Source: a virus. Taken from it: a DNA stretch of 32,947 bases. This document shows, piece by piece, positions 1 to 32,947 of the stretch. The notes beneath the pieces were generated by a model. That model was not told the origin of the DNA, did no database searches, and worked only from the letters and a program-made list of their open reading frames with translations. The first letter of the stretch is position 1. Every line of letters begins with the position of its first letter. The stretch spans positions 1-32,947 of the IMG/VR virus record IMGVR_UViG_3300042562_000634. One strand, written 5' to 3'. A program made the position numbers and the translations under genes.

Positions 1-126
1 GAACATCTAAATAATTTTATTGAAAAATATGCGGAGATCCTTCCAATTGGCAAGGCTGTAAATATAGACGCACCTCTCGCAGGTATTCACAGCGGTTGGA
101 TTCATGGCAAGGCTAAAGAAATTTAA
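1..126 (+). CDS. C-terminal end of an unidentified protein (partial)
   Basis: Frame 1 is open from the first base to a TAA at 124-126 and encodes 41 residues. It ends with a Gly-Trp-Ile-His-Gly segment and a short basic/acidic tail (KAKEI). The start lies outside the window, so neither length nor domain content can be judged. I do not recognise the fragment. A hairpin followed by a T-run just downstream suggests it is the last gene of its transcript. The open frame and terminator support a real gene end; the function is unknown. Confidence 0.6.
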   Translation, partial: EHLNNFIEKYAEILPIGKAVNIDAPLAGIHSGWIHGKAKEI

Positions 127-134
127 AACGTGCT

Positions 135-162
135 CACTATTTTTTAGTGTGTAGGTTTTTTT
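135..162 (+). terminator. Probable intrinsic terminator after the first gene
   Basis: The arms CACTA (135-139) and TAGTG (145-149) form a 5-bp stem with a T-rich loop, and a run of seven T follows at 156-162. The stem is short and AT-rich, so termination may be partial. It lies directly after the stop codon of the partial gene at the left edge. Confidence 0.45.
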
Positions 163-218
163 AAATCTGTATCATACACAAATACAAAATATTCAGATTT
201 TGTCAAAACCACTTTTTC

Positions 219-231
219 TAAAAATCCAGGG
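219..231 (+). repeat. 13-bp inverted repeat, left copy (partner 3055-3067)
   Basis: TAAAAATCCAGGG here is the exact reverse complement of CCCTGGATTTTTA at 3055-3067. A 10-nt direct repeat, AAATCTGTAT, lies near each copy (163-172 and 3043-3052). The pair flanks the segment with the methyltransferase, zinc-ribbon, oxygenase, holin-like and glycosyltransferase genes. It could mark an insertion boundary or be shared promoter-region sequence. Chance is possible in AT-rich DNA. Confidence 0.35.
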
Positions 232-237
232 TATAAT
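232..237 (+). promoter_or_regulatory. -10 box (TATAAT), leaderless position
   Basis: TATAAT ends 7 nt before the ATG at 245. With the usual 6-nt gap to +1, transcription would start at about 244, giving an essentially leaderless mRNA for the small Cys-rich gene. No clear -35 box is visible. Confidence 0.55.
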
Positions 238-244
238 TAAAACT

Positions 245-352
245 ATGACAAACCAACCAGAACCACAATACGAATCTCTGGCTATGAAAATATTTTCAGA
301 TTTTTGTTGTAATGGATGTAGCTGTAAATCCGAATCAGACCATAACAAATAA
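245..352 (+). CDS. Small Cys-rich protein (35 aa), unknown function
   Basis: ATG at 245 to TAA at 350-352 encodes 35 residues. The C-terminal half has a cysteine cluster, CCNGCSC (residues 21-27), followed by a polar tail. Four cysteines in seven residues suggest metal binding or disulphide formation. The ORF has its own TATAAT box at a spacing identical to other leaderless genes in the window, which is the best argument that it is real. There is no Shine-Dalgarno sequence. It converges on the minus-strand methyltransferase gene, with an inverted repeat between them. I do not recognise a family. Confidence 0.5.
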   Translation: MTNQPEPQYESLAMKIFSDFCCNGCSCKSESDHNK

Positions 353-378
353 GGTTTTTATATATAACGATTTGTTAT
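342..378. terminator. Inverted repeat between convergent genes, possible bidirectional terminator
   Basis: ATAACAAAT (342-350) and ATTTGTTAT (370-378) form a perfect 9-bp stem with a 19-nt loop. It covers the stop of the 35-aa ORF and abuts the stop of the minus-strand methyltransferase gene. There is no strong T-run on either strand, so it could instead be an operator-like element. A shorter palindrome, ATAAC-N5-GTTAT (364-378), is nested inside. Confidence 0.4.
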
Positions 379-1032
379 TTAAGGTGCTTCGTATCTTCCA
401 TAATACTTATATATCTCATATGGAATAACAGTAGAATCAACCCACCAGTCTTCATGGCCTAGCTTGGCAACTAAAGAATATCCAAGGTTATTTAAAATCT
501 CTCTTTGGGCATCACGCAGTGAGGCATTCTTGTAATTAATAATATACTCATGTTCGAAAGAAATCACGGTAAATCGATATCTGGATAATGGCAGGGCAAT
601 TAAACCATTCAATGGTGTTCCAATAGGAGCAATAGGTCTTCCACCCTTATCCATAGGAGATTCAATGTCAATTTGGAGATAGTCTATTTGCTTTGGAAAG
701 TTATTTTCTTCAAAATACTTTAGATAATCAAATTTTGTAGCGTCTTGTAGCAAACAAGGGTTTTTTCGAACGGTATTGTAATCTTCGACATTTCTTTCGT
801 CTAGATCAAAACCAACTCCAGTCCAATCATACTCAGTCTCCATCTTATAAGTAGTATTTCCACTTATTGGACCTGCTGATCCCATCTCTACATAATATCC
901 ATTTTTCTTATATTCTAGGATGTCTAAAGCAAAGGTGTCTGAGGCTTGCATCACATTGCCTTTTTGTCGCATATGTAGATCAAGCTCTTGCCTGGTCATA
1001 TTATTTATTTTATCTATACGTGGATCCATCAT
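379..1032 (-). CDS. FkbM-like SAM-dependent methyltransferase
   Basis: A 217-residue protein with a class I methyltransferase layout. A glycine-containing motif I (VEMGSAGP, about residues 48-55) is followed by an acidic strand end (GFDLDE, 74-79). A DYLQIDIES strand (117-125) resembles the acidic post-motif of FkbM-type enzymes, which often O-methylate sugars or peptide products. No signal peptide or membrane segment is seen. It is the last gene of a three-gene minus-strand operon after a zinc-ribbon protein and a 2OG oxygenase. Its start overlaps the oxygenase end by 23 nt, with GAGGA just upstream as ribosome-binding site; an ATG one codon later is equally possible. The substrate cannot be read from sequence. 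Decoration of a virion protein or cell-surface glycan fits the context but is inference. Confidence 0.7.
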   Translation of the reverse strand: MMDPRIDKINNMTRQELDLHMRQKGNVMQASDTFALDILEYKKNGYYVEMGSAGPISGNTTYKMETEYDWTGVGFDLDERNVEDYNTVRKNPCLLQDATKFDYLKYFEENNFPKQIDYLQIDIESPMDKGGRPIAPIGTPLNGLIALPLSRYRFTVISFEHEYIINYKNASLRDAQREILNNLGYSLVAKLGHEDWWVDSTVIPYEIYKYYGRYEAP

Positions 1033-1591
1033 GTTCCTCTATTTCGCTAAAGAGTTCTTTATTTAAAAGAACTGGACTATCTTTTGACCCTCTTACAAAG
1101 GTTGTTGAAAAATATCGTGGTAAGTCATCGGTAACAGGCAAATTTTTATGTAATATATTACCACCATGCATAACCAATGACCTGGCTTTAGGTTTATGGA
1201 CTATGCCTAGCTCAGAATACTCTAACTCTCCACCTGCGTACTCATCATTATAATATATACATATACCGTATCTAATATGATATGGTTCATCGTATAGCCA
1301 GTAATCCCTATGTTCCTGGATTGCTGCTCCTTGCCTATACCGTTGAAGAGCAACATAGCCTACATATAGCAATGAGTCAAATAAGTTATTAACTTGAGTA
1401 TCTATCTCTTTAAATACTTTTGGCTTCTCTCCATTGTACTGCTTGCCATAGAAAAAATTTTCTTTATTATCATCTAGCCACCATTGCTTTTCATCTAACC
1501 CTGATGCAAACTTTAATATTTCTTCTTGTTGCTCGATAGTAACAAAATCTTCAATTTCATAAATATCTGGGGATAACCTATTAATTTTCAT
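1010..1591 (-). CDS. 2OG-Fe(II) oxygenase, prolyl-hydroxylase-like
   Basis: A 193-residue protein with the full iron/2OG signature. The HxD motif is H94-R-D96, followed by YYNDEYAGGELEY (113-125), a signature of the P4H-like superfamily. The distal iron ligand is probably H148, and R159 (LPRYF) fits the 2OG-carboxylate contact. The family couples decarboxylation of 2-oxoglutarate to hydroxylation of a protein, sugar or small molecule. I place the start at 1591, one base after the TAA of the upstream zinc-ribbon gene, because the same gene pair at 16257-17014 is coupled as TAATG. A longer start at 1621 exists but would overlap that gene. The downstream methyltransferase overlaps its end. This is the only member of the family outside the large array at 16.4-23.7 kb. 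Confidence 0.82.
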   Translation of the reverse strand: MKINRLSPDIYEIEDFVTIEQQEEILKFASGLDEKQWWLDDNKENFFYGKQYNGEKPKVFKEIDTQVNNLFDSLLYVGYVALQRYRQGAAIQEHRDYWLYDEPYHIRYGICIYYNDEYAGGELEYSELGIVHKPKARSLVMHGGNILHKNLPVTDDLPRYFSTTFVRGSKDSPVLLNKELFSEIEEHDGSTYR

Positions 1592-1592
1592 A

Positions 1593-1787
1593 TTACCACT
1601 TACCAATCGGACACTTAGCATTTGCTAACATAGACTTAGCAGCCATAAAACATCCACATTTTTTACATGTTTGAGTCTTTGGTCTAAACCAATCACAGGT
1701 TTTACAAATATCCAAGCGAGTCTCTTTTATATCTTTTTCAACTCTCGGGGAACCATTGATTAAGTCAAAAGGTGTTACATCATCCAT
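1593..1787 (-). CDS. Small zinc-ribbon protein (DUF6171-like)
   Basis: 64 residues. Cysteine pairs C..C and C..CGC, with a final cysteine in KCPIGKW, form a zinc-ribbon-like core. It is clearly paralogous to the 66-residue product of 16257-16457, with the same RLxICKxC...CKKCGCFM...CPIGKW frame. In both places a 2OG oxygenase-fold gene follows directly. It is the first gene of the minus-strand operon. A -10 box (TATAAT, 1799 down to 1794) puts the predicted transcription start on the A of the start codon, so the mRNA is probably leaderless. The role is unknown; the repeated pairing suggests it works with, or is translationally coupled to, the oxygenase. Confidence 0.78.
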   Translation of the reverse strand: MDDVTPFDLINGSPRVEKDIKETRLDICKTCDWFRPKTQTCKKCGCFMAAKSMLANAKCPIGKW

Positions 1788-1793
1788 ATACTT

Positions 1794-1802
1794 ATTATAG
1801 CC
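1794..1802 (-). promoter_or_regulatory. -10 promoter of the minus-strand operon, leaderless
   Basis: On the minus strand GGCTATAAT ends 6 nt before the ATG at 1787, so +1 coincides with the start codon. The intergenic stretch up to 1943 also holds the opposing promoter. Confidence 0.6.
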
Positions 1803-1836
1803 TATAGAGAGGACAGGAGCCGATTTAAGACATGTT

Positions 1837-1851
1837 TGGATCTTTGATCCA
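1837..1851. other. Perfect hairpin TGGATC-TTT-GATCCA between divergent promoters
   Basis: TGGATC (1837-1842) and GATCCA (1846-1851) are separated by TTT, with weaker pairing continuing outwards. The element lies in the leader-free gap between the minus-strand promoter (1794-1802) and the plus-strand promoter (1928-1936). It could be an operator or a minor transcript structure. No T-run follows, so it does not look like a terminator. Confidence 0.35.
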
Positions 1852-1927
1852 TATGTTGTCTAGGGGAGGGTTTGTTATCTCTATTTTCGGCGACTTCTAT
1901 ATTCCGTCGAAATTAAATCTTATATAA

Positions 1928-1936
1928 TGATATAAT
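1928..1936 (+). promoter_or_regulatory. Extended -10 promoter TGATATAAT, leaderless
   Basis: The box ends 7 nt before the ATG at 1944, predicting +1 at about 1943. It overlaps an upstream in-frame ATG at 1935, which therefore cannot be transcribed from this promoter. Confidence 0.6.
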
Positions 1937-1943
1937 GAATCTT

Positions 1944-2195
1944 ATGACTATACAAGACTGGGCTGCGTTAATTTTAAGCGTATTAACCATAGTCGGTATT
2001 ATGGCAGGCGGGATTAAATTTCTCGTAAAACATTATCTCGTCGAACTTAAACCCAATTCAGGCTCATCTATGAAAGACCAAATTTCAAGACTTGAACAGC
2101 GTATTAACGAAGCAGATGCAAAACGATCAGATATGAATAGAAAATTAGACCACATGTATAATATTCTTTTAGAGTATATCGCTAAGTCAAAGTAA
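1944..2195 (+). CDS. Holin-like small membrane protein with coiled coil
   Basis: 83 residues. One hydrophobic segment (about 6-29: WAALILSVLTIVGIMAGGIKF) is followed by a polar region and a probable coiled coil (about 45-78, ISRLEQRINEADAKRSDMNRK). This one-TM-plus-coiled-coil layout is common among phage holin-like proteins and spanin-type accessories, but no specific family signature is visible. I use the ATG at 1944 rather than 1935, because the -10 box covers the latter. The glycosyltransferase gene follows after 4 nt, so they probably share a transcript. The muralytic enzyme is elsewhere (7697-8242, opposite strand), so a classical holin-lysin cassette is not present. Confidence 0.6.
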   Translation: MTIQDWAALILSVLTIVGIMAGGIKFLVKHYLVELKPNSGSSMKDQISRLEQRINEADAKRSDMNRKLDHMYNILLEYIAKSK

Positions 2196-2199
2196 TCCT

Positions 2200-2880
2200 A
2201 TGATAACTAAAATAATTTGGCAGACACATGAAAAGCCATACGAAGAGCTTGAACCATTTCAAAAAAATGTAATCAATACTTGGAAGAACCTTAATCCTTC
2301 TTGGTTTCATATCTACTTAAGCGCAGAAGAAAGACATAAATATATTAAAGGTTATGACGAAGAGTTATATGAATCTTATATTTTATGCAGTGGAATTAAC
2401 CAGGCTGACATATGGAGATTAATTATGATTTATACATATGGTGGATTTTATGCTGACATGGACTCTATTTGTACCATGCCTTTAGATGAAGTAGTTAATG
2501 AAAACTATAATGACGAAGATATGATTTGTTCTAGTCCTGGATTTCAAGCAGATGACGAATGGATAAATAATTCTAATTTTGCTGCTGTTAGAAATAGCAC
2601 AATACTTAAATTAATTATAGATAAAGTAATATTAGAATGTAAAAAAATAATTGACAGTGAAAATCTTGATTTATTTAAAAATGATGGATTAATTGTTTGG
2701 AGTAATTTTTGCAATACAACTATAGAAAATAAAAATGATATCTGTTTCCAGGATAGTTATTTTTCACATTCTAAAGACTATAAAGAAAATTTTGATATAG
2801 GTGGTTGTATTGTCATGTATAATAAAGAAGAGATTTCTTATGAAGAACTATCTAAATTGAATAATTGGATTATATACTAA
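2200..2880 (+). CDS. Glycosyltransferase, GT32/OCH1-like sugar-binding region
   Basis: 226 residues. The N-terminus KIIWQTH matches the KIIHQTW opening of the Gly_transf_sug (GT32-type) family. The core has the motif ADIWRLIMIYTYGGFYADMD (residues 69-88), with D86-x-D88 as the DxD that binds the metal and nucleotide sugar. No signal peptide or membrane segment is seen, so the enzyme is likely cytoplasmic. It sits 4 nt after the holin-like gene and before the tail-appendage module. It would transfer a sugar from an NDP-sugar; the acceptor is unknown. Virion fibres, for instance hydroxylated residues on the neighbouring collagen-like protein, are an attractive but inferred target. Host wall or teichoic polymers are alternatives. 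Confidence 0.8.
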   Translation: MITKIIWQTHEKPYEELEPFQKNVINTWKNLNPSWFHIYLSAEERHKYIKGYDEELYESYILCSGINQADIWRLIMIYTYGGFYADMDSICTMPLDEVVNENYNDEDMICSSPGFQADDEWINNSNFAAVRNSTILKLIIDKVILECKKIIDSENLDLFKNDGLIVWSNFCNTTIENKNDICFQDSYFSHSKDYKENFDIGGCIVMYNKEEISYEELSKLNNWIIY

Positions 2881-2890
2881 TATATATAAT

Positions 2891-2943
2891 ATACTTAAAA
2901 ACCTTAACTATAGTATATTCTTTTCTTTATATATTTTAAGTAT
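2891..2943. repeat. Inverted repeat ATACTTAAAA / TTTTAAGTAT
   Basis: A perfect 10-bp inverted repeat (2891-2900 and 2934-2943) with a 33-nt AT-rich spacer lies in the gap after the glycosyltransferase gene. No T-run follows it, so it is not an obvious terminator. It could be a protein-binding site or chance in very AT-rich DNA. The 280-nt gap (2881-3160) otherwise holds two ATAACTTTTT elements (2989-3003, 3026-3040), an inverted-repeat copy and the promoters listed next. Confidence 0.3.
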
Positions 2944-3054
2944 AGCATAGACATTACTGGGATTTGTATTGATATCCCGTTTTGAATTATAACTTTTTAT
3001 AACAATTTATTAATATGCCTTTATTATAACTTTTTGTTATTAAAATCTGTATAT

Positions 3055-3067
3055 CCCTGGATTTTTA
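3055..3067 (-). repeat. 13-bp inverted repeat, right copy (partner 219-231)
   Basis: CCCTGGATTTTTA is the exact reverse complement of 219-231. The direct repeat AAATCTGTAT is at 3043-3052, mirroring the copy at 163-172. Confidence 0.35.
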
Positions 3068-3078
3068 ATAAAATAAGA

Positions 3079-3084
3079 TATAAT
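3079..3084 (+). promoter_or_regulatory. -10 box (TATAAT) directly before a strong hairpin
   Basis: TATAAT at this position predicts +1 at about 3091, the base just before the inverted repeat 3092-3138. No TG extension or convincing -35 box is present, so activity is less certain than for the gene promoters. Confidence 0.4.
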
Positions 3085-3091
3085 TTAAGAG

Positions 3092-3143
3092 CTAACACCT
3101 AGGTTCTACCCACCCCACCCACTGAGCTTAGGTGTTAGTTTTA
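3092..3143 (+). terminator. Strong hairpin with T-run; terminator or minimal small RNA
   Basis: CTAACACCTA (3092-3101) pairs perfectly with TAGGTGTTAG (3129-3138). Pairing continues inwards with two G-U pairs to about 15 bp, leaving a C-rich loop (ACCCACCCCACCC). TTTTAT follows. It would stop read-through into the appendage module. Because a -10 box starts transcription at its 5' edge, it could also yield an RNA of about 50 nt made almost only of this hairpin. Confidence 0.65.
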
Positions 3144-3152
3144 TGGTATAAT
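3144..3152 (+). promoter_or_regulatory. Extended -10 promoter TGGTATAAT, near-leaderless
   Basis: The box ends 8 nt before the ATG at 3161, predicting +1 at about 3159. It follows directly on the T-run of the preceding hairpin. No Shine-Dalgarno sequence is present. Confidence 0.6.
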
Positions 3153-3160
3153 CAATTATT

Positions 3161-3562
3161 ATGTGCACCCCTACAATTGATAAGTATGGAGCTACTCCAG
3201 CAAACATTAAATGGACAGTGGTTCGTGGGGATAGCGCAAACCTTAAAATTGAATTTTTTGAGGACGATGAAGTAACAGAATACGATACTACAGACTGGAC
3301 TTACATTGCTACAGCCTATGATCCAAGTGGTCAAGTATTAGATGATCTTCCTGTTGTTTCTGGACTAGGTTATGGGGAAATTCAGATACCCGCTTTAACT
3401 ACCGCAAATTGGGGCACAGCCTATAGATCTGTAGTAGCAGAACTTTCTTTTGATTTACAAGTTGTAATTCCAGCTGGTTCTGGAGAAGGTGAAGATACAA
3501 CTTGGACTCCAGTTATTGGAACTATTTGCGTCCTTGGTGATGTTAGCGGAACGAGCCTTTAA
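3161..3562 (+). CDS. BppU-like Ig-fold appendage protein, paralog 1
   Basis: 133 residues, no signal peptide. The N-terminal half reads as a beta-sandwich with the pattern IKWTVVRGDSANLKIEF (about 16-32) followed by a WTYIATAYD strand. The same W-T-I-x-x-GD-S-A pattern occurs in the products of 8910-9332 and, more weakly, 4411-4782. It resembles the N-terminal domain of BppU-type baseplate upper proteins, which attach appendages to the tail. That assignment rests on pattern similarity only. The gene is the first of the appendage module. It ends in a TAATG overlap with a 27-residue ORF. Confidence 0.6.
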   Translation: MCTPTIDKYGATPANIKWTVVRGDSANLKIEFFEDDEVTEYDTTDWTYIATAYDPSGQVLDDLPVVSGLGYGEIQIPALTTANWGTAYRSVVAELSFDLQVVIPAGSGEGEDTTWTPVIGTICVLGDVSGTSL

Positions 3563-3645
3563 TGCCTGTTGTAAAAGTATCAACTCCGCAAACTAATTTG
3601 CCACCTGTTATTAAAATTGGTAAAAAAACATTTAAGGTAAAATAG
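3562..3645 (+). CDS. Very small basic protein (27 aa), translationally coupled
   Basis: ATG at 3562 shares its A with the TAA of the previous gene (TAATG) and runs to TAG at 3643-3645. The product is basic and Pro-containing, with the C-terminal half NLPPVIKIGKKTFKVK. The overlap type is the same one used by six longer gene pairs in the window, which supports real translation. The Lys-rich composition recalls the 105-aa product of 9336-9653, which likewise follows a BppU-like gene, so the two may be equivalents. Function is unknown. Confidence 0.45.
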   Translation: MPVVKVSTPQTNLPPVIKIGKKTFKVK

Positions 3646-3648
3646 TGC

Positions 3649-4386
3649 ATGTCAAAAAGCATGGACTTTCCAAAAAAGAAATATGCTGAGACAGTTCAGT
3701 TAACTCAGGAATCATTACAAGGAAACACAGAGTATATTGCCGTACCAGGAATGACTGGAGAAAAGGGTGATATAGGACCACAAGGACCTCCAGGCCCAGA
3801 AGGAGCTAGAGGAGAACGTGGAATTCAAGGCAAAGAAGGAAGGCCTGGCTTAGATGGTCCTCAAGGCCCTAAAGGAGAACCTGGGAAAAGCAACGGTCAA
3901 TCATACGAAAGCCAATCTGGTCAATATCCTGGATGGGCTTATTATGAAAACAAAAACAAAAGACAAATACATCTTGGTCCAAATAGAGGAGATGATGGTT
4001 GGGTAACTTTATCAATAGATGAAGATCCAGAAAATAATATATTATCATTTCTTCCAATAGGTGGAGTTTCATTGTGGAATCAGAACACTGGCAGAATTAA
4101 TTTTAAACAGCTAAAAGTAGGAGCAAAAGTCGACATTAGATATGACATTATTTTAAGCACGGATTCAAATAGCACAGAAGCTTGGCTAAGAACATATATT
4201 CCAAGAGTTGAATCACCAACAGGGTATATAGGAATGTTGAAATATAAATATCCATACGAAATGTCATTTAATCAAACCCTGTATATAGATATATCAAAGA
4301 TTAAATCTGAAGGTGGAATTATTCAGGCAAGAACAGATAGCGAAAGTACTATTATTTTAAAGGGCATGTATATATCAGTGTCTTAG
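3649..4386 (+). CDS. Collagen-like tail-fibre protein
   Basis: 245 residues. A short N-terminal region is followed by sixteen uninterrupted Gly-x-y triplets (residues 34-81) with Pro and Lys at many x/y positions, typical of the collagen-like triple helices in phage fibres. The C-terminal part (about 85-245) has alternating hydrophobic strands and probably forms a globular or trimerising domain. Triple helices imply a trimeric fibre. The y-position Pro and Lys residues are the sites that prolyl and lysyl hydroxylases modify in animal collagen, which matters given the nine 2OG-oxygenase-fold genes in this window. The gene starts 3 nt after the 27-aa ORF, with no clear Shine-Dalgarno sequence. 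Confidence 0.82.
3748..3891 (+). repeat. Collagen Gly-x-y triplet repeat (16 units)
   Basis: Sixteen consecutive 9-nt units encode Gly at every third residue, including [15 protein letters not shown] and GEP. Confidence 0.9.
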
Positions 4387-4395
4387 TGGTATAAT
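4387..4395 (+). promoter_or_regulatory. Extended -10 promoter TGGTATAAT
   Basis: It overlaps the end of the collagen-like gene. Predicted +1 is at about 4402, leaving a leader of about 9 nt; AGGAGG at 4401-4406 would lie at its extreme 5' end. Confidence 0.55.
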
Positions 4396-4410
4396 ATATT
4401 AGGAGGAATC

Positions 4411-4782
4411 ATGGCATTTCCAGGAACTTATAATTTTAATTACTATCGTGGCGACACATCAGAATTTGTTATCCAACCAAAAAATTCTAATGGAGAAGCA
4501 TTTGACCTAACTGGCTATACTGCAAGTTTTACAATTGCTAGTGCAAGAGGGCCTATTGGTGCAGCCCCAGCGTTTTCTTACACTGCATCCGCAGTAGTAA
4601 ATGATGTAACAAACATTATAACTTGTAAAATTATTCCGTCACTAGGAAGAACTCTCCTAGCTGGAACACATGTATATGATGTTCAAATAACTAATGAATC
4701 TCCAGAACCAGATGTTATCTTTACACTTTTAACAGGAACAATTACAGTAACAAATGATATTACGGGTGCTGGTAGTGCCTGA
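4411..4782 (+). CDS. BppU-like Ig-fold appendage protein, paralog 2
   Basis: 123 residues. Alternating strands in the pattern YYRGDTSEFVIQPKN (about 11-25) then AFDLTGYTASFTI match the BppU-N-like fold seen in two other products here. No signal peptide. AGGAGG sits 4 nt upstream of the ATG, the best Shine-Dalgarno in this part of the window. The end overlaps the next gene by 8 nt. Likely a tail or baseplate component; specific partner not evident. Confidence 0.6.
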   Translation: MAFPGTYNFNYYRGDTSEFVIQPKNSNGEAFDLTGYTASFTIASARGPIGAAPAFSYTASAVVNDVTNIITCKIIPSLGRTLLAGTHVYDVQITNESPEPDVIFTLLTGTITVTNDITGAGSA

Positions 4783-5347
4783 AGTATTAGTATCTACTGA
4801 TAGTATAACGGTTGTAGGACCACCAAACATTATTGAAGTATTGGTTGATATTGGTTCAACTGGAACTCGTGGCAGCCAAACTTTTGTCGGAGTAGGAGAC
4901 CCAAACGACATTGAAATTGGACAAACCCCACTTCTAAATGATTTATATATTAATGCATCTCCAGGAGCAGATTATGGTTATCTTTATCAGTATGTAGCTG
5001 TTCCTGGTGCACTCGACCAATGGATTCAGGTTCTCGATATGAATCCTGTCTTGTATTCTCAAACACACTTGACAACATATACTGCTGGAACAGCACAAAT
5101 TAGCATTCCAATTGCAAACATTGTAACTATATCTGGAACTCCGCTTACAGCAGAAAACTTTAATATCCAATATAGTATTGCACATTCAGACCCTGTAGCA
5201 TCATCTATGTCTATACCAGCACTTGCTGGGTCTGGAACAAACCTTGTAATTAATTTTAACGCAGTAGAGTATGACGGTACTAGTTGGGCAAATTTAACTG
5301 GAAATGTAACTACTCATCTATTTATATCAATAGTTGAAGGAATATAA
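4775..5347 (+). CDS. Tail-appendage structural protein (GTG start)
   Basis: About 190 residues from a GTG at 4775 that overlaps the stop of the preceding gene (GTGCCTGA). An in-frame ATG at 4754 would give seven more residues but a longer overlap. The N-terminal part (PEVLVSTDSITVV) leads into a GSTGTRGSQTF segment that looks like a degenerate linker. The rest is rich in Thr, Ser, Asn, Ile and Val in beta-strand-like alternation, ending in a hydrophobic THLFISIVEGI. I recognise no domain. Position and composition indicate a virion fibre component. Confidence 0.6.
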   Translation: MPEVLVSTDSITVVGPPNIIEVLVDIGSTGTRGSQTFVGVGDPNDIEIGQTPLLNDLYINASPGADYGYLYQYVAVPGALDQWIQVLDMNPVLYSQTHLTTYTAGTAQISIPIANIVTISGTPLTAENFNIQYSIAHSDPVASSMSIPALAGSGTNLVINFNAVEYDGTSWANLTGNVTTHLFISIVEGI

Positions 5348-5366
5348 TAGTTTTAGTCACACTTTG

Positions 5367-5375
5367 TGATATAAT
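5367..5375 (+). promoter_or_regulatory. Extended -10 promoter TGATATAAT
   Basis: Predicted +1 is at about 5382, leaving a 10-nt leader that holds GAGGTGA (5382-5388) as ribosome-binding site for the ATG at 5392. A small inverted repeat TCACA-CTT-TGTGA (5357-5369) touches the box and could be an operator. Confidence 0.55.
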
Positions 5376-5391
5376 TCTAGAGAGGTGAATC

Positions 5392-6165
5392 ATGGCAAGT
5401 GAAAGCATAGGTACTTTAGTACCAACAAGAATTCCAAGTCTTGGAGACGCAGCTGATATTCAGGTTGCTCTTAGAACATATCATTATGGGTCTGAAAGTT
5501 TTAATACATCTGAAACAAATAAGGCTAACTTAGTTAGCCCATCAATTGCATATACACTTAATAGCCTAGACGAACGAATTGATGCTATTGAAGAAGGAGA
5601 ATCTCTTTCATCTTCAAGCTTTAACGCAAAAGGAGATTTGCTTTCAGCTTCTGGAAATGACGTTTTATCTGTAGTCACTGTTGGAGCAAATGGAACAATC
5701 TTAACTGCAGACAGCGCAACTGCTTCTGGATTATCATGGGCCACTCCTGCTGCAGCAACTGCTATAACTACAACATCCTCTACAACAGATGCAAAAATTG
5801 CCTGGGATACTACAAACAAGCAAATTCAAGTTGGTAATGGAACAAGTCTTTTAAATTTTCAACCATTTAATGTAAATACAACTGCTAAGACTGCAGGATA
5901 TACATTTGTTTTATCTGATGCTAGTACATTGGTTCAAATGAATGGTGCTTATGCATTTACCGTTCCACTTAACGCAACTGTTGCGTATCCTATTGGAACT
6001 CAAATACATTTAATTGCGCTTACAACAGGAGTTACAGTTGCTTTTACTGTTGGAATTACTTCATATGCAACCCCAGGAGCAAAAATACGTGCAGCTGGAT
6101 CAATGGCAACATTAATAAAGCTAAATACAGATACTTGGGTACTTGCAGGAGACTTGATTGCATAA
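5392..6165 (+). CDS. Tail-fibre protein with shared C-terminal module
   Basis: 257 residues. A short coiled region (SLDERIDAIEEGE, about 57-69) precedes an AKGDLLSASGNDVL...WATPA segment. That segment recurs in the 594-aa fibre at 10137-11921 (AKGDLIVGSADDAV...WAAPA). The last 90 or so residues, with YPIGTQIHL and ending in TWVLAGDLIA, closely match the end of the 854-aa fibre at 12455-15019 (YPIGTSIDI, TWVVYGDLTA). The shared end probably forms a knob or attachment domain. No signal peptide. TAATG couples it to the next gene. Receptor binding or a structural shaft are both possible. Confidence 0.7.
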   Translation: MASESIGTLVPTRIPSLGDAADIQVALRTYHYGSESFNTSETNKANLVSPSIAYTLNSLDERIDAIEEGESLSSSSFNAKGDLLSASGNDVLSVVTVGANGTILTADSATASGLSWATPAAATAITTTSSTTDAKIAWDTTNKQIQVGNGTSLLNFQPFNVNTTAKTAGYTFVLSDASTLVQMNGAYAFTVPLNATVAYPIGTQIHLIALTTGVTVAFTVGITSYATPGAKIRAAGSMATLIKLNTDTWVLAGDLIA

Positions 6166-7646
6166 TGCCAATTCCAGGAGTAACGGGTTCTTCAGATAAT
6201 CGCCAGCCAGGAACTCCAACAATTGGAGCTGCAACTGCTGGTAATGCTAGTGTATCTGTAGCTTTTACTGCTCCAGCAAATACTGGAAAACCTAACACTT
6301 CTTTACTTTATACAGCAACTACAACTCCAAATTCAATTACAGGAACTAGTTCTACATCTCCAATTACTATTTCTGGTTTATCTAATGGAACTTCTTATAC
6401 CGCAGTTGTTAAATTAAATAATACTGTTCAAGATTCATTAAGTTCTGCTGCCACTAGTTCATTTAGTCCATCAGCTCCAGCACCATTCTTCCCACCATTC
6501 TTCCCACCATTCTTCCCGTTCTTCCCACCATTCTTCCCACCTTACTTTGCTCCACTACTAGCAGCCCTTGTTCCTACTTTTGACGGCAATACACCTACTT
6601 CAGGCGGTTTTACTGGAGCTGTTACAAACTATGATGGAAACTTTACATGGACCCCATCGACTAGCGCTGGCAGCGTACTCTTTAGTCCACCAACGGGAAC
6701 TGTACTACCATTTACAGTAACTGGTTTAACCGCTGGTCAGAGTGCAACTGTCACTATTGCTACTTCTAGATCTGGTTATAACAATGGAAGCGCTACTACA
6801 ACTGGCACTGCAGGTTCAGCCCCATCTGTTCCAACTAATCTTACTGGATCTGACAACTTAAATCCAGTAGGTGGAACATTCTCTTGGACAGCATCAACTG
6901 GCATAGGACCTATAACATATGTTTATTCTATAGGCTCTAATGACCCTGAAGCACCAGTGCCAATAGCATTTGGTGAAACATCATCAACATCAGTTACTCT
7001 TGCAGAATCTGGAACTTACAATATTGGAGTACAATCAAAGAACTCATTTGGTACATCTAATGTAGCAACTAGCAGTTATTTCACTTTTAATACAAGATAT
7101 TTAGTTTGGTCAGGTTGTTATAATGGAGTTACACAAGGTGCTGGATACGGTTCTGGACCGCAGGGAGCCCCTGGTTGGGATATAGTTACAGGCTATGTTG
7201 CAACTACTGGAATGACAGAAGCACAAATTCGTTCTGCCATTGGCGGAGGCTGCCCAACATCTCCAGAACCGTTCTTCCCATTCTTCCCACCGTTCTTCCC
7301 ACCGTTCTTCCCACCGTTCTTCCCACCTTACTTTGCTCCTGCAGGTTCAGCACCTGATGCACCAACAGGAGTTTCAGTTAGTACTTCTGGAACAGTTTCT
7401 TGGACCGATGTTGCGGGTCCAACTAGCTTTACTGTAGAGTTCTACACTTCTACAGATGGATCTGGAACAGGTGCTGCTGGACCTTTCACTGCAACTTTTG
7501 CAAAACCAGCTTCAGCCCAAATTTATCAACTTACTTCTCCTTATGCCTCACCAAATCACTGGGCAAGAGTAAGATTACTTGCAACAAATGCTTCTGGATC
7601 ATCTGCATATTCAGCATGGTTCCCATCAGAAACAACATATCTATAA
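6165..7646 (+). CDS. FN3-domain appendage protein with two Phe/Pro repeat blocks
   Basis: 493 residues from the ATG overlapping the previous TAA (TAATG); an upstream in-frame ATG at 6135 would overlap that gene by 31 nt and is less likely. The order is an FN3-like domain (about 15-100), a 24-residue Phe/Pro block (107-130), two Ig/FN3-like domains (about 135-320), a Gly-rich region with two Cys, a second 24-residue Phe/Pro block (369-392), and a C-terminal FN3-like domain. Both blocks are built from FFPP and FFP units and both end in FFPPYFAP. FN3 domains are common in phage tail proteins that contact polysaccharide. The function of the Phe/Pro blocks is unknown; they may be rigid linkers. 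A terminator follows. Confidence 0.75.
   Translation: MPIPGVTGSSDNRQPGTPTIGAATAGNASVSVAFTAPANTGKPNTSLLYTATTTPNSITGTSSTSPITISGLSNGTSYTAVVKLNNTVQDSLSSAATSSFSPSAPAPFFPPFFPPFFPFFPPFFPPYFAPLLAALVPTFDGNTPTSGGFTGAVTNYDGNFTWTPSTSAGSVLFSPPTGTVLPFTVTGLTAGQSATVTIATSRSGYNNGSATTTGTAGSAPSVPTNLTGSDNLNPVGGTFSWTASTGIGPITYVYSIGSNDPEAPVPIAFGETSSTSVTLAESGTYNIGVQSKNSFGTSNVATSSYFTFNTRYLVWSGCYNGVTQGAGYGSGPQGAPGWDIVTGYVATTGMTEAQIRSAIGGGCPTSPEPFFPFFPPFFPPFFPPFFPPYFAPAGSAPDAPTGVSVSTSGTVSWTDVAGPTSFTVEFYTSTDGSGTGAAGPFTATFAKPASAQIYQLTSPYASPNHWARVRLLATNASGSSAYSAWFPSETTYL
6483..6554 (+). repeat. Phe/Pro repeat block A (24 codons)
   Basis: The unit order is P, FFPP, FFPP, FFP, FFPP, FFPP, YFAP. Nearly all Phe codons are TTC. 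It has exactly the same length as block B at 7269-7340. Confidence 0.85.
7269..7340 (+). repeat. Phe/Pro repeat block B (24 codons)
   Basis: The unit order is P, FFP, FFPP, FFPP, FFPP, FFPP, YFAP. The last 23 nt before the final Pro wobble base match block A exactly. Confidence 0.85.
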
Positions 7647-7654
7647 AATAAAAA

Positions 7655-7682
7655 ACCCCTACTTTTTACAGTAGAGGTTCTT
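7655..7682. terminator. Bidirectional terminator between convergent genes
   Basis: ACCCCTACT (7655-7663) pairs with AGTAGAGGT (7670-7678) with one C-A mismatch and a 6-nt loop. The minus-strand side has a strong T-run (TTTTTTATTTTA) serving the lytic-enzyme gene; the plus side has TTCTTTATT. Confidence 0.75.
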
Positions 7683-7696
7683 TATTACCTAAAGTT

Positions 7697-8242
7697 TTAT
7701 TTAGGGAATTTTTTCATCCAAGCCCTAGTCTTTGGCGTAATACCTTTCCAAGAAGACCAGTCATTTCCCCCGTTGGACATATAGTATGCAATCTCCGCAT
7801 TTTTTACGGGATTGAATAACTCAGCATTTGTATCTAGATCAAACTTATCTCTACGATCAGGACCTAGATTATCGATCATGTTAATTTGAAACATCCCATA
7901 AGAGGAGTCTCCAGTCTTATGATTACCATTGTATGCCAATGGACGACCATTAGATTCTTTTTTAGCAATAGCCCAAGCTACTACTAAATCTTTACCCTCA
8001 AACCCTACAAGGGATAGAAGTTGCTTTAGTTCTTTATCTGTTAAGTGTGTTCTGTTTTCAAATTTAGCTAACATTTTTTCCTTAGAAACAACAAATGCCT
8101 CCTTGTCGGAGGCAGGAGCATCTACAGACTTATTTATTAGTAAATTATTTTCGGTACTTGACGCATTAGCAGAGTTACTAAAAGGTGCAATAACACCAAC
8201 TAATGCTAGGATTCCAATCCAAGCTTGCTTGTCTCTTCTCAT
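7697..8242 (-). CDS. Exported lysozyme-like / SLT-type muralytic enzyme
   Basis: 181 residues. The N-terminus has a basic start (MRRDK), a hydrophobic stretch (about 7-21) and an AxA-type site (SANA, cleavage after residue 27), so it looks Sec-exported. The C-terminal catalytic part has AWAIAKKESNGRP with E96 as likely catalytic acid and GDSSYGMFQINM, both typical of the lytic transglycosylase/lysozyme superfamily. It would cleave peptidoglycan glycan strands. It lies alone on the minus strand between appendage genes, with its own promoter, an AGGAGG site and a terminator. A secreted lysin independent of a holin, a release-promoting wall hydrolase or a virion-associated lysin are all possible. 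Confidence 0.78.
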   Translation of the reverse strand: MRRDKQAWIGILALVGVIAPFSNSANASSTENNLLINKSVDAPASDKEAFVVSKEKMLAKFENRTHLTDKELKQLLSLVGFEGKDLVVAWAIAKKESNGRPLAYNGNHKTGDSSYGMFQINMIDNLGPDRRDKFDLDTNAELFNPVKNAEIAYYMSNGGNDWSSWKGITPKTRAWMKKFPK

Positions 8243-8267
8243 AATAATAACCTCCTAGAGAACAAAT

Positions 8268-8283
8268 GCTACCTGTTGGTAGC
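8268..8283 (-). other. Hairpin at the 5' end of the lytic-enzyme transcript
   Basis: GCTACC and GGTAGC form a perfect 6-bp stem with a 4-nt loop. On the minus strand it begins 2 nt after the predicted transcription start (about 8285), so it would cap the leader and may protect the mRNA or be a protein-binding site. It does not sequester AGGAGG at 8251-8256. Confidence 0.45.
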
Positions 8284-8291
8284 ATGTATTA

Positions 8292-8300
8292 AGTATAACA
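8292..8300 (-). promoter_or_regulatory. Extended -10 promoter TGTTATACT for the lytic enzyme
   Basis: Predicted +1 is at about 8285, giving a 42-nt leader with a hairpin and an AGGAGG ribosome-binding site. No clear -35 box. Confidence 0.5.
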
Positions 8301-8367
8301 TAAAAATGACCTCAAAAGCAAACTTTAGGTAACATTTTTATAACTTTTCAATAACTTTCTTAGGAAG

Positions 8368-8376
8368 TGGTATAAT
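8368..8376 (+). promoter_or_regulatory. Extended -10 promoter TGGTATAAT, near-leaderless
   Basis: The predicted +1 at about 8383 leaves only 3 nt before the ATG at 8386. Two ATAACTTT elements (8340-8347, 8351-8358) lie just upstream. Confidence 0.6.
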
Positions 8377-8385
8377 AATAAGATT

Positions 8386-8910
8386 ATGGCTGAGACGACT
8401 GATATTTACGATTTTCCTTATCCCGTTGCAAGCGACCCAGTTGATATTGTGGGAGATATTCAATCGTTGGCTGAGCGTATGGAGTCTGTCCTTTTTGCAA
8501 CAGAGTCAAACATAACAATTGAAGTAACAAATGTTAGTGGTGTTTCTATTGCCAAGGGTGATCCTGTTTATGTTTCTGGATTTAATAATACCAGCGGAAA
8601 ACCACAAGTAACTAAACTAACTAACACAATGAATTATCCTATGTTAGGTTTGGCTAAAAATATTATTAGTACAGCAACTGATGGCGTTATTGTTATTTCT
8701 GGTATTTTTAGTAATGTTGCCACATCTTCTTATACCGCTGGAAATATTCTTTACACTGGAACTTCTGGGGGATTAACAGCAACCCAACCAGCAACTGGAG
8801 GAACAGCAGTAGGAGTAGTAGCAAAATCACACGCAACTACTGGTGTTATAATTGTTGGTAAACCAACAGGTAATGGAACTTGGGCAGCATTGAAAGCAGG
8901 GTTAGCATAA
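8386..8910 (+). CDS. Tail-appendage or virion surface protein
   Basis: 174 residues. The N-terminal region (IYDFPYPVASDPVDIVGDIQSLAERM is split here as IYDFPYPV...DIQSLAERM) resembles the short alpha-helical starts of tail-fibre proteins. The centre has ITIEVTNVSGVSIAKGDPVY (about 43-62), a pattern frequent in phage fibre and decoration proteins where a strand pair precedes a small barrel. The C-terminal part is Gly/Thr/Val-rich. No signal peptide. It begins a new transcription unit, and its stop overlaps the next ATG (TAATG). Function beyond virion structure is not evident. Confidence 0.6.
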   Translation: MAETTDIYDFPYPVASDPVDIVGDIQSLAERMESVLFATESNITIEVTNVSGVSIAKGDPVYVSGFNNTSGKPQVTKLTNTMNYPMLGLAKNIISTATDGVIVISGIFSNVATSSYTAGNILYTGTSGGLTATQPATGGTAVGVVAKSHATTGVIIVGKPTGNGTWAALKAGLA

Positions 8911-9332
8911 TGGTAAGTTATAGAAATAAAGATGAGAGTAGCTTAACTTCAGTAAAAGCACCAACAACATATAATGTTGGAAACAAACCTCCATTAGTTA
9001 ATTGGACTATTGTCACTGGAGATAGTGCAGCATTTAGAATTTATGTACAAGATGATTTAGGCGATCCAATTGTTATTGCAGAATGGACAATTAAGTCACA
9101 GTTTAGAAGATACTCTGATAACGTAGGAGATGATCTTCTTTTTACATTAACTCCTACCGCAATGGGCTTAGATGATGACGGAGAATTTACAGTATTCTTA
9201 ACACCAGCTCAATCAAAGCAACTATTAACTGGAGATGTTTTTGATGTACAGTTATCTGATGCTACTAGAGTCTGGACGGTATGTCAAGGAGAAATGGTCA
9301 TGATTGGCGAAGTTACAGATCAAGAGTCATAA
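8910..9332 (+). CDS. BppU-like Ig-fold appendage protein, paralog 3
   Basis: 140 residues from the ATG in a TAATG overlap; an in-frame ATG at 8880 would overlap the previous gene by 31 nt. The pattern VNWTIVTGDSAAFRIYVQDD (about 30-49) followed by a WTIKSQFRR strand matches the product of 3161-3562 closely and is the clearest BppU-N-like instance in the window. The protein ends with an acidic EVTDQES. A Lys-rich protein gene follows after 3 nt, an order that mirrors 3161-3645. Confidence 0.65.
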   Translation: MVSYRNKDESSLTSVKAPTTYNVGNKPPLVNWTIVTGDSAAFRIYVQDDLGDPIVIAEWTIKSQFRRYSDNVGDDLLFTLTPTAMGLDDDGEFTVFLTPAQSKQLLTGDVFDVQLSDATRVWTVCQGEMVMIGEVTDQES

Positions 9333-9335
9333 CAA

Positions 9336-9653
9336 ATGGCTAAAGCAACTATTTCTGATCTTAAACCATTATCTAAATTAGAAGATATAAAACCGTATAA
9401 ACAAAAACTATCTAACAAGTCAACTGGAACACTTAAAAAAGTTTCTAACATTTCTTCTAAGTCTTCTGTTGTATTAGACATTAAACCAAAATCTTCAAAT
9501 ATTAAAACAGTAGATTATCCCAAGAAAATAAAACCAAAAGACATTCTTCCATTTAAAATAAAGATTACAAACCTTGGAATAGATGGGGTAAACCCATTAG
9601 CTCCACCTGGAATTGGTGTTCAAATTATTGGTTTTTCTAACTATATTATCTAA
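9336..9653 (+). CDS. Lys-rich small protein of unknown function
   Basis: 105 residues, strongly basic. The first two thirds are Lys/Ser-rich and look disordered (KQKLSNKSTGTLKKVSNI). The end is hydrophobic and Pro/Gly-containing (VNPLAPPGIGVQIIGFSNYI). It follows a BppU-like gene at 3 nt, as the 27-aa basic ORF does after 3161-3562. The C-terminal segment may be a peptide that docks into a larger appendage. I recognise no family. Confidence 0.55.
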   Translation: MAKATISDLKPLSKLEDIKPYKQKLSNKSTGTLKKVSNISSKSSVVLDIKPKSSNIKTVDYPKKIKPKDILPFKIKITNLGIDGVNPLAPPGIGVQIIGFSNYII

Positions 9654-9661
9654 TATAATTA

Positions 9662-9670
9662 TGATATAAT
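9662..9670 (+). promoter_or_regulatory. Extended -10 promoter TGATATAAT, leaderless
   Basis: The box ends 6 nt before the ATG at 9677, so predicted +1 is the A of the start codon. Confidence 0.6.
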
Positions 9671-9676
9671 CAGCAT

Positions 9677-10123
9677 ATGGCTAAAATATCAATCGCAAGC
9701 GTAAAAGCTTTATTCCAAACTGGTGATCGTCCAAGTCAAACAAATTACGAAGACTTAATTGACAGTTCTTCTGCTCGTTCTACTGACCTTGGTTCAGATG
9801 GCAACAATGAGTCTACAATTAATGGTATTGAAAATACTACAATCTTTGATAACTTTTTAGCAAGCGAGTGGAGATCAGTAAAATACATGATCTCAATTAA
9901 AAAGACTTCTGGTGGTGCCAATAAATATTGGGCCACAGAATTAACCATAGTCCCTGATGCTACAGATGTTAGCGTTAGCGAATATGGAACAGTAGATAAT
10001 GATGGGAATATTGGCACCATCTCCGTATCTAGAGCAGGCGATACAGTTTCACTTTCTGTAGTCCCTGTGGGTGGACAAACCCCGATAACCTTACGCTACT
10101 TGCGTATTGGGTTAAAGGCCTAA
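9677..10123 (+). CDS. Tail-fibre protein sharing a C-terminal domain with the 594-aa fibre
   Basis: 148 residues. A short helical start (SIASVKALFQTGDRPSQ), also typical of fibre N-termini, leads to a domain of about 95 residues. In it, WRSVKYMISIKK and VSEYGTVDNDGNIGT parallel AAKYVVQLKK and VTEYANIQSNGQLGT at the end of the product of 10137-11921. The shared domain is probably a trimeric tip or assembly module. The AAGGAG site for the next gene starts 2 nt after its stop, so both probably share one transcript. Confidence 0.65.
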   Translation: MAKISIASVKALFQTGDRPSQTNYEDLIDSSSARSTDLGSDGNNESTINGIENTTIFDNFLASEWRSVKYMISIKKTSGGANKYWATELTIVPDATDVSVSEYGTVDNDGNIGTISVSRAGDTVSLSVVPVGGQTPITLRYLRIGLKA

Positions 10124-10136
10124 CTAAGGAGATAAA

Positions 10137-11921
10137 ATGGCAACAGTAAATAAAGACTTTAGAGTAAAGGCGGGACTGGTTGTTGAGGGATCAACAGCGA
10201 CCGTTAATGGAAAGAACATTATCACAGCAGGTGTCGTTGATGCCAAGGGTGATTTAATTGTAGGTAGTGCAGATGATGCAGTAGCTCGTTTAGGTATTGG
10301 CACAAATGGTCAAGTCCTTACAGCAGCATCAGGTGCTACATACGGCCTTGAGTGGGCAGCCCCAGCAGCAGTTGGCGTATTTGCTTCTTCAATTTCATTT
10401 GAAGGAACAACAGCAGATGACTTTGAAACAACTGTTGCAGTAACTGATCCAACAGCAGACCGTACAATCACATTCCCAGATGCAACTGGTACAGTAGCAC
10501 TTACTTCAGATGTTACAACACACGCAAACCTTACAGAAGCACATGGTGCAACTGGTGCGGTAGTTGGAACAACTAATACACAGACACTTACCAACAAAAC
10601 ATTAACATCACCAAAGATTAATGAAGATGTTGTACTTGGTTCAACTTCTACAGAACTTAATATTCTTGATGGAGCAACTCTTTCAACAACAGAACTTAAC
10701 TATGTTACTGGTGTGACTTCTTCAATCCAGACTCAACTTGGAAACAAGGCTTCATCTTCAGACCTTACAACTCACACAGGAGCAACAGAAGCACATGGTG
10801 CAACTGGAGCAGTTGTTGGAACAACAAACACTCAGACTCTTACAAATAAGACTCTTACAAGCCCAACGCTTACAACACCAGCACTTGGTGTAGCTACTGC
10901 TACATCTATCAATGGAACAACCATTCCAGAGACAAAGACACTTGTTGTAACAACAGATAAGTTAAACGTACTTGCAGCAACATCTTCTTCAGAACTTGCT
11001 GGAATCATCTCTGATGAAACTGGTACTGGAGCACTTGTTTTTGCTAATACCCCAACACTTGTAACACCAAACATTGGTGCAGCAACTGGTACATCTTTGG
11101 TTCTTTCAGGGGACCTAACAGTTAATGGTACAACAACTACAATTAACTCAACAGAAATCACAATTGATGATAAGAACCTTACACTTGGCTCAGTAGCATC
11201 TCCAACAGATGCTGGTGCAGACGGTGGTGGTCTTACTCTTAAGGGTGCTACAGACAAGACCTTCTCATGGGTAGATGCAACTGATGCATGGACCTCATCT
11301 GAACACCTTAACCTTGCTTCTGGTAAGGACTATTACTTAAACGGTACACTAGTAACAGCTGCAACACAAACTCTTACAAATAAGACAATTGATGGTGCAA
11401 GCAACACACTTACAGTACGAATTGCAAATGATGTTTCTGGTCTTGGAACTGGCGTAGCTACATTCCTTGCTACACCATCTTCTGCAAACCTTGCAGCAGC
11501 ATTAACTGATGAAGCAGGTTCTGGAACAGTAGCATTTACTACTAGCCCAACTTTTGTTACACCAACTCTTGGTGCAGCAACTGCAACAACCATTGCTTTT
11601 GGAGATGCTCTTATTGGTTCTAATACAGCAACTGCTGGAACTTCAGCAACAAATATTGATGCATGGGCAGTATCAGCATACTCTGCTGCTAAGTATGTAG
11701 TTCAGTTAAAGAAGTCTGGAGACATTGAGGTTATTGAAGTTCTTGTAGCCGTAGATGGATCAAACAATGTTTATGTAACAGAATATGCTAATATACAAAG
11801 CAATGGTCAACTAGGAACAACAGATGCTTCCTATGATGGATCTGGCAGTGTTGTTCTTCAAGTAACAGCAGCATCAGCAGACACTTCTGTTAAAATAAGC
11901 AAGACCTACATCGAAGCATAA
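10137..11921 (+). CDS. Large tail-fibre protein (594 aa) with modular repeats
   Basis: AAGGAG lies 6 nt upstream of the ATG. The start MATVNKDFRVKAGLVV is shared with the next gene's product. Segments recur internally and in neighbours: AKGDLIVGSADDAV, FEGTTADDFET...DRTITFPDATGTVAL, TQTLTNKTLTSP (three or more copies) and TELNILDGATLS. These are hallmarks of long phage side fibres with repeating beta-structured shafts. The C-terminal 100 or so residues match the end of the 9677-10123 product. No enzymatic motif is seen. It probably forms a trimeric fibre contacting the host. Confidence 0.75.
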   Translation: MATVNKDFRVKAGLVVEGSTATVNGKNIITAGVVDAKGDLIVGSADDAVARLGIGTNGQVLTAASGATYGLEWAAPAAVGVFASSISFEGTTADDFETTVAVTDPTADRTITFPDATGTVALTSDVTTHANLTEAHGATGAVVGTTNTQTLTNKTLTSPKINEDVVLGSTSTELNILDGATLSTTELNYVTGVTSSIQTQLGNKASSSDLTTHTGATEAHGATGAVVGTTNTQTLTNKTLTSPTLTTPALGVATATSINGTTIPETKTLVVTTDKLNVLAATSSSELAGIISDETGTGALVFANTPTLVTPNIGAATGTSLVLSGDLTVNGTTTTINSTEITIDDKNLTLGSVASPTDAGADGGGLTLKGATDKTFSWVDATDAWTSSEHLNLASGKDYYLNGTLVTAATQTLTNKTIDGASNTLTVRIANDVSGLGTGVATFLATPSSANLAAALTDEAGSGTVAFTTSPTFVTPTLGAATATTIAFGDALIGSNTATAGTSATNIDAWAVSAYSAAKYVVQLKKSGDIEVIEVLVAVDGSNNVYVTEYANIQSNGQLGTTDASYDGSGSVVLQVTAASADTSVKISKTYIEA

Positions 11922-11940
11922 TTAGGAAAAGAGGCTAGAA

Positions 11941-12414
11941 GTGGCAACTGTTAATAAAGACTTTAAGGTAAAGAATGGGTTAGATGTAGCCCAGGGCGGT
12001 ACTTTTGGAGGAACTGTTACAGTTGCTACTCCTACCGAAAATACACATGCAGTAACAAAACTTTATGTAGATGGCTTAATTGCATCAGCAGCTCCAATTG
12101 TTCCTACTGAGTCAACTGCACCAGTTTCTCCAGTAGACGGACAATTATGGTTTGATACAGTATCACAACATTTGTCTATTTACTCTACAGATGCTACTGA
12201 CTGGATTATGATTGCTACATTTTCAGATACCGCTGATCTTAGACAACACATTCATGATACTGCAATTGATGGAACTGGACTAATTGTTTCAATATTCCAA
12301 GATGCAGGGTTTTATGATTCAATCTTTACATCTACAGAAATTGCTGGGTTTTATGATTCAGCATATTGGATTAACAGTTACGACGGCGGAAGTCCATTAG
12401 ATAATTTTAGTTAA
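11941..12414 (+). CDS. Tail-fibre protein, GTG start, N-terminus shared with the 594-aa fibre
   Basis: 157 residues starting with GTG in the context GTGGCAACTGTTAATAAA, encoding MATVNKDFKVKNGLDV, nearly the same as the start of the preceding fibre. This shared start is presumably the docking end. The middle has HAVTKLYVDGLI and a short domain SPVDGQLWFDTVSQHLSIYS that is common in fibre proteins. The C-terminus holds two GFYDS motifs and ends abruptly (SPLDNFS). A weak purine-rich ribosome-binding stretch lies upstream. Confidence 0.68.
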   Translation: MATVNKDFKVKNGLDVAQGGTFGGTVTVATPTENTHAVTKLYVDGLIASAAPIVPTESTAPVSPVDGQLWFDTVSQHLSIYSTDATDWIMIATFSDTADLRQHIHDTAIDGTGLIVSIFQDAGFYDSIFTSTEIAGFYDSAYWINSYDGGSPLDNFS

Positions 12415-12419
12415 TTATC

Positions 12420-12428
12420 TGATATAAT
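12420..12428 (+). promoter_or_regulatory. Extended -10 promoter TGATATAAT
   Basis: Predicted +1 is at about 12435, giving a 20-nt leader with GGGAGGA (12441-12447) as ribosome-binding site for the ATG at 12455. Confidence 0.55.
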
Positions 12429-12454
12429 AGATAAAGGTCTGGGAGGACATAAAT

Positions 12455-15019
12455 ATGGCAACAAGAATGCAACAGCGTAGGGGAACTGCAGCACAGTGGA
12501 TCTCTACGAACAGTGGCAACGGTCCTATCCTAAACGCAGGAGAAATCGGGTACGAAACCGATACAAACAAATTTAAAATTGGTGATGGTACAAATCATTG
12601 GATAAACCTTGATTACTTTATTGATGCTAATTCAACAGCAAATCCATCATTTGGTTCAAGCATTACATTTGAAGGTGCAACAGCAAATGACCATGAGACA
12701 ACTCTTACAGTGGCTGAACCTACTGGAGACCGTACCATTACATTTCCTGATGCAACTGGCATTGTAGTATTATCTGATAGTAGCGGAAATGTTACTATCC
12801 CAGGAAGTCTTACAATAACTGGAGCTACAACTACTATAGATAGTACAGTAATTAATCTTCAAAATGAACTTAAATTTGAAGGTACAACTGTAAATGATTT
12901 TGAAACAAGTTTAGTTGGTGGAGACCCTACAGCAGATAGAACTATCACTCTGCCAGACTTAACAGGAACTGTAGTTCTTGATCAAGGTGCTCAAACCCTA
13001 TATACTAAATCAATTAATTTAAATTCAAACATTTTAACTGGAACAGCTGCAGAGTTTAATGCTGCTTTATCAGATGCAGATTTTGCTACCCTTGCTGGTA
13101 CACAAACACTAACCAATAAAACCTTAACATCTCCCAATGTTAATGAAGCAGTTGCTCTTCTAGCAACAGCTACAGAGTTAAATGTTCTTGATGGAATTAC
13201 TTCATCTACAGCAGAATTAAATATTTTAGATGGTGTAACTTCAACAGCAGCCGAACTAAATATCCTTGATGGTGTTACCTCTTCTACAGCAGAACTAAAC
13301 ATTCTTGATGGAGTAACTGCTACTGCAGCAGAATTAAATAAACTTGCTGGCGTAACTGCTACATCAGCTGAAATTAATCTTTTAGCTGGACTTACTTCTA
13401 CCGCTGCAGAATTAAATATTCTTGACGGAGCAACACTATCTGTAACCGAATTAAATTATGTTGACGGAGTAACCTCTGCTATTCAAACACAGCTAAATAA
13501 TAAGCAAGCAGTTGTTACCGATGTGTCAGATACTGAAATCGGATATTTAAATGGTGTTACTTCAGCTATTCAAACACAGTTAGATGCTAAAGCACCATCA
13601 TCTTCCCCAACTTTTACAGGAACTGTAGTTTTGCCTTCTGGCACAGTAACAAGCGCAATGATTCTTGATGGCACAATCGCAAATGCAGACATTAGTGCAA
13701 CAGCAGCAATTGACTGGACAAAAATTTCTGCATCATCAACTATATCTGAAACCGAACTTGGATATTTAGATGGTGTAACATCAGCAATTCAAACTCAACT
13801 ATCTGGAAAGCAAGCAACTGTTGCTAACGTATCAGATGTTGAAATTGGATATCTTGATGGTGTGACTTCAAGCATTCAAACACAGCTAGATGCTAAGTCA
13901 ACTGATTCTAAAACTGAAACTCTAACTAATAAAACTTTAACCTCTCCAGTAATTAATACACCTACTGGAATCACAAAATCAGATGTTGGACTTGGAAATG
14001 TTGACAATACAGCAGATTCAAACAAGCCTGTTTCTACTGCTACACAAACAGCACTTGATCTTAAGTTAGCACTTGCTGGTGGAACCATGATAGGAGCACT
14101 TACACTTTCTGCAGATCCATCATCATCACTGCATGCAGCAACCAAGCAGTATGTTGATAATACAGCATCAGGAGTTATTGCAAAGCCACAGGTTCTTGGA
14201 GCAACAACAGCAAATATTGATGCTACATACAATAATGGTACAGCAGGTGTAGGCGCAACTCTTACACATAACACCAATGGAGCATTTCCTGCAGAATCAG
14301 GTGGCGCATCAGGTTGGGCAGTTGGAAAAGGTATTCTTGTAAAGAATCAAACTAATAAGGCTCAAAATGGTAGATACTACGTCTCAAATATGGGATCTGT
14401 TTCAACACCTTATGTTCTTACTCGTTGTACATATTGTGATGAAGCATCAGAGATTCCAGGCGCATACATATTCGTACAAGATGGAACAAACGCTGGGACA
14501 GGGTGGATTCAGGTAGTTGCAGACCCTGCAACATTTGTTGTTGGAACAGATAACATTGATGTATTCCAGTTCTCAGGTTCAGGAACAATCACAGCAGGAA
14601 CAAATATTTCTGTAAGCGGAAATGAAATTTCAGTAGTCGCAACTCCATCACTTTCTGGCGTAGCATTTACAGATGGTACACAGACAAAAGAAGGCGTACC
14701 TTCACGAACACCTATTATTCAAAAGACGGCAGCATATACTCTGTCAGCACTTACAGAGAGAGATTCCTTAATTGAAGTTTCTTCAGCAACTGGTGTAACA
14801 ATATCAATCCCAACAGATGCTACACTTAACTATCCAATCGGAACATCTATTGACATTCTTCAAACTGGAGCGGGACAAGTGACAATTGCTGCAGTAACCC
14901 CAGGAACAACAACAGTTAACTCAACACCAGGATTAAAACTAAGAACACAATGGTCGACTGCAACTCTTTTCAAAAGAGCAGCAAACACTTGGGTTGTTTA
15001 CGGCGATCTAACAGCGTAA
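12455..15019 (+). CDS. Very large tail-fibre protein (854 aa), Mtd-N-like start
   Basis: Residues 7-55 (QRRGTAAQW...LNAGEIGYETDTNKF...GDGTNHW) match the Mtd N-terminal type domain found at the tail-attached end of many fibres. After two FEG-N-DFET/DRTITFPD segments come eight tandem 13-residue repeats of the AELNILDGVTST type (residues 240-343), then degenerate EIGYLDGVTSAIQTQLD copies and a LTNKTLTSP element. From about residue 570 there is a HAATKQYVDN linker and a domain with KGILVKNQTNKAQNGRYYV, frequent in phage fibres. The last 90 or so residues match the end of the 5392-6165 product. It is likely the main side or receptor-binding fibre. No retroelement or variable-repeat pair is visible here. 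Confidence 0.78.
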   Translation: MATRMQQRRGTAAQWISTNSGNGPILNAGEIGYETDTNKFKIGDGTNHWINLDYFIDANSTANPSFGSSITFEGATANDHETTLTVAEPTGDRTITFPDATGIVVLSDSSGNVTIPGSLTITGATTTIDSTVINLQNELKFEGTTVNDFETSLVGGDPTADRTITLPDLTGTVVLDQGAQTLYTKSINLNSNILTGTAAEFNAALSDADFATLAGTQTLTNKTLTSPNVNEAVALLATATELNVLDGITSSTAELNILDGVTSTAAELNILDGVTSSTAELNILDGVTATAAELNKLAGVTATSAEINLLAGLTSTAAELNILDGATLSVTELNYVDGVTSAIQTQLNNKQAVVTDVSDTEIGYLNGVTSAIQTQLDAKAPSSSPTFTGTVVLPSGTVTSAMILDGTIANADISATAAIDWTKISASSTISETELGYLDGVTSAIQTQLSGKQATVANVSDVEIGYLDGVTSSIQTQLDAKSTDSKTETLTNKTLTSPVINTPTGITKSDVGLGNVDNTADSNKPVSTATQTALDLKLALAGGTMIGALTLSADPSSSLHAATKQYVDNTASGVIAKPQVLGATTANIDATYNNGTAGVGATLTHNTNGAFPAESGGASGWAVGKGILVKNQTNKAQNGRYYVSNMGSVSTPYVLTRCTYCDEASEIPGAYIFVQDGTNAGTGWIQVVADPATFVVGTDNIDVFQFSGSGTITAGTNISVSGNEISVVATPSLSGVAFTDGTQTKEGVPSRTPIIQKTAAYTLSALTERDSLIEVSSATGVTISIPTDATLNYPIGTSIDILQTGAGQVTIAAVTPGTTTVNSTPGLKLRTQWSTATLFKRAANTWVVYGDLTA
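13172..13483 (+). repeat. Eight 39-bp repeats encoding a 13-residue fibre unit
   Basis: The tandem units follow A-E-L-N-I-L-D-G-V-T-S-T-x with substitutions at positions 5, 7 and 9-13. Nucleotide identity is imperfect because of synonymous changes, so the repeat is old or under protein-level selection. Confidence 0.8.
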
Positions 15020-15036
15020 TAAGGGGATAAAGGTAA

Positions 15037-16215
15037 ATGGCTAAGAAGACGGGTAAACGTTCAGCTGCATCAAATGACTTTTTAGAGCCATTAAATGTAA
15101 CAAGCTTAACAGCCTCAGATGTTGGAACATCCCGTCCTTATTTAGCTACAGCAAATACCACCTCAACAGCTTCAGCAGCAGGTACAGGAGCCGCTGTAAA
15201 CCTTGCATGGACTCTTCCAGCTTTGTCTCCAGCAGCAACATCTTATACTATTACAACTACCCCCTCTACATATACTGTTACAACAGGCAGTGCAACTGCT
15301 TCTTATACCTTTCAAGGTCTTGCTTCAAATACCGCATATACATTTTTAGTTAGACCCTCTAATGCTTCTGGCACCGCAACAGGAACAACATCTTCTTCAG
15401 TTACTGTAACAACAGTCCCTGCCAAAATGTCTGCACCAACCCCAACTGCTGGAGTTAATCAAAACTCAATTACTTTCTCAGCACCAGCAACAGGTGGAAA
15501 AACAATTTCAGGATATAATATATCAGGCAGCGATGGCACTTCTGGTTCTGGTGCTACTTCTCCTATTGTTATTGGAGACACTGCTGGTACATCACAAACT
15601 TATACAATTACTGCTACTAATGCCAATGGAACATCTATTGCATCTGATGCGTCTGGATCTATTACTACTTTAGCCCCGTTTTTTCCTCCGTTCTTTCCCC
15701 CGTTCTTTCCACCTTTCTTCCCGTTCTTCCCACCTTTCTTCCCATTCTTCCCACCTTTCTTCCCACCATTCTTCCCACCATTCTTCCCGTTCTTCCCATT
15801 CTTCCCACCGTTCTTCCCACCGTTCTTCCCGTTCTTCCCATTCTTCCCACCTTTCTTCCCACCTTTCTTCCCGTTCTTCCCACCTTTCTTCCCACCTTTC
15901 TTCCCACCTTTCTTCCCGTTCTTCCCACCTTTCTTCCCATTCTTCCCACCTTTCTTCCCACCATTCTTCCCACCGTTCTTCCCGTTCTTCCCACCATTCT
16001 TCCCACCATTCTTCCCACCGTTCTTCCCACCATTCTTCCCACCATTCTTCCCATCGTTCTCTGCGTACGTTTATATATCTGGACCAACCTCAATCTCTTG
16101 CGGAAATCAATGTCTGGGCAGTGGATACACAGCATCAGGAGCAGCCTCGGTAGCCCTTTCCAACTGCGGTGGCTCTGGTCCAAGATGTTGCAGATGTAAT
16201 AATACACCTGGTTAA
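15037..16215 (+). CDS. FN3-domain protein with a 126-residue FFPP/FFP hydrophobic array
   Basis: 392 residues, cytoplasmic-type start (MAKKTGKRSAASN). Two FN3-like domains (about 40-130 and 133-212) are followed by 34 tandem units of Phe-Phe-Pro-Pro or Phe-Phe-Pro (residues 215-340). A Cys-rich tail (about 341-392) has six cysteines, including GPRCCRC. The array is half Phe with no charge, unlike any standard fibre shaft I know. It could be a rigid polyproline-like rod with stacked aromatic rings, a self-assembling sticky segment or a membrane-active region. The shorter blocks in the 6165-7646 product share the motif. The gene directly precedes the oxygenase operon, which makes its prolines a candidate substrate (inference). 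Confidence 0.75.
   Translation: MAKKTGKRSAASNDFLEPLNVTSLTASDVGTSRPYLATANTTSTASAAGTGAAVNLAWTLPALSPAATSYTITTTPSTYTVTTGSATASYTFQGLASNTAYTFLVRPSNASGTATGTTSSSVTVTTVPAKMSAPTPTAGVNQNSITFSAPATGGKTISGYNISGSDGTSGSGATSPIVIGDTAGTSQTYTITATNANGTSIASDASGSITTLAPFFPPFFPPFFPPFFPFFPPFFPFFPPFFPPFFPPFFPFFPFFPPFFPPFFPFFPFFPPFFPPFFPFFPPFFPPFFPPFFPFFPPFFPFFPPFFPPFFPPFFPFFPPFFPPFFPPFFPPFFPPFFPSFSAYVYISGPTSISCGNQCLGSGYTASGAASVALSNCGGSGPRCCRCNNTPG
15679..16056 (+). repeat. 34-unit Phe/Pro tandem repeat (12-bp and 9-bp units)
   Basis: Twenty-three FFPP units, ten FFP units and a terminal FFPS make 126 codons. The first two to three units use mixed Phe codons (TTT and TTC). The rest use TTC almost only, with synonymous CCA/CCG/CCT variation at the Pro positions. 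The plus strand is pyrimidine-rich. Confidence 0.92.
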
Positions 16216-16241
16216 AAGTAATTTACTAAAACGTTTAGACA

Positions 16242-16250
16242 TGCTACAAT
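16242..16250 (+). promoter_or_regulatory. Extended -10 promoter TGCTACAAT, leaderless
   Basis: The box ends 6 nt before the ATG at 16257, so +1 is predicted on the start codon. It would drive the start of the large oxygenase operon. Confidence 0.55.
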
Positions 16251-16256
16251 TGTTCT

Positions 16257-16457
16257 ATGACTGATTCAGTAAAACCATGGGATTTATTAAATCCAAACAA
16301 GCCTAGATCTTTAGATGAGGTTGCTGCAGAAAGACTTTCTATTTGCAAAGGTTGTGAACATTTTATTAAACTAAGCAAACAATGCAAAAAATGTGGTTGT
16401 TTTATGAATCTTAAGACTAAGCTAGAAGAAGCAACCTGTCCAATTGGCAAATGGTAA
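16257..16457 (+). CDS. Small zinc-ribbon protein (DUF6171-like), second copy
   Basis: 66 residues with the pattern ICKGCEHFI...QCKKCGCFM...ATCPIGKW, giving Cys positions suitable for one zinc site. It is closely related to the minus-strand 1593-1787 product. The last base of its TAA is the first base of the next ATG (TAATG), so the following oxygenase-fold protein is translationally coupled. This reproduces the gene order of the minus-strand operon. The role is unknown; a carrier, adaptor or regulator for the oxygenases is possible. It is probably translated from a leaderless mRNA. Confidence 0.8.
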   Translation: MTDSVKPWDLLNPNKPRSLDEVAAERLSICKGCEHFIKLSKQCKKCGCFMNLKTKLEEATCPIGKW

Positions 16458-17014
16458 TGGAAATTTCCAACGGGATATATTTATATGATATAAATATTGA
16501 TTTAAATGAAACAATTGAAGGCTTAGAGGATATGTCTGAGATGGGGAATACTGATATTAAATGGAGAAGTACACTTCCTTTCAGTTTAAAACATAAAAGT
16601 ATTGGATTTGTAAATCTAGAAGATGATTCTAAAATAGATCAAGAGGATGGCTGGCATCTATTTTTACACGACTTATCTAAAACTTCTTCTGAGGTTTTTA
16701 TAGAATCAGCAATAGATTATTTTAAGAAAAAAAATATGCCTAAGCCAGCATTTTCTATTTTTGTTTTTTTTAGATCTGAGGATGGCTCTAAGCAAGTTAA
16801 TATGAAAGATAATTATGGAAATGAAACTGGTAGAACAGTTTCTTTTAAGTATTTTATTAATGATAATTATGACGGTGGAGAAATAGAGTTTGTAAATTTA
16901 GGCATAAAGATTAAGCCAAAATCTGGACAACTTCTTATACATCCAGCAGGATATGAATATTTAGAGCATGAAGTTAAAAATGGTAATAAATATCAGCTAT
17001 CTTGTTGGGTTTAA
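16457..17014 (+). CDS. 2OG-oxygenase-fold protein lacking an iron ligand (probable pseudoenzyme)
   Basis: 185 residues from the ATG in the TAATG overlap. The hallmark strand KYFINDNYDGGEIEF (131-145) and the C-terminal HPAGYEYLEHEV...NKYQLSCWV align with the active oxygenases downstream. The distal His is H171 and the 2OG contact position is Lys (K178). At the HxD site, however, the sequence reads N-M116-K-D118, so the first iron-binding His is replaced by Met. Without it, normal Fe(II) chemistry is unlikely. The reading frame is intact, so the protein may be a scaffold, a partner subunit or an enzyme with altered metal binding. A weak terminator and a new promoter follow. Confidence 0.72.
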   Translation: MEISNGIYLYDINIDLNETIEGLEDMSEMGNTDIKWRSTLPFSLKHKSIGFVNLEDDSKIDQEDGWHLFLHDLSKTSSEVFIESAIDYFKKKNMPKPAFSIFVFFRSEDGSKQVNMKDNYGNETGRTVSFKYFINDNYDGGEIEFVNLGIKIKPKSGQLLIHPAGYEYLEHEVKNGNKYQLSCWV

Positions 17015-17029
17015 TAAATATAGTAGTGC

Positions 17030-17047
17030 TGGCACTTGCCATATTTT
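17030..17047 (+). terminator. Weak terminator-like hairpin
   Basis: TGGC-ACTT-GCCA (17030-17041) is followed by TATTTTT. The stem is only 4 bp, so it may attenuate rather than stop transcription before the next promoter. Confidence 0.3.
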
Positions 17048-17066
17048 TACTTAATTAATGCTTTTA

Positions 17067-17075
17067 TGATATAAT
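17067..17075 (+). promoter_or_regulatory. Extended -10 promoter TGATATAAT
   Basis: Predicted +1 is at about 17082, giving a 24-nt leader with a purine-rich AAAGATAGGA (17091-17100) before the ATG at 17106. Confidence 0.5.
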
Positions 17076-17105
17076 AAAGTTATACCATTTAAAGATAGGA
17101 ATCTT

Positions 17106-17816
17106 ATGAATATCTATGATGAAAACGAAAACCCTTGGTTTACTAAAGATAGATCAGAAACAGCTTTAACAAGAATTGCAAGAGTAATGCCTCAAAACAA
17201 CATTAGTGTTAGTAATCCAGGTTTAGGTTTAAATATTTATCACAATGTATTTTCCAAAGACGATTCAGAAAGATATATTGATACACTTGAATATAATTTA
17301 TCTGGAGATAAAAAATATAAGTGGTCAGAAGCTACAGTAACAAATTCTCCAAATCCAATTAAAAAAGCAAGAGATTGTGTAGATTTTAAATACAAGCAAG
17401 AAAATCTTGGACCAAAAGATGAGCACAACGAAAGTCTTATTGATTTACATGAAGAAATCTACCAAAAGTTAAAAATGTGCATAGATGATTATGCACATTA
17501 TTGGGGAATTAATGTTACATATTACGAAGCATTTAACTTTGTAAAGTATGAAGGTGAAGGTACACACTTTAATATTCACGCAGATCATGGCCCAGCATAT
17601 AACTGTACAGTTTCTGCTGTTATTTATATTAACGATGACTATGAAGGCGGAGAAATTAAATTTCCAAGATTAGATAGCTTTGTTCATACTCCAAAAGTTG
17701 GTGATATAGCTATATTTCCTTCAAACTATATTTATGAACATGCATCGCTGCCAATGAAATCAGGAACAAAATATTGTGTTGTTGTTATGACAGATATTAA
17801 TGAATTGAGTCATTAA
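17106..17816 (+). CDS. 2OG-Fe(II) oxygenase, prolyl-4-hydroxylase-like (Lys type)
   Basis: 236 residues. H158-A-D160 binds iron, YINDDYEGGEIKF (174-186) is the family hallmark, H212 is the distal ligand and K222 (SGTKY) is the 2OG contact. Lys at that position is the arrangement of collagen-type prolyl 4-hydroxylases, whereas many relatives use Arg. The N-terminal half is alpha-helical and probably carries substrate specificity. Its best match in the window is the 18597-19253 product (YNCTVS...NDDYEGGE; SGTKY). The stop overlaps the next gene (TAATG). Confidence 0.85.
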   Translation: MNIYDENENPWFTKDRSETALTRIARVMPQNNISVSNPGLGLNIYHNVFSKDDSERYIDTLEYNLSGDKKYKWSEATVTNSPNPIKKARDCVDFKYKQENLGPKDEHNESLIDLHEEIYQKLKMCIDDYAHYWGINVTYYEAFNFVKYEGEGTHFNIHADHGPAYNCTVSAVIYINDDYEGGEIKFPRLDSFVHTPKVGDIAIFPSNYIYEHASLPMKSGTKYCVVVMTDINELSH

Positions 17817-18586
17817 TGAATAAGTTAGCAATCTTTAGATCTTTTAGACCTTGGTTAGATAAAGATAGTGTTTCTGTTCCAGCACCAACACAAAGTATTA
17901 TTCCACAATGGTATAAAGATGCAGATAGATTTGCAAAAAATCCAATTAATAATGAATATTATAATGCACCAAAAGAAACGTGCCCTTTTCCAAAAGAAGG
18001 CACAGTAGATGACTATGGAAAAATTCCTACATGGAAAGCATGCCCTGCAATTATGGATGCATTTTCAACAGGGTATGTTTTTAAAACTCCTTGCGACTTA
18101 GTATTTTCTAAAAATGCACAAGGTGTTATTGGTGTAACAATTGAAGATAAAAAATACCAAGATTTTTGCACTGAAAGACCTCCTATGCCACAGTTTGAGC
18201 ATCCAAAAGGATTCTATCAACATCATTTTGCTTGGAGTTCAGATTGGGGACTTGAGCTTCCAGAAGGGTACAGTGCGCTATTTATGACACCAATGAATAG
18301 GTTTGATTTACCATTTTTAAATACAACAGGAATTGTTGACTCAGATAAAGTTCATCTACTTGGAAGTTTTCCATTTTTTATTGCGGAAGGCTGGGAAGGA
18401 ACAATTCCAGCAGGCACTCCATACCTACAAGTTTTACCATTCAAAAGAGAAAACTGGAAAAGTGAAGTAGAGATATTAGATCAGTCTAAAATTTATGATA
18501 AAATGTTTAACAACATGAAGTTTTATAGACAGCCTGACGGCGGGGTATATAAGAATAAAGTTTGGTCAAGACGAGAATACAAATAA
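17816..18586 (+). CDS. DUF6065-related / cupin-like protein
   Basis: 256 residues starting in a TAATG overlap. The order of conserved-looking segments is IPQWYKDADRF (about 29-39), WKACPAIMDAFSTGYVFKTPCD (split as WKACPAIMDAF and GYVFKTPCD, about 73-95), a His-containing FYQHHFAW (about 138-145), LPEGYSALFMTPMNR, and PAGTPYLQVLPFKRENW (about 200-216). This arrangement resembles phage proteins related to the DUF6065 group and suggests a beta-helix/jelly-roll fold. It is distantly similar in layout to 19253-19969. The chemistry is unknown. It sits between two oxygenase genes, so it presumably acts in the same process. Confidence 0.55.
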   Translation: MNKLAIFRSFRPWLDKDSVSVPAPTQSIIPQWYKDADRFAKNPINNEYYNAPKETCPFPKEGTVDDYGKIPTWKACPAIMDAFSTGYVFKTPCDLVFSKNAQGVIGVTIEDKKYQDFCTERPPMPQFEHPKGFYQHHFAWSSDWGLELPEGYSALFMTPMNRFDLPFLNTTGIVDSDKVHLLGSFPFFIAEGWEGTIPAGTPYLQVLPFKRENWKSEVEILDQSKIYDKMFNNMKFYRQPDGGVYKNKVWSRREYK

Positions 18587-18596
18587 GGAGAATAAA

Positions 18597-19253
18597 ATGG
18601 AAACATGGACAGAAAAAATAGACCTTGGCGATGGAATTTTTTGTTACAAGGGTGTAATTAAAAAAGAAATTGATGTAATAAAAAGACTTGAAGATAATCT
18701 TAAACCAGAGGGAGACACTACTGGGTACAGCTGGCAACCTGCGTATGTAGGCTACAAGCAACTGATGCCAGACTATAGAGATTGTAATGATTTTAAGTTT
18801 AAGAAAACAGATATTGAAAATGATAAAAGTCAAGTCAGCTTAAACCTTCAATCACTTTGGCAAGATCTTTATGATGTAAAGTTACCAGCAGTAGAAGATT
18901 ATTGCAGAATGTATAATATTCATAATTTAAAATATTGGGAAGCTTTTAATTTTATTAAATATGGTCAAGGTCAACACTTTATGGAACATCACGATCATGG
19001 GTTTTCTTATAATTGTACTGTTTCTTTAGTCTCATATGTTAATGATGATTATGAAGGTGGAGAGCTTTTCTTTAGACTACAAAATCTAAAGGTTAAAGCA
19101 GAGGCTGGGGATTTGTTTATTTTCCCATCAAATTTTATGTATCCTCATCAAGCAATGCCAGTAACTTCTGGAACCAAGTATTCTATTGTAACAATGCTTG
19201 ATTACAGTAAAAAGTTTCATACTCCAGAAATGTATAGTGCAGAGGCAGATTAA
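18597..19253 (+). CDS. 2OG-Fe(II) oxygenase, prolyl-4-hydroxylase-like (Lys type)
   Basis: 218 residues with AAGGAG just upstream of the ATG. Iron ligands are H131 and D133 (EHHDHG), with H184 as the distal His; K194 in SGTKY is the 2OG contact. YVNDDYEGGELFF (147-159) is the hallmark strand. It is the closest paralog of the 17106-17816 product, sharing WEAFNF.KY and YNCTVS segments, which indicates a local duplication. The stop overlaps the next ATG (TAATG). Confidence 0.85.
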   Translation: METWTEKIDLGDGIFCYKGVIKKEIDVIKRLEDNLKPEGDTTGYSWQPAYVGYKQLMPDYRDCNDFKFKKTDIENDKSQVSLNLQSLWQDLYDVKLPAVEDYCRMYNIHNLKYWEAFNFIKYGQGQHFMEHHDHGFSYNCTVSLVSYVNDDYEGGELFFRLQNLKVKAEAGDLFIFPSNFMYPHQAMPVTSGTKYSIVTMLDYSKKFHTPEMYSAEAD

Positions 19254-19969
19254 TGTTTAATATCTCAGTTGAAAAAACACAGGGAGCTCTATTTGACATT
19301 CAGCCCATGTCAATTAAAAGAGATTGGATGGATGTAACATCAGAAGGCCATGCCTATAGATGTTTTCCAGTAACCCAGTCAAACGTAATTGGCTGGAGTC
19401 TTTCTTGTGTAGAAGATATTGAGTTTATTTGGGATGGAGTTAATGATCAAACTCCAAATCGTATTGAAATATTCAGCCCATTGGGAGCATATTCTGGAAG
19501 AGGTCAATCCTCTATAAGTTTAAATACTGGTTTAGTTTTTAGAACAGACAAAGACGTAAGTATTTTTACTATTAATCCAGTAAATTATTTTAGTGATGAG
19601 TTTGAAACAATGTCATCATTAATGAGCACCTCTTTTTATGACAATCCTCTGCCTTTAGCTATTAAAGCAAAGGTAGCAAATAAGAGAGTGGTTATCAAAG
19701 CTGGAACTCCAGTTGCTACAATTATTCCTATATCTTTGTCAAATTTAAACGGTACAAATATTGAAATTGTTAAGTACCAAGACAACGATAGAACAAGATT
19801 AGAAGCAAATATTGCCTATGGGAATGCTGCACAGGAAATAAATTCTACTGGAAAATGGACAGATTGGTATAGGGATGCGGTAAATGAAAAAAAAGAAACT
19901 CAGGGATCTCATGAGGTAAAAATATTAAAATTAGGCGTAACAGATAAAACGAAGGGTGATATAATATAA
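19253..19969 (+). CDS. DUF6065 family protein
   Basis: 238 residues. Segments AYRCFPVTQSNVIGWSLSC (about 34-52), IEFIWDG, SGRGQSSISLNTGLVFRTD (about 81-99), FTINPVNYF and IKAGTPVATIIPISL (about 166-180) follow the order of the DUF6065 family, whose function is not known to me. It shares the closing GTP.xxx.P feature with 17816-18586, so the two may be distant paralogs. It starts in a TAATG overlap. The promoter of the next gene lies inside its last codons. Confidence 0.65.
   Translation: MFNISVEKTQGALFDIQPMSIKRDWMDVTSEGHAYRCFPVTQSNVIGWSLSCVEDIEFIWDGVNDQTPNRIEIFSPLGAYSGRGQSSISLNTGLVFRTDKDVSIFTINPVNYFSDEFETMSSLMSTSFYDNPLPLAIKAKVANKRVVIKAGTPVATIIPISLSNLNGTNIEIVKYQDNDRTRLEANIAYGNAAQEINSTGKWTDWYRDAVNEKKETQGSHEVKILKLGVTDKTKGDII
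19957..19965 (+). promoter_or_regulatory. Internal extended -10 promoter TGATATAAT, leaderless
   Basis: It lies within the 3' end of the DUF6065 gene and ends 6 nt before the ATG at 19972, so it would produce a leaderless mRNA for the second half of the oxygenase operon. Confidence 0.6.
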
Positions 19970-19971
19970 AT

Positions 19972-20652
19972 ATGGAACAAAACAAAGACTCATATACAGT
20001 AGTTAAACGAACACCATCTATAACTCCATCTGGGTGGTTTGGAGATAGCAAAGACATGATTGTCGAGCTAGAAAACTTTATGACCCTAGAGGAAATAGAA
20101 TTTCTAGAAAAATCTGCCAAATCTTTAACAATTTGGGATGTAACTGAAAGCCATATGAATGAAAATGGAACTGTTACATATGACTCAGATTATTGGAAAG
20201 ACAGGGTTGCAACCAGCCCAACACTAAATAAGAATGATCCAACTATTGCACCAGTAATTGCTGGACTATTTGAAAGACTAAAACCAATTGTTGAAGAATT
20301 TTATAAGGTCGAAGTTATTCCAACTGGGACAACTATTGTTAAATGGCTTCCTGGGCAATTTCAAAAGCCTCATGCAGACAAAGAACTTCATGAAGGACCA
20401 GATGCTGGAACTCCAAATGATTTTCCTAACTATGACCTTTCTAGTTTGTTTTATTTAAATGACGACTATGAAGGTGGAGAGTTATACTTCCCACTACAGG
20501 GCGTACAGTTTAAACCTAAAAAGGGTGCTGCTTACTTTTTCCCAGGGGATAAAAACTATATTCATGGAGTAACTGAGATTACAAGTGGTTTAAGATTTAC
20601 TTGCCCATTCTTTTGGGAGATTACAAAGCATACAGGAGATAGGCAACCTTAA
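19972..20652 (+). CDS. 2OG-Fe(II) oxygenase, P4H-like (Arg type)
   Basis: 226 residues. H134-A-D136, YLNDDYEGGELYF (161-173), distal H198 (YIHGV) and R208 (SGLRF) complete the active site. Arg rather than Lys contacts 2OG here. An insertion of about 20 residues between the HxD motif and the hallmark strand (EGPDAGTPNDFPNYD) distinguishes it from its neighbours and may shape the substrate entrance. It has its own leaderless promoter. The next gene starts 1 nt after its stop. Confidence 0.85.
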   Translation: MEQNKDSYTVVKRTPSITPSGWFGDSKDMIVELENFMTLEEIEFLEKSAKSLTIWDVTESHMNENGTVTYDSDYWKDRVATSPTLNKNDPTIAPVIAGLFERLKPIVEEFYKVEVIPTGTTIVKWLPGQFQKPHADKELHEGPDAGTPNDFPNYDLSSLFYLNDDYEGGELYFPLQGVQFKPKKGAAYFFPGDKNYIHGVTEITSGLRFTCPFFWEITKHTGDRQP

Positions 20653-20653
20653 T

Positions 20654-21526
20654 ATGAATGACAAACATCTTGAAGCAATAGAGATATATCCTAACATTCT
20701 TGTATATAAGAATATGTTTAAAGATGTTTCAAAATCTTATAAAGTATTAACAGATTCATTTACAGAAACAGAAGACAGACTGTTTAGCCCTTGGACACAA
20801 TGGTCTATTTTTGGAGATTATTTAAATCCAATAATTCCTAATTTTTCTATGTCAGATAAATATGGAAACTTAAAAACCATAGAAACAACAACACAGATTA
20901 AAGAAGATCAAAAAAATTTTGGTATAGAAATGATGGAAAACTTTCATTTAGTTACTGAAGACTACATTAAAAGATATAATATTGATATAGATTTAAACGA
21001 AACATCTATAGATGAAAATGGAAATACTGTACCAATTTGGCGATGGACAGGTGGAACAATAGGTAAGTATCATATTAGTACTACTGATGAGCAGGTTGGA
21101 ATGAGATATCATTCAGATTATCAAAGAGAGCAGGGCTCTGCTCCAGGTTATAAGTTTGTTATAACATGTACAATATATTTTAATGATGACTATGAGGGTG
21201 GAGAGATTGACTTTGCAATGGGAGATAAACTTGTAAAATACAAACCAGAAGCAGGAGATTTATTAGTTTTTCCATCAGGACACCCAGACTACCTTACAGA
21301 GGATGGAATGCCATATCTTCATGGAGTGATGCCATCATATAATAAAAATAAAATTTTGTCAAGAATGTATTGGCAAAAATATCAAAAAGGAACTGATGAA
21401 TGGTATGCAAAAGAAAAAGAATTTGGAAAAGAAGTTTGGGCTAATATGCAGCCAGAATTAGAGGAAAAGTTTAGACAAGAACATCCTCAAAGGACTACAA
21501 TAGAAAATGGAGTAAGAATACAATGA
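20654..21526 (+). CDS. 2OG-Fe(II) oxygenase, P4H-like (long form)
   Basis: 290 residues, the longest in the array. H153-S-D155, YFNDDYEGGEIDF (175-187) and distal H223 (YLHGV) are present. In place of GxR the end reads NKNKILSRMYW; K233 aligns best with the 2OG contact, but R237 is an alternative. A charged helical tail of about 50 residues follows the core, ending HPQRTTIENGVRIQ. The last codons overlap the next gene as ATGA. Confidence 0.82.
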   Translation: MNDKHLEAIEIYPNILVYKNMFKDVSKSYKVLTDSFTETEDRLFSPWTQWSIFGDYLNPIIPNFSMSDKYGNLKTIETTTQIKEDQKNFGIEMMENFHLVTEDYIKRYNIDIDLNETSIDENGNTVPIWRWTGGTIGKYHISTTDEQVGMRYHSDYQREQGSAPGYKFVITCTIYFNDDYEGGEIDFAMGDKLVKYKPEAGDLLVFPSGHPDYLTEDGMPYLHGVMPSYNKNKILSRMYWQKYQKGTDEWYAKEKEFGKEVWANMQPELEEKFRQEHPQRTTIENGVRIQ

Positions 21527-22281
21527 ATCTAGAAAATAAAAAAAGAATAACAAAAGATATAGTTATTTATGAAAACTTTATAAGCAAAGAAGATTGCAAA
21601 AAAATGATTCAAGCCTTAGATGCTCAAGCAGATAACGGTGCAATTTCTTGGATGCCTATTTCATTTTATGAGTCATACTCCTCTGTACTTCCACAAGACA
21701 ATGATCAAGAATTGCTTGATGCTGGGCTATCTCCAACTATATTTTCAGACATTGAAAAAACAATGCCAAAGGCAATCGCTTCAGTCCATGACCTTGACCC
21801 AAAAACAATTTCTAAGATTGGGTATCACACACAAAAATGGGAGCCAGGAGCATACGCAAGAATACACTCAGATAATACAGATGCTGAAGGAAATTCAGGC
21901 GCTTTTACAAGAAGCCGATATGCAGGCTTTCTATATCTTAATGATGATTTTCAAGGAGGACTACTTAAGTTTCCAGGTCAAGACATAGAAATTAAGCCAG
22001 AAGTTGGAATGCTTGCTGTTTTTGACGGGGGATTTAGCAATATGCACGAAGTATCCCTAATAGAAAGTGGAGTAAGATATACCATTGGATCTTTCTGGGA
22101 TGACAGAGAAGAAGATGCTTATCCACAAGAATTAAGAGATGCCTGGGCTGCAGAAATGAAAGAGACTAGAGCAAAACAAGAAATTGAAAGAGCAGAATGG
22201 CAAGATCTTTTAAAAGAAGGCTGGAAGCTAGATGCTGAAGGAAATAAATACAAGGTAGAGGATCTGGAAAACAATGCCTAA
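21523..22281 (+). CDS. 2OG-Fe(II) oxygenase, P4H-like (Arg type)
   Basis: 252 residues. H115-S-D117, YLNDDFQGGLLKF (138-150), H175 (NMHEV) and R185 (SGVRY) form the expected site. The hallmark has QGGLL in place of EGGE. A C-terminal acidic/basic helix of about 60 residues, probably coiled, follows the core and could mediate oligomerisation. It starts in an ATGA overlap and its end overlaps the next gene by 8 nt, so translation of the three genes is tightly linked. Confidence 0.84.
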   Translation: MNLENKKRITKDIVIYENFISKEDCKKMIQALDAQADNGAISWMPISFYESYSSVLPQDNDQELLDAGLSPTIFSDIEKTMPKAIASVHDLDPKTISKIGYHTQKWEPGAYARIHSDNTDAEGNSGAFTRSRYAGFLYLNDDFQGGLLKFPGQDIEIKPEVGMLAVFDGGFSNMHEVSLIESGVRYTIGSFWDDREEDAYPQELRDAWAAEMKETRAKQEIERAEWQDLLKEGWKLDAEGNKYKVEDLENNA

Positions 22282-22933
22282 TTTCTTAACAGATATATTA
22301 AAAGAAAATAACTTTCAGGTTGAAGAAGTCACTGATGACATTGTTTTAGTTAAAGATTTTTTTTCTAAAGATGAACTAGATCAAGTTTTTGAAGTTATAA
22401 ACTCAACTCCAAATGAAGAATGGTTTATAGAATATCATGCTAACTTAAAAAGTTTTTGTTTCCAAAAATTTGGAAGATATGATGTTGATAATTTAGTTGC
22501 TGAAGGAAAATTTGAAATAACTCAAAACTGGCAAGATAAAAATTTAAACATAGGACAGTATCCCTTTCAACAAAATCTATTTGATAGATTAAATAACTTA
22601 GTTCAAATTGTTGATGATACAATAGAATTAAGTGGTTTTGCAACAATTCAAAGAATGCAGGAAGGTGTTGAGTTAAAAGCTCATACCGACCAGGATACAG
22701 ACCCGTCAATTAGATATGCTGCTATTCTGTATCTAAATAATGACTATGTAGATGGAGAATTATTTTTTCCAATTAATGGTCTAGAGTTTAAACCAGAACC
22801 TGGGACAATGCTTATTTTTCCAGGAAACGCAGAGTATAATCATGGAGTTAAGCATGTAGGTGCTGGCCCAATTAGATACGTACTGGTGGGGTTTATTAAA
22901 GAAAAAGGATTTTATGAAAAGAATAAATACTAA
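22274..22933 (+). CDS. 2OG-Fe(II) oxygenase, P4H-like (Arg type)
   Basis: 219 residues. H137-T-D139, YLNNDYVDGELFF (153-165), H190 (YNHGV) and R201 (PIRY) are present. The hallmark varies at two places (NND, VDGE). The N-terminal region (IVLVKDFFSKDELDQVFEVI) resembles the start of the minus-strand oxygenase 1010-1591, whose central region is also similar (FATIQRMQEG versus YVALQRYRQG), so these two may be each other's nearest relatives in the window. Confidence 0.85.
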   Translation: MPNFLTDILKENNFQVEEVTDDIVLVKDFFSKDELDQVFEVINSTPNEEWFIEYHANLKSFCFQKFGRYDVDNLVAEGKFEITQNWQDKNLNIGQYPFQQNLFDRLNNLVQIVDDTIELSGFATIQRMQEGVELKAHTDQDTDPSIRYAAILYLNNDYVDGELFFPINGLEFKPEPGTMLIFPGNAEYNHGVKHVGAGPIRYVLVGFIKEKGFYEKNKY

Positions 22934-22944
22934 GGGAGAAACAA

Positions 22945-23676
22945 ATGAATAAAGAACTGCTAGATCCAAAAGTATACTATTATACTGACGCAATTGAAAA
23001 TTTTAAAACTTTTAAAGAAATCTGGAAAGAGCTAGACACTCTTGAGCAATACACAGAGTCAGGTGTAAATGTTTGGAACCCTTGGACATCTTCTAACGAT
23101 AAAACCTTCATCTATGGAGAAACAAAAACATTTGACATCAATGCTATTAACAACCTTATTGGAGAAGTAGCAGAAAAAAGTAAATATATATATGACGCTA
23201 TTATGACTACGCTATACAATGTCTGTAAAGACTATGCATCTTCTTTAGGTGATTTTGATGAGCCAAGACTTTTCCCAACATTTAACATTAAAAAGTATAA
23301 TACTGGAATGGCTATGGGAGCTCACTTTGATCAACTTGATGGTGATAAGACATTGAGATATTCACTAGTTATGTATTTAAATGATGATTGTGAAGGCGGA
23401 GAAATATCTTTTCAGTTAAAAGACTATGATGGTGGATGGACAAGCTCAGAAGGTTGGGTAAGCGGTGCGCCAGCAGTAGATCTAGACTATGATCTCGCAC
23501 TTGAAAACAAAGCAATTAGCTTTGGTGTAAAACCTAAAGAAAATAGCGTTGTGATATTTCCAGCATATGCTCCATATTTCCACACAGCACACACAGTTAA
23601 GTCTGGTGTAAAGTATATGGTTCCTGGTCACTGGATCCATAACAACATGGAGCTTAATAATAGTCAGAGCATGTAA
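22945..23676 (+). CDS. 2OG-Fe(II) oxygenase, P4H-like, with insertion (Lys type)
   Basis: 243 residues with AAGGGAG upstream of the ATG. H127-F-D129, YLNDDCEGGEISF (144-156), distal H213 (YFHTAH; H216 is an alternative) and K223 (SGVKY) are visible. An insertion of about 35 residues (YDGGWTSSEGWVSGAP and following, 161-195) lies between the hallmark strand and the distal His and is absent in the siblings. Aromatic-rich insertions at this place could form a substrate lid. It is the last oxygenase of the array; the SDR gene starts immediately after its stop. Confidence 0.85.
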   Translation: MNKELLDPKVYYYTDAIENFKTFKEIWKELDTLEQYTESGVNVWNPWTSSNDKTFIYGETKTFDINAINNLIGEVAEKSKYIYDAIMTTLYNVCKDYASSLGDFDEPRLFPTFNIKKYNTGMAMGAHFDQLDGDKTLRYSLVMYLNDDCEGGEISFQLKDYDGGWTSSEGWVSGAPAVDLDYDLALENKAISFGVKPKENSVVIFPAYAPYFHTAHTVKSGVKYMVPGHWIHNNMELNNSQSM

Positions 23677-24345
23677 TTGAAAACTGCTATTGTTACTGGG
23701 GCAAGCAAAGGCGTAGGGCTAGCAACAGTTAAACGACTGTCTGAAAATGGCTATAAAGTTATTGCTGTTTCAAGAAACCTATCTAAAGTGTCTGAGTTAA
23801 TATCTGATAATGTTGAGGTATATAACTTAGATATTACAGACTCTAAAGCAATAGAAGAGTTTTTTGAAAAATACAAAGATATTACTTTAGATCTTTTGGT
23901 TAATAATGCTGGTGGAGGCTCAGGCCCAACTTATATTATTAATGAAACCCCAGAAAACTTTAGAAAAGCATACGACATCAACGTCACTGGCCCCATGTAC
24001 TTATCTCAATTATTTGCACCATGTATGGAAAGATCAGAATCTCCAACCATTATTTTTGTTACTTCTTTTGGTGGAAAAGTTCCATATCGTGGTGGAGGAA
24101 ATTATACAAATGCCAAAAGAGGTGAGCGTGGTTTGATTGATACAATGAGACTTGAGTTCCCTCAATTTGGAATTAAGATTACAGAAATCTGTCCAGCAAC
24201 TATTGATACCCAAGAACAAAAACGGGATCAAGCATTAACGGCAGAAGATTTAGCAGAAGCAATTTACTGGGTGGGATCATTACCAAGTCACGTCAATATA
24301 AATGAAATTGAAATGTGTCACATTCATAGTAGCAAGTATGGATAA
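23677..24345 (+). CDS. Short-chain dehydrogenase/reductase (SDR), TTG start
   Basis: 222 residues, classical SDR. The NAD(P)-binding motif TGASKGVG is at residues 7-14, NNAG at 76-79, and the catalytic set is N102, S130, Y143 and K147. Length is a little below the usual 250. SR (32-33) after the second strand hints at NADPH preference. The only sensible start is the TTG directly after the TAA of the last oxygenase, so the genes are coupled. It could oxidise a hydroxyl group made by the oxygenases, reduce a keto-sugar or act separately; the sequence does not decide. No further gene follows before the nrdJ promoter. Confidence 0.82.
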   Translation: MKTAIVTGASKGVGLATVKRLSENGYKVIAVSRNLSKVSELISDNVEVYNLDITDSKAIEEFFEKYKDITLDLLVNNAGGGSGPTYIINETPENFRKAYDINVTGPMYLSQLFAPCMERSESPTIIFVTSFGGKVPYRGGGNYTNAKRGERGLIDTMRLEFPQFGIKITEICPATIDTQEQKRDQALTAEDLAEAIYWVGSLPSHVNINEIEMCHIHSSKYG

Positions 24346-24355
24346 CTATTTTATT

Positions 24356-24373
24356 TATAACACTTTCGTTATA
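24356..24373. other. Inverted repeat TATAAC-N6-GTTATA after the oxygenase operon
   Basis: A 6-bp inverted repeat just past the SDR stop, without a T-run. The same core ATAAC-N5-GTTAT occurs at 364-378 and 3026-3040, also between genes, so a protein-binding site is as plausible as a weak terminator. Confidence 0.3.
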
Positions 24374-24440
24374 TAAAAGTACTAACTATAAACAATAACT
24401 TTATAGATTAAAAATGAGCGTGGAATTGTTTTTAATTCTA

Positions 24441-24449
24441 TGCTATACT
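24441..24449 (+). promoter_or_regulatory. Extended -10 promoter TGCTATACT of nrdJ
   Basis: Predicted +1 is at about 24456, giving a 53-nt leader. The leader starts with an imperfect hairpin (ACTACTTC 24454-24461 with GAAGTACT 24471-24478) and ends with AAAGGTGG before the ATG. I see no cobalamin-riboswitch features; the leader is too short for one. Confidence 0.55.
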
Positions 24450-24508
24450 TAGGACTACTTCCGATTCTACGAAGTACTCAACCAATATTAGAAAGGTGGC
24501 ATACTTAA

Positions 24509-26539
24509 ATGTCAGATGTTTTTTCGTTTCGCTTATCAGAGGATTTTGTAAATAAATATAGTAATACTCCAGCACCGTTTGGATTTTCAGATGCGGGTAG
24601 CAACTCTTTAGGAGAAATTACTTTTATCAGAACATATTCTCGTGTTAAAGAAGATGGAACTAAAGAACGTTGGCATGAGGTTTGTCGTCGTGTAATTGAA
24701 GGTATGTATTCAGTTCAAAAGAATCATGCTAAAGATAATAGACTACCTTGGAATGACAATAAGTCACAAAAGTCAGCACAAGAAGCTTTCCAAAGAATGT
24801 TTGAATTAAAGTGGACACCTCCAGGCAGAGGTCTTTGGGCTTTCGGAACTCCAATGACTATGGAAAAAAGAAACTCAGCCTCACTACAAAATTGTGCAAT
24901 GGTTTCTACTCGTGACATTGATCGTAATGATCCAGGGGCTCTTTTTGCTTGGGTAATGGATGCTTTAATGTTAGGAATTGGAGTAGGGTTTGATACCTTG
25001 GGACAAGATAAGCAAATGCCTATCTATGCCCCTACAGAGCCAGTTTCTACCTATGAAATTCCAGATACTCGTGAAGGATGGGTTGAGTCTGTCCGTCTTT
25101 TAATTAATTCATTTTTACGTCAAAATCAATCTATTCAAGAATTTAACTATGACCTTATCCGTCCTCTAGGATCAGCCATTAAAGGCTTTGGTGGGGTCGC
25201 CAGCGGTCCAGAACCATTAATTCAACTACATATACGCATACAAAATGTCATTGGCTCTAGAGCAGGAGAAGTACTAGATAGTCGTGCAATTGTTGACATT
25301 GTTAATCTTATTGGAACATGTGTTGTTTCTGGAAATGTTAGACGTTCTGCTACCTTGGCTTTAGGAACACCAGAAGACAATGGTTTCATTAATTTAAAGA
25401 ATCCAGAAGTATTTCCTGAAAGAAATTCATTTGATCCAGAAAAACCAGGCTGGGCATGGATGTCTAATAATTCTATTTCTGCTACTGTTGGTACTAAATA
25501 TGAAGACTATGTTGATTTAATTGCTGATAATGGTGAGCCAGGATTTATTTGGTTAGATGTTGCGAGAGACTATGGTCGTTTAGCAGATGCACCAGACTAT
25601 AAGGATTCCCGTATTATGGGATTCAATCCTTGTGCGGAGCAGCCATTGGAGTCATACGAACTTTGTACACTTGTAGAAGTGCACTTAAATCGTCATGAAT
25701 CCAAGGAGGACTTCCTCAAGACATTGAAATTTGCGTATCTTTATGGAAAGACTGTTACCCTTATGCCAACACATTGGCAGCAAACAAACGGTATCATGCA
25801 AAGAAACAGACGTATTGGAACATCCTTAACTGGAATTGCATCTTTTGCAGATACCTATGGATTACCAACAACTCGTGAATGGATGGATGAAGGGTATCAA
25901 AAGATTCGTTATTATGATCATAAATACTCAGAATGGCTATGCGTTAGAGAGTCTGTTCGTGTAACAACAGTTAAACCATCAGGATCTGTATCACTACTAT
26001 CTGGAGCAACTCCAGGAGTTCACTGGGGTCCAGGTGGAGAGTTCTACTTAAGATCTATTCGTTTTGGTAACACAGATCCGATGCTTCATTTGTTTAAAGC
26101 AGCGGGATATAAAATTGAAGATGATGTAGTATCAGCCAATACATCTGTAGTATATTTTCCAGTAGCATCTGGTCACAAGAGATCAGAAAAAGAAGTTAGC
26201 CTATTTGAAAAGATTGGTTTAGCAGCTACTGCTCAGAAGTACTGGTCAGATAATGGCGTTTCTGTTACTCTTTCTTTTGATAAAGAAACAGAAAAGAAGT
26301 TTGTCGCACCAGCCTTAAATATGTACGAAGGACAACTAAAGGCAGTTTCTTTCCTTCCAATGGGAAATAAGACTTATCCACAGCAACCGTACACAGAGAT
26401 AACAAGAGAAGAATATAACTCTTATGTGGGTACAATTGGTAAGATTGACTGGTCTGCTATCTATGATGGAGTTGAAAATCTTGAGGCAGAAGGAGAGTCT
26501 TATTGCTCTACTGATGCTTGTGAGATTAAACTTTATTAA
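24509..26539 (+). CDS. nrdJ: Adenosylcobalamin-dependent ribonucleoside-triphosphate reductase (class II, monomeric)
   Basis: 676 residues, compared with about 740 for the well-studied Lactobacillus enzyme. It reduces ribonucleoside triphosphates to deoxy forms using B12 and needs no oxygen or second subunit. NPC375AE377QPLES holds the thiyl-radical Cys and the catalytic Glu. C129 (SLQNC) and C386 (ELC) are the redox pair in the active site. C666 and C671 (CSTDAC) near the C-terminus are the shuttle cysteines, with the same x4 spacing as in the Lactobacillus enzyme. All key residues are present, so it should be active. It supplies dNTPs for phage replication. It sits alone between the oxygenase operon and appendage genes, with its own promoter. 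Confidence 0.93.
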   Translation: MSDVFSFRLSEDFVNKYSNTPAPFGFSDAGSNSLGEITFIRTYSRVKEDGTKERWHEVCRRVIEGMYSVQKNHAKDNRLPWNDNKSQKSAQEAFQRMFELKWTPPGRGLWAFGTPMTMEKRNSASLQNCAMVSTRDIDRNDPGALFAWVMDALMLGIGVGFDTLGQDKQMPIYAPTEPVSTYEIPDTREGWVESVRLLINSFLRQNQSIQEFNYDLIRPLGSAIKGFGGVASGPEPLIQLHIRIQNVIGSRAGEVLDSRAIVDIVNLIGTCVVSGNVRRSATLALGTPEDNGFINLKNPEVFPERNSFDPEKPGWAWMSNNSISATVGTKYEDYVDLIADNGEPGFIWLDVARDYGRLADAPDYKDSRIMGFNPCAEQPLESYELCTLVEVHLNRHESKEDFLKTLKFAYLYGKTVTLMPTHWQQTNGIMQRNRRIGTSLTGIASFADTYGLPTTREWMDEGYQKIRYYDHKYSEWLCVRESVRVTTVKPSGSVSLLSGATPGVHWGPGGEFYLRSIRFGNTDPMLHLFKAAGYKIEDDVVSANTSVVYFPVASGHKRSEKEVSLFEKIGLAATAQKYWSDNGVSVTLSFDKETEKKFVAPALNMYEGQLKAVSFLPMGNKTYPQQPYTEITREEYNSYVGTIGKIDWSAIYDGVENLEAEGESYCSTDACEIKLY

Positions 26540-26548
26540 CCCTTAGCC

Positions 26549-26557
26549 TGCTATAAT
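26549..26557 (+). promoter_or_regulatory. Extended -10 promoter TGCTATAAT
   Basis: Predicted +1 is at about 26564, with TAGGAGA (26564-26570) before the ATG at 26574. The box lies inside an inverted repeat (CCCTTA 26540-26545, TAAGGG 26557-26562) that could act as an operator or as a nrdJ 3' hairpin. Confidence 0.5.
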
Positions 26558-26573
26558 AAGGGGTAGGAGATAT

Positions 26574-29500
26574 ATGTCTAACCCATCTAATTTATATGCA
26601 GAAAAAATTTACTCAGAGCACCCTCTGGTACTTTGGGCACTAGACGATCAAGCAGATTACGTAAGTTTAATTCCTGATGCACAAAGAAATATAGCATCTC
26701 TTTGGAATGACACAGAATCCTGTACTTTAAGTTCTGGGTCAGCACCTGCAGGAGAACCTTTTCCTGATAGTCCTACAAGCTTAGTGTCTTGCAATGTTCC
26801 AGCAGGAGCATCTGGGGAATCAATTATATTAAGTCCAGATCTAGGTCCAGATGATCCTGATCCAAAAGTTAACTTTCAAACCCTTAATACAACATTAGGA
26901 ACATTTTCTATTGGTTCTTATTTTTATATTGATAGCTTATATATTAACTCTATTTCTATTGGATATCAATATGAAGATACTACTACCCTAGAAGTCGTTC
27001 AAAAGTTTAAAACTTTTACAGATCCAGCATACCAGTCATGGTCTTTTATGTCAGAAACATTTGAGATCCCTGACGAAAACACAAACTTTAAAATAATTAT
27101 AAAAATATTAAAGTCTTCAGGCGGAGAAACATCTGCTGATTACAAAGTTTATTTTAATGGAATAACCACAGGACAATGGTCTGAAGAATTTCATAAAGAA
27201 TCTTTAGGAGTAACACCAGCATCTTTTCCAGAAACAATTGCAATTGATACAACAGATACCGTTATTCCAGCATCAGCCTATGGAGTATCTAGTGATACCG
27301 CATATTATTTGGTAAAGAATAATGCTCTTCTTGCAAAAAATACAAGCATTCCCCTAGTGTTCGGTGCCTCTGGATTAACTAAGGTTATTCCAAACACATC
27401 AAACAAACCTTCCTTAATATTTCCAGGTCAAGGATTTTTAAATAAATCTGGGCAGCATAAAGAATACACTGTAGAGTTCTGGGCAAGAATAATTGCAGAT
27501 TCTCCAGATCCAAAAAGAATATTTGGACCAATTGCTTCTACAGATGGACTCTATGTAGATTCAGGCTTTTTAACTTTAGTTATTGGTGGTCAGTCAAATT
27601 CTCATTTTGTTGGTGAGTGGTTTAGACCAATGCTTATCCATATTAGATTAATTAAGAATTCTGTGACGGTATTGGTAAATGGAGAACAGGTAATAGAAAT
27701 TGCTATTGATACCACATCTTTAGCATTACCAGACTTACTAAATGCACAGCTAAAAAGCCAAGACTGGCTTGGATTTTATGCATACGAGAATGTAAGTTTG
27801 ATTGAAGTAGACTGTTTTGCTATATACTCTTACCAAGTTTCTGTAACTGTTGCTAAACGTAGATGGGTTTATGGTCAAGCCGTATCTTCAGCACAATCTA
27901 TCAACTCATCCTATGGTGGAACTTCTGCTTTTATAGACTATTCATTTTCAAACTATACCGCAAACTATAACTATCCAAGCTTTGCACAATGGCAACAAGG
28001 AAGCTTTGATAATCTAGAAACAACATCTTTAGAGTTGACAACACCATCCTATAGTTTGCCAAACATATTTTTAGATACTAAAAGTTTAGATGATTTGTAT
28101 ACTGACTGTAAAGCAATACAGACAGATCAAGAATCTGGAGCATTTCCACACAAGTTTTTAACATTTAGACCAAACTCAACTTGGAGTGGACTAGGAACAT
28201 ATCTAAACTTTCCAAAATTAAATATTTTAAATGATAAGGTTAAGTCTATTTATGGGGTATTTGGCAGTAATGTATTATTGCTTGATGCAGAATACTACAA
28301 CACTTCTCCAGCAGACTATATTGAAGCAGGGTATTATAATACTACCAGCTGGACAGAATTTTTTGATGCTGGAAATTCAGGAAATAATCAAACATTAATT
28401 AAAATTTATAATACGCTAACAGGTGATTTTTTTATTGTTAGACTTAATGAAGCCGTTATTGAGTATGTTTTAAATTATAATAAAGAAGAACAACTAGTGT
28501 ATACAACAGAAAACATTGAGTCTGAACAACTTTTTGCAGTTGGAATTAATATTGATGATTTATCTAATGTTTTTGGAGGCAATGTTTCAGCATTCTTTGG
28601 TAATGTAAATGGACTAAAAGTCTATGTTGCGGGAGACGAAGAAACATCTAACTCATTCTTTGGAAAAATTTACTCATTAGGATTTACAACAGAGCTTAAT
28701 CATAAATCAATATCAAACTATTTTAATGAATACGGTGTTGTTAAATTTGATGATTTATCTGCCCCTGGAGTAACAGAAGAAACTAATGCTATTGCTCTTA
28801 TAAATCATTTAGCCAGCTATACCCTGTTGCCAACAGAAGCATACGATGAATTCTTCCTTGATATTGGAGTATCTGGACACTGGCAAGACTACCTTCCACT
28901 TTCTTATTTTGCTAAATATGTTAATAACGCACAAGGGGCTTCTTACTATGATTTAGATTTTTTACAGTTTAACCTTGGATATCCATCACCATCTAAACTA
29001 CTAGAAAAAGAAATTAATTCTTCGTGGACATATGAAGATTTAAGAGAACAATATTCAGCACCTATTCAGCAAACTTATTATCAAATAGATAATAGCCTTA
29101 TTACTGGATGGAATGATTATGAAGATTTAGCTCAAAAAGCATTGAAGTACTACGAGTATGACACATCAGAATCTTTTGTTAAAAGCTATGTTACTTTTCA
29201 ATATATAGCAGAAGGAGCAAACGCTCTTGATGAAACCTTTAATATTAATGTTCCAGCCAAAGAAGGATCAATTATTGATATTGATAACTACCCAGACTGG
29301 GCTGCTAGTAAATTTGAAGTTGTAGACAATACAATTATTTATCCTAGCAAGTCTGTAGATTTCAATGACTTAGCAGTTGTATATTCTATTGACTTTAATG
29401 TGCGTGGAATTATTAATAGACCAATTAAAATTAAAGAATTAGAGATAGCTTCGCAAGCATTGAGTGATAATGCCTTTAACTCGGTAGGTACTAGGTTTGG

Positions 29501-30338
29501 AGTTGATCTAGTGCCATACAAAAAATCTGGAATTTATTTTGACTATAAGTCAAAAAATCCTTTTAGTATTTATAAGTCAAGCACACCATACCTTTATTTA
29601 ACAAAAAATTCTGGAATAGAGGTTCGTGGGGACTTTAACTTTGAAACAAATCGTGGCATTGCTATGCCAATTAATAAAGAATTGTCAGATGAATATCGTG
29701 TAAGCTCAATGCAAGCCTGGATGTTCGCAAATCAAGATTTTTTTTCTGCTTCACCAATTGAAATCTTTGAAATTAAATACAAAGAAGATATTATTAAATT
29801 TTACATGGTTGCAGACAGCCCATCTGGATCAAGAGCTAAGATATATGCGACTAGTAGTTTAACTGGAACAGAGTACACAAAGCTAACATATTTCTGGAAC
29901 GGCATATCAGTTCAAAATCCAGTTATTACAATAAAAGAATGGGGATCCCTAGGATTGCAGTTCTCATCTGCACTAAACTTTGACCTATACACTGGTGCAA
30001 TTAATCTAAATGGTCCAATACTGTTTAATAATATATCTTTCTACCAGGCAAACAATTTACAGACAATACAGAGCATTGTTACTAGGCCTTGGCTAAAGGT
30101 TTTGAACAGTGATGGAGAAAAGCTTTGGTCGTACTGGAGTGAAAACTTTAATTGGCAAGAAGCCTTAGTCGTTTCAAGCTCAGAGCTATATGGAGTCAAC
30201 CCAACAGATGTTTATAAGAACTACCTAGGAACTAATAAGATTATCATTGATGATAATGAGGGTATGACGTTTGATTCTAATAAGATGAAGATATATACTG
30301 ATACTACATGGGATACAAAGACCCTCTTGCCAGTCTAA
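26574..30338 (+). CDS. Very large LamG/lectin-like tail or adhesion protein (1254 aa)
   Basis: No signal peptide or membrane segment. The start YAEKIYSEHPLVLWALDD is followed by a jelly-roll-like region (about 80-200, with QSWSFMSETFEIP and DYKVYFNG). A concanavalin/LamG-like domain follows (about 265-420), with EYTVEFWARI and an NSVTVLVNGEQV strand typical of that fold. The remaining 800 or so residues are aromatic-rich and beta-structured without a family I recognise, with a possible second LamG-like part near 600-720. LamG-type folds bind glycans, so host attachment or fibre trimming is plausible. Position directly upstream of the head genes is unusual for a fibre. The product could equally be a head fibre or a large decoration protein. 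Confidence 0.7.
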   Translation: MSNPSNLYAEKIYSEHPLVLWALDDQADYVSLIPDAQRNIASLWNDTESCTLSSGSAPAGEPFPDSPTSLVSCNVPAGASGESIILSPDLGPDDPDPKVNFQTLNTTLGTFSIGSYFYIDSLYINSISIGYQYEDTTTLEVVQKFKTFTDPAYQSWSFMSETFEIPDENTNFKIIIKILKSSGGETSADYKVYFNGITTGQWSEEFHKESLGVTPASFPETIAIDTTDTVIPASAYGVSSDTAYYLVKNNALLAKNTSIPLVFGASGLTKVIPNTSNKPSLIFPGQGFLNKSGQHKEYTVEFWARIIADSPDPKRIFGPIASTDGLYVDSGFLTLVIGGQSNSHFVGEWFRPMLIHIRLIKNSVTVLVNGEQVIEIAIDTTSLALPDLLNAQLKSQDWLGFYAYENVSLIEVDCFAIYSYQVSVTVAKRRWVYGQAVSSAQSINSSYGGTSAFIDYSFSNYTANYNYPSFAQWQQGSFDNLETTSLELTTPSYSLPNIFLDTKSLDDLYTDCKAIQTDQESGAFPHKFLTFRPNSTWSGLGTYLNFPKLNILNDKVKSIYGVFGSNVLLLDAEYYNTSPADYIEAGYYNTTSWTEFFDAGNSGNNQTLIKIYNTLTGDFFIVRLNEAVIEYVLNYNKEEQLVYTTENIESEQLFAVGINIDDLSNVFGGNVSAFFGNVNGLKVYVAGDEETSNSFFGKIYSLGFTTELNHKSISNYFNEYGVVKFDDLSAPGVTEETNAIALINHLASYTLLPTEAYDEFFLDIGVSGHWQDYLPLSYFAKYVNNAQGASYYDLDFLQFNLGYPSPSKLLEKEINSSWTYEDLREQYSAPIQQTYYQIDNSLITGWNDYEDLAQKALKYYEYDTSESFVKSYVTFQYIAEGANALDETFNINVPAKEGSIIDIDNYPDWAASKFEVVDNTIIYPSKSVDFNDLAVVYSIDFNVRGIINRPIKIKELEIASQALSDNAFNSVGTRFGVDLVPYKKSGIYFDYKSKNPFSIYKSSTPYLYLTKNSGIEVRGDFNFETNRGIAMPINKELSDEYRVSSMQAWMFANQDFFSASPIEIFEIKYKEDIIKFYMVADSPSGSRAKIYATSSLTGTEYTKLTYFWNGISVQNPVITIKEWGSLGLQFSSALNFDLYTGAINLNGPILFNNISFYQANNLQTIQSIVTRPWLKVLNSDGEKLWSYWSENFNWQEALVVSSSELYGVNPTDVYKNYLGTNKIIIDDNEGMTFDSNKMKIYTDTTWDTKTLLPV

Positions 30339-30340
30339 TA

Positions 30341-30349
30341 TGGTATACT
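30341..30349 (+). promoter_or_regulatory. Extended -10 promoter TGGTATACT, leaderless
   Basis: The predicted +1 at about 30356 is 1 nt before the ATG at 30357. GAGG at 30351-30354 falls mostly upstream of the transcript and cannot serve as a normal ribosome-binding site from this promoter. Confidence 0.55.
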
Positions 30350-30356
30350 TGAGGTT

Positions 30357-30743
30357 ATGGATTCATTAATAAACCCAAAAACTGGTAAACCGATTGTTAA
30401 CAATGTACGCAGAAAAGTCATCGATAAGCACTATGACTGGGGACTGTATGTGTATAAAAAGTCAACTGGAAAATGGTTTACAGACGGCTCAGGCTCAGTA
30501 CTGAATATCCCTGCACAAAAAGGGGATATATCTAAGATTGCAGAACTAAAAAGAGAAGCAATTTCCTACGGAGATGACGGTCAAGGAACAGCAGTCTTTG
30601 TTCCTGGATTGACAAGGGTAACAGAAGAAGAATATTCAGAGCAAAAGGATAGAATGAAGCAAGGATTAATTCCTTCCCTAAATGACCTTGGTGCCATTGA
30701 CGCAGCACAGAAAACTTTAAGGATGTATGGCGATGAGGGATAA
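30357..30743 (+). CDS. Conserved-looking small protein upstream of the portal
   Basis: 128 residues, charged. Segments include KHYDWGLYVYKKSTGKWFTD (about 24-43) and a C-terminal helix (VTEEEYSEQKDRMKQGLIPS). No catalytic motif is seen. The end overlaps the portal gene by up to 17 nt, and ATGTATGGCGATGAGGGATAA carries its last codons together with the portal start. A role in head assembly or packaging fits the position but is inference. It is too short and lacks the motifs to be a terminase subunit with any confidence. Confidence 0.6.
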   Translation: MDSLINPKTGKPIVNNVRRKVIDKHYDWGLYVYKKSTGKWFTDGSGSVLNIPAQKGDISKIAELKREAISYGDDGQGTAVFVPGLTRVTEEEYSEQKDRMKQGLIPSLNDLGAIDAAQKTLRMYGDEG

Positions 30744-32334
30744 TTCTGATTACGTTAGTGCAAAACTAAATACACAAGAGCAAGAAGAAAACATATTCCA
30801 CGCACAAGACCCATTTAACAAAACATGGGATGATCTAAAAGATCTTGGTGGCATCAATCAAAATTTTAAAAGAAGAACTGTCAGACTTTTAAACAAGGCT
30901 GCTGAAATGACTCCAGCATATTTGAACTCAGCAAATGCTCAGTCATCAGGAGTTGACGGTACAGGAACTAAGGGTATTAATCCTGGAACAGTATACCGAA
31001 ATGGATATGGCCTGTTTGATATTATTACTCCACCATATAACATGTATGAGCTAGCAAACTTTTATGATACATCTTTTGCTAACCATGCTGCTATTGATGC
31101 CAAGGTAGAAAATGTTGTAGGTCTTGGATACCGTTTTGATATTTCAGATAGAACATCTTTACGTCTTGAAACTTCAAGTGATGAGCAAGCATCTGCTCGT
31201 GCTCGAAAAAGAATTGAGCGCATGAAGATTGAACTTCGTGATTGGCTAGAGAATTTAAATGATGATGATTCATTTACAAAGACTATGGAAAAGGTTTACA
31301 CAGATCTACAAGCAACAGGAAATGGTTTTATTGAAGTAGGAAGAACTGTCGAAGGTGACATTGGATACCTAGGCCATATTCCAGCAACAACTGTTCGTGT
31401 GCGTAGACTAAACGATGGCTTCCTTCAAATCATTGGCCAACAAGTTGTTTACTTTAGAAACTTTGGGGCTAAAAATCAAAACCCAGTTACGGTAGATACT
31501 AGACCAAATGAAATTATTCATCTTAAAGAATATTCACCATTAAATACTTTTTATGGCGTACCAGACATTGTTGCTGCTTTTCCATCTTTAATTGGTGATA
31601 AGCTAGCATCACAATACAACATTGATTACTTTGAAAACAAAGCGGTACCAAGATATATCATTACCTTAAAGGGTGCCAAGTTAAGTGCAGATGCAGAAGA
31701 TAACATGTTTAGATTCTTGCAAACTGGACTAAAGTCTCAATCTCATAGAACCCTGTATATACCACTTCCTGGAGATACAGACCAGAATAAGGTTGAGTTT
31801 AAGATGGAGCCAATTGAGAATGGCATCCAAGATGGTTCATTTAAAGAATATAGAAAACAAAATCGTGATGATATTTTAATTGCTCATCAGGTTCCAATCT
31901 CTAAACTTGGTGGTTCTGATTCAGGAATCGCAGCAGCACTATCTCAAGATCGTACATTTAAAGAGCAGGTTTCTCGACCAGCTCAACACCATCTTGAAAA
32001 GATTATCAACAAGATTATTAAAGAAAAAACAGACATCTTAGAATTGAAGTTTAATGAGCTAACCCTTACAGATGAAATTGCTCAATCTCAGATTCTTGAA
32101 CGTCTTGTTAAGACTCAGATTATGATGCCAAATGAGGCTAGAGAAGCTCTTGATCTCCCACAAACTAAAGATGGAGATACTCCATTTGTAATGTCTCCAG
32201 GGCAAGCAAATGATGCTCAATCAAATGCAAATTCAAATCGCCAACGGGATACAGAAAGAGTTAACAACCAGTCAGATGGACCAGCAACCATTGCTGGAAG
32301 AAATCCTAAAGGCGAAGGAAGATCATCTCAATAG
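30727..32334 (+). CDS. Phage portal protein
   Basis: 535 residues. The central part has the order seen in HK97/PBSX-type portals: NEIIHLKEYSPLNTFYGVPD (about 257-276), a long wing/stem region with ENKAVPRYIITLKG, and RDDILIAHQVPISKLGG followed by an alpha-helical clip and crown. The C-terminal tail is disordered and Gln/Asn-rich. The portal forms the dodecameric DNA channel at one head vertex. AAGGA (30719-30723) is 3 nt from the ATG at 30727 and 9 nt from the ATG at 30733, so the true start may be two codons later. The prohead protease follows, the usual head-module order. Confidence 0.9.
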   Translation: MAMRDNSDYVSAKLNTQEQEENIFHAQDPFNKTWDDLKDLGGINQNFKRRTVRLLNKAAEMTPAYLNSANAQSSGVDGTGTKGINPGTVYRNGYGLFDIITPPYNMYELANFYDTSFANHAAIDAKVENVVGLGYRFDISDRTSLRLETSSDEQASARARKRIERMKIELRDWLENLNDDDSFTKTMEKVYTDLQATGNGFIEVGRTVEGDIGYLGHIPATTVRVRRLNDGFLQIIGQQVVYFRNFGAKNQNPVTVDTRPNEIIHLKEYSPLNTFYGVPDIVAAFPSLIGDKLASQYNIDYFENKAVPRYIITLKGAKLSADAEDNMFRFLQTGLKSQSHRTLYIPLPGDTDQNKVEFKMEPIENGIQDGSFKEYRKQNRDDILIAHQVPISKLGGSDSGIAAALSQDRTFKEQVSRPAQHHLEKIINKIIKEKTDILELKFNELTLTDEIAQSQILERLVKTQIMMPNEAREALDLPQTKDGDTPFVMSPGQANDAQSNANSNRQRDTERVNNQSDGPATIAGRNPKGEGRSSQ

Positions 32335-32355
32335 CTGAGAAAACTAATAAATGTT

Positions 32356-32364
32356 TGGTATAAT
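32356..32364 (+). promoter_or_regulatory. Extended -10 promoter TGGTATAAT, near-leaderless
   Basis: The predicted +1 at about 32371 leaves 3 nt before the ATG at 32374. It lies in the 39-nt gap after the portal gene. Confidence 0.6.
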
Positions 32365-32373
32365 AGATACGTT

Positions 32374-32947
32374 ATGATTATAAATAAAGCTTCCTGGGTT
32401 ACAGACGGCGACAACGTTCGTCTATCAATGCCTTTTGGCAAAGTAGATCAAGAGCGAAGACTGGTTTCTGGTTTTGCGTCTCTAGACAATATTGACAAAC
32501 AAATGGATATTGTAACTACCGAAGCTAGCATGAGTGCTTTTGCAAAGTTTCGTGGGAACATTAGAGAAATGCACCAACCATCTGCTGTTGGTAAGATGAT
32601 CTCATTTAAAGAAGAAAAATATTTTGATCCAGAATCAAAGAAGTTCTATAAGGGAGTATACGTTTCTACCTATATTTCTAAGGGTGCCCAAGATGCTTGG
32701 GAAAAAGTTCTTGATGGTACATACACTGGTTTTTCAATCGGGGGACGAATGAACAAGTGGGATGATGCATATGATGATACAATGGAAAAGCAAATTAGAA
32801 TTATCAAGGACTATGACTTAATTGAGCTATCTCTTGTTGATAGTCCAGCAAACCAATTTGCTAGCATTATGTCAGTTGAGAAGGTTGATGGTGTAGATAT
32901 GATTAAAGCAGATAACACTGTTTTAGAAAATGTATTCTATGACAAAG
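32374..32947 (+). CDS. Prohead protease, XkdF/S78-like (C-terminus cut by window end)
   Basis: 191 residues are visible, open to the last base. H67 (REMHQPSAVG), S121 (TGFSIGG) and the IELSLVDSPAN segment (150-160) match the conserved blocks of the S78-type prohead serine proteases, including XkdF-like members. H67 and S121 are the likely catalytic His and Ser. The enzyme would cleave scaffold and capsid proteins during head maturation. Some XkdF-like proteins carry the scaffold as a C-terminal fusion; whether this one does lies beyond the window. Confidence 0.85.
   Translation, partial: MIINKASWVTDGDNVRLSMPFGKVDQERRLVSGFASLDNIDKQMDIVTTEASMSAFAKFRGNIREMHQPSAVGKMISFKEEKYFDPESKKFYKGVYVSTYISKGAQDAWEKVLDGTYTGFSIGGRMNKWDDAYDDTMEKQIRIIKDYDLIELSLVDSPANQFASIMSVEKVDGVDMIKADNTVLENVFYDK

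Follow-up and report, generated by a model that had tools for sequence, protein, structure and literature searches.

The oxygenase gene block

The DNA analyzed here (the window) is a virus record of 32,947 bases in which end repeats were not found, and it is probably a fragment. A block of plus-strand genes at 16257-24345 runs in the order DUF6171, A1, A2, D1, A3, D2, A4 to A8 and SDR, most of them separated by little or no spacing. Within it, eight co-directional PF13640-type 2OG-Fe(II) oxygenase genes, A1 to A8, span 16451-23676. An earlier note on this DNA had described such an arrangement, and open reading frames are present at every position that it named, with a trivial difference at the start of A1 (16451 vs 16457). 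The leading gene of the block (16257-16457) encodes a small Cys-rich DUF6171 protein (PF19668, 1.9e-7, above the cut-off), and the closing SDR-type oxidoreductase (23677-24345) is clear (PF00106, 1.3e-40; dN/dS 0.05).

The oxygenase genes lie at 16451-17014 (A1), 17106-17816 (A2), 18597-19253 (A3), 19972-20652 (A4), 20654-21526 (A5), 21523-22281 (A6), 22274-22933 (A7) and 22945-23676 (A8). A2 to A8 exceed the PF13640 cut-off (2e-10 for A2), and A1, which falls just under it (26.1 vs 27 bits), matches PHROG 61 at 4e-10. The count of eight tandem oxygenase-fold genes holds. Interleaved with them are two DUF6065-type genes, of which D2 (19253-19969) is assigned by PF19541 (4e-25; 89.1 vs 26.6 bits) and D1 (17816-18586), which has no Pfam DUF6065 call, only via the PHROG 7084 that the two share. 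D2 had no match to phage records at 1e-5. A ninth oxygenase gene, A9, is likewise real and stands apart from the main array on the minus strand (1010-1621; PF13640 6.4e-6, 27.5 bits, barely above the cut-off). An FkbM-like methyltransferase gene adjoins it (379-1032, minus strand; PF05050 0.0025, below the cut-off). Promoter and terminator scans of the window gave results at chance level, and the claim of an operon is therefore one of spacing and strand only. Rfam and tRNA scans of the window were empty, and megablast of the block against phage records returned zero matches.

Active sites and conservation of the paralogs

The paralogs share 20-42% identity, and their alignment runs through the HxD...H...K/R site. 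The His-Asp-His-Lys/Arg tetrad of A2 to A9 was kept in every aligned ortholog (up to 71 orthologs per gene; 71/71 for A2). The last position is Lys in A2, A3 and A8, and Arg takes its place in A4, A6, A7 and A9. In A3 the tetrad is H131-D133-H184-K194, in which the Lys lies 10 residues past the distal His and both H184 and K194 are invariant. A1 departs from this pattern, with MxD instead of HxD (the first iron His being replaced by Met) and Glu in the distal-His column with a His beside it; it is a probable pseudo-enzyme, judging from these residues, and few relatives carry it among the loci listed. The earlier statement that seven genes keep the full iron site is thus correct, since the other seven of the eight are intact.

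Median dN/dS values were 0.07-0.27 for A2 to A9 orthologs, based on pairs with dS <1.2, and these genes are under purifying selection. With their tetrads kept and their dN/dS low, the paralogs are therefore distinct, old and separately maintained rather than recent dosage copies. PF12851, the family of TET/JBP base oxygenases, scored 20 bits at most against the window oxygenases, with a cut-off of 34.9.

Structure models

AlphaFold2 models of A3 and D1 had pLDDT values of 90.9 and 92.8, respectively. Sequence matches of A3 include the B. anthracis prolyl 4-hydroxylase (P4H) and procollagen hydroxylases, and the leading PDB matches of its model are prolyl hydroxylases at a TM of about 0.6: P. 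putida P4H first, Chlamydomonas P4H with (Ser-Pro)5 second, then PHD2 and the PBCV-1 viral collagen P4H among the others. A TET-like fold was absent from its best 50 structure matches. Fold prediction, which had been proposed as a check, was in this way favorable to a prolyl-4-hydroxylase-like A3, although at this TM specificity is unreadable from the fold.

D1, predicted to have a dUTPase/dCTP-deaminase-like beta fold, bears only a weak resemblance to those enzymes in its model (E about 1e-3), most TM values to the target being 0.3-0.6. A GIVDSDKV stretch of D1 looks by eye like dUTPase motif 3, the other four motifs being unrecognized and the fold match weak. Profile searches with D1/D2 also reached viral nucleoproteins in the PDB, as weak matches only that were taken as chance.

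Phe-Pro-repeat proteins

The most informative gene is a neighbor of the block, at 15037-16215 on the plus strand, and lies outside the interval 16257-24345. Its product, the proposed substrate, contains fn3 domains (PF00041, 1.1e-7), a 125-residue (F)FP/FPP tract (nucleotides 15679-16053) and a short Cys-rich C-terminus. A second, fn3-like Phe-Pro-repeat protein is encoded at 6135-7646 (plus strand; likely real start ~6165) and has two short FFPP tracts, at nucleotides of about 6481-6541 and 7268-7327. In close relatives, the nearest sizeable gene on the 5' side of the block is an ortholog of 15037-16215. Its product combines a Phe-Pro tract with fn3-like domains and finishes in a short, variable stretch, often rich in Cys; on some of these proteins the end is Hint-like, as judged by eye and with no Pfam call.

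Across 243 distinct tracts, Phe preceded 4455/4455 Pro runs, under a tract pattern that permitted only F or Y before Pro. One or two Pro residues make up a run, whereas the position before Phe is variable and may be F, H, Y or S. Pro is encoded by all four of its codons, and the repeat is therefore more than a DNA-level array. Mimicry of EVH1 ligands of the FPPPP type was set aside as a reading, since bacterial hosts are not known to have EVH1.

Linkage of the array to the FFPP gene

Linkage was scored within 2.5 kb, and the FFPP and HFPP scans were made by codon pattern alone, without an oxygenase query. Searching viral contigs with A3 yielded at least 80 loci (87-100% identity to A3), and an FFPP gene lay upstream in all 61 that were informative; the rest of the 80 comprised 17 with <2.5 kb upstream and 2 without the array start. 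Starting instead from FFPPFFPF codons, 75/83 loci with room, among the matches listed, had a gene of the array no more than 2.5 kb downstream, the first core gene being A2 in 70 and A3 in 5. The HFPPFFPP-codon scan found an oxygenase or DUF6065-type gene nearby in 78 of the 90 loci with room, again among the matches listed, leaving 12 with room and no array gene and 25 without room. In a control scan for GPxGPxGPxGP (collagen) codons, an oxygenase was nearby in only 3/58 loci among the matches listed. Fisher tests against this control gave about 1e-26 (FFPP) and about 1e-25 (HFPP), for loci that are related by descent.

The exceptions were few. A distant set seeded with A3 had 54 loci with an FFPP gene, 19 that were too short and 3 without one in the locus, and in two of those three (L309 and L365) an FFPP open reading frame lies farther along the contig. 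Twelve FFPP contigs, most of which lack an array gene next to the tract, were searched whole: 10 hold PF13640 genes elsewhere, and in the other 2, both probably fragments, no oxygenase was found.

The tie between array and FFPP gene is tight and is kept in divergent phages. The loci share descent, the counts cover the matches listed and the contigs are fragmentary; the counts therefore measure linkage and not independent events, with about three to five independent lineages behind them. The co-occurrence survey could have gone against a tie between the array and a Phe/Pro-repeat protein, and instead upheld it. Collagen-like fibers, which the earlier note had also named as partners, fared otherwise: the window has a collagen-like gene at 3649-4386, but at 3/58 the co-occurrence does not support a collagen hydroxylation system, for which a Gly-X-Y gene would be nearby or co-occurring.

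Array architecture and phage relatives

Close relatives keep the order A2-D1-A3-D2-A4-(A5 slot)-A6-A7-A8-SDR. The A5 slot is variable and holds A5 alleles, a glutathione-peroxidase-like (GPx-like) gene, or nothing. A3, D2 and A4 are the core genes common to all lineages, and the block has six to ten oxygenase genes across these uncultivated phages. A9 occurs inside or after the main array in relatives, and in other phages FkbM-like relatives adjoin A9 downstream of the array. Because the two stand together after the array elsewhere, the A9 and FkbM-like pair is probably part of the module, in line with the tie to the oxygenases that had been proposed for the methyltransferase. The GT32-like gene was found at only 10 loci among the matches listed.

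A distant type of array was found on two MAG contigs (L206 and L207) and at 76 viral loci retrieved from L207, among the matches listed. Its A3 is about 41-44% identical to that of the window and the order is A4-A3-D2, together with TauD-family and GPx-like genes and further oxygenases. Upstream lies a small protein with (F/Y/H)FPP repeats, of PASTA type in L206. The window portal matches the close group at 70-98% where the contig includes the portal and a second group (G018 and G024) at 51-52%, whereas matches to the distant lineage are partial at 22-24% or none. At 60% identity the A3 proteins of FFPP-linked arrays fall into 10 clusters, at 50% into 5, and the arrays occur in at least five gene orders.

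An A3 scan of genome contigs found arrays in three MAG contigs only (L205 to L207) among the matches listed, and these look like misbinned phage; the same scan found single P4H-like genes in Nitrospira and others. A WhiB gene was present in 11/15 long contigs drawn from all array groups, and in control genomes the only match was in Corynebacterium. WhiB serves as an actinophage marker (PMC10202952, PMC6802176), and its presence on the contigs of relatives suggests that the hosts are probably actinobacterial.

Proposed function and alternatives

The linkage suggests that the enzymes hydroxylate the FFPP protein. We consider it somewhat probable that the block is a virion-protein modification module that would hydroxylate prolines in the xFP/xFPP tract of the upstream tail-type protein and of like proteins; both this substrate and proline as the residue are inferred. 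The phage would make a tail-type protein whose long xFPP stretch is very hydrophobic, and P4H-type oxygenases would hydroxylate its prolines, and perhaps aromatic residues too, before or during assembly, with other Phe-Pro-repeat proteins of the same phage as further targets. The paralogs may each act at a position of their own or one after another, since a tract of 24-172 residues in which FPP and FP alternate with varied first residues offers several kinds of site. The DUF6065 proteins perhaps hold the enzymes together or assist binding or assembly, and the SDR, GPx-like and FkbM-like proteins may finish the products, handle by-products or protect. The likely purpose would be to render a very hydrophobic Phe-Pro stalk soluble or stiff, or to make it difficult for the host to recognize. 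The lysine target of the earlier proposal is unsupported, and so is a fixed glycosylation step, the GT32-like gene being rare among the loci. Eight enzymes exceed the obvious need of one simple repeat, and a dUTPase-like DUF6065 fold has no evident role in a hydroxylation scheme.

The oxygenases might instead modify another virion protein, likeliest the large fiber with an Mtd_N-type start encoded at 12455-15019 on the plus strand (PF18454, 1e-12; PHROG tail matches), with the FFPP protein a mere neighbor in the tail module. We regard this as unlikely, although in every lineage most loci have a large, fiber-sized gene ahead of the FFPP gene and the cyanophage S-SCSM1 has four tandem 2OG genes by its tail-fiber genes and no FFPP tract found. 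The window fiber is Pro-poor (3%), the nearest 5' neighbor of the array is the FFPP gene, scans by FFPP codons alone recover the array, and in L136 and L192 array-type genes flank the FFPP gene on both sides. The large fiber gene upstream is nonetheless linked to the array as well.

A role of the array in building or decorating glycans, lipids or small molecules, with a host surface change or a secondary metabolite as the outcome, is in our judgment quite unlikely. One published proposal gives such a role to a cyanophage cluster that contains 2OG enzymes (PMC7824862), and SDR, FkbM-like and GT32-like genes are present here, with TauD-family genes in the distant lineage; however, the array of the window showed neither a carrier protein nor NRPS/PKS or sugar-nucleotide genes, the core with conserved sites is tied to a repeat protein, and the A3 fold is P4H-like first. 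Less credible again are auxiliary metabolic genes that would shift the 2-oxoglutarate and nitrogen metabolism of the host, or act on its proteins, EF-Tu for example. This is the customary reading of cyanophage 2OG genes (PMC9602691), and the A3 model has an EF-Tu-binding P4H as its top fold match, but a single enzyme would be enough for 2OG consumption, and the FFPP linkage, the position among virion genes and the conservation of each paralog would be left unexplained. Nucleic-acid or nucleotide modification is very improbable, since the TET/JBP matches that might favor it are far under the cut-off, no TET-like fold is in the top 50 for A3, and the dUTPase-like DUF6065 fold, the class II RNR after the window array and the D1 relative near an RNR in HRTV-8 are to be set against distant-lineage arrays with no RNR labeled alongside.

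Relation to known systems

The PBCV-1 viral collagen P4H and the procollagen lysyl hydroxylase/glycosyltransferase solved as 6ax6 (mimivirus L230) are virus-encoded 2OG enzymes with a P4H/LH-type site, presumed to act on a repeat protein of the virus, and both match A3. Compared with these viral collagen systems, the arrays described here have six to ten paralogs in one block together with DUF6065 partners, the associated repeat is Phe-Pro instead of Gly-X-Y, and the hosts are bacteria. The B. anthracis and P. putida P4Hs share the fold and the HxD...H...K site with A3, but they are cellular, act on EF-Tu according to their PDB titles and are not arrayed beside a repeat protein. The Chlamydomonas extensin-type P4H works on a proline-repeat (Ser-Pro) protein, as is proposed here, although it is eukaryotic and its repeat differs from Phe-Pro.

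In our partial coverage of the literature on phage prolyl hydroxylation, DUF6065 and FFPP, no such system was found, and array-type hydroxylation of a phage tail-type protein has, as far as we found, not been described previously. Only tentatively do we go further and propose a new class of post-translational modification, in which a mobile multi-oxygenase assembly line would oxidize a new kind of structural repeat, (x)FPP, in several distinct actinobacterial phage groups. The product would be a heavily hydroxylated stalk of aromatic residues and proline, unlike any that is known. Among the accessory genes of aquatic phages, 2OG oxygenases are common, and their role is usually sought in host nitrogen metabolism; a concrete candidate substrate is now tied to a large set of them, which makes the question of role testable. 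If the proposal is true, phages elaborately hydroxylate proteins of the tails that they build, and their enzymes would offer new tools for hydroxylation of Phe-Pro repeats.

Phages had been said to carry usually one or two such genes. This does not agree with the published record, in which T4-like cyanophages have 1-5 each and S-SCSM1 has 24 (PMC9602691). The T4-like cyanophage oxygenases (PHROG 61) belong to the same superfamily, reach high copy number and lie partly by fiber genes (PMC9602691). In S-SCSM1, by contrast, they are scattered, fall into four Pfam subfamilies, belong to a phage of another host group and were read by the authors as host-metabolism genes (PMC9602691). No FFPP tract was found in the S-SCSM1 segments scanned, at least five of its six, and a four-gene 2OG run lies beside its tail-fiber genes.

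Enzyme-like proteins of the arrays

The first iron-binding His is missing from the oxygenase-fold protein A1 (window 16451-17014) in 5/5 copies seen, and A1 is probably a conserved pseudo-enzyme. Glutathione-peroxidase-like genes occur repeatedly within arrays of both the lineage close to the window (L062, 10078-10851) and the distant lineage (L207, 8162-9145), and one such gene was found to occupy the variable A5 position. The DUF6065 proteins D1 (window 17816-18586) and D2 (window 19253-19969) seem to have a degenerate form of the dUTPase/dCTP-deaminase fold. Haloarchaeal viruses and rhizobial plasmids carry relatives of D1.

Fibre-associated and other features

In seven loci (L061, L064, L066, L068, L069, L078 and L079), the Cys-rich tail of the FFPP protein, an fn3-domain protein with a Phe-Pro tract, is replaced by a C-terminal Hint-like (hedgehog/intein) sequence, GCIEAETELLTP...FIAGGFLVHNK, recognised by eye; these FFPP proteins may undergo self-cleavage. 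In cyanophage S-SCSM1 (MK867354, 210680-213294), four tandem 2OG oxygenase genes adjoin tail-fibre genes, so that a cultivated phage is at hand in which modification of fibres could be tested where FFPP is absent. A 1254-residue protein encoded between RNR and portal (window 26574-30338) had no match in Pfam or PHROG. The large fibre gene contains a 117-base tandem repeat (window 13166-13456).
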